Positions 1 through 64,000 of a stretch of DNA of 64,000 nt are shown piece by piece. Position 1 is the first letter of the stretch; every line of letters begins with the position of its first letter. The position numbers and the translations under genes are program-made. Source of the stretch: an uncultured Gemmatimonadota bacterium (lineage in GTDB: Bacteria; Gemmatimonadota; Gemmatimonadetes; Gemmatimonadales; Gemmatimonadaceae); contig CADEDA010000002.1 in assembly GCA_902825965.1 (NCBI GenBank), positions 248,001 to 312,000 on the forward strand, read 5' to 3'. The notes under the pieces were generated by a model that saw nothing but the letters and a program-made list of their open reading frames with translations, did not search any database and was not told the origin of the DNA.

Positions 1-1388
1 GTCTCCTCGCGATGGGTGGCGACGGCAAGGCCGGCCTTCACCCGGTGGGCGCCGAACGCCCCGTGCAGCATCGCGGTGACCCGCGGTGTCGCGCGCGACT
101 CCTCGAACGGTTCCTCGGTGGCGGCGCCGAACGTGATGCCACGGGCGGCGATCGTCGTCGCGGGGAGCACGGGCGCGAGGGACTCGCTGTCGTTCACGTC
201 GCCGGACACGCGCAGCTCGGCGGCATAGCGTGGCGAGAGCCGCGCCAGCACGTTCAGCGCGAACTGCGCGCCGAGCGCCTCGTAGCGCGACCCGAGTGCC
301 GCCTGGTCGGACCCGAGCAGCGGCGGATTGGCGCGCACGAGACGCGAAGCCGCACTGCGCAGCGTGATCGCGAGCCGATCGCCCTGCTGCCAGTCGAACC
401 GTCCCCACGCGCTCCAGCGCTGCTCGAGCTGCAGCGGCTCGGCCGTATACGCATCGAGCGCAGTACCGTGCACCGTCCCGGCGACCTGCGCGATCTGCTG
501 GCCCAGGGCGTCCGTAGCGGGGAACCAGGCCGGCGCGGCGATCTCACTGCGTTGGTAGTCCACGCCGACGGTCGCGTAGGCCGTGTCGCGCTGGAGTGCG
601 CCGCCGATCGCGAGCGCCGCGCCGTAGTTCGCCGTCCCGCCCTCGAGCGTGGACCGCCAGTCGCCGTTCCCGCCGGCGCGCAGCGCGTGGGCGCGCAGTC
701 CCACGCCGGTGCCACCGACTTCCGTGTCGAAGCCAAGGCCCCCCGCCGCCACATTCGCCATCGCGCGCAGCGGCGCCGCGAGTGCGACCGTCTCCAGGCC
801 GTTCGACCGTGGCAGGCCCAGGCTGCCGATGCGGGCGCCGTCCACCATCACATCGGTGTGGCGCCACGGCAGCCCCTCGATCCCACCCGCGTCGGCGAAC
901 GGCGAGAGCCCCGCCGCGTCGGACAGCAGGCGGCGACCGCCGACGAGATCCGCATAGCCGCGCTCGGCGAGCCACGACAGCGGCTCGGAGGTCCGGCCGC
1001 GCGCGAGGACCGTGTCGATCGTGGTCACGGGCGGCGCTGCGGCCGCCAGGCGCAACGTCAGTTCGATCTCGCTGCCCGCCGACACCATCACGCCGGTATG
1101 CACGACGGGCCGGAATCCCACGGCCTCGGCCGAGACGTCGTAGGCGGCCGCGGCGATCAGGCCGAACCGGAAGAGCCCGTCCCGGCCCGTGACCGCGAAG
1201 CGCTCCGCGCCACTGGCGCGGTCCACGGCACGGATCTCCGCACTGGACACGGGGAGACCGCGCCCATCCACGACGCGGCCCGACAAGGCGCCGAACGTCA
1301 CACTCTGCCCGAGCACACGCGACGCAGGCACGGCAGAGGATGCCAGGAGGAGCGGCAGCAGCAGCCGGCGGAAACGCGATGACTTCAC
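1..1388 (-). CDS. TonB-dependent receptor-like outer membrane protein (N-terminal part, runs off the window)
   Basis: The minus-strand frame starting at the GTG at 1388 stays open for all 462 codons to the window edge, checked codon by codon, so the gene is truncated by the window and not broken. A GAGG lies 8 nt before the GTG. The product begins with a positively charged, Leu-rich signal peptide (about residues 1-27). A small beta-sandwich of the carboxypeptidase-regulatory type follows (about 30-115; motifs GRVVDGRGLPV, GLFRFGLIAA, AEAVGFRP). Next comes a plug-like region with VMVDGARIG and then barrel-like alternating segments. Such proteins sit in the outer membrane and import ligands with TonB energy. 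The ligand is unknown. It could instead be a receptor-like barrel without transport function. The gene lies upstream of, and divergent in role from, the polysaccharide operon on the same strand. Confidence 0.72.
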   Translation of the reverse strand, partial: MKSSRFRRLLLPLLLASSAVPASRVLGQSVTFGALSGRVVDGRGLPVSSAEIRAVDRASGAERFAVTGRDGLFRFGLIAAAAYDVSAEAVGFRPVVHTGVMVSAGSEIELTLRLAAAAPPVTTIDTVLARGRTSEPLSWLAERGYADLVGGRRLLSDAAGLSPFADAGGIEGLPWRHTDVMVDGARIGSLGLPRSNGLETVALAAPLRAMANVAAGGLGFDTEVGGTGVGLRAHALRAGGNGDWRSTLEGGTANYGAALAIGGALQRDTAYATVGVDYQRSEIAAPAWFPATDALGQQIAQVAGTVHGTALDAYTAEPLQLEQRWSAWGRFDWQQGDRLAITLRSAASRLVRANPPLLGSDQAALGSRYEALGAQFALNVLARLSPRYAAELRVSGDVNDSESLAPVLPATTIAARGITFGAATEEPFEESRATPRVTAMLHGAFGAHRVKAGLAVATHREE

Positions 1389-1435
1389 GACGAGAACCTC
1401 ACCGGAGGGAACGACGGGATCCGAGACCGACCCAC

Positions 1436-3163
1436 TCAATGTAGACCGGACGATTCGGGGGGTGCACTGGTCGCGCCGCGTGCCCCCGCCGCCGCCAACC
1501 GGACCAGCTCGGGGAGGAATCCCTGGAACGGCGCCGGCGCGTGGACGGGACCGGGCGCGGGGATGAGGCAACCGGTCACGCAGGTCGCGGCCAGTTCGCG
1601 GATCCGGTCGAGTTCGGCCCGGTCGAAGGTCGTGGCGGCGTAGTGCGCATTCAGGAATCCCGCCACGGCCGCGACTTCGTTGGCGACGCCGACCTCGACC
1701 GCACGGAACGCCGCGAGGACAAATCGCACGAGGTCCTCGGACGGTGCCTGCCGCCCGCGTCCGATGCCGGCGTAGCCGATGCCGACGGCCTGCACCGCGT
1801 CGGCGCGCCAGAGGTTGGCGGCATCGACCAGTCCCTGCGCCTTGGGCGCCTGCCGCACGAGCGCCGGGAGTGCGTCGCGATACACGCGATGCCCGGTCGC
1901 GACGACGACGAGGTCGGCGTCGGCGAGCGCGGCGCCGAGGGCGTTGGTGAACACGCGATCGAGACCGAGGCGGCGGAGGTTCTGGTCGTCGGGCTTCACG
2001 TACGGGTCGTGCAGGCGCACCTGTGCACCGCGCTCGAGGAGCAGCTGCGCCAGTACGAGGGACGGGCTGTTGCGCGTGTCCTCCGAGTCGAACCGATACG
2101 CGGCGCCGAGGACCGCGATGCGGCGGCCTTGGACCGGGCCGAACGCACGCTCCGCCAGCGCGATCGTGCGCGCGGGTGACGCATCATTGATCCGGCGGCT
2201 GCCCAGGATGAGGCTGCTCGCCGCCTCGGCGGGCTGGGCGGCGTAGCGCCGCCACCAGAGCAGGATCCCGTCCTTCGGCAGGCAGTGTCCGCCGACCCCG
2301 ACCGTCGGGACGAGCAATCCGCCGCTCGGCACCACCAGCGCATCGGCGCTTGCCTGGTCGGACTGCGCCGCCGCGGCGTTCACCCGGTCGCGGAGCGCGT
2401 AGAAGTCGACGTCGTGGTCATCGCACCAACGGACCACCTCGGTGGCGAACGCGATGCGCACGTCGCGATACGCGTTCTCGAGCGTCTTCACCACCTCGGC
2501 GGTGAGACTGCTCGTCACGTGCAGCGTGCCCTCGGTGACGACCGGCGCGTACAACGCGGCGATGGCGGCCGCGGTCTCGCGGGACAGCCCGCCGATGAGC
2601 TTGTCGCTCGCCGCCACGCGCTCCACGAGCCGACCCGGCATCACCCGGTTGGGCGAGTTGCCGAGGCGCACGTCGCGCTCGGCCTCGAGTCCATGGGCGG
2701 CGAAGCGCTCGCGCACCACGGTCGCCATGGACGACGGGGCGAGCGTGGATTCGATGACGACCAACGGCGGATTGCCGCGCGGCCGCTCGCGCCAGACCGC
2801 CGCCAGTGCATCGAGCGCCTCGAAGAGTGGGCCGTAGTCCGGCGCCATGCCGTCCTTGTCGGTCTGCACACAGACCAGCACCACGTCGGCGAGGCGGAGG
2901 TCGGCCATGTCGTGCGTCGCGCCCAGATGCCCCGCGCGCACGGTGTCGGCCACCACCGCGTCGAGGGCAGGCTCCACGCCGCCGATCGGCGATCGCCCGG
3001 CGTTGATGGCGGGCACCTTCCAGCCCGAGGTCGGCGAGTTGCGCTGCACGACGAGCACGCGGCCGCCTGCGGCGCCCTTGCGCTGCTCCTCGCGGGCGAG
3101 GAGCGCCGCCATGGGCATCCCGACGATGCCGGGTCCGATCACACCGATGAGCAGAGGAGTCAT
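1436..3163 (-). CDS. Nucleotide-sugar dehydrogenase (UDP-glucose/UDP-ManNAc dehydrogenase family) with long C-terminal extension
   Basis: This NAD-dependent enzyme should oxidise the sugar of an NDP-sugar to the uronic acid for an envelope polysaccharide. The N-terminus has a Rossmann motif (GVIGPGIVGMPMAA). The central part carries GNSPNRVMPGR and the catalytic Cys in GVGGHCLPKDG (about residue 295). The C-terminal UDP-binding fold has GAAYRFDSEDTRNSPS. At 575 aa it is about 130 residues longer than usual family members (around 430). The extra C-terminal part (about 440-575) has no motif I recognise. The ATG at 3163 overlaps the stop of the upstream amidotransferase gene by 4 nt, so the two are probably translationally coupled. 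The actual sugar substrate cannot be read from sequence. Confidence 0.87.
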   Translation of the reverse strand: MTPLLIGVIGPGIVGMPMAALLAREEQRKGAAGGRVLVVQRNSPTSGWKVPAINAGRSPIGGVEPALDAVVADTVRAGHLGATHDMADLRLADVVLVCVQTDKDGMAPDYGPLFEALDALAAVWRERPRGNPPLVVIESTLAPSSMATVVRERFAAHGLEAERDVRLGNSPNRVMPGRLVERVAASDKLIGGLSRETAAAIAALYAPVVTEGTLHVTSSLTAEVVKTLENAYRDVRIAFATEVVRWCDDHDVDFYALRDRVNAAAAQSDQASADALVVPSGGLLVPTVGVGGHCLPKDGILLWWRRYAAQPAEAASSLILGSRRINDASPARTIALAERAFGPVQGRRIAVLGAAYRFDSEDTRNSPSLVLAQLLLERGAQVRLHDPYVKPDDQNLRRLGLDRVFTNALGAALADADLVVVATGHRVYRDALPALVRQAPKAQGLVDAANLWRADAVQAVGIGYAGIGRGRQAPSEDLVRFVLAAFRAVEVGVANEVAAVAGFLNAHYAATTFDRAELDRIRELAATCVTGCLIPAPGPVHAPAPFQGFLPELVRLAAAGARGATSAPPESSGLH

Positions 3164-5040
3164 TGGTCGATGAAGGTCTGAAACCAGAGTTCGAGGCTGA
3201 GCAGGCCCCACGTCTGACGACTGAACTGCGCCTCGTGATCCAGCAGGTGCGCGACGGCGGCGGGGTCGGCGATGCCGCGCTGGCGCGCGCGCGTGCCGAG
3301 GAGTGTGTCGCGGATGAACTCGCGCGCCGGTCCGCGCGTCCACTCCTGCAGCGGCACCGGGAACCCCATCTTGTCCTTCCGCTCGAGCACCGAACGCGGC
3401 AGCAGGTCGCCGATGGCACGCTTGAACAGGTACTTGAGCTCGCCGCCCCGGAACTTGAGGCTGGGCGGCAGGGTCCCGACGAACTCCACGAGCCGGTGGT
3501 CGAGCAGGGGGACCCGCGACTCGATCGACACGGCCATGCTCACGCGATCCTCCACCTGCAGCAGCGCCGGCAGGCTCGCGAGCAGGTCGAAGTGCGTCAT
3601 CTTGTTGTAGTACGACCGCGTGTCCGCATGGTTGAACAGCGCGGAGAACCTCGCGAAGACCGACTCCGGGTCGTGCGAGGCCATGAAGGCCTCGCTGAGC
3701 AGCGGATGCGCCCCGGCCGACCGGTCGACGAGGCGGAAGTACCGGCGGTCCATCGGCTCGAAGACGCCGGCCTGCCAGAACTGCTGCAGCATCGGCACGT
3801 ACTGCCGCAGTGTCGGGAGGTTCGGGAGGATCGAGCGCAGCGTCACGATGTGCTCGGCTTCCTCGTTGGTCTCATGGATCGCGCCCTTGAGCGCCTGCTC
3901 CAGGTACGCGACGAGGTAGCGTGTGTAGCCGCCGAAGACCTCGTCGCCCCCTTGCCCGCCCAACACCACCTTCACGTGCTCCGCGGCCAGGCGCGAGACC
4001 GCGAACTGCGGGATGAGGCCGGGGCCGGCGGCGGGTTCGTCGAGGTGCCACACGAGTGTGGGCAGCAACGTGGGCAGGTCGGTGGCCTCGGGGACGACCT
4101 CGTGCAGCGTGGCGCCCCAGCGCTCCGCCACGGCGCGCGCATGGTGCGATTCGTCGTACGCCGGTCCCTCGGCGAACTTGCCGGTGAACGCGTGCAGTGC
4201 ACCACTGATGTGCTGGGACGCCAGCGCACTGAGGGCGCTCGAGTCGAGGCCGCCGCTGAGGTGTGCGCCGACGGGCACGTCCGCGCGCACGTGCAGCGCG
4301 ACAGCGTCGTCGAGCAGCTGGCGCAGCTCCTCGGTGGCCCGCTCCTCGGTGAGGCCCTCGCGGATGCGATAGGTCGGTTCCCAATAGCGACGCACCGAGA
4401 CCGTCCCGCGCGCCGGCTCGATCAGCAGGAGGTGCCCGGGCTCCACCTTGTGGACCCCGGCGAAGAGCGTGCGCGGGCCGAGCACGAACTGGAAGGTCAG
4501 GTACTCGTGGAGCGCGTCGTGGTCCGCACGCGCCGGGACCGCCGGGTCGCGCACGAGCGCCTTGATCTCGGAGGCGATGAGCACGGCATCGTCCGTCCGG
4601 GTCCAATAGACGGGCTTCACGCCGAGGCGGTCCCGCGCCACGATCACACGGTCGCTCGCATGCTCGTGCAGCACGAACGCGAACATGCCGTTGAAACGCG
4701 CGAGGGCATCGAGTCCCCACTGGCGCCACGCCACGAGGAGCACCTCGGTATCCGAGGTCGTGCGGAAGTGGTGGCCGAGCGCGGCCAGCTCCTGCCGGAG
4801 CTCGCGGTAGTTGTAGAGCTCGCCGTTGAACGTGACGGTCGCGTGGCCGTCGGTCATCGGCTGCGCACCGGTCTCGAGGTCGATGATGGCGAGCCGCGCG
4901 TGGAACAACGCGACCGCACCGCGCACGCTCAGGCCGTCACCGTCCGGTCCCCGGTGCCGGAGCAGGGCGCCCATCGCCTGGGCCCGCGGTCCGTCGCCCT
5001 GACCGCCGCGCAATGCCACATGTGCCGCGATGCCGCACAT
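3160..5040 (-). CDS. asnB: Asparagine synthase (glutamine-hydrolysing) type amidotransferase
   Basis: This protein has 626 aa. The first residues are MCGIAAH, giving the N-terminal nucleophile Cys2 of class II glutaminases. They are followed by HRGPDGDG, FNGELYNYRELR and RDRLGVKPVY. The ATP-pyrophosphatase domain has the PP-loop SGGLDSSALSA and GGQGGDEVFGGYTRY. Both half-reactions therefore look intact: ammonia from glutamine is channelled to an AMP-activated carboxylate. The operon contains a nucleotide-sugar dehydrogenase, deacetylase and glycosyltransferase, so the likely substrate is a uronic acid or another envelope carboxylate. This is the pattern of the amidotransferases of exosortase-A loci. 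True asparagine synthesis cannot be excluded. The deacetylase gene ends 3 nt upstream. Confidence 0.88.
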   Translation of the reverse strand: MCGIAAHVALRGGQGDGPRAQAMGALLRHRGPDGDGLSVRGAVALFHARLAIIDLETGAQPMTDGHATVTFNGELYNYRELRQELAALGHHFRTTSDTEVLLVAWRQWGLDALARFNGMFAFVLHEHASDRVIVARDRLGVKPVYWTRTDDAVLIASEIKALVRDPAVPARADHDALHEYLTFQFVLGPRTLFAGVHKVEPGHLLLIEPARGTVSVRRYWEPTYRIREGLTEERATEELRQLLDDAVALHVRADVPVGAHLSGGLDSSALSALASQHISGALHAFTGKFAEGPAYDESHHARAVAERWGATLHEVVPEATDLPTLLPTLVWHLDEPAAGPGLIPQFAVSRLAAEHVKVVLGGQGGDEVFGGYTRYLVAYLEQALKGAIHETNEEAEHIVTLRSILPNLPTLRQYVPMLQQFWQAGVFEPMDRRYFRLVDRSAGAHPLLSEAFMASHDPESVFARFSALFNHADTRSYYNKMTHFDLLASLPALLQVEDRVSMAVSIESRVPLLDHRLVEFVGTLPPSLKFRGGELKYLFKRAIGDLLPRSVLERKDKMGFPVPLQEWTRGPAREFIRDTLLGTRARQRGIADPAAVAHLLDHEAQFSRQTWGLLSLELWFQTFIDQ

Positions 5041-5043
5041 CGC

Positions 5044-6027
5044 TCAGACCGATGCCGGCAGCGCGCGCGACGGCAGCCGGCGCGCGAGGAGCGCGCGGGC
5101 GTGGATGTTCATCGGTACCAAACGGAAGCGTCCGGCCATCGTCTCCATAGTCTCGGCGAAGAGTTCGCGCTTCAGTGCTCCAGCGAGATCCATGCCGGGA
5201 AAGAACCGGAGCGCGTCCACGTCGTCCGCGCCGAGCAAGTCGAGTGGGTGCAACAGATAGGACGGCTCGACCCCGCCCAGGCGGCACAGCGTGAGGGCGG
5301 TCTGGAGATAGGCGCGCATCAGCTGCCGCGAGCTGCGCGCCAGGTACAGCAGGTAACTGAAGTGGAACGGCGCGCGGGTCACCGGCATGGTGGTCACCGG
5401 GATCTCGAGCAGCGTCTGACCGTCGCCCAGGCGCAGCACATGCGGCGTCAGCGGGCGGAATCCGTCCCGAAACCGACCGAACAGCATCCGACGGGTGTGG
5501 CGCTCCTCGGCCGTCAGCCGAGCGGTGCGGAAGTAGTACCAGCGGGCGAGCGGTCCGATGAAGGTCGGCAGGGTGGAGGCATCGAACAGGTAGCCGCGGC
5601 GCTTGAGCAGGCGCAGCAGACCCGGCGTCCACGAGTAACCCGGGCCGCGGAATCCCAGCGGCCGCTCCCCCGTCACCTCGGCGATCGCCTCCTCGGCGCG
5701 GGTGATGTCCGATTCCAGCGCCTCGGGAGCGTAGGTGTGCAGCCAGGAATCGTGCTCGAACGAGTGGTTGCCGACCTCGTGACCGCGCCGCGTGATCTCG
5801 CGCAGCACCTCGCGATTGGCCGGTGCTCGCGCGTCGGCCCCCACAATGAAGACCGTGAGTTTCAGCCCGAGCGCGTCGAAGGTGTCCAGCGCCCGCGGGA
5901 GGAAGGCGGGGAGGTACGACGGCCGCTCGGCCCAGCGCGGATCGCCGTGGACCTTGAGGTACGTCCAGAGGTCGTCGAGGTCGAGCGAGACCGAGGCGAT
6001 GGGCCGTGCGTCGGGCGCTGGCGTCAT
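5044..6027 (-). CDS. Polysaccharide deacetylase family protein (NodB-like)
   Basis: The 327-aa protein has the NodB-fold motifs in order: SLDLDDLW (catalytic and metal Asp), HEVGNHSFEHDSW (the HxxxH metal pair) and GFRGPGYSWTPG (active-site groove). It should be a metal-dependent enzyme that removes N- or O-acetyl groups from a polysaccharide or lipid-linked sugar. The C-terminal part (LLHPLDLLGADD) resembles the distal His motif. No signal peptide is visible, so it may act on cytoplasmic lipid-linked intermediates. The start overlaps the stop of the FAD oxidoreductase gene by 4 nt, and the asnB gene follows after 3 nt, so it is mid-operon. Unlike the deacetylase domain of the fusion gene at 7327-9090, its catalytic residues are intact. 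Confidence 0.86.
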   Translation of the reverse strand: MTPAPDARPIASVSLDLDDLWTYLKVHGDPRWAERPSYLPAFLPRALDTFDALGLKLTVFIVGADARAPANREVLREITRRGHEVGNHSFEHDSWLHTYAPEALESDITRAEEAIAEVTGERPLGFRGPGYSWTPGLLRLLKRRGYLFDASTLPTFIGPLARWYYFRTARLTAEERHTRRMLFGRFRDGFRPLTPHVLRLGDGQTLLEIPVTTMPVTRAPFHFSYLLYLARSSRQLMRAYLQTALTLCRLGGVEPSYLLHPLDLLGADDVDALRFFPGMDLAGALKRELFAETMETMAGRFRLVPMNIHARALLARRLPSRALPASV

Positions 6028-7334
6028 GCGAACCGCGGCAGGAGCGCGGCGGCCTGCGCGTTCGCGAGGGCCACGGACTCATTGGAGTTGAGCGTCCCGT
6101 TGACGATCTGGGCGGAGTTCACCACGTGCACGCGGCCCAGCGAGGTCTCGACGCTGGGCACCGCGTCGCGGCGATAGTGCAGCGTCGGCAGCGCCTGGAC
6201 CTCGCGGGCGCGACTGATGACGTGGTGACGGACCGCGGTCGCGGGCAGGTCGGGGTAGAGCCGACGCAGCCCCGCGAGCAGGTCCTCCCAGATCTCGTCG
6301 TCACTGCGGGCCCACCATGGATCGTCGGCGGGGCAGTAGCGCGGCAGATACGCGAGCGTGTGCCCTCCGAAGGTCGCGGGCGCCACCAGCGCCGTCATCT
6401 CGATCACCGTGGTGAACGGGAACCCGGGGTCGGTGATGTTGGTGACGTAGTAGCCGGCCAGCGGCCGGTCGAGGAGGACGGACGCACAGATCACACCCTG
6501 GTAGTGCACGCGCCCGAGGCGCGCGCGCTCCGCATCGGTGAGTGCGGGGCAGAGTCGCGTGACGGCCGGACAGGGGACGGTGAGGATCGCCTGCGTGGCG
6601 GTGACCGGCGGCGCCGCCCCGCGCGCGACGACGACCTCCGCGCCGACGACCCGGACCTCGGTCGCGGCACTCCCGGTGTGGATCCGCACCCCACGGCGCT
6701 CGAGGTCGGCCCGCAGCGCCGAGAGCAGCGTCGCGTAGCCGCCGTCGAGATAGCCGAATCGTTCCCGCTTGGCACCCGACCGTCGTGCCGCGTACATGCG
6801 CGCGATGATCGCCCAGATGAACGCCGCGCTCACGCGCGTCCAGTTCACCCCCAGTTTCGCCTCGAGCAGCGGGCGCCAGATGCGCTCGAAGGTGTGCCGG
6901 CCGGACCAGCGCACGAGCCACTGCTCCACGGGGATGGACTCGAGCGCCTCCCCGTCGGCGATCCGCGACGCGCGCAGGATCGTGCCGGCGAGTCGCGCCT
7001 TGTCGACCAGCGACAGCGGCGGGAACCGGAGGAAGTCGAGGCTGCTCGAGAGCGAGTGGAACCGACCGTCGGTGAAGAACCCCGTGCGGGTCGTGCCCCA
7101 CGCGATGCGGTCGGCGAGGCCGAGCTGCGCGATGAGGCCCACCAGTGCGCGGTCGGACTCGAGGATGACGTGATAGTACCTGTCCCAGGTGAATTCGCCG
7201 AGCGCCTGTGGGGCCGCGAGTCCCCCCAGCCCGGGCGCGCCCTCGATGACCTGCACGGCGTGGCCGGCCTCGGCGAGGCGCAGCGCGAGCGAGAGTCCGA
7301 GGATCCCTCCGCCGACGATCGCAACGTCAGCCAT
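6024..7334 (-). CDS. NAD(P)/FAD-dependent oxidoreductase (amine-oxidase / protoporphyrinogen-oxidase-like)
   Basis: This 436-aa flavoprotein starts with a dinucleotide-binding motif (VAIVGGGILGLSLALRLAEA) and has the second Gly-rich segment typical of the amine-oxidase superfamily (GAPGLGGLAA). The C-terminal FAD contact region reads VHVVNSAQIVNGTLNSNES. Homologues are common in exopolysaccharide loci, where the substrate is usually unknown; UDP-galactopyranose-mutase-like or lipid-sugar redox roles are possible. The start codon lies inside the end of the deacetylase-GT2 fusion gene (8-nt overlap) and the stop overlaps the next gene by 4 nt, so it is part of the minus-strand envelope operon. 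Confidence 0.8.
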   Translation of the reverse strand: MADVAIVGGGILGLSLALRLAEAGHAVQVIEGAPGLGGLAAPQALGEFTWDRYYHVILESDRALVGLIAQLGLADRIAWGTTRTGFFTDGRFHSLSSSLDFLRFPPLSLVDKARLAGTILRASRIADGEALESIPVEQWLVRWSGRHTFERIWRPLLEAKLGVNWTRVSAAFIWAIIARMYAARRSGAKRERFGYLDGGYATLLSALRADLERRGVRIHTGSAATEVRVVGAEVVVARGAAPPVTATQAILTVPCPAVTRLCPALTDAERARLGRVHYQGVICASVLLDRPLAGYYVTNITDPGFPFTTVIEMTALVAPATFGGHTLAYLPRYCPADDPWWARSDDEIWEDLLAGLRRLYPDLPATAVRHHVISRAREVQALPTLHYRRDAVPSVETSLGRVHVVNSAQIVNGTLNSNESVALANAQAAALLPRFA

Positions 7335-9090
7335 GCGCGGCGTCGACGGCGGTGAGTCGCGTGGCCGTGACGGCCACCGATTCCTCGGCCGGGGGCCAGA
7401 CGCGCCGACCCGACAGCTTGCGTCCGACGAGCTGGGCCAGCAGCACCAGGTGACCGGCGATCACCCGCAGGACCTTGATCTTCGAGCTGCCGAGCATACG
7501 CACCTCGAGTGTGGCCGGGTACTCGATGACGCGCTCGCCGGCGACATCGAGCCGACAGAGCAGTTCGGTGACACCGAGGAAGCCCGACCGCTGCAGGCGC
7601 TGCGGGGCGACGACGCTGCGCCGGTAGACACGGAAGCAACTGGTGTAGGTCGCGAGCTTGTTCCGCAGCACGCGCCGATAGAGCCAGGAGAGGTTCCGCG
7701 AGAGGAAGAGGCGCCACTGCGGCACGTTGCGCACCCGCCCGGCGGCGTGGTACGGCGACGCCGTGACGAGGGCGACGTCATCCCGCAGCAGCGGGATCAT
7801 GTTCCCCAGCTCGTGCGGATCGTAGGTGCAGTCACAATCGATCGAGCAGATGATCTCGGTGGTCGTGAGCCCGATGCCGTGCATGATGGCCGCCGCGACG
7901 CCCACGTTGGGGCGCAGACTGACCACCTGTGTGTCGGGGCGGCCGGCGAACAGCCGGCGCAGCGACTCCCCGGTCGCGTCGGTGCTGCCGTCATCGACGA
8001 ACACGTAGCTGAAGCGATACGCCGACAGCCGTTGCTCCACCGACCGCAGCGTGTTCGCGAGGTACGGCAGGACCAGCTCCTCGTTGTGGCAGGGCACGAC
8101 GATCGACACGGGGATGCGCGCCGACGCATCCGGCGGGGGGTCCGCCGCGCGCGCCGCGAGCTGCACCGGGAGCGCGCGCGTGGGCGTCCGGATCGGTGTC
8201 GAGGCCGGCCGCTCCCCGACGGTGCTGAGGCCCAGATGCTCCGCCACGGAGGTGAACCGCCAGCGCGCCAGGAACCACGCGAGGCGGCTCTCCATCTCGC
8301 GGAGGTTGCGATAGTGCCGGACCCGCTGCGTGAACGACGCCGCCGAGATGCGCGGCTGGTCGGGATCGAGTTCCCACGTGTGGAAGTAGAGCACGAACGG
8401 CGCATCCACGTGGCGCGTCCAGCGTTCGGCGCCGTACCGCACCAGCCATGGCGGCAGCTGGCGGAAGTAGTTGCCGCCGCCGATCGGGAAGGTGAGGCCG
8501 AGCACGTCCAGCGACGAGATCGGGAACTCCCAGAGCGTGCGATCGCCGAACCGGTGCTGATGGGCGAAGCGGCGCCAGCGCTCGCCGTTGAGCGTCCCGG
8601 ACATGGGCGCCGTCGAGGAGTCGTAGGCGTAGCCTTCGTCGGCGAGGACGTCGAGCGCCCAGCGGTCCTGCTGCTGGAACCAGCGGTCGGCCACGCGGTA
8701 GCCGAGGATCGCCTGGCCGGTGGCGCGCCGGAGCGCCTCCCGGGCGCGCCCGAGGTCCTCGCGGAACTCCTCGGGGCTCATCCGCGTGACGTCCCGGTGA
8801 TAGTACCCCTTGCTCGACACCTCATGTCCCCGTTGCGCCACCTCGCGCAGCAGTTCGGGCATGGTGTCCGCGATCCAGCCGAGCGCGAAGAACGTCGCCT
8901 TCACGTCGTGCGCGTCCAGGAGGTCGAGCGTGCGGCGCAAGCCGTGCTCGAGGCGGGATTCGAAGCGGTACCACTCCCCGCGCTGGATCAGCTGGTTGAA
9001 GGCGCCGACGTGGAAGTAATCCTCCAGCGCGACCGTGACGAGATGACGCCGCGGACCCGCGCCCGCGCCGGGGCCCTGGCTCACGTCCAC
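7327..9090 (-). CDS. Fusion of XrtA-type polysaccharide deacetylase domain (degenerate) and family 2 glycosyltransferase
   Basis: The 587-aa protein joins two domains. Residues about 15-285 match the DUF3473 / PEP-CTERM-locus deacetylase pattern (ALEDYFHVGAFNQLI, GHEVSSKGYYHRDV, WALDVLADEGYAYDSS, FYFHTWELDPDQPR). Residues about 325-560 are a GT-A family 2 transferase (SIVVPCHNEE, FVDDGSTDATGES, SIDCDCTYDP, LGSSKIKVLRV). The deacetylase half seems catalytically damaged: the usual DVEDYF Asp is Ala, the first His of the SHGYxH metal motif is Lys (SKGYYH), and the RxP groove motif reads GYRVADRW. The GT half keeps its DxD-like Asp residues and likely transfers a sugar to a lipid or glycan on the inner membrane face. 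In most loci these are separate genes. It overlaps the next gene by 8 nt. Confidence 0.85.
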   Translation of the reverse strand: MDVSQGPGAGAGPRRHLVTVALEDYFHVGAFNQLIQRGEWYRFESRLEHGLRRTLDLLDAHDVKATFFALGWIADTMPELLREVAQRGHEVSSKGYYHRDVTRMSPEEFREDLGRAREALRRATGQAILGYRVADRWFQQQDRWALDVLADEGYAYDSSTAPMSGTLNGERWRRFAHQHRFGDRTLWEFPISSLDVLGLTFPIGGGNYFRQLPPWLVRYGAERWTRHVDAPFVLYFHTWELDPDQPRISAASFTQRVRHYRNLREMESRLAWFLARWRFTSVAEHLGLSTVGERPASTPIRTPTRALPVQLAARAADPPPDASARIPVSIVVPCHNEELVLPYLANTLRSVEQRLSAYRFSYVFVDDGSTDATGESLRRLFAGRPDTQVVSLRPNVGVAAAIMHGIGLTTTEIICSIDCDCTYDPHELGNMIPLLRDDVALVTASPYHAAGRVRNVPQWRLFLSRNLSWLYRRVLRNKLATYTSCFRVYRRSVVAPQRLQRSGFLGVTELLCRLDVAGERVIEYPATLEVRMLGSSKIKVLRVIAGHLVLLAQLVGRKLSGRRVWPPAEESVAVTATRLTAVDAAHG

Positions 9091-9123
9091 AGCGTTGTCG
9101 AACGGCGACGACGGGTCATGGCG

Positions 9124-10185
9124 TCACTTCGGGGCGACGGTGCAGCGCTCGCCGAGCGGCGCGGTCGTCGCGAGCACCTCGGCGAGATGACGCGCGGCGA
9201 CACGATACCCCGCGCCGCTCGGGTGGCCGTCATGCGGCAGCAGGTAGAGTGCGTCCGCGGGACGTCCATCCGCCTGCAGCGCGCCGAACATCGGCACCAC
9301 CGGGATCCCGTGGGACCGCACCATGCCCTCGACCCACTCCAGCTGTTCGGTGCTCCACTCGCCGTAGAGGGTGAGGTGCGCCGGGAACGTCATGAACGCG
9401 AGGGGGATGCCGCGGCCCGCGAGTGTCGCTTCGACCTCACGGAGTTCGCGCTCGTACCGGGCCCGGAGCGCGGAGTCGGGAGCGACCCCCGGGCGCGCGC
9501 CGCCGACGACCTTCCGCTCGGGCGCGTCGGCGTGACCTTCGGTGCGCAGGCGGCCCCGCACCTGCATCGCGAGGTTCCACAGCGCGGTCTTGCGGAGGAT
9601 CGGGTAGGCGACGCTGAACGGGAACCGCGCCTTCGCGGCGCGATTGTTCGCCAACACCTCCCACTGCGCTTCGCCGGTGAGGTCGCCGATGTCGTTCTCG
9701 GTGAACGCAAGCACCACGAGGTCGGGAGCGAGCGCCAGCGCCCGCGAGATGGTGTGCTTGTGCTCCGTGATGGTCGTGCCCGGCACGCCGACATTGATCA
9801 CCCGCACCGCGCCGCAGGCCGCGGCCAACTGCTGCTCGAGCTGCGCCGGCAGCGTCAACGAGTCGTCGACGAAGTCACCATAGATGAAGGAGTCGCCGAC
9901 CAAGAGGATGCGGGTCTCGCCCGCCGGCTTCTCCCGGGCGATCTCGGCGCCGCGGAATCCGAGGGAGTCCACGCGCACATGGTGGGGCAGCTTGGTGTTG
10001 CGCTGGTCGACGAACCCGTCGCTCGGCGACAGCATGCCGGGGATCCGGTCGAACTGGCGCGCACTCACCGTCGACAGGCCGTCGGTCGGCGCCAGGTGCA
10101 ACGCGCGGAGCAGTACCTCCGCGAGCAGGACGCCGACCACCCCGGCGCCCGCGGCGAGGCCGAGGCCCCGGACGATTCGCTTCAT
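9124..10185 (-). CDS. Membrane-anchored SGNH/GDSL hydrolase
   Basis: The 353-aa product starts at the ATG at 10185 with a basic N-terminus and one hydrophobic segment (about residues 6-28), so it is probably exported and anchored. Block I is ILLVGDSFIYG (nucleophile Ser), block III-like is FTENDIGD, and block V is HDGHPSGAGY (catalytic Asp and His). These enzymes are esterases or O-acetyltransferase partners that often trim or modify acetyl groups on envelope glycans; alginate-type AlgX/AlgJ relatives share this layout. It is the most upstream gene of the minus-strand polysaccharide group, 33 nt before the fusion gene. The substrate is not deducible. Confidence 0.8.
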   Translation of the reverse strand: MKRIVRGLGLAAGAGVVGVLLAEVLLRALHLAPTDGLSTVSARQFDRIPGMLSPSDGFVDQRNTKLPHHVRVDSLGFRGAEIAREKPAGETRILLVGDSFIYGDFVDDSLTLPAQLEQQLAAACGAVRVINVGVPGTTITEHKHTISRALALAPDLVVLAFTENDIGDLTGEAQWEVLANNRAAKARFPFSVAYPILRKTALWNLAMQVRGRLRTEGHADAPERKVVGGARPGVAPDSALRARYERELREVEATLAGRGIPLAFMTFPAHLTLYGEWSTEQLEWVEGMVRSHGIPVVPMFGALQADGRPADALYLLPHDGHPSGAGYRVAARHLAEVLATTAPLGERCTVAPK

Positions 10186-10242
10186 GGGCGGGCGCGTTCC
10201 CGAACGTGCGTCATCCGGTGAATATCGCCAAAGCGGAAGTGA

Positions 10243-11217
10243 ATGCAATCGGGAGACAACGTGACGCTCGGTGGCCGCGACCGGGGCCCGCCGGCTTGCT
10301 CGGCCTGTTTTCTTTCTCCCGTGACGTCCCCTTGGCAGCATCCCGATCGCGCCGTCGCGCGCGCGCGCAGCGTCCTCATCACCGGCGCGACGAGTGGCTT
10401 CGGCGAGGCGGCCGCGACGCGACTCGCCGCGAGCGGTGCGCATGTCATCGTACATGGCCGCACGCGTCGTCGCGCCGAGGCGGCCGCGGCAAGGATCCGC
10501 GCGCGTTCCCACGAGGCACGGGTCGATGTCGTGGCCGCCGACCTCTCGGATCGACTCGCGATCGACGCGCTCGCCGCGGAGGTCCGGACGCGCTTCCCGG
10601 CCCTGGACGTGCTCGTCCACAACGCGGCGGTCGTGCCCCGGCGTCGTGAGGCGACACGCGAGGGCCTCGAGCTGCAGTTCGCGGTCAACCACCTCGCGCC
10701 GATGCTGCTCACCGCCCGGCTGCTGTCGGCGCTCCGCGCGCGGCCCGGCGCCCGCATCGTGGTGGTGGCCTCGCAGGTCGAGCGCGACGGCCACATCGAC
10801 TTCGCGGACCTCCAGTCGCAGCGGCGGTATGACCCCTACGCCGCCTACCGGCAGTCGAAGCTCGCGAACGTGCTGTTCACGCGGGCGCTGGCCAGACGTA
10901 TCCCGGGGTGCTGCCCAACCGTCAATTGCCTGCACCCGGGGATCGCTGGGACGCGTGTCCTGAACGCGCTCGTCGGTCGCCCGGACTGGATGCAGCGCTG
11001 GACCGCGTACCGCGAGCCGACTGCCGACACGCAGGCGGAACCACTCGTACGCCTGGTACTCGACCCGGCACTGGATGCGGTCAGCGGCGCGTATTTCCGG
11101 GAGTTGGAACAGCGGCCGCCGTCCGATCGGTCCATGGATGACGTGACGGGGGAACGACTTTGGGCGGTCTCGAACTCGTTGCTCGGACTGCCGTCTGACT
11201 GGGCGGACTCGACCTGA
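10243..11217 (+). CDS. Short-chain dehydrogenase/reductase
   Basis: This is a classical SDR: TGATSGFG nucleotide-binding motif, DVVAADLSD acidic region, HNAAVVP (the NNAG equivalent), and the YAAYRQSK catalytic Tyr/Lys pair. The C-terminal half resembles retinol-dehydrogenase/WW-domain-oxidoreductase-type SDRs (NCLHPGIAGTRV). The start is uncertain: the ATG at 10243 gives a non-conserved 38-residue leader, while the in-frame GTG at 10321 begins closer to the fold. The gene is divergent from the SGNH hydrolase and lies 226 nt upstream of the NRPS gene. A role as tailoring reductase of the NRPS/PKS product is possible but unproven. Confidence 0.82.
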   Translation: MQSGDNVTLGGRDRGPPACSACFLSPVTSPWQHPDRAVARARSVLITGATSGFGEAAATRLAASGAHVIVHGRTRRRAEAAAARIRARSHEARVDVVAADLSDRLAIDALAAEVRTRFPALDVLVHNAAVVPRRREATREGLELQFAVNHLAPMLLTARLLSALRARPGARIVVVASQVERDGHIDFADLQSQRRYDPYAAYRQSKLANVLFTRALARRIPGCCPTVNCLHPGIAGTRVLNALVGRPDWMQRWTAYREPTADTQAEPLVRLVLDPALDAVSGAYFRELEQRPPSDRSMDDVTGERLWAVSNSLLGLPSDWADST

Positions 11218-11443
11218 CTGTAGCCTGCGCGCAACAACAGGAAGGGGTCCAGCAACACCAATTAAGGGATTGTCGCCGTTTTTCCGTCGAAGCTGGCGGG
11301 CAAGGGTCGACAGGAATCTGGTGTAATTCATTGCAGTACAGCATCTTACATGCGCTTGTCCCGTCCGGGCCGTCGGTGATTCCTACGGCCCCGCTTGTGC
11401 CTAAAGGCAAAGAGACGCGACCGGCCCCCCGACCTCGGCAACA
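11218..11443 (+). promoter_or_regulatory. Intergenic region upstream of the NRPS/PKS operon, with small inverted repeats
   Basis: This 226-nt gap is visibly less GC-rich than the flanking genes and is the only sizeable gap before a run of genes reaching 28409, so it likely holds the operon promoter. I see a perfect 12-nt palindrome TGCCTAAAGGCA at 11398-11409, about 35 nt before the ATG, and a 6-bp stem GGCCGT/ACGGCC at 11368-11373 and 11385-11390. Either could be an operator or leader structure. No confident -35/-10 pair was identified. Confidence 0.35.
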
Positions 11444-14400
11444 ATGACCCAACACCCGTTCAGCTGCTTCGTCATCGGCACCGAATCCCTGCTCATCTCC
11501 TGCGCCGAGATCCTTCTCGACCGGGGGGTGCGGATCCTTGGCGTCATCAGCGACGAGCCGTCGATCACGGCTTGGTCCCGTGAGCGCGGTCTGGCGGTCA
11601 TCCCGGGCAGCTCGGACTACACGCCGACCCTCGCCGCACAGCCGTTCGACTACCTGCTGAGCATCACCAACCTCACGATCATCCCGGCCGCGGCGTTGGC
11701 CCTGCCGCGCCGTGGCGCGGTGAACTTCCACGACGGACCGCTGCCCCGCTTCGGCGGTTTGTACGCGCCGGCCTGGGCACTGATGGCCGGCGAGACGCGC
11801 TACGCGATCACCTGGCACCTCATGACGGACGCCGTCGACGAGGGCGCCATCCTGCTCCAGCGTCCGATCGACGTCAGCGAGGGCGAGACCTCACTGACGC
11901 TCAACACCAAGTGCTTCAGCGCCGGACTCGACTCCTTCCCCGCCCTCGTCGACCTGCTCGCGGCGCCGGCCCTCGCCCCGACCGCGCACGCACTCGACCG
12001 CAGCACCTACCATGGGCTCGCTGAGCGTCCGCGTGCGATGGCGGCGCTGGATTTCGCGCAGCCCGCCCGCAGCCTGGCGTCACTGGTGCGGGCCTTGGAT
12101 TTCGGACAGTACGCGAACCCGCTGGCGCTGCCGAAGCTGGTGCACGGCAACCGCGTGGTGCTGGTGGGCACACTCGTCGGTCACTCCGCCGACCCGGTGT
12201 CGGCGGCGGCGGGCACCGTGCTCGCGGCGGATGGTGACACGCTCACGGTCGCTGCCGACGGGGGCACGCTCACCTTCGGTCGCCTGCTCTGCACCGACGG
12301 CGGCCCGCTGACCGGTGAGGCCGCGCTCGAGCACCTGGGGATGCGGCTCGGCGAGCGCCTCGGTGACCTGGACGGCGCGTTCGTGGAGGCGGTGGATCGG
12401 TTCGCGCGCGGGAGTGCGAAGCATGAGGGCTGGTGGGCGAAGCGCCTGCACGGTCTGGAGCCGGTCGAGCTGCCGTACGGCGAGCACCGTGGCGCCCCGG
12501 CGCAGTACGCGGTGCACCCGTTGCCGGCGACCACCGACCGGTCGCGCACCCTCGCGGACTTCGTGCTGTTCGTCGCGCGCCTGGCGGGACGGACGCAGTT
12601 CGACCTCAGCTGGGCGGACGCTGCGAGCGACGCGGCGCGCGTGCCGAGCGTCGCGAGCCCGCGGCTGCCCCTGCGGATCGCGCTCGACGCCGGTGGCTCG
12701 TCGGAGGCGGCGCGGCGCGACATCGCGGCGGCGCTGGAGTCGGCGCGCAAGCGCGGCGGGTTCGCGCGCGACATCGCGGCGCGGCGCCCGGCGCTGCGCG
12801 CCATGCAGGGGCGGCCGTTCTCGCTACCGGTGGGCGTCGAGTTCGCGACCACGCTCGAGACCCGGCTCGCCCCGACGGGCGTCCTCACGCTCGTGCTCGG
12901 TGACGACGGCGCGGCCTGCTGGGTCTACGACGCCAGCATCGTCTCGCCTGCGCAGGTCGAGACGATGGCGGCGCAGTTCGCGGAGATGGTCGCGGCGGGT
13001 GAACGCACGCCGTGGACCGCGCTCCCGCTGCTGGGGGCGGAGACGCGGACCCGCGTGCTCGCCACCTGGAATGCGACGGCCCGCGAGGTGCGCGCCGACC
13101 GCTGCGTGCATGAGATGATCGCCGAGCAGGCGGCGCGGACGCCGGACGCGGTGGCCGCGGTGTTCGAGGATGTGCCGCTGACGTACCGCGAACTCGATAC
13201 CCGCGCCAACCGCCTCGCGCATCACCTGCGGGCACGGGGCGCGGGCCCGGATACACTCGTCGCCCTCTGCTGCGACCGGTCGCTCGAGATGCTCGTGGCG
13301 ATCCTCGGCATCCACAAGGCGGGGGCCGCCTACGTGCCGATGGATCCGGCGTATCCGGCGGAGCGCATCGCCTACATGCTCGAGGATGCGCAGGCGCAGC
13401 TGCTGGTGACGCAGGAGGCGGTGCTCGGGGAACTGCCGGACACGCGCGCGGAGATCGTCTGCATCGACCGCGACTGGGCCGCGATCGCGGCGCATCCCGC
13501 GGAGGTGCCGGTCAGCGGTGCGACCTCGGCGAACCTCGCGTACTGCATCTATACGTCCGGCTCGACCGGGCGCCCCAAGGGCGTGATGGTCGAGCACCGG
13601 AACGTGGTGAACTTCTGTGCGGCCATGGATGAGCGGCTGGGGACCGAGCCGGGGGTCTGGCTCGCAGTGACCAGCCTCTCGTTCGACATCTCCGTCCTCG
13701 AGCTGCTCTGGACGCTGACCCGCGGCTACAAGGTGGTGATCTACGCCGACGAGCACCGCGCGGCGGGGATGACGGCCGGCTTCGCGAACGCCCACAAGCC
13801 GCTCGACTTCTCGCTGTTCTACTTCTCGGCCGACGAGAACGAGAATCAGGGCGACCGCTACCGCGTCCTCATGGAAGGCGCGCGGTTCGGCGACAAGCAT
13901 GGGTTCAGCGCCGTGTGGACGCCGGAGCGGCACTTCCACGCGTTCGGCGGGCTGTATCCGAACCCCTCGGTGACCGGCGCGGCGGTGGCGGCGATCACCG
14001 CGCGCATCGGCGTGCGGGCGGGCAGCTGCGTGCTGCCGCTCCACCATCCGGTGCGTGTGGTCGAGGAGTGGTCGATCGTCGACAACCTCTCCGCCGGGCG
14101 CGTCGGTGTGTCGTTCGCCGCTGGCTGGCAGCCGAATGACTTCATCTTCCAGCCGCAGAACTACGCCGACGCGAAGACGCGCACCGTCGAGATGATCGAG
14201 ACCGTGCGGCGCCTGTGGCGCGGGGAGACGCTCTCCTTCCCGGGCCCGCGCGGCGACGTTGCGGTGCGCACCCTGCCGCGCCCGGTGCAGTCCGAGCTGC
14301 CGATCTGGTACACCACGGCCGGCAATCCCGAGTCCTACGAGCTCGCGGGCACGCTCGGCGTGAACGTGCTCACGCACCTGCTGGGGCAGACGGCCGCCGA

Positions 14401-16072
14401 GCTCGCGGACAAGATCACGCTCTACCGCAAGGCGTGGAAGGCGGCGGGCCACAAGGGGACCGGCCAGGTCGCCTTGATGCTGCACACCTTCGTCGGCGAC
14501 AGTGACGCCGAGGTGAAGGAGCTCGTGCGCGCGCCGATGAAGGCGTACCTGGGGACGTCGATCTCGCTCATCAAGGGCTTCGCCGCCGCCTTCCCGACGT
14601 TCAAGAAGGGGAAGGACGGCAAGGCGCCCGAACTCGACTTCCAGAGCCTCTCGGCGGAGGAGATGGATGCGCTCCTCGACTACTCGTTCGAGCGGTACTA
14701 CGAGACCAGCGGCCTCTTCGGCACGGTGGAGACCTGCGCCGCGATCGTCGACCGGCTGAAGGGCATCGGCGTCGACGAGCTGGCGTGCCTGATCGACTTC
14801 GGCGTCGACTCCGCGCGCGTGCTGCAGCACCTGAAGCAGCTCAACCGCGTGCGCGCACTCACGAGCAAGCCCCGGGCGACCTACGGCGACCAGTCGATCG
14901 CCGCGCAGATCGCCCGGCATCGGGTCACGCACCTCCAGTGCACGCCGTCGATGGCCGGCATGCTCATCGCGAACGACCGCAGCCGCGACGCCCTGCGCAG
15001 CCTGCAGACGGTCTGCATCGGCGGCGAGGCCTTCCCGCCGTCGCTCGCGGCCGAACTGCTGCGCCTCGTCCCCGGCGACGTGTTCAACATGTACGGCCCG
15101 ACCGAGACGACCATCTGGTCGTCGACGCACCAGGTGACGCAGGCGGACGGGACGATCCCGCTCGGCACGCCGATCGCGAACACCGAACTCTACGTGCTCG
15201 ACGCGTTCCGGCAGCCGGTCGCGCCGGGTGTCGCCGGCGAGCTGTACATCGGCGGCCGGGGTGTGGTGCGCGGCTACTGGCGCCGGCCGGAGCTGACCGC
15301 GGAGCGTTTCGTCGCGAACCCGTTCTCCGAGGACCGGGCCTCGCGGTTGTACCGCACCGGCGACCTCGTGCGCTGGCGCGAGGACGGCACGCTCGAGTTC
15401 CTCGGACGCCTGGACTTCCAGGTCAAGGTCCGCGGCTATCGCATCGAGCTCGGCGAGATCGACGCGGCGCTCTCCTCGCACCATGCCGTGCGGGAGGCCG
15501 TGGTCGTCGCGCGGCGTGAGGCGGACGGGGACCACCGTCTGGTGGCCTACGTCGTGTGGCGCAACGGCGCGACGACGGACGAGGTGGTCTCGCTGCGCGA
15601 GCACCTCCGCGTCTCGCTGCCCGAGTTCATGGTGCCGACCAACTTCGTCACGTTGCGCGACCTCCCCCGGACCCCCAACCAGAAGATCGATCGCAAGGCG
15701 CTGCCCGCGCCGGAGTCGGTGGCGCCCGTCGCGGCGACGCCGTCGCTGCCGGCTGTCGCCCCGGCGGGGGAGTTGGAGACCATGATCGCCGAGATCTGGA
15801 CCGAGGTGCTCAAGCTGCCCAGCGTGGGCGTGCAGGACAACTTCTTCGACCTCGGCGGCCATTCACTGCTCGCCGTGCAGGTGCACTCGCGACTCAAGAA
15901 GAAGCTGGAGCGGGAGCTGTCCATCACGGACCTCTTCCGTTTCCCCACCATCCGCGGGCTGGCCGGCTATCTCGGCGGCGAATCGGACGGTGGTGCCGTG
16001 AAGAGCGGGATGGACCGCGCCGCCCAGCGGCGTGAGATGGCGGCCCGGCGCACCCGTCGGCCGACGACGTAG
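11444..16072 (+). CDS. NRPS: formyltransferase - condensation remnant - adenylation domain interrupted by luciferase-like monooxygenase - PCP
   Basis: The product is 1542 aa. Residues about 1-180 are a formyltransferase fold with N94, H96 (NFHDGPLP) and D132 (VDEGAIL), the catalytic triad of formyltransferases; a C-terminal formyltransferase subdomain follows to about 310. Residues about 330-545 look like only the second half of a condensation domain and lack an HHxxxDG motif. The adenylation domain starts near 555 (core YTSGSTGRPKGVM near 702). At about 786-1130 it is interrupted by an FMN-dependent luciferase-like monooxygenase of the MupA/Atu3671 type (FYFSADENENQGDRYR, WTPERHFHAFGG). The adenylation domain then resumes (FNMYGPTETTIW, catalytic K1414 in NQKIDRKAL). 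The PCP has Ser1475 in DNFFDLGGHSLL. Expected chemistry is amino acid activation, amine oxidation (N-hydroxylation or similar) and possibly formylation. The PKS gene starts 17 nt downstream. Confidence 0.9.
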   Translation: MTQHPFSCFVIGTESLLISCAEILLDRGVRILGVISDEPSITAWSRERGLAVIPGSSDYTPTLAAQPFDYLLSITNLTIIPAAALALPRRGAVNFHDGPLPRFGGLYAPAWALMAGETRYAITWHLMTDAVDEGAILLQRPIDVSEGETSLTLNTKCFSAGLDSFPALVDLLAAPALAPTAHALDRSTYHGLAERPRAMAALDFAQPARSLASLVRALDFGQYANPLALPKLVHGNRVVLVGTLVGHSADPVSAAAGTVLAADGDTLTVAADGGTLTFGRLLCTDGGPLTGEAALEHLGMRLGERLGDLDGAFVEAVDRFARGSAKHEGWWAKRLHGLEPVELPYGEHRGAPAQYAVHPLPATTDRSRTLADFVLFVARLAGRTQFDLSWADAASDAARVPSVASPRLPLRIALDAGGSSEAARRDIAAALESARKRGGFARDIAARRPALRAMQGRPFSLPVGVEFATTLETRLAPTGVLTLVLGDDGAACWVYDASIVSPAQVETMAAQFAEMVAAGERTPWTALPLLGAETRTRVLATWNATAREVRADRCVHEMIAEQAARTPDAVAAVFEDVPLTYRELDTRANRLAHHLRARGAGPDTLVALCCDRSLEMLVAILGIHKAGAAYVPMDPAYPAERIAYMLEDAQAQLLVTQEAVLGELPDTRAEIVCIDRDWAAIAAHPAEVPVSGATSANLAYCIYTSGSTGRPKGVMVEHRNVVNFCAAMDERLGTEPGVWLAVTSLSFDISVLELLWTLTRGYKVVIYADEHRAAGMTAGFANAHKPLDFSLFYFSADENENQGDRYRVLMEGARFGDKHGFSAVWTPERHFHAFGGLYPNPSVTGAAVAAITARIGVRAGSCVLPLHHPVRVVEEWSIVDNLSAGRVGVSFAAGWQPNDFIFQPQNYADAKTRTVEMIETVRRLWRGETLSFPGPRGDVAVRTLPRPVQSELPIWYTTAGNPESYELAGTLGVNVLTHLLGQTAAELADKITLYRKAWKAAGHKGTGQVALMLHTFVGDSDAEVKELVRAPMKAYLGTSISLIKGFAAAFPTFKKGKDGKAPELDFQSLSAEEMDALLDYSFERYYETSGLFGTVETCAAIVDRLKGIGVDELACLIDFGVDSARVLQHLKQLNRVRALTSKPRATYGDQSIAAQIARHRVTHLQCTPSMAGMLIANDRSRDALRSLQTVCIGGEAFPPSLAAELLRLVPGDVFNMYGPTETTIWSSTHQVTQADGTIPLGTPIANTELYVLDAFRQPVAPGVAGELYIGGRGVVRGYWRRPELTAERFVANPFSEDRASRLYRTGDLVRWREDGTLEFLGRLDFQVKVRGYRIELGEIDAALSSHHAVREAVVVARREADGDHRLVAYVVWRNGATTDEVVSLREHLRVSLPEFMVPTNFVTLRDLPRTPNQKIDRKALPAPESVAPVAATPSLPAVAPAGELETMIAEIWTEVLKLPSVGVQDNFFDLGGHSLLAVQVHSRLKKKLERELSITDLFRFPTIRGLAGYLGGESDGGAVKSGMDRAAQRREMAARRTRRPTT

Positions 16073-16089
16073 ACCGAACGAGGAACGGA

Positions 16090-19000
16090 ATGAGCGACCC
16101 ACAGCAGTACAGCGGCAACGAGATCGCGATCGTCGGGATGGCCGGACGCTTCCCCGACGCGCGGACGTTGGCCGAGTTCTGGCGTAATCTCGAAGGCGGC
16201 GTCGAGTCGATCCGCGTCCTCAGCGAGGAGCAGCTGCGTGCGGCGGGGGTCCCCGAGGCCACCCTCGCCGACGCCAACTACGTGCGGGCCGCCGCGATCC
16301 TGGACGAGATGGAGTACTGGGACGCGCCGTTCTGGGGATTCACGCCGCTTGATGCGTCGATCATGGATCCGCAGCACCGCCTGTTCCTCGAGTGCGCCTA
16401 CGAGGCCCTGGAGGATGCCGGACATGCGCCCGAGCAGTTCCCGGGTGCGGTCGGTGTGTTCGCGGGCTGCGGCATGCAGGCGTACATGTCGTACAACCTG
16501 CTGCCCAACCGCAAGCTGATGGAGGGCACGGGGCTGTTCCTCGTGCGCCACACCGGCAACGACAAGGACTTCCTCTCCACGCGCGTCTCGTACCAGCTCA
16601 ACCTGCGCGGCCCGAGCGTCAACGTGCAGACGGCCTGTTCGACGTCGCTCGTCGCGATGCACATGGCGTCGCAGAGCCTGCTCTCCGGCGAGTGCGACAT
16701 GGCGCTCGCGGGCGGCGTGACGATCGAGCAGCCGCATCGCGTGGGGTACCACTACAAGGACGGCGAGATCCTCTCGCCGGACGGCCACTGCCGGGCCTTC
16801 GACGCGGCCTCCAAGGGGACGGTCTTCGGGTCGGGCGCCGGCGTGGTGGTGCTGCGCCGCCTCGAGGACGCGCTGCGTGACGGCGACCGGGTGCACGCGG
16901 TGATCCGCGGCTCCGCGATCAACAACGACGGGTCGAACAAGGTGGGCTATCTCGCGCCGAGCGTCGACGGCCAGGCGGCGTCGATCGTCGAGGCGCTGGC
17001 GATCGCCGGCGCGAGCCCGGAGTCGATCAGCTACGTCGAGACGCACGGCACTGGGACGCCGGTGGGCGACCCCATCGAGGTGACGGCGCTCACGCAGGCG
17101 TTCCGCACCGGCACGGAGCGCAGCGGCTTCTGCGGGATCGGGTCGCTCAAGACGAACATCGGGCACCTCGACACCGCCGCCGGGGTCGCGGGCCTCATCA
17201 AGACGGTGCTGGCGATGCAGCACCGCAAGCTGCCGCCGAGCCTGCACTTCACCCAGCCCAATCCGGCGATCGACTTCGCGTCCAGCCCGTTCTACGTGAA
17301 CGCGAGCCTGAAGGAGTGGAAGAGCGACGGACCGCGACGGGCGGGCGTGAGCTCGCTCGGCGTCGGCGGCACCAACGCGCACATCATCCTGGAAGAGGCG
17401 CCGGCGCGCGGGCCCTCGGGCCCGTCCCGGCCCTGGCAGTTGCTCACGGTCTCGGCGCGCACCGCGAGCGCCCTCGACACCGCGAGCGCGAACCTCGCGG
17501 ACCATCTCGAGGCGCACAAGTCGGTCCCGCTCGCCGACGCCGCATTCACGCTGCAGACGGGACGGCAAGCACTGAAGGAGCGGCGCATCGTCGTCGCGCG
17601 CAGTCCGGAGGACGCCCGCAAGGCGCTCGACACGAACGAGAAGGAACGCGTCTTCACGGACACGGCGAACGACTCGGCCTCGGTGACGTTCCTGTTCGCC
17701 GGTGGCGGGGCGCAGTACGCCGGCATGGGACGCGATCTCTACGAGCGCGAACCGGTGTACCGGCGCGCCGTCGATGCCTGCCTGAGCCACCTGCAGCCGG
17801 AGCTGGCGCGCGACGTCCGCGCGCTCCTCCAGCCGCCCGCCGGCGACGACACGGCCAGCGCGCGGCTCGAGAAGCCGTCCCTGGCGCTGCCGGCGCTGTT
17901 CACCACGCAGTACGCGATGGCGATGCTCCTCGAATCCTGGGGCATCACACCCGATGCGATGATCGGGCACTCGATGGGTGAGTACACGGCGGCCCACCTC
18001 GCGGGTGTCTTCTCGCTGCAGGACGCGGTGCGCCTGGTCGCGCTCCGCGGCCGGCTCTTCGAGCGCGTGCCGGCCGGCGCGATGCTCAGCGTGCCGCTCG
18101 GCGAGGCCGAGCTGCGGCCGCTGCTGGGCAGCGAACTCTCGCTCGCCGCGGTGAATGCGCCGGGCCTGTGCGTCGCCTCCGGGCCGGTGGCGGCCATCGA
18201 CGCACTCGAGAAGCGGCTGGCCGGGCAGGACGTCGAGGCCAAGCGGCTGCACATCGCCGTCGCCGCGCACTCGGCCATGCTCGAGCCGATCCTGCAGGAG
18301 TTCGGCGCGTTCTTCCGGACGATCGAGATGCAGGCGCCCAAGCGACGCTTCGTCTCCAATGAAAGCGGCACCTGGATCACGCCCACCCAGGCCACCGACC
18401 CGGACTACTGGGTGCGCCACCTGCGCAACACGGTGCGGTTCGCCGACGGCGTGAAGGAGCTGGTGAGCGAGCCCTCCCGGGTGCTGCTCGAGGTGGGACC
18501 GGGTCGCGTGCTCGCGACGCTCGCCAAGCAGCACCCGGAGCGCCACGTCTCGCAGCTCGTGATGACCTCGATGCGGCATCCCGGCGAGGAGGGCGACGAC
18601 CAGGCGGCGGCGCTCACCGCGCTCGGGCGGCTGTGGACCCGCGGGATCCGCCCCGACTGGAAGGCCCTCTGGGCCGACGAGTCGCGGCAACGCATCGCCC
18701 TCCCCACCTATCCGTGGGAACGGCAGCGCCATTGGATCGATGCCCCGCTCCCGACGCAGGCCGAGGTGCCCAGCGACACGCGTCGCGCCCGCGTCGACGA
18801 CTGGTTCGCACGCCCGAGCTGGCGCCAGGAGGTGCCGCTGCCGGCGCTCACGCCGCAGGATGAGCGGGTCCTGCTGTTCGTCGATGCCGCCGGCGTGACC
18901 GACGCCCTCGGCGACCTGCTGCAGGCGCAGGGCCGCCGCGTGTACCGCGTGCAGTCCGGCGCCGCGTTCAACCGCGATGGGGATCGGTTCACCCTGCGCG

Positions 19001-21858
19001 CCAGCCAGGCGACGGACCACGGACAGTTGCTGTCGGCGCTCGTCAAGGACGGCGGCATGCCGACCCGTGTGGTGTTCGGCTGGGGGCTCGGTGCGGCACG
19101 TCCCGACCTGTCGGCGATGCTCGACGGGGGCTTCCACGCGCTCCTGGCGTTCGCGCAGGCCCTCAGCACCGAGGAGCCCGCCGGCGACTTCCAGCTCGAC
19201 GTCCTCACCAACGACCTGCAACGCATCGGCGGCGAGGGCGCCCTCGCGCCCGTGCGCGCGCTGCTGCTCGGACCGGCTCGCGTGATCCCGCGCGAGTTCC
19301 CGCAGGTGCGGAGCCGCGCCATCGACCTCCGCCTGCCGGGCACCGCCCGCGAGCGCGAGCTGCTCGCCGCGCAGTTGGCGGCGGAGGTGGTGAGCGACGC
19401 CCGGGTGGAGACCGTGGCACTGCGCGGCGCCGACCGCTACGTGCAGGAGCTCGTGCCGCTCGCGATGGGCGCCGCGGCGACGCGCCTGCGGGAGCGCGGC
19501 GTGTACCTCATCACCGGTGGCCTCGGCGGGATCGGCTACGCGCTCGCCGAGCATCTTGCGCGCACGCAGCGCGCCCGTCTGGTGCTCGTCGGCCGCAGTG
19601 CCTCGGCCGGCCGCGCCGCCCAACGGGTCGCAGCGCTCGTCGCGCTGGGCGCCGAGGTGGAGGTCGTGCAGGCCGACATCGCCCGCGCCGACCAGGTGCA
19701 GCGGGCCATCGACGCGGCGACGGCACGCTTCGGCGCGCTGCACGGCGTCTTCCATGCGGCCGGCACGCTCGGCGACAGCCTGATCCCGCTCAAGAGCCGC
19801 GAGGACGCCGAACGCGTGCTCGCGCCCAAGGTGCAGGGCACCCTCGCCCTCGATGCCGCGCTCGGCGAGCGGCCGCTCGACCTCATGGTGCTGTTCTCGT
19901 CGGTGAGCTCCGTGGCGGGCCTCGCCGGCCAGGCGGACTACGCGGCGGCGAACGCTTTCCTCGACGCATTCGCGCACGAGCGCAGCGCGCGCACCGGCCA
20001 GTTCACCGTGGCGGTGGGCTGGAGCGCGTGGAAGGACGTCGGCATGGCCGCCGCGATCAGCGGCGGCCAGGGCAGCGGTGGTGGTGTCGGCGAGACCGTA
20101 CACCCGGTGCTCGGCACGCGCATGTGGGCCAGCCCCGAGGCCGAGATCTTCTCCGCCAGTCTCGCGGTCGATTCACACTGGGTGCTCTCGGAGCACCGTC
20201 TCCGCGGGGGACGGGCGTTGATCCCGGGCACCGGCTACCTCGAGATCGCGCGGGCCGCGCTCGAGGCGCGCGGAGGGGGGCGTCCCGTGGAGTTGCGCGA
20301 CGTCGCCTTCATGTCGCCGTTCGTGGTGGAGGACCATGCGCCGCGCGAGCTGCGGGTGCACGTCGGCCACATCGGCGCGGACGCGCGGACGCTGGTGATC
20401 GCCGGACGCACGCAGGGCGAGGACGGCCAGGTCCATTGGCAGGAGCATGTGACCGCCGCCGGCGGATTCACCGACGCGGTCGTCCCCGCGCCGCTGGACC
20501 TCAATGCGATCGCCGCCCGGTGTACGCTCCGCGAGGACCGGTTCACGGGGACGGAGGAGAATCCGCACCTGGACTTCGGGCCGCGCTGGAAGAACCTCCG
20601 CGCCATCCGGTACGGGCGCGACGAGGCGATCGCCGAGCTGGAACTCCCGGCGGCCTTCGCCGGCGATCTCGCGGAGTACCCGCTGCATCCTGCGCTGATG
20701 GACATGGCGACGGCCTGCGCCGAGGCGCTGATCCCGGGCTTCGACGGCACGCGCGACTTCTACGTGCCGCTGTCGTACACGCGGCTCACGATGTTCGCGC
20801 CGCTGCCGACGCACATCCGCAGCCACGTGCGCCTGGCGCCGAGCGACTTCGATCCGAAGGAGATCGTGGTGTTCGACGTGACGATCACCGACGCCTCGGG
20901 TACCGTGCTCGTCGACATCGGCGAGTTCATGATGACGCGTGTGGTCGACACGGCGCAGCTGCACGAGGCCGGCTCGCGCGGCGCCCATCGCCGCGCGCAT
21001 GCGAACTTCGATCCGCCGCCGGTGGCGGAGGTCGCGCCGCCGATGGTGCAGGGCCTCGAGGAGGCGATCACCGCGGTCGAAGGCATGCAGGCGATCGATC
21101 GGATCGCGGCCGGGCCTGCGGTGCCGCAACTGTTCTGCACGCCCAAGGACGTGCGGGCGCTCATCGCGGAACTGCGCGCGGCCCTGGTGCCCAAGGCCGC
21201 GGTGCCGGAGCCGCTGCTGGTGGCGGTGCCCACCGTCCCGCTCCATGAGATCGAGGCGGTGCTCGCCACGCACGAGGTGGTCAGCCAGTGCGTGGTGCTG
21301 CAGCGCCGCAATCGCCCGGGTGAGTTGAAGCTCGTGGCCTACGTGGTGTTCGCACCGGGCGAGCAGGCGACGGTCAGCGACCTGCGCCGCTTCCTCAAGT
21401 CGCGGTTGCCCGAGCATCTCGTGCCGTCGACGTTCGTCGACCTCGACGCGCTGCCGACCGCCCCAGACGGGACGGTCGACCGTCCGGCGCTGCCGGATCC
21501 GTTCGGGGCGGCGGACGACTACGTCGCCCCGCGCACCGAGACCGAGATCATGATCGCCGAGATCTGGAAGGAGGTGCTCGGCATCGGCCGGGTGAGCGTG
21601 TACGACAACTTCTTCGACGCGGGCGGGCACTCGCTGCTCGCGGTGCGTGTGGTCACGCGCATCGACAAGAAGATCGGCGTGCGGCTCAACCAGGCGGTGA
21701 TGGTGCTCCAGACCCTGGAGCAGATCGCCGCGGAATGCGACAAGCGTCGGGGATCGTCGCCGAACGCCCCCACGGCCCCTGACGGTCCCGCGCCCGGCAC
21801 GCCCGCACCCGCGGGCGGCCTCGGCAAGAAGCTGTTCAACGCATTGAGAGGCAAGTGA
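16090..21858 (+). CDS. Type I polyketide synthase module: KS-AT-KR-DH-(orphan adenylation C-subdomain)-ACP
   Basis: The product is 1922 aa. The KS has Cys183 (TACSTS), His319 (HGTGT) and His359 (NIGHLD). The AT has Ser628 in GHSMGEY; AVAAHSAM near the specificity site is compatible with malonyl-CoA, which is an inference. The KR has ITGGLGGIG and Tyr1284 (QADYAAANAFLDAF). The DH has His1369 in a motif one residue longer than HxxxGxxxxP, with the partner Asp likely in HPALMDMA. Before the ACP (about 1715-1810) sits the C-terminal subdomain of an adenylation domain without its N-terminal core; its catalytic Lys position is Thr1795 (APDGTVDRPAL). The ACP has Ser1848 (AGGHSLLAV). No thioesterase is present. 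It would extend the NRPS-bound aminoacyl unit by one reduced, perhaps dehydrated, ketide. It overlaps the next gene by 4 nt (GTGA). Confidence 0.92.
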   Translation: MSDPQQYSGNEIAIVGMAGRFPDARTLAEFWRNLEGGVESIRVLSEEQLRAAGVPEATLADANYVRAAAILDEMEYWDAPFWGFTPLDASIMDPQHRLFLECAYEALEDAGHAPEQFPGAVGVFAGCGMQAYMSYNLLPNRKLMEGTGLFLVRHTGNDKDFLSTRVSYQLNLRGPSVNVQTACSTSLVAMHMASQSLLSGECDMALAGGVTIEQPHRVGYHYKDGEILSPDGHCRAFDAASKGTVFGSGAGVVVLRRLEDALRDGDRVHAVIRGSAINNDGSNKVGYLAPSVDGQAASIVEALAIAGASPESISYVETHGTGTPVGDPIEVTALTQAFRTGTERSGFCGIGSLKTNIGHLDTAAGVAGLIKTVLAMQHRKLPPSLHFTQPNPAIDFASSPFYVNASLKEWKSDGPRRAGVSSLGVGGTNAHIILEEAPARGPSGPSRPWQLLTVSARTASALDTASANLADHLEAHKSVPLADAAFTLQTGRQALKERRIVVARSPEDARKALDTNEKERVFTDTANDSASVTFLFAGGGAQYAGMGRDLYEREPVYRRAVDACLSHLQPELARDVRALLQPPAGDDTASARLEKPSLALPALFTTQYAMAMLLESWGITPDAMIGHSMGEYTAAHLAGVFSLQDAVRLVALRGRLFERVPAGAMLSVPLGEAELRPLLGSELSLAAVNAPGLCVASGPVAAIDALEKRLAGQDVEAKRLHIAVAAHSAMLEPILQEFGAFFRTIEMQAPKRRFVSNESGTWITPTQATDPDYWVRHLRNTVRFADGVKELVSEPSRVLLEVGPGRVLATLAKQHPERHVSQLVMTSMRHPGEEGDDQAAALTALGRLWTRGIRPDWKALWADESRQRIALPTYPWERQRHWIDAPLPTQAEVPSDTRRARVDDWFARPSWRQEVPLPALTPQDERVLLFVDAAGVTDALGDLLQAQGRRVYRVQSGAAFNRDGDRFTLRASQATDHGQLLSALVKDGGMPTRVVFGWGLGAARPDLSAMLDGGFHALLAFAQALSTEEPAGDFQLDVLTNDLQRIGGEGALAPVRALLLGPARVIPREFPQVRSRAIDLRLPGTARERELLAAQLAAEVVSDARVETVALRGADRYVQELVPLAMGAAATRLRERGVYLITGGLGGIGYALAEHLARTQRARLVLVGRSASAGRAAQRVAALVALGAEVEVVQADIARADQVQRAIDAATARFGALHGVFHAAGTLGDSLIPLKSREDAERVLAPKVQGTLALDAALGERPLDLMVLFSSVSSVAGLAGQADYAAANAFLDAFAHERSARTGQFTVAVGWSAWKDVGMAAAISGGQGSGGGVGETVHPVLGTRMWASPEAEIFSASLAVDSHWVLSEHRLRGGRALIPGTGYLEIARAALEARGGGRPVELRDVAFMSPFVVEDHAPRELRVHVGHIGADARTLVIAGRTQGEDGQVHWQEHVTAAGGFTDAVVPAPLDLNAIAARCTLREDRFTGTEENPHLDFGPRWKNLRAIRYGRDEAIAELELPAAFAGDLAEYPLHPALMDMATACAEALIPGFDGTRDFYVPLSYTRLTMFAPLPTHIRSHVRLAPSDFDPKEIVVFDVTITDASGTVLVDIGEFMMTRVVDTAQLHEAGSRGAHRRAHANFDPPPVAEVAPPMVQGLEEAITAVEGMQAIDRIAAGPAVPQLFCTPKDVRALIAELRAALVPKAAVPEPLLVAVPTVPLHEIEAVLATHEVVSQCVVLQRRNRPGELKLVAYVVFAPGEQATVSDLRRFLKSRLPEHLVPSTFVDLDALPTAPDGTVDRPALPDPFGAADDYVAPRTETEIMIAEIWKEVLGIGRVSVYDNFFDAGGHSLLAVRVVTRIDKKIGVRLNQAVMVLQTLEQIAAECDKRRGSSPNAPTAPDGPAPGTPAPAGGLGKKLFNALRGK

Positions 21859-22637
21859 ACCCGATCTTCTTCGGTCGTGCCCCGAAGTCCCTCTTCGGTG
21901 TCTATCATCCCCCCAAGGCCGCGCAGGCGCGCGCCACCGGGATCGTGCTCTGCTACCCGTTCGGGCAGGAGTACATGCGCGCGCATCGCGCGTTCCGGCA
22001 GTTGGCGCTGCTGCTCACCAAGGCCGGGTTCCATGTCCTGCGGTTCGACTACTACGGCACCGGCGACTCCTCGGGTGAGGCGCACGAGGTCTCCATCGCG
22101 CAGTGGGTCGAAGATGCGAACGCTGCGGCCGACGAGTTGAAGGAGACGGCCGAGGTGAAGCGGGTGGCGTTCGTCGGCCTGCGCCTCGGGGCGATGGTGG
22201 CCGCCCTCGCAGCCGCCGGGCGAACGGACGTGGACCAGGTGGTGCTCTGGGACCCCGCCGTGAAGGGCAGCGACTACCTGGCCGAGATCCTCGTGGAGCG
22301 CACCGACAGCGTGGGCAACAGCCGGCACACCGCGCTGGCGGACGGCACCGTCGGTGTGATGGGCTTCCCCATCACCGGTGCGCTCCGGACGGAGCTCGCC
22401 GCGATCGACCTGCTCAGCGTCGGCGGCCCCGCGGGGAGCGGCCGGCTGGTGGTGGCCTCGCACGCTCGCGACGAGTACGCCGCACTCGGCCGTCAGGCAC
22501 CGGCCGGGGTGAAGGCCGGGTACGAGCTGGTGCCGTCGGAAGGCAATTGGAACGAAGTCGATGATTACGGCGGCGCGTTGATCCCGGTCTTCCTGATCCA
22601 GGCGATCGTCGCGCACCTGTCCCGGGAGATCAGATGA
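21855..22637 (+). CDS. Alpha/beta hydrolase, exosortase-A-locus hydrolase type, nucleophile elbow lacks Ser
   Basis: The 260-aa alpha/beta-hydrolase fold starts at a GTG overlapping the PKS stop (GTGA). The oxyanion/strand region reads GIVLCYPFGQEYMRAHRAF, and RFDYYGTGDSSG precedes the elbow. The elbow reads FVGLRLGAMVA: the GxSxG nucleophile position is Arg. This is a feature I associate with one of the two hydrolases that accompany exosortase A systems, whose biochemical role is unknown. It may be a non-catalytic or acyl-binding partner of the Cys-type hydrolase encoded immediately downstream (4-nt ATGA overlap). A release role for the PKS product is possible, since the PKS has no thioesterase. 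Confidence 0.75.
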   Translation: MNPIFFGRAPKSLFGVYHPPKAAQARATGIVLCYPFGQEYMRAHRAFRQLALLLTKAGFHVLRFDYYGTGDSSGEAHEVSIAQWVEDANAAADELKETAEVKRVAFVGLRLGAMVAALAAAGRTDVDQVVLWDPAVKGSDYLAEILVERTDSVGNSRHTALADGTVGVMGFPITGALRTELAAIDLLSVGGPAGSGRLVVASHARDEYAALGRQAPAGVKAGYELVPSEGNWNEVDDYGGALIPVFLIQAIVAHLSREIR

Positions 22638-23575
22638 TGCACGGACGTGAGAAGGCGGTCCGCTTCGGCACGAGCGCCTCGCTGGTGGGGATCGTGACGG
22701 AACCGGCCGCCGGGACCGAGACGGCCGGCAAGCCGGCGATGGTGCTGCTCAACTCGGGGATCCTGCACCGCGTGGGCTCCTGCCGCGTGCACGCGCGTAT
22801 CGCGCGGGCGCTGTCCCTCGAGGGGTACACCACGCTGCGCTTCGACTTCTCCGGCATCGGCGACAGCGACCAGCGGCGCGACTCGCTGCCCTTCGAGGAG
22901 AGCGCGGTGGTCGAGACGCGCGAGGCCATGGACTACCTCGGCAAGCTCAAGGGCACGCAGCGGTTCGTGCTCGCGGGCCTCTGCTCCGGCGCCGACATGG
23001 CGCACGAGACCGCGCTGGTGGACCAGCGCGTGGTGGGATTGCTCATGCTCGACGCCTGGGCGTACCGGACGTCGCAGTACTACCTGCGGCACTACGGCAA
23101 GCGGGTGCTGAAGCTCCAGTCGTGGATGAACTTCGCGCGGCGGCGCCTCGATGCGCTGCGCGGCCGCGAGCGCGCCCGTCCGGGCATGCCCACGGGCGAG
23201 GGCGTGGAGTTCGACGTGCCCAAGTACGTGCGCGTCTTCCCGCCGCGCGAGCGCGTCGAGCGCGACCTCCGGCAGTTCGTCGATCGCAAGATGGCGCTCT
23301 ACTGCCTGTGGACCGGCGGCCTCGAGGACTACAACCACCGCGGGCAGTACGAGGAAGCGTTCTCCTCGGTGCCGTTCGGCGGGTTGCTCCGTGAGGAGCA
23401 CATCCCCGAGGCGGACCACATCCTCACCGGGCTCGAGCATCAGGACTACGTCGTGCGCAACACCGTCGAGTGGATGAAGCGCCTCGACGGCGCGGCCGCG
23501 CAGGTGAACGGCCGGGCGCTGATGGCGAACGCACCGATCCCCTCCCCGACCCCACTCACGACGAACGCCCGGTGA
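22634..23575 (+). CDS. Alpha/beta hydrolase with Cys nucleophile elbow (exosortase-A-locus hydrolase type)
   Basis: The 313-aa hydrolase has LNSGILHRVGSCRVHARIAR at the N-terminal strand, RFDFSGIGDSD, and the elbow VLAGLCSGADMA, where the nucleophile position is Cys instead of Ser (GLCSG). The C-terminal part contains EADHILTGLEHQD, which could provide the catalytic His. It pairs with the upstream Arg-elbow paralogue; both lie directly after the PKS, so one may release the chain from the ACP or move an acyl group. The start overlaps the previous stop (ATGA) and its own stop overlaps the next GTG start, so it is tightly coupled within the operon. Confidence 0.78.
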   Translation: MMHGREKAVRFGTSASLVGIVTEPAAGTETAGKPAMVLLNSGILHRVGSCRVHARIARALSLEGYTTLRFDFSGIGDSDQRRDSLPFEESAVVETREAMDYLGKLKGTQRFVLAGLCSGADMAHETALVDQRVVGLLMLDAWAYRTSQYYLRHYGKRVLKLQSWMNFARRRLDALRGRERARPGMPTGEGVEFDVPKYVRVFPPRERVERDLRQFVDRKMALYCLWTGGLEDYNHRGQYEEAFSSVPFGGLLREEHIPEADHILTGLEHQDYVVRNTVEWMKRLDGAAAQVNGRALMANAPIPSPTPLTTNAR

Positions 23576-24840
23576 GTCCGCACCTGCGCTGGTCCCGCCC
23601 GATCGGCAGCACGCTGCTGATCACTGCCTTGGCGTGCTCCGACGCGCCGTCCTCGGCCGCCGACGTGACGCCGGGGCCGGACAGCGTGCTCGTGACCGCG
23701 GCAGCGACGCCGGCGCTCCGCGTCGACACGCTCGCCCGTGGCCTCGTGATCCCCTGGGGCGTGGCGGTCGCACCGGACGGCCGCATCTTCGTGACCGAAC
23801 GCGCCGGGCGCCTGCGCGTGATCACCGCCGCGGGCCTCCGGCCCGAGCCGCTGATGACGCTCACCGTGCACGCCGAGGACCCGGGTTGGCACCCGGAGTC
23901 GGGCCTCATGGGGATCGCCCTCGCGCCGGACTTCGCGACGACCGGGCACGCGTATGTGGCCGCGACCGTGGTCCGCGACCCGGCACCGACGGAGCCGGGG
24001 TTCGTCACGCGCGTCCGCAACCGGCTCGGCATCGGCGGCACCACCGCAGCCGACGCGTTGCCGTTCGAGAACCAGGTCATCCGCATCACCATCGGCGACT
24101 CCACCGCCGGCGACCCCGTCGTCGTGGCGCGCGGGATGTGGACCAACCACTACCACGCCGGCGGCGCCCTCGCCTTCGGTCCGGACGGCAAGCTCTACAC
24201 GACCGTCGGCGACGGCCGACGGCCGCATCTCGCACAGACGGAGGCCCCGGTCGGAAAGCTCTTCCGCCTCGAGGCCGACGGTCGCGTCCCCGCCGACAAC
24301 CCCACGAGCGGCTCCACGGTCTTCGCGACCGGCCTCCGCAACACGCAGGCACTCACCTGGCTCGCGGATGGCACGCTGCTCGGCGTCGAGCATGGGCCGA
24401 GTGGCATCGACGAGGGCCTGCGCCGGACGGGGCGCGACGAGCTGAACGTGCTCGTCGCCGGTGGCAACTACGGATGGCCCAAGGCCTACGGTTGGGAGGG
24501 CGCCGGCACGTTCACCGCGCCACTCTGGGTGTGGGGCCGGTCGGTGGCGCCCGCTGGCCTGGTGGCGTACGCGGGACCGTACACCGCATGGCAGGGGAAT
24601 CTCTTCGTCGGGCGACTGCGCGGCGGGGTCGAGCGTCTGGTCCTCGCGCGCCAGGGCGACGCGTGGACGGTCGCCGCGCATGAAGTGCTCGCGCTGCCTC
24701 CACTGGGCCGCGTGCGCACCGTCGCCCTCGACCACGACGGTGCGCTGCTGCTCACGACCAGCAACCGCGACGTCCGCGGCACCGCCGGGCCATCCGATGA
24801 CCTCGTGCTGCGTGTCCGTCCGCCCTCTCCGACTCCATAG
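23572..24840 (+). CDS. PQQ-dependent sugar dehydrogenase-like (glucose/sorbosone dehydrogenase) exported protein
   Basis: The start is set at the GTG at 23572 (GTGA overlap with the upstream stop). The upstream in-frame ATG would add a leader that is only a shadow of the hydrolase gene. The first about 22 residues form a hydrophobic signal ending in TALAC, a weak lipobox, so a periplasmic lipoprotein is likely. The rest is a six-bladed beta-propeller of the soluble aldose/sorbosone dehydrogenase family: IPWGVAVAPDGRIFVTER, ESGLMGIALAPDF, NHYHAGGALAFGPDGKLY, GLRNTQALTW, ELNVLVAGGNYGWP. Known members oxidise sugars with PQQ. Cofactor and substrate here are inferred from family only, and no PQQ biosynthesis genes are in the window. 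Confidence 0.82.
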   Translation: MSPHLRWSRPIGSTLLITALACSDAPSSAADVTPGPDSVLVTAAATPALRVDTLARGLVIPWGVAVAPDGRIFVTERAGRLRVITAAGLRPEPLMTLTVHAEDPGWHPESGLMGIALAPDFATTGHAYVAATVVRDPAPTEPGFVTRVRNRLGIGGTTAADALPFENQVIRITIGDSTAGDPVVVARGMWTNHYHAGGALAFGPDGKLYTTVGDGRRPHLAQTEAPVGKLFRLEADGRVPADNPTSGSTVFATGLRNTQALTWLADGTLLGVEHGPSGIDEGLRRTGRDELNVLVAGGNYGWPKAYGWEGAGTFTAPLWVWGRSVAPAGLVAYAGPYTAWQGNLFVGRLRGGVERLVLARQGDAWTVAAHEVLALPPLGRVRTVALDHDGALLLTTSNRDVRGTAGPSDDLVLRVRPPSPTP

Positions 24841-24843
24841 AAC

Positions 24844-25413
24844 GTGTTCGACAACATCCGCGAGGACCTTCGGCGGGCGCGTCTCGCCAACCAGGGTGGA
24901 GAGGAGTCGATCGCCGCGCTCATCCGGGAGTGCTTCAACCCGGGGACGCAGGCGATCCTCATGCATCGCTTCGGTGCGTGGACGCGCACGGTGCGGGTGC
25001 CCGGCCTGCGGCACCTGCTCGCGGCCGTGCACTTCTTCCTCGACTACATCTTCGGATGGCGCGTCGGGATCTACATCCCGGTGCGGGCCCGCATCGGCCC
25101 CGGACTCGTGATCCACACGTGGCCGGGGGGCATCGTGTTCCCGGCCTGCGAGATGGGCAAGCACAACACGTTCATCGGCGGCGGCATCCAGTTCGACTAC
25201 GAAACCAAGTCGGTCGGTGAGGAATGCTGGTTCGCGCCCGGCACGAAGTTCGTCGGCAAGATCACCATCGGGAACCGCGTGCGCACGGCGCCCAACGCGG
25301 TGGTGCAGACCGACGTCCCCGATGATTCGCTCGCCTTCGGCAACCCGGCACGGATCGTGCCCATGCGCCGATGGAAGAAGTCCCCCGCGGCATCCACCCC
25401 TCCGGCCCCCTGA
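24844..25413 (+). CDS. CysE-like left-handed beta-helix acyltransferase (serine acetyltransferase family)
   Basis: The 189-aa protein starts at a GTG 3 nt after the previous stop. After an alpha-helical N-terminal part (about 1-65) come hexapeptide repeats forming a left-handed beta-helix (ARIGPGLVIHTWPGGIVF, KITIGNRVRTAPNAVV). His in VIHT is the likely catalytic base. It is shorter than true CysE (about 270 aa) and has the fold ending PDDSLAFGNPARIV typical of sugar and serine acetyltransferases. Within this operon it may acylate a polysaccharide or the NRPS/PKS product, or supply O-acetylserine. The specificity is open. Its stop overlaps the next ATG by 1 nt (TGATG). Confidence 0.83.
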   Translation: MFDNIREDLRRARLANQGGEESIAALIRECFNPGTQAILMHRFGAWTRTVRVPGLRHLLAAVHFFLDYIFGWRVGIYIPVRARIGPGLVIHTWPGGIVFPACEMGKHNTFIGGGIQFDYETKSVGEECWFAPGTKFVGKITIGNRVRTAPNAVVQTDVPDDSLAFGNPARIVPMRRWKKSPAASTPPAP

Positions 25414-26564
25414 TGGATTTCTCCTGGTCTCCCGAACAGCTCCAGTTCCGACGCGCCGTCAGCGAGTTCGCGGCCGGCAGTCTAAACGTCGACGTCGACG
25501 CACGCACCCGCGACGGTGAGTTCCGGCGCGACCTCTGGAAGGCCTGCGCGGATTTCGGTTTGCTCGGCCTGCCCGTGCCCGCGGAGTACGGCGGGTCCGC
25601 ACAGGACCTCCCGACCGCCGTGCTCGCGATGGAAGCGCTCGGCTACGGCTGCCGCGACCAGGGACTGCTGTTCTCGTTGCATGCCCATCTCTGGGCCGTG
25701 GTGATGCCCGTGCTGGCCTTCGCCGACGCCGGCGTGCGCGCGCGCCTGCTGCCGGGCCTGATCGACGGCACGTTGATCGGCGCCCACGCGATCAGCGAAC
25801 CCGAGGCCGGCTCCAACGGGTACGCGATGCGTGCCACGGCGACCAAGGTCGGCGACGACTACGTGCTCAATGGCACGAAGACCTGGGTGACCAACGCCCC
25901 CATCGCCGATGTGTTCGTGGTCTTCGCGACCGTGAACGCCAAGCGCGGGATGTTCGGCGTGACCGGATTCCTCATCGAGAAGGGCACGCCCGGGCTCCGC
26001 GTCTCGGCGCCGTTCCGCAAGATGGGCCTGACCACCTCGCCGATGTCCGAGGTGCTCCTCGACGACTGCCGCGTGCCGGCCTCGCACCGACTGGGCAAGG
26101 AAGGACAGGGCGCGGCGATCTTCAACCATTCGATGGGCTGGGAGCGGTCCTGCATCCTCGCGAGCCAGCTCGGTGGCATGGAGCACCAGCTCGACCAGGC
26201 GCTCACGTACGCCAAGACGCGCGAGCAGTTCGGCAAGCCGATCGGCGACTTCCAGCTGGTCGCGTCGAAGCTCGTGGACATGAAGCTCCGACTCGAGACC
26301 AGTCGCCTGCTGCTGTACCGGACCGCGTGGAAGCAGACGCAGGGAGAGGACATCACGGCCGACGCGGCGATGGTGAAGCTCTACCTCAGCGAAGCGGCGG
26401 TGCAGTCGGCCCTCGACGCCATCCAGATCCACGGCGGCAACGGCTACATGGCCGAGTACGGCGTCGAGCGCGACCTGCGGGACGCGGTGGGCGGTCGCCT
26501 GTACTCCGGGACATCGGAGATCCAGCGGCTCATCATCGCGCGCGCCATGGGACTGCGCCCGTGA
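25413..26564 (+). CDS. Acyl-CoA (or acyl-ACP) dehydrogenase family flavoprotein
   Basis: The start is set at the ATG at 25413, where TGATG couples it to the upstream stop; an ATG at 25371 would add 14 residues overlapping that gene. The 383-aa product shows the whole ACAD fold: LGLPVPAEYGGS, AHAISEPEAGSN, YVLNGTKTWVTNA, REQFGKPIGDFQ and IHGGNGYMAEYGVERDLRDA. At the segment where medium-chain enzymes carry the base Glu (YEGT) this protein has YSGTSEIQ, so the base must lie elsewhere or be absent. Next to a ligase and a free ACP, it probably desaturates or hydroxylates an ACP- or CoA-bound acyl chain for the NRPS/PKS locus. The stop overlaps the following GTG by 4 nt. Confidence 0.86.
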   Translation: MDFSWSPEQLQFRRAVSEFAAGSLNVDVDARTRDGEFRRDLWKACADFGLLGLPVPAEYGGSAQDLPTAVLAMEALGYGCRDQGLLFSLHAHLWAVVMPVLAFADAGVRARLLPGLIDGTLIGAHAISEPEAGSNGYAMRATATKVGDDYVLNGTKTWVTNAPIADVFVVFATVNAKRGMFGVTGFLIEKGTPGLRVSAPFRKMGLTTSPMSEVLLDDCRVPASHRLGKEGQGAAIFNHSMGWERSCILASQLGGMEHQLDQALTYAKTREQFGKPIGDFQLVASKLVDMKLRLETSRLLLYRTAWKQTQGEDITADAAMVKLYLSEAAVQSALDAIQIHGGNGYMAEYGVERDLRDAVGGRLYSGTSEIQRLIIARAMGLRP

Positions 26565-28153
26565 ACCACCTGCTCTGGCATCGCGTCCGCACCCATGCGC
26601 AGGCGACCCCCGAGCGCGAGGCGGTGCGCGGCAACGGGCGCTCGTTGACCTACGGCGCCCTCTGGGCACAGAGCGGTCGTGTGGCCGCCGCGCTCACGGC
26701 CGCGGGCATCGGGCGCGGCGATCGCGTCGGGATCGTGCTGCCGAAGTCCAACGAGTGCGTGGTGGCGATGCTCGGCGTGCTGCGCGCCGGTGCCGCCTAC
26801 GTGCCGGTCGATCCGCGCGCGCCAGCCGCGCGGCAGGCGTACGTGCTCGGCAACGCCCAGGTCGGCGGCGTCATCGCGGCGCCGGGGATCCTGGAGGGGC
26901 TCGCGGCCCACCGCGACGGCTGGATGCCGCGTGTCGCGATCACTCACGGCCCGGGGGCAGCGCCCACCTGGCTCGGCGACGCGCTGCGCGGCCCGATGGA
27001 CGCGCTGCCCGACGCCAGCGGACTCGACGACGCGAACGGCGCGCACGAACACGATCCCGCCTACCTGCTCTACACCTCCGGCTCGACCGGCCACCCCAAG
27101 GGGGTCGTGCTCAGCCACCGCAACGCGATCACGTTCGTGGACTGGGGCATCGAGAGTTTCGGCATCGGCCCGGACGACGTGCTCTCGAACCACGCGCCAC
27201 ATCACTTCGACCTCTCCGTCTTCGACATCTACTGCGCGCTGCACACGGGCGCCGTGGTCTCACTCGTCCCCGACCGTCTGGCGCCCTTCCCGACACAGCT
27301 CGCCGAGTGGATCGAGAAGGAAGGGATCACGGTGTGGTACTCGGTGCCGTCGGCCCTGGTGCGCCTGCTCAAGCAGGGGAAGCTCGAGCGCTTCCGCTTC
27401 CCCGCACTGCGCACGCTCTGCTTCGCCGGCGAGGTGTTCCCGGTGAAGTACCTGCGCGAGGTCATGGCCTGCTTCCCGTCGTCGGAGTTCCACAACCTGT
27501 TCGGTCCCACGGAGACCAACGTCTGCACCTGGTACCAGGTCCCGCGTCCGCTGCCGGAGTCGATGCTCGAACTCCCGATCGGCGCGGTGTGCCGGAACCA
27601 GGCGGCGGTGGTCCTGCGCGACGACGGACAGGCCGCCGGCGTGGGTGAGGAAGGCGAGTTGCTCATCGCCGGCGGGACGGTGATGCTCGGCTACTGGGGG
27701 CTGCCCGAGCGCACGGCCGCCGTGCGCGTGCAGAATCCGCTCCACGCCGACTACGCCGATCCCTGCCATCGCACCGGCGATCGGGTCCGCATCCAGCCGG
27801 ATGGGAGCTTCATCTTCCTCGGCCGTCGGGACCACATGATCAAGACCCGCGGCTACCGCGTCGAGCTCGGCGAGGTCGAAGCCGCGCTGCTGTCGCACCC
27901 GGCGGTCCGCGAGGCCGGCGTCGTCGCCCTGCCGGACGAGGACGTCGGTGCCAAGTTGTACGCGGCGGTCTCGCCGGAAGAGGGCATGACCGTGACACAC
28001 GAGGAACTCGTGCCGTACCTGCTCGAGAAGCTCGCACGGTATGCCGTGCCCGAGCGGACGCTCGTCCTCGCCGACCTGCCGGTCACCTCGACCGGCAAGC
28101 TCGACCGTACCGGGGTCCGCGATCGGATCCTGGCCTCACTCCCCACCGCCTGA
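26561..28153 (+). CDS. AMP-forming acyl-CoA ligase / stand-alone adenylation enzyme
   Basis: The 530-aa ANL enzyme starts at a GTG overlapping the dehydrogenase stop (GTGA). The ATP-binding core is YLLYTSGSTGHPKGVVLSHRN; further motifs are HNLFGPTETNVCTWY, HRTGDRVRIQPDG, RGYRVELGEVEAALLSH and the catalytic Lys in TSTGKLDRTGV. The substrate pocket cannot be read reliably. It has the layout of amino-acid-activating or acyl-ACP-loading ligases of exosortase-A and hybrid natural-product loci. The free ACP gene lies 10 nt downstream, so loading an acyl or amino acid group onto that ACP is the simplest reading. Confidence 0.87.
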   Translation: MNHLLWHRVRTHAQATPEREAVRGNGRSLTYGALWAQSGRVAAALTAAGIGRGDRVGIVLPKSNECVVAMLGVLRAGAAYVPVDPRAPAARQAYVLGNAQVGGVIAAPGILEGLAAHRDGWMPRVAITHGPGAAPTWLGDALRGPMDALPDASGLDDANGAHEHDPAYLLYTSGSTGHPKGVVLSHRNAITFVDWGIESFGIGPDDVLSNHAPHHFDLSVFDIYCALHTGAVVSLVPDRLAPFPTQLAEWIEKEGITVWYSVPSALVRLLKQGKLERFRFPALRTLCFAGEVFPVKYLREVMACFPSSEFHNLFGPTETNVCTWYQVPRPLPESMLELPIGAVCRNQAAVVLRDDGQAAGVGEEGELLIAGGTVMLGYWGLPERTAAVRVQNPLHADYADPCHRTGDRVRIQPDGSFIFLGRRDHMIKTRGYRVELGEVEAALLSHPAVREAGVVALPDEDVGAKLYAAVSPEEGMTVTHEELVPYLLEKLARYAVPERTLVLADLPVTSTGKLDRTGVRDRILASLPTA

Positions 28154-28163
28154 CCCCGGACCG

Positions 28164-28409
28164 ATGGCCCTCCGCGACTCCCTCACCCGTTTCATCGCCG
28201 AACGCCTGCTCCAGGACCGCACGGCGACGATCGACCCCAACGAATCGCTGCTTGAGCGCGGTGTCGTGGACTCGGTCGGCTTGCTCAACCTCATCACCTT
28301 CCTCGAGGGTGAGACGGGCGTGCGCATCCCCGAGGACGCGATGGTCCCCGAGCACTTCGAGTCCGTGGTCGCGATGGAAGCGCTCGTCGCGCAGCTCAAG
28401 GGCGCCTAG
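28164..28409 (+). CDS. Acyl carrier protein
   Basis: The small 81-aa ACP starts at the ATG at 28164, 10 nt after the ligase. The phosphopantetheine attachment Ser lies in LLERGVVDSVGLLNL (about residue 37), followed by an acidic helix (FLEGETGVRIPEDAMVPEHF), as in ACPs dedicated to secondary pathways. It probably carries the acyl or aminoacyl group activated by the adjacent ligase and oxidised by the adjacent dehydrogenase. It is the last gene of the plus-strand run that starts at 11444. A 72-nt gap follows with two 10-nt GAGGCCGACG copies and a weak GC stem, then a convergent gene. Confidence 0.88.
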   Translation: MALRDSLTRFIAERLLQDRTATIDPNESLLERGVVDSVGLLNLITFLEGETGVRIPEDAMVPEHFESVVAMEALVAQLKGA

Positions 28410-28481
28410 GCCCGCCAGCGGGCGGAGGCCGACGGAGGCCGACGGAGGAGGCACGCGGAGGACGCGCCGCCCCCCAAGCGC

Positions 28482-30443
28482 TCAGCGCACCGTCGGCTTC
28501 CAGTGCCGCTGCCAGGCCAGGAGATTCGCCGTCGCCCACAGCGCGAGGCCGCTGGCGCCGCGCCCGGCAAGGAACTCCGTCCAGAGCGCCCGCGTGGGAC
28601 CCACCGCCAGCAGGCCCGACGCGGCGAGATTCGACTCGCTGAACAGCTCGTCGGCCCAGGCGCGGAGCGGACCGCGGAGCCAGCGGTCGATCGGGACCGA
28701 GAATCCCATCTTCGGTCGCTCGATGAGTTCCCGCGGCACGTGGCGGTAGAGGATCTGCCGCAGCACCCACTTCGTCTCGCCGTCGCGGATCTTGAAGCGG
28801 CGCGGCAGCGACCAGGCCAACTCGGCCACGCGATGATCGAGCAGCGGGACGCGGACCTCGAGCGACACCGCCATGCTCACGCGATCGACCTTCGCCAGCA
28901 GGTCGTCGATCAGGTAGCCGAGCTGGTCGGCGAGCATCATGCGGTCGAGTAGGGAGAACGGCGAGCCGAGCCGCAGGATGCGTTCGACCACGCCCTCCGG
29001 TTCCTGCGCGCCGGGCACCAGTGCGAGCGGGTCCTGCACCGCGGAGACGAGGGAGCGGTACATCAGCGCCGCATCGGGTTCGCGCAGCAGGTTGCCGATC
29101 TTGTGGAGCTTGTCGCCGGGCAGGCGCTGTTGCATGCCGGCGGGCAGCACCGGACTGACGCGGTGGTGCAGGCCGTCCCACGCGTGCGCCGGCATCGCAT
29201 GCAGCACGGCAGCGGCGAGCCGGCGCGCCACGTGCGGCGTGCGCGCGCTCGGTGCGATCACCTGCTCCCCGAAGCGGTAGCGATTGTAGCCGCCGAACAG
29301 CTCGTCGCCGCCGTCCCCGGAGATCGCGACCGTCACCTCACGCCGCGACTCGCGGCAGATGAGGTACGTCGGCAGCTGCGACGGGTCCGCCAGCGGTTCG
29401 TCGAACCACTCCGGCAGGCTGGGCACCAGGTTGAGCGCATCCGCGCCCGTCTGGTGGATGGTCGTGTGGTCGGTCCCCAGATGGGCCGCCACCCGCGCGG
29501 CGTGCTCGGCCTCGTTGAAGTCCGCATCGTCGAACCCGACGCTGAACGTGCGGATGGGCCGCGACGACGCAGCCTGCATGAGCGCGACCGTCGTGCTCGA
29601 GTCGATGCCGCCGGAGAGGAAGGCACCGAGCGGCACGTCGGCGACCATGCGCAGCTTGACCGCGTCCGACAGCAGGCGTTCGGTCGCGTCCACACCCTCG
29701 GCGTCGGATCCCGTGAACGGTGCGGCGAGCGCACGACGTGCGACGTCCTCGTTGGACCAGAAGGCCCGCGACGGCGGCAGGCTCGCGTGTGGATCGCGGA
29801 TGCTCACGACGTGCCCCGGCATGAGCTTGCGGACCGCACGATAGATCGTCGCCGGCGCCGGGACGTAGAGGTAGCGCAGGTAGGCGGCGACCGCGTCGCG
29901 GTCCACGGTCGCGTCGAACCGCGGCCCCACGACGAGTGACTTGAGCTCCGACCCGAAGGAGATGAAGCCGGGTTCGGCGAAGATAAACAGCGGCTTCTTG
30001 CCGAAGCGGTCGCGGGCGAGGTGCAGGACACGCTCGCGGGCATCCCAGACCGCGATCGCGAACATGCCGACGAACCGTGGCAGCGAGGCGTCGACCCCCC
30101 AGGCCTCGAACGCGGCGAGCAGTACCTCGGAGTCCGAACGACCCTCGAAGCTGGCACCTCCGGCACGCAGCTCGGCGCGCAGCGCCTCGAAGTTGTAGAC
30201 CTCACCGTTGAAGATCATGGTGAAGCGGCCACTGGCCGAGCGCATGGGCTGGTGCCCATTGGCCGTGAGGTCGATGATGGCGAGACGACGGAACCCGAAG
30301 GCGATGCCCGCGCGCTCCTCCAGCCAGACGCCCGCGTCGTCCGGACCGCGGTGCCGAATGGCCGTGATCATCCGCTCGACATCAGTCCGGCGCGCGTCGG
30401 CCGGAGCGGCCGAACCGGACCAGAAACCTGCGAATCCACACAT
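28482..30443 (-). CDS. asnB: Asparagine synthase (glutamine-hydrolysing) type amidotransferase, second copy
   Basis: The 653-aa two-domain enzyme begins MCGFAGF (nucleophile Cys2). It has HRGPDDAG, FNGEVYNFEALR and RDRFGKKPLF in the glutaminase half, and the PP-loop SGGIDSSTTVAL with GDGGDELFGGYNRYR in the synthetase half. It is convergent with the ACP gene and divergent from the lasso precursor. It is not the lasso cyclase: it keeps the glutaminase Cys, which cyclases need not have, and a dedicated cyclase sits at 31867-33804. A carboxamide-forming step on the NRPS/PKS product or an envelope sugar acid is plausible. Plain asparagine synthesis remains possible. Confidence 0.88.
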   Translation of the reverse strand: MCGFAGFWSGSAAPADARRTDVERMITAIRHRGPDDAGVWLEERAGIAFGFRRLAIIDLTANGHQPMRSASGRFTMIFNGEVYNFEALRAELRAGGASFEGRSDSEVLLAAFEAWGVDASLPRFVGMFAIAVWDARERVLHLARDRFGKKPLFIFAEPGFISFGSELKSLVVGPRFDATVDRDAVAAYLRYLYVPAPATIYRAVRKLMPGHVVSIRDPHASLPPSRAFWSNEDVARRALAAPFTGSDAEGVDATERLLSDAVKLRMVADVPLGAFLSGGIDSSTTVALMQAASSRPIRTFSVGFDDADFNEAEHAARVAAHLGTDHTTIHQTGADALNLVPSLPEWFDEPLADPSQLPTYLICRESRREVTVAISGDGGDELFGGYNRYRFGEQVIAPSARTPHVARRLAAAVLHAMPAHAWDGLHHRVSPVLPAGMQQRLPGDKLHKIGNLLREPDAALMYRSLVSAVQDPLALVPGAQEPEGVVERILRLGSPFSLLDRMMLADQLGYLIDDLLAKVDRVSMAVSLEVRVPLLDHRVAELAWSLPRRFKIRDGETKWVLRQILYRHVPRELIERPKMGFSVPIDRWLRGPLRAWADELFSESNLAASGLLAVGPTRALWTEFLAGRGASGLALWATANLLAWQRHWKPTVR

Positions 30444-30869
30444 ATGGTTGAATGGCGTTCCGAGGGGCCGACGGGGACCGACGAGGACCTGTCGGTGTTG
30501 ACGAGCGGAGCCAGGTGCCCCGTCACCGGTGCGCGGTGCAAATCTAGAACCAGCCGCCCCCGACCGTGCCGGGGGGGCCCGTGCGGCGAGCGGCCATCCA
30601 ACACGCGTCTATGTTGCGGCGTCCCTGCAACAGCGGGACGCGAGTGCAAGCAACAACTCGCGATCCGGGCGCCCGTTCGGCGACTGCCGTCGCCTGAACG
30701 ATCCGTTTTATCTGGTTGTTACACAACGCGTTACGTTCGAGTCGCCGTTTCGGCGGCGAAATGTCACGGTGAGGCATCCGGATTGCTGTAGTTCTCTGCG
30801 GAAAAGTGCGCGCCCCAGGAAGATCTCCTGGCCATGGTTCCACCGTTCGTCCGAACCCGAGGATCCCCC
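30444..30869. promoter_or_regulatory. 426-nt divergent intergenic region upstream of the lasso precursor
   Basis: No convincing gene lies here; the small frames lack ribosome-binding context. The right part (about 30690-30840) is AT-richer than its surroundings, as expected for a promoter. Two perfect inverted repeats are visible: GTTGT-TAC-ACAAC at 30715-30727 and CGCCG-TTT-CGGCG at 30743-30755, both suitable as operators or leader hairpins. GAGGA at 30859-30863 is the ribosome-binding site of the precursor, 6 nt before its GTG. The region must also hold the asnB promoter on the other strand. I could not fix -35/-10 boxes. Confidence 0.45.
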
Positions 30870-31055
30870 GTGTACCAGAAGCCTGTCGTCGAGAAGTTCG
30901 GCACGTTCCGCGACCTCACCCGTTGGGGCTTCAGCAGCGCCACGGACGGCGGCTCGATCTTCGGCATCGGGAGCCCGGGCTGCGAGACCGATCTGTCCGA
31001 CTGGGGCATGGGCACGATCCGCGTGGGCTGCCCGACGGGCCCGACGGCGTCCTGA
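30870..31055 (+). CDS. Lasso peptide precursor (18-aa leader, predicted 43-aa core)
   Basis: The start is the GTG at 30870, placed by GAGGA 6 nt upstream; an in-frame ATG at 30834 would add 12 unlikely residues. The 61-aa product has the leader MYQKPVVEKFGTFRDLTR. Relative to the cleavage site it has Tyr-17, Pro-14, a branched residue at -12, Gly-8, Phe-6 and Thr-2, exactly the lasso leader pattern read by the RRE protein and the B2 protease. The core would begin WGFSSATD, so Trp1 and Asp8 can form an 8-residue macrolactam. The tail is Gly-rich with Cys20 and Cys36 and ends PTGPTAS (Ser43). At 43 residues the core is about twice the usual 15-26. The ring and the leader are confident; the mature length is not. 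Confidence 0.88.
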   Translation: MYQKPVVEKFGTFRDLTRWGFSSATDGGSIFGIGSPGCETDLSDWGMGTIRVGCPTGPTAS

Positions 31056-31078
31056 GCCAAGTCGCAGGTGAGGGTTGA

Positions 31079-31107
31079 ACGCGCGTTGCGCCGGTCGCAA
31101 CGCGCGT
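31079..31107 (+). terminator. Strong hairpin between lasso precursor and biosynthetic genes (attenuator/terminator)
   Basis: A perfect 12-bp stem (31079-31090 with 31096-31107, loop CCGGT) is followed by the pyrimidine stretch CTTTCTTTCCC. It lies 24 nt after the precursor stop and about 43 nt before the RRE gene. Partial termination or 3' end protection here would give more precursor transcript than enzyme transcript, as is common in RiPP operons. The U-tract is interrupted, so read-through is expected. Confidence 0.75.
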
Positions 31108-31149
31108 CTTTCTTTCCCTGCCACGCTTCGCCCCCCTCGTCGCCTCCTG

Positions 31150-31449
31150 ATGCTGCCCACGGCGAATCCGTCCGTCATCTTCCAGAAGATCGATGATGGC
31201 GCGGTGCTCTTCTCTCCCGGGACCGAGCTCTACTTCGGCTTGAACGAAGTCGGCGCCGCCATCTGGGAACTGCTCCCGCCCCGCTGCGCGACGATCGACG
31301 ATCTCTGTGCGCACCTGATGGTCCGGTACCCCGACGTGCCGGGGGACACCATTCGCGTGGACGTGACGGAACTGCTCGCGCAACTGGTGGCGGAAGGCCT
31401 GGCCGACCCGGCCGGCCACCGCGGCTCCGATGCCGCCGCCACTTCATAA
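31150..31449 (+). CDS. Lasso RRE protein (PqqD-like, B1)
   Basis: From the ATG at 31150 the product is 99 aa with the PqqD winged-helix pattern: FQKIDDGAVLFSPGTELYFG, LNEVGAAIWELL, IDDLCAHLMVRYPD and VTELLAQLVAEGL. Such stand-alone RiPP recognition elements bind the leader (here Tyr-17/Pro-14) and present the precursor to the B2 protease and the cyclase. An upstream TTG at 31075 would place the hairpin inside the coding region and is less likely. No clear Shine-Dalgarno precedes the chosen ATG, so expression may depend on transcription through the hairpin. The gene overlaps B2 by 20 nt. Confidence 0.88.
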   Translation: MLPTANPSVIFQKIDDGAVLFSPGTELYFGLNEVGAAIWELLPPRCATIDDLCAHLMVRYPDVPGDTIRVDVTELLAQLVAEGLADPAGHRGSDAAATS

Positions 31450-31870
31450 ACTCCTGACACTCGACGGTCGCGGCTGGCGCGACCTGTTCCGCGCGCAAGT
31501 CGCGCTGCTGCGCGCCCGACGGCTGCTGGCGCGCCAACCCATCGGGACACTCGCGATCCGCGAAACGGTCAACGCCGGCGCACAGCACGGCGACCCCGAC
31601 CGCGCCGAAGCGATCGCCCGCGCGGTCGTCCGGGCCGCGGACCACGGCCTCTTCCGCCCGTATTGCCTCGTCCGCGCGCTCGCGATCCGGCAGCTCCTGC
31701 TCGACGACGGCATCCGCGGCGCGAGCATCCGCATCGGCGTGCGTCGTCGCGATGGACGGTTCCAGGCGCACGCCTGGGTGCGCTGGGGCGATCGGATCCT
31801 CGGCGACCGTGCGGCGCACGTCGCGCAGTTCACCGAGGTCGACGACCTGCGCGTCATGGGGCGACCGTGA
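31430..31870 (+). CDS. Lasso leader peptidase (transglutaminase-like, B2)
   Basis: The 146-aa protein of the transglutaminase-like cysteine protease family specific to lasso clusters has the catalytic triad Cys79 (PYCLVRALAIRQ), His114 (QAHAWVRWG) and Asp126 (ILGDRAAHV). It should cut the precursor after the leader's -1 residue (Arg18), freeing the Trp1 amine for ring closure. The length is normal for a split B2. It starts inside the end of the RRE gene (20-nt overlap), and its TGA overlaps the GTG of the cyclase gene. Confidence 0.92.
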   Translation: MPPPLHKLLTLDGRGWRDLFRAQVALLRARRLLARQPIGTLAIRETVNAGAQHGDPDRAEAIARAVVRAADHGLFRPYCLVRALAIRQLLLDDGIRGASIRIGVRRRDGRFQAHAWVRWGDRILGDRAAHVAQFTEVDDLRVMGRP

Positions 31871-33804
31871 GCGCGCTCGCGGCACGCGTGGTCACCGGCG
31901 CGGCCGCCGCGACCATGGAGGCGGACGGCGGCACGGTGGGTCGGATGCTGCACGCCATGGCAGCGAGCGGCGGCAGTGCACAGCAGGTCGTGCAGGCGCC
32001 GACCGTCCCGGGATGTCAGGTCACGCTGGGCGTGGCGCAGCACCCCTGGGATCGCCCGGTACGTGCGGTCGCCATCCGCGAGCCGGTCGTCGTGGCGACC
32101 GATGCGTCGCTGTTCCATCGCGCCGACCTGCTGCGGCGCGTCCGCGAGTCGCTCGCGGTGGACCCCGCGGAGGCGAGCGATGCCGACGGCGTGCTCGCAC
32201 TCCACCGGCAACACGGGCCCGCGGGCGTCGGAGCACTCGAGGGCGAGTTCGCCTTCGTGCTGTGGGACGCCGCCCGCGCCGTGCTGGTCGCGGCGCGCGA
32301 CTTCGCCGGCACCCGGCCACTCTTCTTCGCGCGGCTCCCCGACGGCATCGCACTCGCGACCACCGTCGGCGGCGTCCTCGCCGATCCGCGCGTCCCTCGC
32401 ACGCTGGATCTCGCCTCCCTCACGACGGTCGCCGCCGGGCTCTGGCACCACGCCGCCGGCACGGCCTATCGCGCGGTGGAGGAACTCCCGGCCGGTCATC
32501 TGCTCGAATGGTCGCGCGAGACGGGCGTACGCATCACCGCATTCTGGCAACCGCCCACCGACCTCGAGACCCGGCGACGCCCGCTCGACGGCGCGGCCGA
32601 GGAACTGCGGACGCTGCTCGTCGACGCCGTGGCGCAGCGACTCGCGCCGACGGGCGTGACCGGACTCTCGCTGAGTGGTGGCTGGGATTCGACGGCCGTG
32701 GGCGCGGCCGCGACCGTCGCGCTGCGCGGGGACGCCGCCCGTCGGCTGCAGCCGGTGAGCCTCAGCTATCCGCACGGCGACCCGGGTCGCGAGGACGAGC
32801 TCATCCGCGAGGTCGAATCGCACTGGGGCATCGCGACGGCGTGGATCGCGGTGGACGACATCCCGTTGCTGGGAGACGCGGCGACGGCGGCGTCCCGCCG
32901 CGACCTGCCGTTCACGCACACGTTCGAGCACTGGAACCGGGCATTGTCGCGGCGTGCACGCGCGGCCGGCGCGCGCGTGATGTTCGACGGCGTCGGTGGC
33001 GACCAGCTCTTCCAGGTGAGCGACATCTATCTCTCCGATCTCTTCGGCCGCGGCCACTGGATCGAGCTGGCCCGCCAATGGCGGGCGCGCCGCGCACCCG
33101 GGATCGCGGGGTGGCGTCAGCTCTGGCGCTGGGGGATCCGCCCCGCCCTCCCAGCGCGCGTCACCCACGCTCTGGCGCGCCTGCGCGGCACGGCGCCCCC
33201 GCGCTCGCATCTCGAACGTCAGGCGCCGTCGTGGTTCGAGCCACGCTGGTTCGCGCACGCCGGCATCGCGCCGCGCGAGGCCGATGCGGCGCCGCGCCTG
33301 CCGACCGCGAGCCGGGTGCTCGCCGAGACGCATGCGTTCCTGCGCTTCCCGTTCTTCGCCCGCATCACCGGGATGCTGCGGCAGTACGCGCTGGAGGAAG
33401 GCGTGCGGCTGCACTCGCCCCTGCTCGACGACCGCGTGGTGGCGTTCGCGGCGCGCCGCCCGTGGAGCGACCGCGCGGACGGACGGGAGAGCAAGCGGCT
33501 GCTCCGGCACGCGATGCGCGGCCTCCTGCCGCCGTCGGTGCTCGCGCCGCGCCCGCACCGGACCGGCGTGACCTCCGCATATTTCCTCCGCCACCTGCGC
33601 GGCGAGGGGGTCGCGCTCGTCGACTCGCTCCTGCAGGATCCGCTCCTCGCCTCCCTCGGGATCATCGATGCCTCACGACTGCGGCGGGCCTGGGATTTCG
33701 TGATGACGCATGACCACGATGAACTCGGCGGGCGCATCTTCTTCACGTTGCAGGCCGAGCTCTGGCTGCGCGCCCACCAGGCGCTCCTTCCCGACGCGCG
33801 ATGA
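31867..33804 (+). CDS. Lasso cyclase (asparagine-synthetase-like macrolactam synthetase, C)
   Basis: The start is set at the GTG at 31867 (GTGA overlap), giving 645 aa. The N-terminal glutaminase-like half (about 1-215) has no leading Cys and is degenerate (VLVAARDFAGTRPLFF). The synthetase half has the PP-loop S270-GGWDSTAVG, FDGVGGDQLFQVSD and a C-terminal catalytic Lys region (RESKRLLRHAMRGLLP). It should adenylate the Asp8 side chain and join it to the Trp1 amine. Length and layout match known lasso cyclases. It ends overlapping the kinase start by 4 nt (ATGA). Confidence 0.92.
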   Translation: MSALAARVVTGAAAATMEADGGTVGRMLHAMAASGGSAQQVVQAPTVPGCQVTLGVAQHPWDRPVRAVAIREPVVVATDASLFHRADLLRRVRESLAVDPAEASDADGVLALHRQHGPAGVGALEGEFAFVLWDAARAVLVAARDFAGTRPLFFARLPDGIALATTVGGVLADPRVPRTLDLASLTTVAAGLWHHAAGTAYRAVEELPAGHLLEWSRETGVRITAFWQPPTDLETRRRPLDGAAEELRTLLVDAVAQRLAPTGVTGLSLSGGWDSTAVGAAATVALRGDAARRLQPVSLSYPHGDPGREDELIREVESHWGIATAWIAVDDIPLLGDAATAASRRDLPFTHTFEHWNRALSRRARAAGARVMFDGVGGDQLFQVSDIYLSDLFGRGHWIELARQWRARRAPGIAGWRQLWRWGIRPALPARVTHALARLRGTAPPRSHLERQAPSWFEPRWFAHAGIAPREADAAPRLPTASRVLAETHAFLRFPFFARITGMLRQYALEEGVRLHSPLLDDRVVAFAARRPWSDRADGRESKRLLRHAMRGLLPPSVLAPRPHRTGVTSAYFLRHLRGEGVALVDSLLQDPLLASLGIIDASRLRRAWDFVMTHDHDELGGRIFFTLQAELWLRAHQALLPDAR

Positions 33805-34814
33805 GTGACGGGATCCCGACGCTCCAGCACTACCGCGTGTACGGACACTGCCTCGCCTCGACGGTCGTGTTCCCCGAGTTGCGCGCGGTCGATCCCGCGG
33901 AGGTCGGCGGCGTGCGCTGGCGCTTCGCGACCGCTCCCGCGCTCCCGCCGATGGTGGACGCGACGCCGCTCGGGGCCGAGCAGCTCTACGAGGGCGTGGC
34001 GGCGCGACTCCTCGCACATCGCGACGGGCACCGGATCGAGGTGGACGACACCGGGAGCTTCGACCTCGCGACGGACCGCCGGACCATCACGCTGCAGCCG
34101 CGGCCGGGTGCCTGGCCCGATTTCGTCCGCGCCCACCTGGTGGGCCGCGTGCTGGGCACGGCCTTGTACCTCGACGGACTGCTCCCGCTGCATGGCAGTG
34201 CGGTGGAAACGCGAGCCGGGGTGATCGGCTTCCTCGCACCCAAGGGATTCGGCAAGTCCTCGCTCGCCCTCGCCCTCACGCAGGCAGGTGCGCGGCTCGT
34301 GACGGACGACGCACTGCCCGTCGCGCTCGGCGCGCGGGCTGACGGCGCGAGCGCTGACGGTGCACCCGCCGACGGCGGTGCAGCGGCGGCGCAGGCCTGG
34401 CCCGGTGTGTCGAGCCTGCGCGTGCACGACGATGCGGTCGCCGCGGTGGGCGCCGTCGGCGCGGCGGACAGCGCCCTGCGCTCGCGCGAAGGCAAGCAGA
34501 TCGTCGCACCGGCGGAGGTCGTGTCGCGACCGCTCCCGCTCGCGGCGCTCTACCTCCTCGCGCCCACCAGCGGTGGTGACGCGACGACACTGCGGGCCAC
34601 GGCGTTGCCGCCGACGCTCGCCGCCATCAGCGTGCTGTCGCACGTGAAGATCGGGGCGATGCTCGGTCCCGGGGCGGCGGCGCCGATGCTCGCGCGGGCC
34701 GCCGCACTCGCCCGCGCGGTGCCCGTCCATCGCCTGCAACTCCCACGGGCGCTCCCGACGCTCGTCGAGGTCGCGCGGACGCTGCTCCAGTGGCACGGCG
34801 GAGCGCCGGCATGA
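33801..34814 (+). CDS. HprK-related lasso peptide kinase (probable C-terminal serine kinase)
   Basis: The 337-aa protein resembles HPr-kinase-related proteins encoded in paeninodin-type lasso clusters. The P-loop is FLAPKGFGKSSLALAL (K152, S153), followed by the acidic VTDDALPV. In that family the kinase phosphorylates the side chain of the precursor's C-terminal Ser; the precursor here ends in Ser43, which fits. An Ala/Asp/Gly-rich insert with repeated ADGA units (about residues 174-196) looks like an expanded loop. The gene overlaps the cyclase and the ABC ATPase by 4 nt on each side, so it belongs firmly to the cluster. Activity on this peptide is an inference. Confidence 0.82.
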   Translation: MSDGIPTLQHYRVYGHCLASTVVFPELRAVDPAEVGGVRWRFATAPALPPMVDATPLGAEQLYEGVAARLLAHRDGHRIEVDDTGSFDLATDRRTITLQPRPGAWPDFVRAHLVGRVLGTALYLDGLLPLHGSAVETRAGVIGFLAPKGFGKSSLALALTQAGARLVTDDALPVALGARADGASADGAPADGGAAAAQAWPGVSSLRVHDDAVAAVGAVGAADSALRSREGKQIVAPAEVVSRPLPLAALYLLAPTSGGDATTLRATALPPTLAAISVLSHVKIGAMLGPGAAAPMLARAAALARAVPVHRLQLPRALPTLVEVARTLLQWHGGAPA

Positions 34815-35815
34815 TCGTCGAGGTGGACGGCATCACCAAGCGGTTCCCGGTGCGTCGCGGCTGGGCCGAGTTGCTGCGCGCGCCGTTCGCCGCGCCGCGC
34901 CGCGTGGTCGTGGATGATGTGCGCTTCGCGGTGCGCGAGGGCGAGATCTTCGGCCTGCTCGGACAGAACGGGGCCGGCAAGACGACGCTCTTCAAGACGC
35001 TCGCGACCCTCATCGTCGCCGACGCCGGGCGGGCGCGCATCGGCGGCCACGACGTGGCCACGGAACCGGCCGCCGTGCGCCGACTCGTCGCGCCGGTGCT
35101 CGCGAACGAACGCAGCCTCTACTGGCGGCTGTCCGCGCGCGAGAACCTGCGCCTCTACTGTGCGCTGCAGGGACTGTCCGGTGCGGCCGCACGCGCCGAG
35201 GAGATGCGTGTGCTGGAGGTCACGGGCCTCGCGTCGACCGGGACGCAGCTGGTGGGCACGTTCTCCACCGGGATGCGGCAGCGGCTGCTCATCGCGCGCG
35301 CGCTGCTCGCGCGGCCGCGCGTGCTGCTGTTGGACGAACCGACGCGCAGCCTCGACCCCATCTCGGCGCGCGACTTCCGCCGATTCCTCCGCGAGACGGT
35401 GGTCGGTGCGGAGGGGTGCACGGTGCTGCTCGCCACGCATGATGCGGACGAGGTCTTCGAGCTCTGCGACCGCGTGGGGGTGCTCGACCGCGGCCGCCTC
35501 CTCGCGGTGGATGCGACCCCCGTGCTGCGCGAGCGCGCCGGATCGGACCGGTACGTGCTGTGGGTGCGCGCGGACTCGGTGGCGGCGCTGCGCGCGATGA
35601 CGGGCGCCACACAGGACGTCCGTCCCGTGGCGGGTGCGGACGGCTGGCAGGCATGCGCGGTGACCATCGCCGGCGGCGCCGACGGCGTGGCGGCGCTGAA
35701 TGCCGCCCTCGTGGCCGGTGGCCATGCGGTGGCACGTGTCGAGCGTGTGGCGTCGTCGCTGGCCGAGCTCATCGAGGCTGTGGTCGGTGCGGCGGGACGG
35801 AGGCGCGATGCGTAG
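34811..35815 (+). CDS. ABC transporter ATP-binding protein (lasso cluster exporter subunit)
   Basis: From the ATG at 34811 (ATGA overlap) the product is 334 aa. It has Walker A GQNGAGKTT, an ABC signature of the ABC-2 type (FSTGMRQRL), Walker B VLLLDEPT and the H-loop ATHDADE. A C-terminal domain of about 100 residues follows (DRYVLWVRADSVAALR onward), as in drug/antibiotic exporters of the DrrA/CcmA group. With the adjacent permease it probably exports the mature lasso peptide and gives self-immunity. Most lasso clusters use a single fused exporter, so a two-gene ABC-2 pump is a variant. Confidence 0.88.
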   Translation: MIVEVDGITKRFPVRRGWAELLRAPFAAPRRVVVDDVRFAVREGEIFGLLGQNGAGKTTLFKTLATLIVADAGRARIGGHDVATEPAAVRRLVAPVLANERSLYWRLSARENLRLYCALQGLSGAAARAEEMRVLEVTGLASTGTQLVGTFSTGMRQRLLIARALLARPRVLLLDEPTRSLDPISARDFRRFLRETVVGAEGCTVLLATHDADEVFELCDRVGVLDRGRLLAVDATPVLRERAGSDRYVLWVRADSVAALRAMTGATQDVRPVAGADGWQACAVTIAGGADGVAALNAALVAGGHAVARVERVASSLAELIEAVVGAAGRRRDA

Positions 35816-36608
35816 CATCCTCGCGCTCATGCGCGTCGCGTGGTTGACGGCGCTGAGCTACCGCCTCGGCACGCTCATCTCGGTCGTGGGGCTGCTCGCG
35901 TCGATCGTCCCGATCTACTTCATCTCGGACGCCGTGCAGGACGTGGCGCAGGCGTCGATCCGCCTCGAGGGCGGGCAGTACTTCGGATTCGTCGTCATGG
36001 GCATCGCCGCGACCTATGTGCTCATGGCGGCGGTGGCGGCGATCCCGAGTGCGCTCGCCGGGAGCATCGGGAGCGGCACCTTCGAGTCGCTGCTCGTCAC
36101 GCGCACGAGTGTCCCGTGGCTGCTCGCCGGCATGGCGGCGTACCCGCTCGCCCAGAGCATGGTCCGCGCGACGCTCCTGCTGCTCGGCGCCACGCTGCTG
36201 GGCGTCGGCCTCGAGTGGAGCGCGCTGCCGCTCGCCGCCGTCGTCCTCGCGCTGATGATCGTCGCCTACGCGTCCCTCGGCCTCGTGGCCGGCGCCCTCG
36301 TCCTCGTGTTCCGCACCGCAGGTCCGCTCGTCACCGCCGTGGTCGCCGGCTCGGGGTTGCTCGGCGGCGTGTACTACTCCACCGCGGTGATCCCGGGGTG
36401 GCTGCAGTCGCTGTCGGACCTGGTGCCGCTGACCTACGCGCTGCGCGCGATCCGCCGGCTGCTGCTCGGCGCCGCCGCCTGGTCCGACGTCGTCGGGGAC
36501 GTGAGCCGCCTGGCCGGACTGACCGCGCTCACGCTGCTCCTCGGGACCCTCGCGTTCGCGCTCGCGCTCCGGCACGCGCGCAACGCCGGCACGCTCTCGC
36601 AGTACTGA
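35808..36608 (+). CDS. ABC-2 type transporter permease (lasso cluster exporter subunit)
   Basis: The 266-aa protein starts at the ATG at 35808, inside the end of the ATPase gene (8-nt overlap). It has about six hydrophobic segments (for example LGTLISVVGLLASIVPIYFI and FVVMGIAATYVLMAAVAAIP), and the C-terminal half has the ABC-2 pattern GLLGGVYYSTAVIPGWLQSL followed by LVPLTYALRAIRRLLLG. It forms the membrane channel for the preceding ATPase. The nucleotidyltransferase gene starts 3 nt downstream. The substrate assignment (lasso peptide) rests on context. Confidence 0.86.
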   Translation: MRSILALMRVAWLTALSYRLGTLISVVGLLASIVPIYFISDAVQDVAQASIRLEGGQYFGFVVMGIAATYVLMAAVAAIPSALAGSIGSGTFESLLVTRTSVPWLLAGMAAYPLAQSMVRATLLLLGATLLGVGLEWSALPLAAVVLALMIVAYASLGLVAGALVLVFRTAGPLVTAVVAGSGLLGGVYYSTAVIPGWLQSLSDLVPLTYALRAIRRLLLGAAAWSDVVGDVSRLAGLTALTLLLGTLAFALALRHARNAGTLSQY

Positions 36609-36611
36609 CCG

Positions 36612-37805
36612 ATGGCCGAGACGCCGCTGTCCCCCGAGGTGCGACTCGTGTTCCGCGCGGCGGATCCGGCGGCGACGCCGGCGGAACTGCGCGCCGTGGC
36701 GGCCACGCTCGGCAGCGACCTCGCGCGCTGGGAGCGCGTGATGATCCTCGCCGAACGCGAACTCGCGACCGCGGCGTTGGCGCGCGGGCTCCGCGGCGCC
36801 GACGCCCTGCTGCCCGGTCCCCCGGCGGAGTACCTGCGGAAGAGCGCGATGATGAGCGACTTCCGCATGCAGCGGCTCTCGACGCGCGTGCAGGAGACGC
36901 TGCGCGCACTCGAGGCGCGCGCCGTCCCCGTCTGCCTGCTGAAGGGCGCGGCGGTCGGCGCCTACCTGGACCCGACGTTCCGCGCGCGGCCGATGATGGA
37001 CGTGGACCTGCTGGTCCATCCGGCCGACGCCGCGCGCGCGGTCGAGGCGCTCCGAGACGCCGGCTGGCAGCAGACCACCGATCCCATGCTGCAGGCCTTG
37101 CTCGCCGACGAGCACCACCTGCCGCCGTTCTACGATCCGCAGTTCGCGGACGTCCGCCTGGAGCTCCACACGGCGATCCTGCCGGCGGACCATTCGTTCG
37201 GCTTCGACGCGGCCGCGATGTGGCGGGATGCGCGGCCCGCCGGTGCACCGTTCGCCGCGGCGCGTGTCCCCTCGCCCGCACACCTCCTGCTGCACACCTG
37301 CGTGCACTTCGCCTGGCAGCACACGATGGAGTTCGGCGCCTGGCGCTCGTTCCGTGTGCTGGGCGCGCTGGCCGCGCGTGAGGACCTGGACTGGGATGCT
37401 TTCATCCGCCTCGCGCGCGACACACGTGCGGCGACCGCCTGTCACTGGACGTTCCGGCTCGCCGTGCGGATGGGGGCGTTGCCCGTGCCCGCGTCGGTGA
37501 TCGCCGCCCTCGCACCGCCGACGCCGGAGCGGGTCTGCAAGGTGATCGAGCGCAGCGTGATCGCCACCCTCGCGCCGGGCGAGGGCCCCACGAGTCCGTC
37601 GATCCGGCTCTCGCGGCTCCTGTGGCGTGCGGCGCTGCGTCCCGCGTGGAGCGGACACCGCTCACCCGGCCGCTGGGACCCCGAGCATCGATGGGAGCGC
37701 GCCCGCGGGGAGCGCGGGGATCCGACGCTGCCCGCGAAGCTGCGACGGCATCTCGCGGCGTATCGGGCGTGGTGGCGTTTCCTGCGCTACACGGTCTCGC
37801 GTTGA
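36612..37805 (+). CDS. Lasso-cluster nucleotidyltransferase family protein
   Basis: The 397-aa protein has the core CLLKGAAVGAYLDPTF followed by RPMMDVDLLVHP, the Lys/Asp-x-Asp pattern of the large nucleotidyltransferase family found in lasso and other peptide clusters with HprK-like kinases. A helical N-terminal part (about 1-85) and a His-rich C-terminal half (LLLHTCVHFAWQH) follow the usual layout. It may transfer a nucleotide or other group to the phosphorylated peptide, or act in immunity; the reaction is not established for the family as far as I know. It is the last gene of the lasso operon, facing a convergent gene 27 nt away. Confidence 0.8.
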   Translation: MAETPLSPEVRLVFRAADPAATPAELRAVAATLGSDLARWERVMILAERELATAALARGLRGADALLPGPPAEYLRKSAMMSDFRMQRLSTRVQETLRALEARAVPVCLLKGAAVGAYLDPTFRARPMMDVDLLVHPADAARAVEALRDAGWQQTTDPMLQALLADEHHLPPFYDPQFADVRLELHTAILPADHSFGFDAAAMWRDARPAGAPFAAARVPSPAHLLLHTCVHFAWQHTMEFGAWRSFRVLGALAAREDLDWDAFIRLARDTRAATACHWTFRLAVRMGALPVPASVIAALAPPTPERVCKVIERSVIATLAPGEGPTSPSIRLSRLLWRAALRPAWSGHRSPGRWDPEHRWERARGERGDPTLPAKLRRHLAAYRAWWRFLRYTVSR

Positions 37806-37832
37806 CGGCTGCGGGCTCGGCGGGCCGCGGGC

Positions 37833-38207
37833 TCAGCGCCCGCGCGCCATCGCGAGCGCCAGGCAGCCCCAGCCGACGAGGAAGCAGACACCGCCCAGCG
37901 GCGTGATCGCACCGAATCCGCGACGGCCGGTGAGCGCCATCGCGTAGAGCGATCCCGAGAAGAGCACCGTGCCGGCGACGAAGCACCAGCCGCTCCATCG
38001 CAGCAGCGCCGTCTCGGGCACCCGCATGAGGAGGACCGCGAGCAGGAGCAGCGCGAGGGCGTGGTACATCTGGTAGCGGGCGCCGGTCTCGAACACCTCG
38101 AGCAGGCGGGGTTCGATGCGGGCGCGCAGGGCATGGGCACCGAACGCGCCGGCCGCGACGCTGCCGCCGGCGGAGAGGGCCGCGAGGATGGCGAAGAGAC
38201 GGGACAT
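37833..38207 (-). CDS. DUF423 family small membrane protein
   Basis: From the ATG at 38207 the product is 124 aa with four hydrophobic helices and the family hallmark GGSVAAGAFGAHALR near the N-terminus, then YQMYHALALLLLAVLL, FSGSLYAMALTG and ITPLGGVCFLVGW. The family (YgdD-like) is widespread and of unknown function. It lies 10 nt downstream of the SGNH hydrolase on the same strand and converges on the lasso operon. A GCGGGC-TCAGC-GCCCGC hairpin in the short gap between them could serve as terminator for both strands. Confidence 0.85.
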   Translation of the reverse strand: MSRLFAILAALSAGGSVAAGAFGAHALRARIEPRLLEVFETGARYQMYHALALLLLAVLLMRVPETALLRWSGWCFVAGTVLFSGSLYAMALTGRRGFGAITPLGGVCFLVGWGCLALAMARGR

Positions 38208-38217
38208 GCCGGACGAC

Positions 38218-39414
38218 TCAGGGTGGAGGGGAGCGGCGGAGTTCCCGATGCAACCACGCCGCGACGAGTGCGTTCCCGTGCGCCGAGTAGTGACCACCGG
38301 GGGCGAAGTGCTGTTGGATCGGTCCGGGCGCCGCCACGAAGGCATCGAGGAGGTCGATCACCTCGACCGCGTCGGCGTCGCGGAGCAGGTCGCGGAGCGG
38401 CGCGTACACGGCCGGTCCGCCGCGGCGCGCGGACGCGATCGATCCCGCATCGGGGAAGAGCACGATGAGGGGCCGCGCACCCCGCGCGCGGACGGAATCC
38501 GCGAACACGCGCATGATGCGGCGCTGCACGGCGAATGCGTCGCTCTCGGTGCGGAACACGCCGGCGGCCAGCAAGCGGTCCTGCCAGCACCAGCGGCGCC
38601 ACGCGCGCGCGCCGACGGCGACCGCGGCACGCCAGGTCGCGGATCGCCCCGCGACCGGTGACTCGTAGCGCCACGCCTCATACCAGGCATCGTGGACGCC
38701 GAGCGCGCGTACGCGCCGGGGGTCCCGCCGCAGGTCCTCCCATGCGGCGCGCGTCGGCAACGGATGCGGGAGCAGGCGGAGCGTCGTGTCCGGCCCGAGC
38801 ACGAAGCGCGGTTTCGCGAGCGGGAGCTCGCCGGGATCGAGGAAGCGCCGATAGACGTTCACGGCGCGCGCGAGGTCCACCGGCGCGAATCCGATGAGGA
38901 CGATGTCGGGCGCGTGGGTGGCGCCATCGCGGAGATAGCGCAGGTAGGCCTGGTCCGTGCCGTATCCACCCACGCCGTAGTTGAGCACCTCGATCGTCGA
39001 GTCGCGGGCTTCGAGGACGCTGCTCCACGTCGCCGGGAGCGGGACCTCGGTGCCGTACACGTACGAATCCCCGTACGCGGCGACCCGGAGCACGCCGGGG
39101 CGGCGCGTGGCCGCGTATTCGCGGGCACTGCGCAGGCCGTCGCGATTCATCCGGGTCTCGGTCGAGGCATACCCCGCGCGGTAGCGCCAACCGAGGAGCG
39201 AGTCGAGTTCGACGAGGGTGTTCGGCGTCTCGAGCAGGGTGTCGATCCGCGCGGTCTGCTCGCGGAGGATCGCGTCCACCGGTCGGATATCGAGTCCACC
39301 GACGCGCCGGAGTGCGGGGGTCGCGAGGATCAGTCCGGTCTCGACGACTCCGACGCACAACAACAGCAGGAGGCTCACGAACAGGACCCGTCGGCGACGC
39401 GAGAGGGCGTACAT
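38218..39414 (-). CDS. SGNH/GDSL hydrolase-like membrane-anchored protein
   Basis: The 398-aa protein has a basic start and one transmembrane segment (RVLFVSLLLLLCVGVVETGL), so it is likely anchored with an outside domain. Block I is VAAYGDSYVYGTEV, and NYGVGGYGTDQAYLRYL resembles block III. The C-terminal block reads GGHYSAHGN: the His is present, but the Asp usually two residues before it is Gly, so the catalytic dyad may differ or activity may be lost. It is divergent from imuA, with a 106-nt gap that must hold both promoters. The function is unknown; envelope glycan or lipid esterase is the default family reading. Confidence 0.75.
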   Translation of the reverse strand: MYALSRRRRVLFVSLLLLLCVGVVETGLILATPALRRVGGLDIRPVDAILREQTARIDTLLETPNTLVELDSLLGWRYRAGYASTETRMNRDGLRSAREYAATRRPGVLRVAAYGDSYVYGTEVPLPATWSSVLEARDSTIEVLNYGVGGYGTDQAYLRYLRDGATHAPDIVLIGFAPVDLARAVNVYRRFLDPGELPLAKPRFVLGPDTTLRLLPHPLPTRAAWEDLRRDPRRVRALGVHDAWYEAWRYESPVAGRSATWRAAVAVGARAWRRWCWQDRLLAAGVFRTESDAFAVQRRIMRVFADSVRARGARPLIVLFPDAGSIASARRGGPAVYAPLRDLLRDADAVEVIDLLDAFVAAPGPIQQHFAPGGHYSAHGNALVAAWLHRELRRSPPP

Positions 39415-39470
39415 GCGAGGATTATAGCCGTGGCCCTGTCCGCGGAAGCGCCGTCCCCCCTCTTGCGGAC

Positions 39471-39517
39471 TTCGGTGTTTATTCGGTAATTACACCTCGG
39501 ATTCGGTCTTTATTCGG
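39471..39517 (+). promoter_or_regulatory. Duplicated direct-repeat operator upstream of imuA (candidate SOS/LexA site)
   Basis: Two copies of TTCGGTNTTTATTCGG occur at 39471-39486 and 39502-39517, 31 bp apart (about three helical turns). Each contains two TTCGG half-sites spaced 11 bp, as in the direct-repeat geometry of alphaproteobacterial LexA sites (GTTC-N7-GTTC). The second copy ends 3 nt before the imuA ATG, so a bound repressor would block initiation. The link to LexA is an inference from the position and the SOS nature of the operon. Confidence 0.6.
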
Positions 39518-39520
39518 GAT

Positions 39521-40312
39521 ATGCCACTCACCGCGCTGGACCTCCGTCAGCAGATCGCCGCCGTCGTCGCCGGGACCCCGAGCAGCGCACCGGGATTCCC
39601 GACGGGGTTGGCCGCGCTGGATGCCGTCCTGCCGGGTGGTGGGATCCCGGCGGGCCGCATCACCGAGTTCCTGGCGGCGCCGGGCCTTGGCAAGACGACG
39701 CTGGCGCGATCGGTGGTGACCACGACGATCCGGTCCGGGCAGTGTGTGGCGTGGATCGACGCCACGCGCACCCTTGATCCGCGGGACTGGGTCTCCGCAT
39801 CGCTGGAGGGTCAGGCCCTCTGGGTGGTACGGCCACCGGATCCGGCGCGGGCGCCGTGGTGCGCCGACCTCTTGCTCCGCACCGGCGCGTTCGCGCTCGT
39901 GGTGCTCGATGGCGCGCCGGTGCTGCCGCGTGTGGTCGCGGTACGCCTGGCGCAACTCGCGCGGGAAGCGGATGCCGCGTTGCTGCTGCTCGGGGACGGG
40001 AACCGGGCCGCGGAACTCGGCAGCGCCCTGCGGCTCGTCCTGAAACGTCACGACCGATCGCCAGGGATACCGGGATCCCGCGCGATCGGCAGCGTCCCCG
40101 CCCCCGACGCACGGCGCGTCGTGATCACGATCGAGAAGGGCGGTCCTTATCACCATGTCCAGTTGGAGGTTCCCGGTGGCCCCGGCATCACGCGTCGCTT
40201 GCGTCCGCATCCCGAGATTCCCGATCGGCGCGGTGTGGCTCGATCACGACGGCACGACCGTGATGGCCGCGGGCGACGCGTCGCACAACCGGAGTACCCG
40301 TCCCGGCACTGA
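39521..40312 (+). CDS. imuA: ImuA-like RecA-family protein of the mutasome
   Basis: The 263-aa protein has a RecA-like core: FPTGLAALDAVLPGGGIPAG, the P-loop AAPGLGKTTLARS, VAWIDATRTLDP and LVVLDGAPVLP. It is the first gene of an imuA-imuB-dnaE2 cassette, the SOS-induced translesion system in which ImuA helps recruit the error-prone polymerase. The ATG directly follows the duplicated repeat, and little Shine-Dalgarno sequence is visible. The last about 45 residues overlap imuB by 137 nt and look like read-through of the imuB frame, so the functional domain probably ends near residue 218. Confidence 0.85.
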   Translation: MPLTALDLRQQIAAVVAGTPSSAPGFPTGLAALDAVLPGGGIPAGRITEFLAAPGLGKTTLARSVVTTTIRSGQCVAWIDATRTLDPRDWVSASLEGQALWVVRPPDPARAPWCADLLLRTGAFALVVLDGAPVLPRVVAVRLAQLAREADAALLLLGDGNRAAELGSALRLVLKRHDRSPGIPGSRAIGSVPAPDARRVVITIEKGGPYHHVQLEVPGGPGITRRLRPHPEIPDRRGVARSRRHDRDGRGRRVAQPEYPSRH

Positions 40313-41762
40313 GGGGCGGACGGACCACTGGGACGCACATCCGCTCGCGCTCACCGACGCCGGTCGGGTGCGGCTCGCCACGACGACGGCCGCCCGCACC
40401 GGCGTGCACGCGGGGATGCCCGTCGCGCAGGCACGGGCCAAGTGCGCTGCCCTCACGCTGCTGCCGTGGGACGCCGCGCGCATCACGCGCGAGATCGCCC
40501 GGGCGAGTGCGGCCTTCCTCGCGGCGAGCCCGCAGGTGGTACCGGTCCGCGCACACCCCGGCGTGTGGTGGGTCGGCGCGGGCGGGTTCGACCGGATCGG
40601 CGGGGAACGGCAGCTCGCGACGACGTTGCTCACGCTGGCCCGTGTCTGGCATCCGCAGGCGCGCGTGGCCGTCGCGGACGCCTGCGTCACCGCGCAGGCG
40701 GCGACCTGGTCGACGCGGACGTTGCAGGGGCCGTTGCACGTCGCGCCGGGAGGCGACCGCGACTACCTGAGCCGTGTGCCGATCACGCTCCTCGCGATGG
40801 ACGAGGACCTGCGGGAGGCCCTCGTGGCGCTCGGGCTGCGTACGGTCGGTGCGTTCGCGACCCTGGATCCGCTGGAGGTGGAGCGGCGATGGGGACCGGA
40901 TGGGCTCGCGGCATGGCGTCTGGCGCGTGGTGACGACCCTCGTCGCGCGACCCTCGCGCGGAGCGACGATCCGCGGGCGGTCACGCATGAACTCGCCACG
41001 GCATCCCCGACGATGGAGCCGGTGCTCTTCCTCGTCCGGGCCTCGCTCGACCATCTCGTCCGTGCGCTCGCGGCCGACGGCCTCGCGGCGGCGGCCGTCA
41101 CGCTGACGCTCCGGCTCGAGGACGGCCGTCGGGTCACGCGTGAGGCGCGCCCGGCCCGGCCGATGGCACGGGTGGTGCCGCTGTTCGAGCGGTGTCGTGC
41201 GCTCCTCGACACGTGGACGGTGGAATCCCCCATCGCCGGCGTGGAGATCCGCATCACGGACACCACCCCGTCCTCGGCCGAGCAGGGGGATCTGCTCGCC
41301 CCGACCTGGCGCGACCCGGCAGCGGCCGACGCGGCGCTCGCCCGCCTGCGCAATACACTGGGCGCAGGTGCGGTGGTGCGCCCGACCCTGCGGGATTCGC
41401 ATGCCCCGGAGCGTGCCGGAGGGTGGGAGGAGGTCGAGGAAGCCGCGCACGCCACGCCGACCGATGTCCTGGGTGCGCGCGGCACCTCCGGTGGTGTCGC
41501 GGTCCTTGCGGCCCGCCTCCTCGAATCCCCGGAACCGATCACCATCACGACCGACAAGCGCGGGACGCCGCTGCAGATGTTCTGGCGTGCGCGTCGTCTC
41601 GCGCTCACGCGTGTGCATGGTCCTGAGCGCCTGTCCGGGGAGTGGTGGCACGCCGCGTCCTTCGCCCGCGAGTACTGGCGCTGCGAGAGCGAGGAGTTGG
41701 GGCAGGACCTGCTGCTGTACCGGGATGCCGGCGGCTGGCGGTTGCACGGCTGGTACGACTGA
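40176..41762 (+). CDS. imuB: ImuB, Y-family polymerase-like mutasome scaffold
   Basis: The start is chosen at the GTG at 40176 because GGAGG (40165-40169) stands 6 nt before it; an ATG at 40155 has no such site. The 528-aa product begins VAPASRVACVRIPRFPIGAVW, where a real Y-family polymerase would carry the catalytic Asp, so it is a catalytically inactive scaffold as in other ImuB proteins. The finger/little-finger part (TAARTGVHAGMPVAQARAKC, GGFDRIGGERQLATTLL, LGLRTVGAFATLDPLEVERR) is recognisable. ImuB normally binds the beta clamp and DnaE2. The dnaE2 start is 19 nt downstream. Confidence 0.88.
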   Translation: MAPASRVACVRIPRFPIGAVWLDHDGTTVMAAGDASHNRSTRPGTEGRTDHWDAHPLALTDAGRVRLATTTAARTGVHAGMPVAQARAKCAALTLLPWDAARITREIARASAAFLAASPQVVPVRAHPGVWWVGAGGFDRIGGERQLATTLLTLARVWHPQARVAVADACVTAQAATWSTRTLQGPLHVAPGGDRDYLSRVPITLLAMDEDLREALVALGLRTVGAFATLDPLEVERRWGPDGLAAWRLARGDDPRRATLARSDDPRAVTHELATASPTMEPVLFLVRASLDHLVRALAADGLAAAAVTLTLRLEDGRRVTREARPARPMARVVPLFERCRALLDTWTVESPIAGVEIRITDTTPSSAEQGDLLAPTWRDPAAADAALARLRNTLGAGAVVRPTLRDSHAPERAGGWEEVEEAAHATPTDVLGARGTSGGVAVLAARLLESPEPITITTDKRGTPLQMFWRARRLALTRVHGPERLSGEWWHAASFAREYWRCESEELGQDLLLYRDAGGWRLHGWYD

Positions 41763-41781
41763 TCCGCGCCGAGCCCCCGTC

Positions 41782-44700
41782 GTGCCGGGTTACGCCGAAC
41801 TCCATTGCCATTCCACCTTCTCGCTCCTCGATGGCGCATCCGACCCGGAACGTCTCGTGGAGCGGGCGGTGGCGCTCGGACTGCATGCCCTGGCGCTCAC
41901 CGACCACGATGACGTCGGTGGCGCGGTGCGCTTCGCGACAGCCGCGCGCAGTGCCGGGCTCCCCGGCCTGCTCGGCGCCGAGCTCACGGTGGACGTGCCG
42001 ATGCCCAGCGGCCTCGCACCGGCACAACTCGAGGTGATGCCGGGACGGGTCTGCGGCGAGGATCGCGTGCCGCGCCTGCGCACCCACCTCCTCTGCCTGG
42101 TCGAATCGCGGGAGGGTTGGGGGAACCTGTGCACGCTGATCACGCGCGCCCGGCTCGATCACCCGCGGGGACAACCGCGTGTCACGCTCGACCAGCTCGC
42201 CGGCCACACCGCCGGGCTGTTCGCGCTCACCGGGTGTCCGCGTGGCTGGTTGCCGCAACTCCTCGCACTCGGTGGCGGCGGCGAGCCCCGACGCGCCCAC
42301 GAGGCGTTGGGGACACTCGCCGAGCTCTTCGACCGCCGGATCGCCGTGGAGTGCTGGGACCATGCGCTGCCCGAGGAGCGCACGCTGGTGCGCGCGATGC
42401 TCCCGCTCGCGCGCGCACACGACCTCCCGTGGGTGGTGACCAACGACGTGCACTATGCGCGGGCCCGTGGACGCATCGCCCATGACGTGCTCGTCGCGCT
42501 GCGGCACGGCGCGACGCTCGACGAGATGGGCACCCGGCTCCGCCCCAACGGCGAGTGGCATCTCAAGGGGTACGCCCAGCTCGCCGCGCGCTGGAGCGGG
42601 CATGAGGAGGGCCTGGCGACGTCCATCGCGATCGCCGACCGCTGCGCCTTCCGGCTGGAGGCGCTCAAGCCGCGCCTCCCGCACTTCCCGCTGCCCGCCG
42701 GGGTGAGCGAGGACGAGTACCTCGAGCGGCTCGTCGAGGCGGGGGCGCAGGAGCGCTGGGGCTGGCGGCGCACCGCGCGGCATGACAGGCAGATCGCACA
42801 CGAGCTCACGCTCATCGCCAAGCTCGGGCTCTCGGGCTACTTCCTGATCGTGTGGGACATCGTGCGCTTCGCGCGGCGCGAGGGGATCCTCTGCCAGGGC
42901 CGCGGCTCGGCGGCGAACAGTGTGGTCTGCTATTGCTTGGGCATCACGGCGGTCGATCCGATCAAACTCGAACTGCTGTTCGAACGATTCCTGAGCGAGG
43001 AACGCGCCGAGGCGCCGGACATCGACATCGACTTCGCCCATCGCGAGCGGGAGCGCGTGCTGCAGTACGTGTACACGCGGTACGGGCGCGAGCACGCGGC
43101 GATGGTGTGCGAGCACATCACCTGGCGTGGGCGGAGTGCGGTGCGCGATGCGGCGCGGGTGCTGGGGTTCTCGCCGGAGCAGGCCGGCGTGCTGGCGAGC
43201 TTCAGCGACCGCTTCAGTGCCCGCAACACGGCGGCGGCGTTGCGCGTGGGCACCCCGGGGGCGGCGATGGACGAGGAGACCCTCGCGGCTGCGCAGGAGG
43301 CGAACCCGTTCGCACCCGAGCGGGCGGATGCGATGGGGCCCGCGAACTACTCCAAGCGCGCGCTGCGTGATGCCCCACAGGGCATCGAGGCCAAAGCGCA
43401 GAGGACCGGCGCGCGCGTGGTCGCGGCAACGCTGCTCGACGCCGTGTCGAGCGATCTCATCGTCGGCACACACGCGAGCACACTCATCAAGGAAGCGCGC
43501 GAATCGCATCGGAAGGTGCGCAGTGGGCCGCCCGAGGGAGGGGCCCGGACCCGACCCGACCCCACCGATGCCGCATCACTGCTCACGCGCGCCCGGCTCG
43601 ACCCGAACGATCCGCGCGTGCAGCGCCTCGCCGACATCGTCGAAGGACTCGACGCCGCCCCGCGGCATCGGGGCATCCATGTCGGCGGCTTCGTGCTCAC
43701 CGAGGAGCCGCTGTGCACCGTGGTCCCGATCGAACCGGCGAGCATGGAGGACCGCACCGTCATCCAGTGGGAGAAGGACGACCTCGACCCGGTGGGGTTG
43801 GTGAAGATCGACCTGCTGGGGCTGGGCATGCTCACCGTGGTGCAGGATTGCCTCGCGTACGTGCGGCGCACGCGCGGCGTGGCGATCGACCTCGGGCAGC
43901 TCGACTGTGCGGACCAGGCGGTGTATGACGACCTGTGCCGTGCCGACACGATCGGCGTGTTCCAGGTGGAGAGCCGCGCGCAGATGAACACGTTGCCGCG
44001 CCTCAAGCCGCGTTGCTTCTATGATCTCGTGGTGGAGGTCGCGCTCATCCGGCCGGGGCCCATCCAGGGCGACATGGTGCATCCGTATCTGCGCCGGCGT
44101 GCGGGGCTCGAGCCGGTGACCTATCCGCATCCGTCATTGGAGCCGATCCTCAAGCGCACCATGGGCGTGCCGCTCTTCCAGGAGCAGGGCATGCAGGTGG
44201 CGATCGCGGCGGCGGGGTTCACGCCCGGCGAGTCGGACCTGCTGCGCAAGGCGATGGGACACAAGCGCAGTGCGGAGCGCATGGCGGACATCTGCCAGAA
44301 GATGCTGCGCGGGATGGAGGCGAACGGGATCGCACCCGAACTCGCGCAGCGGATCTACAACCAGATCAACGCCTTCGCGGACTACGGATTCCCCGAGAGC
44401 CACGCGGCGAGTTTCGCACTCATCGTGTACGCCAGTGCGTACCTGCGGCACTACTACGCGCCGGAGTTCCTCTGCGCAATCCTCAATGCGCAGCCGATGG
44501 GGTTCTATGCGCCGGGGACACTCATCGAGGACGCGAAGCGCCATGGCGTGAAGGTGCTGCCGGTGGACGTGACCCGCAGCCTCTGGGACCATACACTCGA
44601 ACCACAGGGCGGGCGCCTGCCGCCGGCGGTGCGGCTGGGGATGCGGTCGGTGCTGGGGTTGGGGGGGAATGCGCGGTTGAAGATCGAAACGGCGATGGTC

Positions 44701-45558
44701 GCCACCGGGGCGCAGGGAACTGCAACGGCGTCCACCACAGCGGGCACAGCGGGCACGCAGACCGGCGACTTCACGGAGAACGGCAACGGCGGCGGCAACC
44801 GCAACAACGACAGCAACGACAGCAACGAGCACAACACCGGCCGCGAGCCTTCGCGAAGCGACAGCCCCGGTGCCCCCGGTACCCCCGGTGCCCCCGGTGC
44901 CCCCCACCGCCTCACCCCGTTCACGAGCATCCCCGACTTCGTCCATCGCAGCGCTCTCGACCGCCGCGCCCTCCGTGCCCTCGCCGAGGCAGGCGCGTTC
45001 GATGCGTTCGTCCAGGACGAACCCCCGGCGCGACGCCGACGGGTCGCACTCTGGCGCGTCCTCGAAGCGGAACGCGCGCCGGCGGGACCACTCGCCCTCT
45101 TCCCGGAGTCCCACGTCCCGCCGCACCTCCCGGCCTACGCCGCCCCGGAACTCACCGAAGCCGACTATCGCCTCACCGGCCTCTCCCTCAACGGGCACCC
45201 GATGCGGCACCTGCGCACGCTGCTCGCCCCCAACGGGGTCCGGAGCGCACGCGAGATCCTCACGCTCCGCGACGGCGAGGCCGTCGCACACGCCGGGCTC
45301 GTCATCTGCCGACAGCGCCCCGGCACCGCGAAGGGCTTCGTCTTCCTCACGCTCGAGGACGAGACCGGCACCATCAACGTCGTCGTCACCCCACAACGCT
45401 TCGAACGCCAGGCCCTCCTCATCTCCCGCACCCCGCTGCTCCTCGTGCGCGGCGTGCTGCAGGTCGAGAGCGGTGTCTACAACATCCGGGCGAAATCCTT
45501 CGCAGCACTCAAGGCGGGTGCGGGCGAGGATTCGGTGAAGGGACACAACTACCGATAG
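41782..45558 (+). CDS. dnaE2: Error-prone DNA polymerase DnaE2
   Basis: From the GTG at 41782 the product is 1258 aa. It has the PHP domain (ELHCHSTFSLLDGASDPE), C-family polymerase motifs (CQGRGSAANSVVCYCLGI, PDIDIDF at about residues 412-418, FQEQGMQVAIAAAGFTPGES) and a C-terminal OB fold (GFVFLTLEDETGTINVVVTP). It is about 150-200 residues longer than typical DnaE2. Most of the excess is a low-complexity Gly/Thr/Asn/Ser and Gly-Ala-Pro insert at about 973-1045 between the polymerase core and the C-terminal domain. It performs translesion synthesis with ImuA and ImuB under SOS control. The last gene of the cassette; a 94-nt gap follows. Confidence 0.93.
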   Translation: MPGYAELHCHSTFSLLDGASDPERLVERAVALGLHALALTDHDDVGGAVRFATAARSAGLPGLLGAELTVDVPMPSGLAPAQLEVMPGRVCGEDRVPRLRTHLLCLVESREGWGNLCTLITRARLDHPRGQPRVTLDQLAGHTAGLFALTGCPRGWLPQLLALGGGGEPRRAHEALGTLAELFDRRIAVECWDHALPEERTLVRAMLPLARAHDLPWVVTNDVHYARARGRIAHDVLVALRHGATLDEMGTRLRPNGEWHLKGYAQLAARWSGHEEGLATSIAIADRCAFRLEALKPRLPHFPLPAGVSEDEYLERLVEAGAQERWGWRRTARHDRQIAHELTLIAKLGLSGYFLIVWDIVRFARREGILCQGRGSAANSVVCYCLGITAVDPIKLELLFERFLSEERAEAPDIDIDFAHRERERVLQYVYTRYGREHAAMVCEHITWRGRSAVRDAARVLGFSPEQAGVLASFSDRFSARNTAAALRVGTPGAAMDEETLAAAQEANPFAPERADAMGPANYSKRALRDAPQGIEAKAQRTGARVVAATLLDAVSSDLIVGTHASTLIKEARESHRKVRSGPPEGGARTRPDPTDAASLLTRARLDPNDPRVQRLADIVEGLDAAPRHRGIHVGGFVLTEEPLCTVVPIEPASMEDRTVIQWEKDDLDPVGLVKIDLLGLGMLTVVQDCLAYVRRTRGVAIDLGQLDCADQAVYDDLCRADTIGVFQVESRAQMNTLPRLKPRCFYDLVVEVALIRPGPIQGDMVHPYLRRRAGLEPVTYPHPSLEPILKRTMGVPLFQEQGMQVAIAAAGFTPGESDLLRKAMGHKRSAERMADICQKMLRGMEANGIAPELAQRIYNQINAFADYGFPESHAASFALIVYASAYLRHYYAPEFLCAILNAQPMGFYAPGTLIEDAKRHGVKVLPVDVTRSLWDHTLEPQGGRLPPAVRLGMRSVLGLGGNARLKIETAMVATGAQGTATASTTAGTAGTQTGDFTENGNGGGNRNNDSNDSNEHNTGREPSRSDSPGAPGTPGAPGAPHRLTPFTSIPDFVHRSALDRRALRALAEAGAFDAFVQDEPPARRRRVALWRVLEAERAPAGPLALFPESHVPPHLPAYAAPELTEADYRLTGLSLNGHPMRHLRTLLAPNGVRSAREILTLRDGEAVAHAGLVICRQRPGTAKGFVFLTLEDETGTINVVVTPQRFERQALLISRTPLLLVRGVLQVESGVYNIRAKSFAALKAGAGEDSVKGHNYR

Positions 45559-45652
45559 GTCGCAGGCGACGACGACGGCCCACGGCAGCCGGAGGACGAC
45601 GAGGTGTACATTGGGAGGGCACGTCCCACTTCGACCCCACGGTCCGCCCCAC

Positions 45653-46276
45653 ATGCTGATCGCCCTCTTCGGTGCCACCGGACGCGTCGGTGGTCGGTTC
45701 CTCGAGTACGCCCTCGCCGACGGACACCACCTCCGCGCCCTCGTGCGCGACGCCTCCAGGCTCGCGCCGCGACCAGGGTTGGAGATCGTGCGGGGTGACG
45801 TGCTCGACGCGGAGGCGGTCGCCGGCGTGATCGCGGGCGTCGATGCCGTCGTCTCCGGACTCGGCGGAGCCGGCGTCGAGGATCCCGGCGAAGCGCAGTC
45901 CCAGGGCATGCGCAACATCATCGCCGGCATGCAGCGCCACGGCGTGCGCCGCGTGCTCGGCGTCGCCGGTGGCGGCATCCTCGACTCCGCACACGGCGGA
46001 CTCCGCCACGACCAACCGACCTTCCCGGCGGTGTTCAAGAAGGTGAGCGAACGACACAAGCAGGCCTGGCACGCGATGCGCGACAGCGGCCTTGACTGGA
46101 CGATGGTCGCCACCGGCGACATCGTGCCCGGGGAACGCACGGGAGTCTACCGCCGACTCGAGGACGTCCTGCCCGAGGGCGCACGCCGCATCTCGGTCGA
46201 GGATGTCGCGGACTTCCTCCTCAGCACCCTGCGCGACGGCACCCACAAGCAGAAGCGCGTCGGCGCCGGGTACTGA
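45653..46276 (+). CDS. NAD(P)-binding Rossmann protein (NmrA/atypical SDR)
   Basis: From the ATG at 45653 the product is 207 aa with the atypical-SDR nucleotide motif LIALFGATGRVGGRFLEYAL, LEIVRGDVLD, VDAVVSGLGGAGVEDP and GVAGGGILDS, and a C-terminal SVEDVADFLLSTL. These small proteins resemble NAD(P)H-binding reductases or redox sensors such as flavin-reductase-like SDRs; the substrate is unknown. It stands alone between the dnaE2 cassette and a convergent HMG-CoA lyase, with a strong inverted repeat in the shared 3' gap. Confidence 0.82.
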   Translation: MLIALFGATGRVGGRFLEYALADGHHLRALVRDASRLAPRPGLEIVRGDVLDAEAVAGVIAGVDAVVSGLGGAGVEDPGEAQSQGMRNIIAGMQRHGVRRVLGVAGGGILDSAHGGLRHDQPTFPAVFKKVSERHKQAWHAMRDSGLDWTMVATGDIVPGERTGVYRRLEDVLPEGARRISVEDVADFLLSTLRDGTHKQKRVGAGY

Positions 46277-46310
46277 CACCGCGCCGGCGCGGCACCGGCG
46301 CCGCGCTGGT

Positions 46311-46343
46311 GCCGGGTCGACGCCGATGCCGCATCGACCCGGC
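46311..46343. terminator. Inverted repeat between convergent genes (bidirectional terminator candidate)
   Basis: A perfect 10-bp stem GCCGGGTCGA / TCGACCCGGC (46311-46320 with 46334-46343, 13-nt loop) lies between the stops of the NAD(P)-binding gene and the HMG-CoA lyase gene. A shorter GCGCCGG/CCGGCGC stem (46281-46287 with 46295-46301) precedes it. No U-tract follows on either strand, so it may act by structure alone or only stabilise transcript ends. Confidence 0.5.
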
Positions 46344-46345
46344 GA

Positions 46346-47209
46346 TCAAGCCCGCAGTCGACCCCGGATCCACTCACCGGCCGCGCGCACCGCGTCCGCA
46401 TCGATCCCCGTCTCGTAGCCGAGGGCGGACAATCGCGCGAGCACCGACTCGGTGGCGACATTGCCGGTGGCCCCGGGCGCGAACGGACAGCCCCCCAACC
46501 CCGCCGCGCTCGCGTCGAAGCGGCGCACTCCGAGCGCCAGGCAGGCCTCGAGGTTGACGAGGGCGCGCTGGTACGTGTCATGGAAGTGCCCGTTCACCCG
46601 TGAGGCCTCGGTGAGCCCGAGCACGGCCGCGAACACCGCGTGCGTGCGCTCCGGTGTCCCGACCCCGATGGTGTCCGCGATGCTCAGCTCGTCGACGCCC
46701 ATCGCGAGCAGTGCGCGCGCGACGCGCAACACGGCATCGACCGAGACCTCGCCTTCGTACGGACAGCCCAGTGCGCAGGACACGGTGCCCCGCACGAAGA
46801 CGCCGGCCGCGCGGGCCGCGGCGACCACCGGGCGGAATCGCTCCAACGACTCGTCGATCGAGCAGTTGATGTTGCGCTGCGAGAAACTCTCGCTCGCGGC
46901 GCCGAACACGCAGACCGCGTCGGCACGGGCCGCCAAGGCGCCGTCGAGGCCGCGCGCGTTGGGCGTGAGCACGGCGTAGCGCACCCCCGCACGCCGCGTG
47001 ATGCCGGCCATCACCTCGGCGGCGTCGGCCATCTGCGGCACGGCCTTCGGCGAGACGAACGAGGTCACCTCGATGGTGCCGAAGCCAGCCGCGCTCAGTT
47101 TGTCCACGAGCGCGACCTTGTCCGCCGTCGACACGATCACCTTCTCGTTCTGCAGTCCATCGCGCGGCGAGACTTCGACGATGTGGACGAACCGGTCAGC
47201 GGAAGGCAC
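46346..47209 (-). CDS. Hydroxymethylglutaryl-CoA lyase
   Basis: This enzyme cleaves HMG-CoA to acetyl-CoA and acetoacetate, the last step of leucine degradation. The N-terminal strand is IVEVSPRDGLQNEK (metal and substrate residues), with VLTPNARGLDGA, ADTIGVGTPE and NGHFHDTYQRALVN; the signature ASAAGLGGCPFAPGATGN holds the catalytic Cys. The start is uncertain: GTG at 47209 gives 287 aa, close to the family length. The open frame continues upstream through a 12-bp tandem repeat and overlaps the gluQ start, which cannot all be coding in vivo. No clear ribosome-binding site helps the choice. Acyl-CoA dehydrogenase and catabolic genes lie nearby. Confidence 0.88.
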   Translation of the reverse strand: MPSADRFVHIVEVSPRDGLQNEKVIVSTADKVALVDKLSAAGFGTIEVTSFVSPKAVPQMADAAEVMAGITRRAGVRYAVLTPNARGLDGALAARADAVCVFGAASESFSQRNINCSIDESLERFRPVVAAARAAGVFVRGTVSCALGCPYEGEVSVDAVLRVARALLAMGVDELSIADTIGVGTPERTHAVFAAVLGLTEASRVNGHFHDTYQRALVNLEACLALGVRRFDASAAGLGGCPFAPGATGNVATESVLARLSALGYETGIDADAVRAAGEWIRGRLRA

Positions 47210-47264
47210 GGCAACAGGCACGGCAGCAGGCACGGCAGCAGGCACGGCAGCAGGCACGGCAGGA
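47205..47264. repeat. Five tandem 12-bp repeats at the 5' end of the HMG-CoA lyase gene
   Basis: Five head-to-tail copies of GGCACGGCARCA (the last ending GGA) run from 47205 to 47264. If translated on the minus strand they encode Pro-Ala-Ala-Val repeats. They sit between the conserved lyase start and the divergent gluQ start, so they are either a variable leader or part of the promoter region. The high identity suggests recent slippage. Confidence 0.85.
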
Positions 47265-47382
47265 CGGGGCGGGGAAAGGCGCGACCGCACGCGGACGGCG
47301 CGCGACGCAGGACTCCGTACAATCTGGTCGAAGGCGCCCGCGTTGTCAGTCGCGGCCCGCCGATCGACATTTCCCGCAGCCC

Positions 47383-48306
47383 ATGCACGCACCGCACCGC
47401 AGCGCCACCACGCGTCCGCTCCTGCGCCGCACCCCCGTCGCCGGGTTCACCACCCGCTTCGCACCGGCCCCGACCGGGCATCTGCACCTCGGCCACGCCG
47501 TCAACGCGGTGTGGGTGTGGGGGCTCGCACAGGCGTACGGTGGCCGGGTGCTGCTGCGGATCGAGGACCACGATCGCGGACGCTGCCGACCCGACTACGA
47601 AGCGTCGATCCTCGACGACCTCGATTGGCTCAGCCTCGTCCCGGATGGCGTGCGCACGACGGACTTCCGGCGTGGGCCCACGGCACAGCGACAGAGCGAC
47701 GGCGGCACCCGCTACACCGCTGCACTCGAGGCACTCACGGCGCGTGGACTCGTGTACGCCTGCCGCTGCTCGCGGGCGGAGGTCGGCCAGCCGCAGTATC
47801 CCGGCACCTGCCGACACGCCGCCATCGATCCCGCGTCCACGCCCGCGCGTCGCGTCCGATTCGCACCGGAGGCCCCGGAGCGGTTCGAGGACCTGCGACT
47901 CGGTGCGCAGTCACAGGATCCGGTGCAGCAGTGCGGCGACCTGCTCGTCCGTGACCGCGCCGGGAACTGGACCTACCAGTTCGCCGTGGTGCTGGATGAC
48001 CTGGAGCAAGGGGTGGACCTCATCATCCGTGGCGAGGACCTGCTGGACTCCACGGGCCGGCAGTTCCGCCTCGCGCGTCTGCTGGGGCGCGGCACGATGC
48101 CATCGGTGGTCCACCATCCCCTCGTCGCGCATCCCGACGGGCGCAAGCTCAGCAAGTCCTCCGGCGACACCGGCCTCCGCGAGCTCCGGGCGCAGGGCGT
48201 CCCGGCGGCCGCGGTGCTGGGCCGTGCGGCGATGCTCGGCGGGCTCCGCGACGACAGCGCGCCACTCGACGCCCGCGACCTCGGGACCCTGTTCCGCGAT
48301 GGGTGA
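47383..48306 (+). CDS. gluQ: Glutamyl-Q tRNA(Asp) synthetase
   Basis: The 307-aa protein is a truncated class I glutamyl-tRNA synthetase lacking the anticodon-binding domain. It has the HIGH-like motif HLHLGHA, GRVLLRIEDHD, the zinc-ligand set YACRCSRAEVGQPQYPGTCR, the KMSKS-like GRKLSKSSGD and the pocket IIRGEDLLDSTGRQ. The family attaches glutamate to the queuosine base at position 34 of tRNA(Asp). The first about 20 residues are not conserved; the fold starts at FTTRFAPAPTGH. It is divergent from the HMG-CoA lyase gene and followed after 45 nt by a symporter gene. Confidence 0.9.
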   Translation: MHAPHRSATTRPLLRRTPVAGFTTRFAPAPTGHLHLGHAVNAVWVWGLAQAYGGRVLLRIEDHDRGRCRPDYEASILDDLDWLSLVPDGVRTTDFRRGPTAQRQSDGGTRYTAALEALTARGLVYACRCSRAEVGQPQYPGTCRHAAIDPASTPARRVRFAPEAPERFEDLRLGAQSQDPVQQCGDLLVRDRAGNWTYQFAVVLDDLEQGVDLIIRGEDLLDSTGRQFRLARLLGRGTMPSVVHHPLVAHPDGRKLSKSSGDTGLRELRAQGVPAAAVLGRAAMLGGLRDDSAPLDARDLGTLFRDG

Positions 48307-48351
48307 AGCGGCGAGATTGCGCGCCATGGCACACCGGCCCGCGCGTCCGCG

Positions 48352-49722
48352 GTGAATCTCACGCTCGTCGCCCTGCCCGCCTTCCTCGCGCTGCAACTGG
48401 GGATCGGTGTCTGGGTCTCACGCCGCATCGCGTCGGAGAGCGACTACCTGGTCGCCGGCCGCAAGCTCGGCTACCTGCTGAGCACGGCGTCGATCTTCGC
48501 CACCTGGTTCGGCGCCGAGACGATCATCGGGTCGGCGGGCGAGGTGTACGGCAGTGGCCTCTCGCTCGCATCGGCGGAGCCGTTCGGCTACGGACTCTGC
48601 CTCGTGCTCATGGGGCTGTTCCTCGCGCGCGCGTTCTGGAACCGCGGCCTCACGACGGTGGCCGACCTGTACCGCCAGCGCTTCGGCGTGGGGGTGGAGC
48701 GGCTCGCCGCGGTGCTGCTCATCCCCAGCTCGGTGCTCTGGGCCGCGGCGCAGGTGCGCGCCTTCGGCACGGTCATCGCGAGCACCACGCCGCTCTCGGT
48801 GGAGCTCGCGATCAGCATCGCGGCGGCCTTCATCGTCGCGTACACGGCCTTCGGCGGCCTGCTCGCGGACGCGGTGACCGACGTGCTGCAGGGCGGCGTA
48901 CTCGCCTTCGGTCTCGTGACGATGCTGGTCGCGGTGATCCTCAAGGTCGGCGGGCCGGGCGAGGCCTGGACGATCATCGCGACGAGCGAGCGGATCGACC
49001 TCACACCGGCGGCCGCGGGGCCCTGGCTCGAGACGCTCGAGGCGTGGGCGATCCCGGTGTTCGGGTCGCTCACGGCGGCCGAGGTGGTGAGCCGCGTGAT
49101 CGCCGCACGCTCGCCGACGGTGGCACGACGTGCGTCGCTGGCGGCCGGCGCGATCTACATCACGATCGGCCTCATCCCCGTGGTCGTCGCGCTGCTCGGT
49201 GTGCACCTCGTGCCGGCGATCGGCGATCCCGAGCAGCTGCTGCCGACGATCGCGCGCGACCTGCTGCCGCCGGTGCTGTTCGCGGTCTTCATCGGCGGCC
49301 TCATCTCGGCGATCCTGTCGACGGTGGACTCCACGCTGCTCGTCGCCTCGGGGCTGCTCTCGCACAACCTCATCGTGCCGCTGGCGCGGATCACGGACGA
49401 GACGACGAAGCTGCGCGTCGCGCGCTACGCGGTGGGCTTCTTCGGGCTCGTGGCCTACGCCCTCGCGCTCGGAGCGGACGGCGTGTTCGCGCTGGTGGAG
49501 GAGGCCTCGGCCTTCGGCAGTGCCGGCATCGTCGTCACGGTGCTGTTCGCGCTCCTCACCCCCTGGGGCTCGGCGCGCACGGCGGTGCTGACCCTCGTCG
49601 GTGGCATCGTCGTGTATGTTCTGGCGGTGCTGGGCGGCGTCGCGACGCCGTTCCTCCTCTCGCTCGCCGCGTCACTCCTGCTCTGGGGCCTCGGGTGTCT
49701 GATCGACGTCAAGGCGCGCTGA
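48352..49722 (+). CDS. Sodium:solute symporter family transporter
   Basis: The 456-aa, strongly hydrophobic protein starts at GTG and has about 12-13 transmembrane segments and the SSS-family pattern: SDYLVAGRKLGYLLSTASIF near TM1, ATWFGAETIIGSAGEVYGSG, YTAFGGLLADAVTDVLQGG, and SAILSTVDSTLLVASGLLSH in TM8-9, the sodium-site region. It couples solute uptake to sodium. The solute is unknown; relatives take up proline, pantothenate, sugars or organic acids. The next transporter gene overlaps its end by about 28 nt, so the two are likely co-expressed. Confidence 0.87.
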   Translation: MNLTLVALPAFLALQLGIGVWVSRRIASESDYLVAGRKLGYLLSTASIFATWFGAETIIGSAGEVYGSGLSLASAEPFGYGLCLVLMGLFLARAFWNRGLTTVADLYRQRFGVGVERLAAVLLIPSSVLWAAAQVRAFGTVIASTTPLSVELAISIAAAFIVAYTAFGGLLADAVTDVLQGGVLAFGLVTMLVAVILKVGGPGEAWTIIATSERIDLTPAAAGPWLETLEAWAIPVFGSLTAAEVVSRVIAARSPTVARRASLAAGAIYITIGLIPVVVALLGVHLVPAIGDPEQLLPTIARDLLPPVLFAVFIGGLISAILSTVDSTLLVASGLLSHNLIVPLARITDETTKLRVARYAVGFFGLVAYALALGADGVFALVEEASAFGSAGIVVTVLFALLTPWGSARTAVLTLVGGIVVYVLAVLGGVATPFLLSLAASLLLWGLGCLIDVKAR

Positions 49723-50882
49723 TCGGCGCAGCGTTCCTGATGGCGACCTCGGCCATCGGGCCCGGGTTCCTGACACAGACCGCGGTCTTCACCGAGCGCC
49801 TGGGCGCCAGCTTCGCCTTCGCGATCCTCGTGAGCGTGGTGATCGACCTGGCGGCGCAGCTCAACATCTGGCGCGTGCTCACGGTCACCGGCAAGCGGGC
49901 GGGCGAGGTGGCCGATGCCGTCGCACCGGGCCTCGGCACCGTGTTGGCACTGCTGGTCGCCCTCGGCGGCTTGGCGTTCAACATCGGCAACGTGGCGGGT
50001 GCGGGACTCGGACTCGAGGTCGCGTTCGGCCTGCCGGTGTGGTGGGGTGCCGTCCTCAGCGCCACACTCGGCGTCGGCCTGTTCCTCGTGAAGGAGGCGG
50101 GCCGGGCGATGGACCGGTTCTCCGTCGCCCTCGGCTTCGTGCTCGTCGCACTCACGTGGTACGTCGCCTTCGCCTCGGCGCCGCCGCTCGGCGAGGCGGC
50201 GTTGCGGAGCGTGGCCCCGGAACGGATCGATGTGCTGTCGATCGTCACCATCGTGGGCGGCACCGTCGGTGGGTACATCACCTTCGCAGGCGCGCACCGG
50301 TTGGTCGACGCCGGCGTGCACGGCACCGGGGCCCTCGGCAAGGTGACCCGCTCGGCCGCTTCGGCGATCGGCATCGCCTCGCTCATGCGCGCCGTCCTCT
50401 TCCTCGCCGCGCTGGGCGTGGTGAGCCGCGGACTGACGCTGGATCCGGCGAATCCGCCGGCGTCCGTCTTCCGCCACGCCACGGGTGAGGTCGGCTACCG
50501 CTTGTTCGGCATCGTGATGTGGAGTGCGGCCATCACCTCCGTGGTCGGTGCGGCGTACACGTCCGTCAGCTTCCTCCGCGACCTGCATCCGCAGCTCGAG
50601 CGGCACTGGTCGCGTGTGGTCGTCGTGTTCATCGCCGTCTCGACGATCGCATTCCTCCTCATCGGCCGGCCTGTGAGGACGCTGGTGCTGGTCGGCGCGA
50701 TCAACGGCCTCATCCTGCCGATCGCACTGGGCACGATGCTCGTCGCGGCGCATCGGCCGCGCATCGTCGGGAGTTACGCACACCCCAAGGCCCTGACCGC
50801 ACTCGGTGCCCTGGTCGCCGCCGTGATGGCGGTCGCCGGTGGCTGGGTGCTCTGGCGCGACCTGCCCGCGCTCTTCCGCTAG
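49695..50882 (+). CDS. NRAMP-superfamily transporter lacking the canonical metal motifs (YcsG-like)
   Basis: The start is taken at the GTG at 49695; CTG at 49719 or ATG at 49740 are alternatives. The product is about 395 aa with about 11 transmembrane segments. The TM1 segment reads SAIGPGFLTQTAVF where metal-transporting NRAMPs have DPGN, and the TM6 region reads GGYITFAGAHRLVDAG without the Met-Pro-His motif. It therefore belongs to the divergent branch typified by YcsG, whose substrate is probably not a free divalent metal. It overlaps the sodium symporter gene and precedes an amino-acid-metabolism pair, so an organic substrate is possible but unproven. Confidence 0.78.
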   Translation: MSDRRQGALIGAAFLMATSAIGPGFLTQTAVFTERLGASFAFAILVSVVIDLAAQLNIWRVLTVTGKRAGEVADAVAPGLGTVLALLVALGGLAFNIGNVAGAGLGLEVAFGLPVWWGAVLSATLGVGLFLVKEAGRAMDRFSVALGFVLVALTWYVAFASAPPLGEAALRSVAPERIDVLSIVTIVGGTVGGYITFAGAHRLVDAGVHGTGALGKVTRSAASAIGIASLMRAVLFLAALGVVSRGLTLDPANPPASVFRHATGEVGYRLFGIVMWSAAITSVVGAAYTSVSFLRDLHPQLERHWSRVVVVFIAVSTIAFLLIGRPVRTLVLVGAINGLILPIALGTMLVAAHRPRIVGSYAHPKALTALGALVAAVMAVAGGWVLWRDLPALFR

Positions 50883-50945
50883 CGCCGCGCTCGCTGGCCC
50901 GGCAGTGGGGCGCTAGCTTCTGCCCGTCCCTTTCCGGAGTCGGAG

Positions 50946-52100
50946 ATGAGCCAGCCGTTCGACCGTCGTTCGTTCCTGCGCACCGTGGGACTGGGCAGTG
51001 CCGGGGCGCTGTCGCTGCCGGCGTGGATCAACGCCCGTGGCCTCGAGGGCGGCACCGCCGCCGAGGTGACGGCGATCGCCGCGGCGGCCCGTCGGAACGG
51101 CCCCATCAAGCTCGACTCCAACGAGAACCCCAACGGTCCCGTGCCGGCGGTGATCCGCGAGGTGCAGCGGCAGTTCGGCGTCGCGTCCCTCTACCCGGCG
51201 CGCAGCGAACAGCCGGTGCGCGACGCGATCGCCAAGGCCAACGGCGTCTCGGGTGCACAGGTGATGCTGGGCTGCGGCTCGGGTGAGGTGCTGCGGCTCG
51301 CGGTGCAGGCGTTCTGCTCGCCCTCCCGGCACTTGGTGACGGCGCTGCCGAGCTTCGAGTCGCCGGCGCAGTACGCACGGGTCCTCGGGCTGCCGGTCAA
51401 GGAGATCCCGCTCGACGCGCAGCTGCGGATCGACCTCGAGGCGATGGCCCGGGAGGCACGCGGCGCCGGGCTGGTGTTCCTCTGCAATCCGAACAACCCC
51501 ACGGGCCACGTGTACGGCGAGCGCGAGGTGCGGGGGTTCATCGACACCGTGCTGCGGGCGGACCCCGAGGTGGTCATCCTCGTGGACGAGGCCTACCACG
51601 AGTTCGTCGACGATCGCGCGTACGCGTCGGCCGTGCCGCTGATCGCCACGCAGCCGCGCGTGTTCGTCTCGCGCACCTTCTCCAAGATCTACGGCATCGC
51701 CGGCATGCGGCTGGGGTATGCGCTCGGCGCCCCGGCGACCCTCACGCGCATGGAGCGCCTGCGCCTGCCCAACGGCATCAGCGGGCACGCGCAGGTGGCG
51801 GGCATCGCCGCCCTCTCCGAGCCGGCGCAGTTGGCCAAGGAGCAGCGCGCCAACCGCGAGGCGCGGGCGTTCACCACCAAGTGGTTCACCGACGCCGGCT
51901 ACGCGGTCGTGCCCTCGCAGGCGAACTTCGTCCTCGTGCATCTCAAGCGTGATTCGGCGGCCTTCCGCGACGCCTGCGCGAGCAAGGGGGTGCTGGTGGG
52001 ACGCGTGTTCCCGCCGCTCACGCAGCACACGCGCGTCTCCATCGGGACGATGGCCGAGATGCAGCAGGCCGTGCAGGTGTTCAAGCAAGTCCTCGGCTGA
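50946..52100 (+). CDS. Tat-exported class I/II aminotransferase (HisC-like)
   Basis: The 384-aa protein starts with a twin-arginine signal (FDRRSFLRTVGLGSAG, then a hydrophobic stretch to about residue 30). It is followed by a full fold-type I PLP enzyme: LDSNENPNGP, GCGSGEVLRLAVQAF, FLCNPNNPTGHVYG, ILVDEAYHEFVDD and the PLP Lys in SRTFSKIYGIAGMRLGY. Its sequence pattern is that of histidinol-phosphate aminotransferases, which are normally cytoplasmic, so export after folding with cofactor is unusual. It lies 2 nt upstream of an FAD oxidoreductase gene and 63 nt after the NRAMP-like gene; together they may handle an amino compound in the periplasm. The substrate is unknown. Confidence 0.85.
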   Translation: MSQPFDRRSFLRTVGLGSAGALSLPAWINARGLEGGTAAEVTAIAAAARRNGPIKLDSNENPNGPVPAVIREVQRQFGVASLYPARSEQPVRDAIAKANGVSGAQVMLGCGSGEVLRLAVQAFCSPSRHLVTALPSFESPAQYARVLGLPVKEIPLDAQLRIDLEAMAREARGAGLVFLCNPNNPTGHVYGEREVRGFIDTVLRADPEVVILVDEAYHEFVDDRAYASAVPLIATQPRVFVSRTFSKIYGIAGMRLGYALGAPATLTRMERLRLPNGISGHAQVAGIAALSEPAQLAKEQRANREARAFTTKWFTDAGYAVVPSQANFVLVHLKRDSAAFRDACASKGVLVGRVFPPLTQHTRVSIGTMAEMQQAVQVFKQVLG

Positions 52101-52102
52101 GC

Positions 52103-53242
52103 GTGCGGGCGAGCGACCGACCGCGCTGGGACGACCACCCGGACCTCGACCTCCCCACCCTCACGGGTGATGCGGAGGCCGAGGTCTGTGTCGTCGGGCT
52201 GGGCGGGACCGGTCTCTCGTGCATCTCCGAGGCGCTGGCGCTCGGCGCGCGCTCGGTGATCGGCATCGACGCCGTGGGGGTCGCGGCCGGCGCTGCGGGC
52301 CGGAACGGTGGCCTGCTGCTGTCCGGCACCGCCGACTTCCACCACGAGGCGGTCCGACGGCTCGGCCGCGATCGCGCCGTGGCGATCACGCGACTCACGC
52401 TCCAGGAGATCACGCGCATCCGAGACGAGGTCCCGGACGCGGTACGCGTCACCGGCTCGCTCCGCATCGCCTGGGACGCCGCCGAGCTCGACGACTGCGA
52501 GCGGCAGCTCGCGCAGATGACAGCGGACGGCTTCGCGGCCGAGCGCTACATCGGCCCCGAGGGGCACGGGCTGCTGATCCCCTCCGACGCGGTGTTCCAT
52601 CCGCTCCGGCGCGCCCGCACGATCGCCGCGCAGGCCCGCGCGCGCGGCGCACAGCTGTTCGGCGGCTCGCCGGTCGAGCGCGTCGAGTCGGGGGATGGTG
52701 CGCAGGTGGTCACCGCGACCGGCCGCGTCCGCGCGCGGCATGTGATCGTCTGCGTGGATGGCCGGCTGGAGCAGCTGGTGCCCTCGCTGCGCGGCAGCGT
52801 TCGCACGGCGCGCCTGCAGATGCTCGCCACCGCGCCGGACACACCGCGCCGCTTCACGCGCCCGGTCTCCACACGCGACGGATACGACTATTGGCAGCAA
52901 CTGCCCGACGGGTGCATCACGCTCGGCGGAGGGCGCGATCAGACGCCCGACACCGAGTGGACGCTCGACGCGACGCCGACGCCCTTCGTGCAGGGCTACC
53001 TCGAGCGCACGTTGCGCGAGCGGCTCGGGGTGCACGCACCCATCACCCATCGCTGGGCGGCCTCGGTGGCGTACACCGAGACGGGGCTTCCGGTGTTCAC
53101 GTCGCTCGGCGACGGGATCCAGGTGCTCGGCGGCTACAGTGGCACCGGCAACGTCGTCGGTGCGCTGCTCGGCCGCGCGGCCGCGCAGCGCGCCCTCACC
53201 GGTCGTTCCGCGATCGCCGGGACCTTCTTCCCCGGCGACTGA
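52103..53242 (+). CDS. FAD-dependent oxidoreductase (D-amino-acid oxidase / glycine oxidase superfamily)
   Basis: The 379-aa flavoprotein starts at GTG, 2 nt after the aminotransferase stop. The dinucleotide motif is VCVVGLGGTGLSCISEAL and the second FAD contact is GVAAGAAGRNGGLLLSG. The substrate-domain strands read YDYWQQLPDGCITLGGGRDQ, and the C-terminal FAD motif is IQVLGGYSGTGNVVGALLGR. It resembles the gamma-glutamylputrescine oxidase / DadA group that oxidises amines or amino acids to imines. Coupling to the aminotransferase gene suggests a shared amine-metabolism role. No signal peptide is visible. It is convergent with the mscS gene with no gap. Confidence 0.83.
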   Translation: MRASDRPRWDDHPDLDLPTLTGDAEAEVCVVGLGGTGLSCISEALALGARSVIGIDAVGVAAGAAGRNGGLLLSGTADFHHEAVRRLGRDRAVAITRLTLQEITRIRDEVPDAVRVTGSLRIAWDAAELDDCERQLAQMTADGFAAERYIGPEGHGLLIPSDAVFHPLRRARTIAAQARARGAQLFGGSPVERVESGDGAQVVTATGRVRARHVIVCVDGRLEQLVPSLRGSVRTARLQMLATAPDTPRRFTRPVSTRDGYDYWQQLPDGCITLGGGRDQTPDTEWTLDATPTPFVQGYLERTLRERLGVHAPITHRWAASVAYTETGLPVFTSLGDGIQVLGGYSGTGNVVGALLGRAAAQRALTGRSAIAGTFFPGD

Positions 53243-54868
53243 TCAGCGCGCGCCGTCCGGGCGCAGCAGCACCGTCTGCGTGGGGAACGCGAACTTCGCG
53301 CCGGCCCGCTCGACGATCCGCATGATCCCGAGCAGGTGTTCCTCACGGATGCGGCGGAACTGGTCGGGATCGATCTCCTGGATCCAACAGAAGGCCTCGA
53401 GGTCGAGCGTCGAGGCGCCGAACTGGAAGAAGCGCACCACCACGCGATTGGGCCACGTGGACGCGTGCGCCCGCAGCATGGCCTCGACCTCGTCGCGCAC
53501 CTGCGCGACCTGCGCCGCGGAGGTGCCGTACTCGAGCCCGAACACGCTGCGGAAGCGGATCCGGTCGCGCGGCCCGAAATTCTCGGCGCGGGTGTCGGCG
53601 AGCCGTCCGTTGGGGAAGCTCACGACCGTGCGTTCGAGCGTGCGCACGCGGGTCGACCGCAATCCGATCGCCTCCACCTCGCCTTCCACACCATCGATGA
53701 TCACCCAGTCGCCCACCCGGAACGGTTGGTCGATGCCGATGGAGACCGAGCCGAAGAAGTGCTCCAGCGACTTCTGCGCACCCAGTGCCACGGCGATGCC
53801 GCCGATGCCAAGGCCGGCGAGCAGCGTCGCGATGGGATAGCCGAAGCTCGCGACGACCGTCAGCGCCCCCAACAGCACCACGAGCAGCCGCGCGACCCGG
53901 GCGCCGAGCGGGATCAGCGAGCGGAGCGCCGGATGGGTCGCGCCCCAGGCGCTCACCGGCAGCGCACGCTGCAGCACGCTGATCACGCGCAGCAGGATCC
54001 AGAAGACGGCGATGACCGCGATCGCACGCTGCAGGTCGACGACGAACATCTCGGCCGGTCCCGGCAGCGCGATCCAGCGCAGCATGAGGCGCGAGGCGAG
54101 CACGCCGATGAGCAGCACGATCGGGCCCCGCACCGAGTCCACGAGGATGTCGTCGAGGTCCGTCTCGGTGCGACTCACCAGCCGCTTGAGCAGGGCCTGC
54201 GCCGGGCCGGCGAGCAGGAACCCGATCACCGCCGCGAGCGGGATGAGCGTCAGCAGCGCGATCCACTGCCACCATTGGACGTCGAACGGACCCGACTCCA
54301 GCAGGAACGGTGGCAGATGCTCGCGCACCCAGGCGTCCGGCAGCGCGGCGTACAGCGCGTCCACCTCCGCGACGGTCGCGGCGGAGAACACCCAGCGGGG
54401 CGCGCCATCGCGGAGCAGGCGGGCGAGGCGGATCGTGCGTTCGCGCCCGGCGACCGCGATGGTGCCGAGTTGTTCACGGTCGGGCGGCAGCCCGTCCGTC
54501 GCGTCCCCGGCAGCGAGCGGGCTGATCTGCTCGAGGTCCATCCACAAGCGAGCATCGAGCACGGCGGCCAGTCGGCGCGCGAGTTCGGCGGCGCGCGCGG
54601 GGTCGGCGGCGCCCACGTCCATCGCGGCGGCGGCGCGCGGCAGGTCGTTCGCGCGGATCGCGGCGAAGAACCCCTCCACCGCCGCGCGCGGCGACCCGGC
54701 CTCGACGACGGTGGCGGCCACCGGCGCGGTGTCGCTCGGCGCGGCGGGCCGCCCGAGCAGGCCCTGCGCGGCCGCGGCCGCGCTCACGGCCGGGGCGGAG
54801 AGGACGAGGGCGGCGAGGCCGAGCACGTGGCGCGCACGGCGCAGGCAGGAAGCGGAAGCCGAGGACAT
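53243..54868 (-). CDS. MscS-family mechanosensitive ion channel with large N-terminal extracytoplasmic region
   Basis: The 541-aa protein begins with a signal peptide (about 1-34), then a soluble Ala-rich domain (about 50-195). Several transmembrane segments follow (about 200-330), then the pore helix region SFGYPIATLLAGLGIGGIAV, ALGAQKSLEHFFGS and the beta domain FRVGDWVIIDGVEGEVEAIG with SFPNGRLADTRAENFG. This is a conserved MscS layout; the channel opens under membrane tension to release solutes in hypo-osmotic shock. The long N-terminal periplasmic domain resembles large MscK/YbiO-type members. It is divergent from the acyl-CoA dehydrogenase gene. Confidence 0.9.
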   Translation of the reverse strand: MSSASASCLRRARHVLGLAALVLSAPAVSAAAAAQGLLGRPAAPSDTAPVAATVVEAGSPRAAVEGFFAAIRANDLPRAAAAMDVGAADPARAAELARRLAAVLDARLWMDLEQISPLAAGDATDGLPPDREQLGTIAVAGRERTIRLARLLRDGAPRWVFSAATVAEVDALYAALPDAWVREHLPPFLLESGPFDVQWWQWIALLTLIPLAAVIGFLLAGPAQALLKRLVSRTETDLDDILVDSVRGPIVLLIGVLASRLMLRWIALPGPAEMFVVDLQRAIAVIAVFWILLRVISVLQRALPVSAWGATHPALRSLIPLGARVARLLVVLLGALTVVASFGYPIATLLAGLGIGGIAVALGAQKSLEHFFGSVSIGIDQPFRVGDWVIIDGVEGEVEAIGLRSTRVRTLERTVVSFPNGRLADTRAENFGPRDRIRFRSVFGLEYGTSAAQVAQVRDEVEAMLRAHASTWPNRVVVRFFQFGASTLDLEAFCWIQEIDPDQFRRIREEHLLGIMRIVERAGAKFAFPTQTVLLRPDGAR

Positions 54869-54950
54869 GACGCAACCTCAGCAGCCCACGGTCCCGCCGC
54901 AACCCTCGCACGACGCGCTAGTTTTCAGCGCAGACCCCGACCCCCGACCG

Positions 54951-56717
54951 ATGGCCACCTCGCCGAACACGCCGCATCTCGCCGACCCGGACAAGAACCC
55001 CTCGTTCACGCGCGGCGTGTTCCAAGGGGACATCCTCGAGGATCTCGTGTTCCCCTTCCCGGAACCGAGCACCGAGGAGCGGGAGTCGCTCGCGCAGATC
55101 CTCGACGCCTTCCGGAGCTGGGCCCAGGATACACTCGACCCGGCGCAGCTCGACCACGACGGCCGCTTCCCTGACGCCGTGCGGCACGGCATGGCGGAAC
55201 TCGGCCTCATGGGACTCAACATCCCCGAGGCCTATGGCGGATTCGGTGCCTCGGCGATGGTGTTCAACCGCGTGTTCGGCGAGATCGGCGCGCACGACGC
55301 GGCGCTCGCGGTGTACTTCGGCGCGCACCAGAGCATCGGCATCAAGGGCATCATCCTGTTCGGGACCGAGGCCCAGAAGCAGGAGTGGCTGCCGCGCTGC
55401 GCGAGCGGGGAGCTGATCGGCGCCTTCTGCCTCACGGAGCCGGGCTCCGGGTCCGACGCACAGGCCATGCGCACCACCGCCGTCCCCGACGGTGACGACT
55501 ACATCCTGAACGGCACCAAGATCTGGATCTCCAACGCCGGCTACGCGGGGGTGCTCACGGTCTTCGCCAAGGTCCCGGTCACCATCGACGGCAAGGAGAA
55601 GCAGCGCGTCACCGCCTTCATCGTGGACGCACATGCCCCCGGCATCTCGCTCGGCAAGATCGAGGAGAAGATGGGCATCAAGGCGAGCGACACGCGCAGC
55701 ATCTCGTTCGAGAACGTACGCGTGCCGCGGAAGAACCTGCTGGGCGAGGTGGGCGGCGGGTTCAAGATCGCCCTCGAGATCCTCAACTCGGGTCGGCTCG
55801 GGCTCTCGGCCGGCTCGTCCCGCGGCACCCGCGCGATGATGAAGCTCGCGATCGAGTACGCCAAGCAGCGCGAGCAGTTCGGGCGCTCCATCGGCTCGTT
55901 CGAGATGATCCAGCGCAAGATCGCCATGGCGGCCGCCGACTGCTACGCCGCCGATGCCGGCTGGATGCTCTGCGCCGGCATGGTCGACCGTGGCGGCGTG
56001 GATTTCTCGCTCGAGACGGCGGCCTGCAAGGTCTACGCGTCCGAACTCGCGTTCCGCACCGCCAACGAGGCGCTGCAGATCGCCGGCGGCATCGGGTACT
56101 CCAAGGAGTACCCGTACGAGCGGGCGGTCCGCGACTCGCGCATCAATCTCATCTTCGAAGGCACCAACGAGATCCTGCGCGCGCTCATCGCACTCATGGG
56201 CCTGCAGCAGCCGGGCGAGGAGCTCAAGGCCGTCGGCAAGGCGTTCAAGGACCCCCTGCACTCCCTCGGGGCGATCTCGAGCTATCTCACGGGCCGCGTG
56301 AAGCGCACGCTGGTGAAGCCGGAGTTCACCAAGGTGCACGAGTTGCTCGCCGACGAGGCCGACCTGGTGGCCGACAACATCCACGGGCTGGCGCTCGCGG
56401 TGGAGAAGGCCCTGATCGAGCACGGGAAGGCGATCATCGACCGCCAGATGCTGCAGGAGCGCATGGCCAACGCGGCGATCGACATCTACCTGTCCACCGC
56501 GGTGCTCTCGCGGGTCACCACCGCACTCAAGCGGCACGGCGAGACCGGTGCCGCCGCGGACCTCGAGGCGGCCCGGCTCTTCATCCCGACCTCGATGCGG
56601 CGCACCCGCCGTGCGATCCGGGCCCTGGAGCGCAATGCGGACGACACCGTGCGGGCCATCGCCCAGCGCGCGCTCGACACCGGGGACCTCACGGTGCCGA
56701 CCCCGACGGATCAGTAG
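54951..56717 (+). CDS. Long-form acyl-CoA dehydrogenase
   Basis: The 588-aa protein from the ATG at 54951 (an ATG at 54867 would overlap the divergent mscS start) has an ACAD core with LGLMGLNIPEAYGGFG, GAFCLTEPGSGSDAQAMRT, YILNGTKIWISNAG, REQFGRSIGSFEMIQ and the base Glu in INLIFEGTNEILRALI. A C-terminal helical domain of about 170 residues follows, as in VLCAD/ACAD9-type enzymes, for binding long acyl chains or membranes. It introduces the alpha-beta double bond in fatty acid beta-oxidation. Unlike the operon-encoded dehydrogenase at 25413, its catalytic Glu is intact. The gap to the next gene is 48 nt. Confidence 0.9.
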   Translation: MATSPNTPHLADPDKNPSFTRGVFQGDILEDLVFPFPEPSTEERESLAQILDAFRSWAQDTLDPAQLDHDGRFPDAVRHGMAELGLMGLNIPEAYGGFGASAMVFNRVFGEIGAHDAALAVYFGAHQSIGIKGIILFGTEAQKQEWLPRCASGELIGAFCLTEPGSGSDAQAMRTTAVPDGDDYILNGTKIWISNAGYAGVLTVFAKVPVTIDGKEKQRVTAFIVDAHAPGISLGKIEEKMGIKASDTRSISFENVRVPRKNLLGEVGGGFKIALEILNSGRLGLSAGSSRGTRAMMKLAIEYAKQREQFGRSIGSFEMIQRKIAMAAADCYAADAGWMLCAGMVDRGGVDFSLETAACKVYASELAFRTANEALQIAGGIGYSKEYPYERAVRDSRINLIFEGTNEILRALIALMGLQQPGEELKAVGKAFKDPLHSLGAISSYLTGRVKRTLVKPEFTKVHELLADEADLVADNIHGLALAVEKALIEHGKAIIDRQMLQERMANAAIDIYLSTAVLSRVTTALKRHGETGAAADLEAARLFIPTSMRRTRRAIRALERNADDTVRAIAQRALDTGDLTVPTPTDQ

Positions 56718-56765
56718 CCGCCGCGGCCCGCGGGGCGGGCGGTCGCCCCGTTAGCTTTCCTCCGC

Positions 56766-58703
56766 ATGTCCATCGTCTCGCTCTCCGGCGTCGGGATCTC
56801 GTTCGGCGCCACGGAACTCCTCAAGAACGTCACCTTCACCGTCGGCGAACGCGACCGGTGGGGGATCATCGGACGGAACGGCGCCGGCAAGTCGTCGCTC
56901 TTCAAGGTGATCACCGGTGACCTCAAGCCCACCGCCGGCAACGTCGCGCGGAAGCCGGGCCTGCGCCACGCGCTGCTCGACCAGCATCGCGCCTTCGAGG
57001 GCGTGACGACGGTCTGGGAGGCGGCCGCCACCGCCTGGCGCGAGGTCATCGCGCTCGAGCACAGCATCGCGGAGCAGGCGATGCAGCTCGGGGAGCTCGG
57101 CGAGAGGGTCACCGAGGAGTTCCTCGAACGCTTCGGACGCGACCAGGAGCGGTTCGCGGACCTCGGCGGCTACATCTACCACGCACGCGTGGATGCGGTG
57201 CTCCAGGGCCTCGGCTTCGACGCCGAGGAATCCAAGACGCGCGCCGTCGCGTCGCTGTCGGGCGGCGAACGCGGCCGCGTGGGCCTCGCGGCACAGCTCA
57301 TCGCGCCCGCGGACCTGCTGCTGCTCGACGAACCCACCAACCACCTCGACCTCGACACCACCACCTGGCTGCAGGACTGGCTGCGCGACGCCGACGAGAC
57401 GGTCATCGTCGTCTCGCACGACCGCGCCTTCCTCGACGCGATCTGCACGCACATCCTGCACATCGAGGGACGCTCGGGCGAGTGGTACCGCGGCAACTAC
57501 AGCCAGTTCGTGCCGCAGCGCGCCGAGCGTCGGCTCACGCGCGAACGCGAGCTGCAGAAGCAGATCGCGTTCGTGAAGAAGGAGGAGGAGTACATCCGCC
57601 GGAACCTCGCCGGCGTGAACTCCTTCCAGGCGAAGGGCAAGCGCAAGCGGCTCGAACGGCTGCCGCGCCTCGCGCCGCCCCCGGGCGATCCGGCCGCGAT
57701 GAGCCTCCGCTTCGAGCCGGCCGAGCGCGGGGGGGACCAGGTCATCGCCATCAAGGCCCTGCGGGTCGAGGTGCCGGAGCGCGTGCTGGTGGACGACTTC
57801 ACGGCGGTGCTGCGCCGCAACGACTTCGTCGCACTCGTCGGCCCCAACGGCGCCGGCAAGACCTCGTTCATCTCGACCATCCTCGGCGACCGCCGCGCCG
57901 CCGCGGGGGAATCCCGCATCGGCGGCTCGATCACGCCCGCGTGGTTCCGCCAGGACCTCGCGGACCTCCCGCTGCGCAAGTCGCTGATGGACGCCATCCT
58001 CGACCAGCGCCCGCTGTGGAGCCGCGGTGCGGTGCAGAACCACCTCGGCGCCTTCGGCTTCAGTGGGGACGAGGTCTTCCGCGAGATCGGCACGCTGTCG
58101 GGTGGCGAACGCGCGCGGATGGCGATGGCGCTCATCTGCCTCTCCCACGCCAACCTGCTGGTGCTCGACGAACCCACGAACCACCTCGACGTCGAGAACA
58201 TCGAGGCGCTCGAGGACGCGCTCGACGAGTTCGACGGCACGGTGCTGCTCGTCAGCCACGACCGCGCGTTCCTCCGCGAGGTGGCCACACGCGTCTGGGC
58301 CTTCGACGGCGCGCGCCTCGTCGACTTCGATGGGCCCTTCGTCGACTGGGAAGCGGACCGTGCCGCCAAGGCGCACCAGGCCTCACGCGCGGACGTGGAG
58401 GCCGCGGACGCGCGCAAGAAGCTCGAGAAGGAGCGCGCGAAGCGGAATGCCGCCGCGCAGGAGGACGATCACGCGGCCCGGCGGATGCGGAAACGCGCCG
58501 CCGAGGAGGCGGAGCAGGCCGTCGCGCGCGGCGAGGCGAAGATCAAGGAGATCGAGACGCAGCTCGCGGACGCGGACCTCTACGACGGATCGGCCAGCAA
58601 CGCGAAGAAGGCGGCGCAACTCGACCAGGCTCTGGCGCGGGCCCGCAAGGAGCTCGACGCCGCCATGGCGGCGTGGGCCGAGGCGGTCGAGCAGGCCCGC
58701 TGA
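56766..58703 (+). CDS. ABC-F family ATPase (Uup/EttA type)
   Basis: The 645-aa soluble protein has two ABC domains and no membrane domain. Domain 1 has GRNGAGKSS, LSGGERGRVGLAAQL and LLLDEPTNHLDLD; domain 2 has GPNGAGKTS, LSGGERARMAMALI and LVLDEPTNHLDVE. The interdomain linker is basic and helical (KKEEEYIRRNLAGVNSFQAK), as in the P-site tRNA interaction motif of ABC-F proteins. A charged C-terminal coiled coil (about 540-645) resembles Uup. These ATPases act on the ribosome or on DNA-repair intermediates. It is convergent with a small unknown gene 3 nt away. Confidence 0.92.
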   Translation: MSIVSLSGVGISFGATELLKNVTFTVGERDRWGIIGRNGAGKSSLFKVITGDLKPTAGNVARKPGLRHALLDQHRAFEGVTTVWEAAATAWREVIALEHSIAEQAMQLGELGERVTEEFLERFGRDQERFADLGGYIYHARVDAVLQGLGFDAEESKTRAVASLSGGERGRVGLAAQLIAPADLLLLDEPTNHLDLDTTTWLQDWLRDADETVIVVSHDRAFLDAICTHILHIEGRSGEWYRGNYSQFVPQRAERRLTRERELQKQIAFVKKEEEYIRRNLAGVNSFQAKGKRKRLERLPRLAPPPGDPAAMSLRFEPAERGGDQVIAIKALRVEVPERVLVDDFTAVLRRNDFVALVGPNGAGKTSFISTILGDRRAAAGESRIGGSITPAWFRQDLADLPLRKSLMDAILDQRPLWSRGAVQNHLGAFGFSGDEVFREIGTLSGGERARMAMALICLSHANLLVLDEPTNHLDVENIEALEDALDEFDGTVLLVSHDRAFLREVATRVWAFDGARLVDFDGPFVDWEADRAAKAHQASRADVEAADARKKLEKERAKRNAAAQEDDHAARRMRKRAAEEAEQAVARGEAKIKEIETQLADADLYDGSASNAKKAAQLDQALARARKELDAAMAAWAEAVEQAR

Positions 58704-58706
58704 CGC

Positions 58707-59174
58707 CTACGCCGCCTCGGGGCGGAGCTTGTGGTACGCGGCGAGCGCCTGCTTCAACGCCATCCGCGCCGACATCTCCAGCTCGAACTCGACGTTGATC
58801 TCGTTGAGCTGTTCCGCGCCGTGCTTCTTGAGCCGCGTGGCGATCGCGTCGCTCTGCGCGTGCCGACGGCAGTACTCCCGGCTGGCCATCCAGAGCGCGT
58901 TCGCCGCGTGCCAGGTCTCCTCGTCCACCTTGCCGCGCCCGGCGGCCGCCACCGACTCGTACCGCGTCGTCGCGTCCGCGAGCAGTCGGTCGCAGAGGTC
59001 CACCACCTCGGCCACCCCACCCAGCTCCGTGTCGTCGAGTCCGTGACCCAACACCCGCTGCAGGCGCCCGTGCTGATGGCAACTCTCCTGCGCGGCGCGG
59101 TACAGGGCATCGGCGGCGTCACGCACCGGCGTGGCGGAGGGCTTGGAAGCGCGGGGAGCGGCCTTGGACGGCAT
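58707..59174 (-). CDS. Conserved hypothetical protein, helical, 155 aa
   Basis: From the ATG at 59174 the product is 155 aa, mostly charged helices, with a Lys/Pro/Ala-rich basic N-terminus (about 1-17). It has no signal peptide or membrane segment. Recognisable stretches are ADALYRAAQESCHQHGRLQ, LGHGLDDTELGGVAEVVDL and CRRHAQSDAIATRLKK; the paired Cys-His positions (ESCHQH, EYCRRH) could bind metal but this is speculative. I do not recognise a family. It lies at the end of the minus-strand run, 92 nt after the methyltransferase gene, and may be separate. Confidence 0.6.
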   Translation of the reverse strand: MPSKAAPRASKPSATPVRDAADALYRAAQESCHQHGRLQRVLGHGLDDTELGGVAEVVDLCDRLLADATTRYESVAAAGRGKVDEETWHAANALWMASREYCRRHAQSDAIATRLKKHGAEQLNEINVEFELEMSARMALKQALAAYHKLRPEAA

Positions 59175-59266
59175 GTGGCGGGGTTCGGAGTGGAGGACGC
59201 CTGAACTGTGGTCAGACGGCGCCGCGCCGCGCAAGGCAACACGCGACATCGCGCGTCCACCTCCCG

Positions 59267-60025
59267 CTACCGGATCTCCCCCGCGCGGACCACCAACGGC
59301 CAGCGCACCGAACGCCGCGGTGCCGCACCCCACGCGGCGGTGAGGTCGCGCTCGAACCGCAGGATCGCCTCGTCCCCGCGCTGCGCCAGGTAGCGCTGTG
59401 TCGCCGACCACGACCGCAGGTAGCCGAGGAACGACGCCAACGACCAGTCCTCGTGCATCTCGAACGGCGGGGCGACGAGCTCATCGATCGGAAGGGCGAG
59501 CGATCGGTACCCGTCCACCACGTGCTCGCGCTCGGGCGGCCAATACGGGCCGAGCGTGACGTCGTGATGGTGCCGGACCACCGCATCGATCTCCGCCGTG
59601 ATGGCGCTGTGCTGGTAGGCGAACGCCGCGAGCACGCCGCCCGGCTGCAACACCCGACGCGCCTCTCGGCAGAACGCCGTCAGGTCGAACCAATGCAGCG
59701 CCTGTCCCACGGTCACCAGCTGCACGCTGTGGTCCGCGAGTGCGGTCTCGTAGGTGGCCACGCGATACTCGATGCGCGCATGCCGGAGCGCCTCGGCGAT
59801 CTGCTGTGGGCTCGCGTCGGTGGCGTGCACCCGCGAGAATCGCGTCACCAACCCGGTGGCGACCTGCCCGTTCCCGGTGCCCGCGTCCCAGGCCAGCGCG
59901 GTTCCGGGTGCCACCACGGCGAGCCAGTGGAAGAGCGCCACGGGATACCGCGGTCGATGCTTCTGATACAACCCCGCGTGCGCCGAGAAGTGGTCGGCGA
60001 ACGCCGCGGTGGGTCGCGGCTTCAC
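59267..60025 (-). CDS. Class I SAM-dependent methyltransferase
   Basis: The 252-aa protein has the N-terminal pattern FADHFSAHAGLYQKHRPRYP and the SAM-binding motif I AWDAGTGNGQVATGL. VHATDASPQQIAEALRHA supplies motif II, followed by HSVQLVTVGQALHWFDLTAF. This pattern is typical of the UbiE/TMT-like subgroup of small-molecule methyltransferases, often annotated only as methyltransferase domain proteins. The substrate is unknown. The start overlaps the beta-propeller gene stop by 4 nt, so they are co-transcribed. Confidence 0.86.
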   Translation of the reverse strand: MKPRPTAAFADHFSAHAGLYQKHRPRYPVALFHWLAVVAPGTALAWDAGTGNGQVATGLVTRFSRVHATDASPQQIAEALRHARIEYRVATYETALADHSVQLVTVGQALHWFDLTAFCREARRVLQPGGVLAAFAYQHSAITAEIDAVVRHHHDVTLGPYWPPEREHVVDGYRSLALPIDELVAPPFEMHEDWSLASFLGYLRSWSATQRYLAQRGDEAILRFERDLTAAWGAAPRRSVRWPLVVRAGEIR

Positions 60026-60933
60026 GGCGCGCCGTCCTCGGCCACGAAGGCGAGGCGGTCACCGGTGGGACTGAGCGCGAGACGCGAGATGCCCTTCACG
60101 CCGAGCTCGGCGAAATCGGCCAGCACGTCCCAGCGGTCACCGACGCGCAGCAGGAGGCGCGTGCCGCTCGAGGCCACGAGCTGGCCGGACGGCGTCCAGA
60201 AGTGGTACTCGCTGCGCTCCGGATTCGGCGCGAGGCGCCGCACGCTGTTGGTGCGCGTGTCGACCTCGGCGATCCACGCCGTGTCGCCGCCGAGCTGGAG
60301 GAACGAGAACGCGCTGCGGCCCGGCACACGCACGAGGGCTCGCCCGATCCCGCGTGCGACGGTGTCCGCACGTTCGCTCCGCGGATCCACCACGACCAGC
60401 GCATTGGGGGCGCGGGGTGCGTCACGCTGGGCCAGCACGAACGCGCCGAGGGTGGTCTCACCCACCCACACGTGATACCCCACCGGCCGCAGGGCGCGGA
60501 GCACCAGTGACGGCTCGCCGCCGTCCCACGGGAACTGCCAGAGCCGCTGCGTCGAGTCGCGCTCCACCCGGATCACGGAGAACCCGCGGCCGTTGGGCAT
60601 GGGGGTGGCCGAGTACTCACTCTCGGGGGTGGAGGTCACGCGCGTCTGCGTGCCGCCGGCGATGCCGACGCGCCAGATGTCCGCCTGTGCGTCCTCGCGG
60701 GTGCTGGTGAACAGCACCGACCGGCCATCCAGCGTGAAGGCCGGCTGGTTGTCGTAGCCGGCCCGTCGCGTGACGTTCACCGGCCGACCGATGCTGACGT
60801 GCGTGCCGACCTCGTGGAACGTGGCGACCCAGATGTCCGTGCCACCCTGCGCCGACGCCGGACAGGCCGCGGCGGTGAGCAACAGCCCCGACACCAGGCC
60901 CGTTGAGAACGCCTTCGCCATTCGTCTCCGCAT
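60022..60933 (-). CDS. Exported TolB/PD40-type beta-propeller protein
   Basis: The ATG at 60933 is supported by GGAGGAG about 8 nt upstream. The 303-aa product has a signal peptide (MRRRMAKAFSTGLVSG onwards, ending ASAQ near residue 28) and then WD40-like PD40 repeats (QPAFTLDGRSVLFTS, SEYSATPMPNGRGFSVIRV, YHFWTPSGQLVASSG, GISRLALSPTGDRLAFV). It is a periplasmic beta-propeller, probably a binding or scaffold protein. It is unlikely to be TolB itself, as no tol-pal neighbours are present. It overlaps the downstream methyltransferase gene by 4 nt. Confidence 0.8.
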   Translation of the reverse strand: MRRRMAKAFSTGLVSGLLLTAAACPASAQGGTDIWVATFHEVGTHVSIGRPVNVTRRAGYDNQPAFTLDGRSVLFTSTREDAQADIWRVGIAGGTQTRVTSTPESEYSATPMPNGRGFSVIRVERDSTQRLWQFPWDGGEPSLVLRALRPVGYHVWVGETTLGAFVLAQRDAPRAPNALVVVDPRSERADTVARGIGRALVRVPGRSAFSFLQLGGDTAWIAEVDTRTNSVRRLAPNPERSEYHFWTPSGQLVASSGTRLLLRVGDRWDVLADFAELGVKGISRLALSPTGDRLAFVAEDGAP

Positions 60934-60962
60934 CGTCCGCTCCTCCGGCCGTGTCGGCCGAT

Positions 60963-62279
60963 TCATGCCTGCGCCGCCAACACCGTTCCCCGGCATTCGC
61001 CGAACCCGATCCGCCGACGTCCTGTCGCCTCGCACCAGCCGCGCACGATCACCTCGTCCCCATCGGCGAGGAAGCTCCGCTGCTCGCCGCCCGGCAGCGC
61101 GACCGGCTCCGTGCCGCGCCACGCGAGCTCGAGCAGGCAGCCCCGCGCGTCGCGTGTGGGCCCCGAGACGGTGCCACTCGCCAGCAGGTCGCCCGGCCGC
61201 AGGTCGCACCCGTTGCTGGAATGGTGCGCCACCATCTGGGCCAGCGTCCAGTACATGCGCGCGAACTCGCCCTGCGACAGACGCACCGCAGGCACGCCTG
61301 CGGCCCGCATATGCGCGCTCCGCAACCAGACCTCGAGCGTGATGCCGAAGGCCCCGCGCGCGACGTCCGATTCGTGCACGAGGTAGGGTAGCAGCGCGGG
61401 GTCCTCGGCCGCCCGCGCGCGCCGCGGCACGCGGAAGGGTTCGAGGGCGTCGAGGGTCACCACCCACGGCGAGATGCTCGTCGCGAAGTTCTTCGCGAGG
61501 AACGGCCCGAGCGGCTGGTACTCCCAGGTCTGCAGGTCGCGCGCCGACCAGTCGTTCACCAGCACCAGCCCCGCGATGTGTGCCTCGGCCTCCGCCAGCG
61601 GGATGCGGCTGCCGAGCGTGTTGCCCGTGCCGATGATCGCACCCACCTCGAGCTCGTAGTCCATCCGTGCGCTGGGCCCCCAGCTCGGAGGTCCGGCCGG
61701 CGCCGCGCTGGTCTGTCCGTGCGGCCGCCGCACGTCGGTACCGCTCACCACCACCGACGAGGCGCGGCCATGGTAACCGATCGGCAGGTGCTTGTAGTTG
61801 GGCAGCAGCGGATTGTCCGGCCGGAACATCGAGCCGACGTTCGTGGCGTGGTCGATCGAGGCGTAGAAGTCGGTGTAGTCGCCGATCACCGTGGGCAGTT
61901 GCAGCGTGGCGCCCACACGGTCCACCAGCAGTGACGGCTCGCGTTGCGCGCGGGCACCCTCGGGTGTGTCCGCGCGCAGCAGCGCGCTCAGGCGTCCACG
62001 CAGCGAGCACAGCGCGGGGCGGCCGAGCGCGAACAGGGCGTTGAGGCGCGGCGCCCCCAATGCCGAGGCGAGGTCCGCCGTGATGCCCTCGAGGCAGCCT
62101 GCGTCGCGCGCGGCCACGAGGTCGAGGATCCGGTCGCCGATCGCGACCCCCAGCCGCGGGGCGCCGCCCCGCAGGAACACGCCGAACGGGAGGTTCTGCA
62201 CCGGGAAGTCCGAGTCGGAGGCGTTCGCGGAGTCCACCCAGGAGCGGAGCGCGGGGTCGTGCGTGGTGTCGATCGGCAT
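60963..62279 (-). CDS. fahA: Fumarylacetoacetase
   Basis: The 438-aa enzyme cleaves fumarylacetoacetate to fumarate and acetoacetate, the last step of tyrosine and homogentisate degradation. Family marks are FYASIDHATNVGSMFRP, YGHGRASS-like YHGRASSVVVSG, MDYELEVGAIIG (metal-ligand Glu), LVNDWSARDLQTWEYQPLG (Asp ligand), MVAHHSSNGCDLRPGDLLAS and GTVSGPT. The length is normal. It lies 1 nt after a conserved unknown gene and upstream of the propeller and methyltransferase genes. No homogentisate dioxygenase gene is in the window. Confidence 0.93.
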   Translation of the reverse strand: MPIDTTHDPALRSWVDSANASDSDFPVQNLPFGVFLRGGAPRLGVAIGDRILDLVAARDAGCLEGITADLASALGAPRLNALFALGRPALCSLRGRLSALLRADTPEGARAQREPSLLVDRVGATLQLPTVIGDYTDFYASIDHATNVGSMFRPDNPLLPNYKHLPIGYHGRASSVVVSGTDVRRPHGQTSAAPAGPPSWGPSARMDYELEVGAIIGTGNTLGSRIPLAEAEAHIAGLVLVNDWSARDLQTWEYQPLGPFLAKNFATSISPWVVTLDALEPFRVPRRARAAEDPALLPYLVHESDVARGAFGITLEVWLRSAHMRAAGVPAVRLSQGEFARMYWTLAQMVAHHSSNGCDLRPGDLLASGTVSGPTRDARGCLLELAWRGTEPVALPGGEQRSFLADGDEVIVRGWCEATGRRRIGFGECRGTVLAAQA

Positions 62280-62280
62280 C

Positions 62281-63174
62281 TCAGAGCAACCGGAGCGAGT
62301 GGAGTTCGTCGACCGGCTCGGCGAACGAGCAGGAGCCGAACGAGGCGGCGAGGACGGTGCGGGCCGCGGCGAGTTGGGCGGTCGAGACGGCGAGTCCGCG
62401 CCAGGCGATCCCCCCGTCGGAGACCACCAGCGACGCCGCGTCGCGCTCCTCGAGCAGCGGCAGGAGCGCCGTGGGTGCGTGCCCCGCGCGCAGCAGGGCG
62501 GCGGTGAGGAAGATGTTGAGGAACCCGTACATCGTGCCGGACGCGGCGTCGGCAGCGTAGGTCAGGCGGTACTCGCCACGCAACGGATGGTGCAGGCCCG
62601 CCGTCGCCTTGAACGGCACACCCGCCGCGACACAGGCCTCGAGGAACCGCATCACCTCGGCGGGCGCGGGGAACGCGTCCGGCGTGACACCGCCGGTGCG
62701 GATCTTGGCGCGCAGCCCGAGTGCGGCCAGCGCGTCGACGAGCGGACGCGGGTCGGAGCGCACGGGGATCTCGACGTAGACCGTGTAGCGCGCGCCCAGC
62801 GCAGCGGCGAGCGCAGTGACCTGCTCGGGCGCGTCGGCCTTCGCCTCGATCGTGTCGATCACCAGGCGGCCGCCGTGCGCCGCGCCGAACGCGCGCAACT
62901 GCTCCGCGTCACCGGCACCGGCGAGCACGGCCAGTCGCCACGGGCGCGAGACCGTCGGTGCATCCTGCGGCAGCGCGTCCACCGCCGCCGCGAGCTCGTC
63001 GAGGCGGCCCACCGGGAGCACGAAACGCCCGAGCCAGCGCCGCTCCGCCGCCGCCCCGTAGCGCGCATGGTTCGCCACCGCCGCCGGCATCGCGAGCGCC
63101 GCCGGCGGGAACAACCCCGCATAGTCGATCAGCTCGGCCAGCAGGGTCTCGAGCGCGGCGGCAGCCCTCGTCAC
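62281..63174 (-). CDS. Conserved protein of unknown function linked to fumarylacetoacetase, 297 aa
   Basis: The 297-aa Ala-rich protein has no signal peptide or transmembrane helix. The body has alternating strands and helices suggesting a TIM-barrel or similar alpha/beta fold: GRFVLPVGRLDEL, LVIDTIEAKADAP, YTVYVEIPVRSDPRPLVDAL, LRAKIRTGGVTPDAFP and a His motif GVPFKATAGLHHPL. I do not recognise a named family. It is sandwiched between terC (4-nt overlap) and fahA (1-nt gap), so it is translationally coupled and may act in the same aromatic catabolic route. Conserved His and acidic residues make an enzyme likely. Confidence 0.7.
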   Translation of the reverse strand: MTRAAAALETLLAELIDYAGLFPPAALAMPAAVANHARYGAAAERRWLGRFVLPVGRLDELAAAVDALPQDAPTVSRPWRLAVLAGAGDAEQLRAFGAAHGGRLVIDTIEAKADAPEQVTALAAALGARYTVYVEIPVRSDPRPLVDALAALGLRAKIRTGGVTPDAFPAPAEVMRFLEACVAAGVPFKATAGLHHPLRGEYRLTYAADAASGTMYGFLNIFLTAALLRAGHAPTALLPLLEERDAASLVVSDGGIAWRGLAVSTAQLAAARTVLAASFGSCSFAEPVDELHSLRLL

Positions 63175-63908
63175 GCGCTGGGTCCGTGCAGGTGCACCGG
63201 GGGCGCCTTCTTCCGGAGCCGGATGTTGAGCGTCTCCACGCCCACCGAGAACGCCATCGCGAAGTACGTGTAGCCCTTCGGGATGTGGTAGCCGAACCCT
63301 TCGACGAAGAGGTTGCCGCCGATCATCACCAGGAAGGCCAACGCCAGGATCTTCACCGTGGGGTGCCGGTCGACGAAGGCCGAGATGGGCGCGGCGGCCG
63401 CCAGCATCACGAGCAACGCGATGATGTTCGCCGCGATCATCACGCCCACCTGCGACACCATGCCGACCGCGGTGATCACCGAGTCGATGGAGAACACGAT
63501 GTCGACCACCATGATCTGCGCGACCACGGCCAGCAGCGTCGCGCGCCCCTTGCCGGCGTCCGCGTCCTCGTGGCTGCCCTCGAGCTTGGAGTGGATCTCG
63601 AAGGTCGCCTTCCCGATCAGGAAGAGGCCACCGATGATGAGGATCAGGTCACGGCCGGAGAAGCCGTGCTCGAGCACCGTGAACAACGGCCGTTCCAGCC
63701 GCATGATCCACGAGATCGAGAGCAGGAACAGGATGCGCGTGAGCAGCGCGCCGGTGAGGCCGAGCTGCCGCGCCTTCGCCTGCTCCGCGGCCGGCAGCCG
63801 CGACGCGAGGATCGCGATGAAGATGATGTTGTCGATGCCGAGCACGAGCTCGAGCGCCGTCAGCGTGAGCAGGCCGATGTAGATCTGCGGATCCGCGAGC
63901 CATTCCAT
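63171..63908 (-). CDS. TerC family integral membrane protein
   Basis: The 245-aa protein has about seven to nine hydrophobic helices and the TerC hallmarks: LTALELVLGIDNIIFIAILA near the N-terminus and VVDIVFSIDSVITAVGMV in the middle, each with conserved acidic residues in the membrane, plus the C-terminal GYHIPKGYTYFAMAFSVGVE. TerC relatives export metal ions such as manganese, often serving exported metalloproteins; older names refer to tellurium resistance. It heads the minus-strand run towards fahA and overlaps the following gene by 4 nt. Confidence 0.9.
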   Translation of the reverse strand: MEWLADPQIYIGLLTLTALELVLGIDNIIFIAILASRLPAAEQAKARQLGLTGALLTRILFLLSISWIMRLERPLFTVLEHGFSGRDLILIIGGLFLIGKATFEIHSKLEGSHEDADAGKGRATLLAVVAQIMVVDIVFSIDSVITAVGMVSQVGVMIAANIIALLVMLAAAAPISAFVDRHPTVKILALAFLVMIGGNLFVEGFGYHIPKGYTYFAMAFSVGVETLNIRLRKKAPPVHLHGPSA

Positions 63909-63954
63909 CGGAAGGTGGGGCGAGAGGTGGGGCGAGTGCGGCGCGGCGCCTGGA

Positions 63955-64000
63955 CTAGCGCATCGCGCGGAAGGTCAGACTCCAGCGACGGGGTTCGTGC
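63955..64000 (-). CDS. C-terminal end of a protein, probably an outer membrane beta-barrel (partial)
   Basis: Reading the minus strand from the window edge, one frame ends in a TAG at 63955-63957 after the residues HEPRRWSLTFRAMR. The alternating polar/hydrophobic end resembles the last beta-strand of a TonB-dependent receptor or similar barrel, but 14 residues are too few to be sure. The 46-nt gap to terC shows no clear signal. Confidence 0.4.
   Translation of the reverse strand, partial: HEPRRWSLTFRAMR

Follow-up and report, generated by a model that had tools for sequence, protein, structure and literature searches.

Several lasso peptides and their gene clusters resemble parts of the system reported here. 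Pandonodin, a class IV lasso peptide of 33 aa in total, has the longest tail (18 aa), while achromonodin-1 has the largest loop (2026 review, PMC13352647). Pandonodin is made from genes A-D only, and lasso tail disulfides apparently arise without a dedicated enzyme, none being present in the pandonodin and LP2006 clusters (both points from PMC9266682). HprK homologues phosphorylate the C-terminal Ser of lasso precursors, and the pseudomycoidin (psm) cluster encodes both a kinase, PsmK, and a nucleotidyltransferase, PsmN, on which the addition of a hexose depends (PMC9266682 and PMC8498205). Kinase and nucleotidyltransferase gene types have also been reported around ruminal lasso clusters (PMC7533575).

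The window analyzed here is a 64,000-nucleotide stretch from an uncultured Gemmatimonadota bacterium, in which positions 30870-37805 form a complete lasso-peptide operon consisting of the precursor gene A, genes B1, B2, and C, an HprK-type kinase gene, a two-gene ABC exporter, and a gene for a PF14907 nucleotidyltransferase (Table 1). Each tailoring part of this system has a precedent, the kinase and nucleotidyltransferase in pseudomycoidin and the tail disulfide in pandonodin. The precursor resembles that of pandonodin in its long tail carrying a tail-tail Cys pair, but its core is 43 aa and its operon adds a kinase and a nucleotidyltransferase. The likeness to pseudomycoidin, drawn from gene types and from published descriptions (PMC9266682 and PMC8498205), lies in a kinase and a nucleotidyltransferase that act, here by prediction, at a C-terminal Ser; however, pseudomycoidin comes from Bacillus, and the reviews consulted describe no tail disulfide for it. 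With paeninodin, the operon shares split B1/B2 genes, an HprK homologue (PadeK in paeninodin), and a C-terminal Ser, but paeninodin is a class II peptide without a disulfide (PMC9266682), and no nucleotidyltransferase is mentioned for it in the literature consulted. LP2006 and the felipeptins (class IV) are similar in having a tail disulfide and no shared dedicated oxidase, but the literature consulted describes neither a kinase nor a nucleotidyltransferase for them. A literature search for lasso peptides in Gemmatimonadetes, Gemmatimonadota, or Gemmatimonas found no paper on this family. The original prediction considered the combination of features undescribed. This is too broad for the kinase-nucleotidyltransferase pair, which is known from pseudomycoidin (PMC9266682), but a 43-aa core with paired tail cysteines together with both enzymes was not found in the literature searched, most subscription journals lying outside it.

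Table 1. Positions within the window of the genes, precursor segments, and hairpin of the lasso-peptide operon.
Feature	Position	Strand	Evidence
A, lasso precursor gene, 61 aa, GTG start	30870..31055	+	sequence; NF033521; relatives' start context
Leader, 18 aa	30870-30923	+	sequence
Core, 43 aa	30924-31052	+	sequence
Stop	31053-31055	+	sequence
Predicted macrolactam ring codons, W1-D8	30924..30947	+	G2 and D8 invariant in genus and phylum alignment
Tail segment from Cys20 (30981-30983) to Cys36 (31029-31031), predicted disulfide-closed loop	30981..31031	+	Cys invariant in genus
C-terminal Ser43 codon, predicted kinase target	31050..31052	+	invariant in genus; Ser ends 40/51 kinase-near precursors
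12-bp hairpin with T-rich tract following it, A-B1 intergenic region	31079..31107	+	fold z -3.75 (intergenic region)
B1, PqqD-like RiPP recognition element	31150..31449	+	PF05402 1.9e-17
B2, transglutaminase-like leader peptidase, Cys79 and His114 conserved	31430..31870	+	PF13471 2.2e-17; NF033537
C, asparagine-synthetase-like macrolactam cyclase, SGGxDS invariant	31867..33804	+	PF00733 3.5e-32
K, predicted HprK-type peptide serine kinase, P-loop with GKS, TDD motif	33801..34814	+	profile, motifs, model
ABC exporter ATPase	34811..35815	+	PF00005 1.7e-27
ABC-2 type permease	35808..36608	+	PF01061 7.4e-15
N, PF14907 (NTP_transf_5) nucleotidyltransferase-fold enzyme; KG, RPMxDxD, ELH motifs	36612..37805	+	PF14907 3.8e-37

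The precursor reads GTG(30870)-YQKPVVEKFGTFRDLTR (leader), then WGFSSATDGGSIFGIGSPGCETDLSDWGMGTIRVGCPTGPTAS (core) and the stop codon. We prefer GTG 30870, the start originally proposed, over ATG 30834 because GAGGA sits just upstream of the former and because nearly all relatives have an ATG or GTG immediately before the equivalent Tyr or one codon earlier; ATG 30834 was rejected on the position of the ribosome site and on the relatives' starts. As had been noted, the leader places Y-17, P-14, G-8, F-6, and T-2 in lasso register, and it scores 26.1 bits against the NCBIfam model lasso_leader_L3 (NF033521), above the cut-off of 19. The precursor has no significant match in PHROGs, and the source genome contains a single precursor of this type and a single lasso B2 gene. 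The hairpin that separates A from B1 is also present 3' of the precursor gene in most relatives. In lasso operons, such hairpins attenuate downstream genes relative to the precursor, and the one in the window is likely an attenuator that would provide an excess of precursor.

The product of this operon is almost certainly a lasso peptide, as first proposed: the full gene set is present, and both the leader and B2 (about 1e-17 against NF033537) are above the cut-offs of their models. B1 scores under the cut-offs of the lasso PqqD models. The cyclase C matches the lasso cyclase models NF033535/NF033561 below their curated cut-offs, which is what might be expected if this were a different RiPP class using a lasso-like leader. 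We regard that as very improbable, as the leader, the split B1/B2, the Asn-synthetase-type cyclase, and the conserved Asp8 all indicate a lasso. Nor is the arrangement due to chance, because matching genes and precursors are found again and again in other members of the phylum. Two other biosynthetic features are found in the window. A second Asn-synthetase/amidotransferase gene adjoins the operon on the opposite strand (28485-30443, -), with an XrtA/PEP-CTERM amidotransferase model as its best match, below cut-off. Farther upstream, hybrid NRPS/PKS genes (11405-21855, +) encode a formyltransferase, an AMP-binding domain, and a carrier protein, followed by KS-AT-KR-DH-ACP; this AMP-binding domain is apparently interrupted by a luciferase-like monooxygenase domain.

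The conservation of the precursor was assessed at two levels. A precursor search of 179 genomes of the same family gave matches in 31, and the genus set comprises six precursors from five genomes, i.e., the one in the window plus five others from four genomes of the same genus. For the phylum, the lasso leader model run on 395 genomes exceeded its cut-off in 50, and the stretches around 60 places yielded 68 precursors from 29 Gemmatimonadota genera. A scan of a named-genome collection placed 37/37 loci in Gemmatimonadota, although it used one leader pattern that diverged leaders elsewhere would escape.

The core reads as originally described, with W1, D8, C20, C36, and S43 and a Gly-rich tail of 35 residues. 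Within the genus (n = 6), the leaders share Y2, P5, G11, F13, R14, L16, and T17 (numbering of the 61-aa precursor), and the cores share G2, D8, the cysteine-containing pairs Gly-Cys and Cys-Pro, and the terminal Ser. No genus precursor lacks Asp8, Thr-2, or the terminal Ser, and the family search proposed at the outset thus returned homologues that keep both cysteines and this last residue. Asp8 is an acid acceptor within the lasso-typical positions 7-9, and its invariance in the genus supports the predicted eight-residue ring; G2 and D8 are also invariant in a 17-sequence phylum alignment, as are Tyr-17, Pro-14, Gly-8, and Thr-2 of the leader. Core length varies in the genus from 34 to 44 aa, with the gaps mostly in the inter-Cys stretch. 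A similar pattern is seen at a locus with tandem precursors (L065, 8270 and 8854; G141), in which the cores are 41 and 34 aa and the residues missing from the shorter one are mainly inter-Cys. The core in the window had been called exceptionally long. It does go beyond the longest characterized lasso, but in the phylum its length is unexceptional because the 68 cores have a median of 35 aa and a range of 11-46, the 43 aa of the window ranking third longest.

Both cysteines lie in the tail and are conserved in the genus, and a Cys20-Cys36 disulfide would probably form. Since neither is in the ring, the ring-disulfide suggested earlier finds no support, and the bridge would be tail-tail, i.e., class IV-like. 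Across the phylum, 41 of the 68 precursors have two Cys (in 21 genera), 12 have three, and 15 have none, while not one has exactly one; a rough Poisson calculation that takes one precursor from each genus gives ~6e-6 for such a complete lack of single-Cys precursors, a figure that ignores shared ancestry and serves as a guide only. Four precursors (L072, L077, L078, and L115) combine a ring Cys with a tail Cys and would give class III-like bridges. The two cysteines might instead bind metal or form intermolecular disulfides, for which the three-Cys precursors of two genera (L070, L073-L076, L096, and L104) could speak by leaving one Cys unpaired or paired between molecules. We consider this quite unlikely, as two Cys are the usual number, single Cys are absent, and the class IV precedents bridge intramolecularly. 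The operon showed no gene for an enzyme dedicated to disulfide formation.

Not all precursors in the phylum follow the same layout. In genus g5, several (L066-L069 and L071) have no detected homologue of lasso B, C, or the kinase in the stretch analyzed around them, and some of the genomes bearing these lone precursors also have clustered copies. In genus g2, four cores of 17 aa ending in YHRS or similar (L084, L091, L092, and L108) form a separate short lasso group, with no Cys in the core and no kinase or nucleotidyltransferase found nearby. Judged by precursor sequence, long, cysteine-paired, Ser-ending lassos are normal in Gemmatimonadota, and the precursor in the window is no one-off.

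The C-terminal Ser stands beside an HprK-like kinase, as originally pointed out. Single-sequence searches matched HprK weakly (Pfam HPr kinase E 0.0021, under the gathering score), but a profile built from 31 relatives hits HPr kinases of known structure at 1.5e-7 (1ko7, 1jb1, and 2qmh at about 1e-7), and the predicted model (pLDDT 92) has a PEPCK/HprK fold. The H-S/A-V, GKS, and DD motifs are kept in the kinase alignment, and full-length homologues are found at 45/60 phylum loci. The link between kinase and terminal Ser is strong but not strict: of the 51 precursors with a kinase gene in the vicinity, 40 have a terminal Ser and 11 have another last residue, and 10 more precursors carry a terminal Ser although no kinase gene was found around them, some of these being on short contigs. 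The nucleotidyltransferase gene recognized in the original prediction is borne out by its PF14907 match, and the KG, RPMxDxD, and ELH motifs are kept in the alignment of its homologues, which occur at 37/60 phylum loci. A search of its profile against PDB sequences gave nothing meaningful, and even the best matches of its predicted model (pLDDT 89.5) are weak, with ANT(2'')-Ia first and FKRP lower (best E 4.8e-3). Kinase and nucleotidyltransferase genes are both near 44/68 precursors.

Phosphorylation of Ser43 is probable on this evidence, and further modification by the PF14907 enzyme is somewhat favored. The product could also be a disulfide lasso with an unmodified C-terminus, the two enzymes serving another substrate or self-protection. 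The exceptions to the kinase-Ser association are consistent with this, as are two other PF14907 genes in the source genome (G000:C3:203328-204047 and G000:C22:10172-10870), but kinase and nucleotidyltransferase share a short operon with lasso genes in many genera, and PadeK, PsmK, and PsmN work on the C-terminal Ser (PMC9266682), which makes this reading unlikely. Equally unlikely is that a protease trims the tail after ring formation, to leave a mature lasso of ~20 aa and a follower-like, Cys-containing remainder, an alternative also raised originally. Host carboxypeptidases do truncate lasso tails in cellular expression (PMC13352647), and genus variation is greatest after Cys20. However, all genus precursors keep both cysteines and the last Ser, a terminal Ser is common in the phylum, and B2 is the sole protease gene in the operon. 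The main argument against trimming is that the terminal Ser persists even though the residues ahead of it vary, and the tail probably remains full length.

We propose that the operon would make and export a 43-residue lasso peptide as follows. B1 would bind the Tyr/Pro/Gly leader, B2 would cut after Thr-Arg(-1), and C would form an isopeptide bond between the Trp1 N-terminus and the Asp8 side chain, closing an eight-residue ring around the tail. The kinase would phosphorylate Ser43, most likely while the precursor is still linear, as PadeK does, and the PF14907 enzyme would add a group on the phosphate, either a hexose (cf. pseudomycoidin) or a nucleotide/sugar phosphate; precedent suggests that the group may be a hexose, and the fold that it may be a nucleotide. 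Around or after ABC-2 export, Cys20 and Cys36 would oxidize to the tail-tail disulfide that closes the variable loop. The computed monoisotopic neutral masses are 4233.87 for the unmodified linear peptide, 4215.86 for the lasso, 4213.85 with the disulfide, 4293.81 with disulfide and phosphate, and 4455.86 with one hexose in addition. We find the general mechanism likely, namely a class IV-like lasso with a tail disulfide, in which a kinase phosphorylates the C-terminal Ser and the nucleotidyltransferase afterwards extends it. This assessment applies to the general mechanism and not to every step jointly, all chemical steps being ones that we infer from gene content, motifs, conservation, and predicted folds.

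A product matching these predictions would be longer than the longest characterized lasso, and it would join a tail disulfide with a C-terminal phospho-modification, so far described separately in the literature searched. The conserved ring beside a variable inter-Cys loop suggests a natural display scaffold, and the operon would offer a system for testing which group PF14907 enzymes attach. More tentatively, there might be a Gemmatimonadota-wide family of giant lassos, with cores of up to 46 aa, in which a conserved ring and ring-proximal tail are combined with a disulfide-closed variable loop and a PF14907-extended phospho-Ser. Within the literature searched, the product would found the first characterized lasso family for Gemmatimonadota, a poorly cultured phylum.
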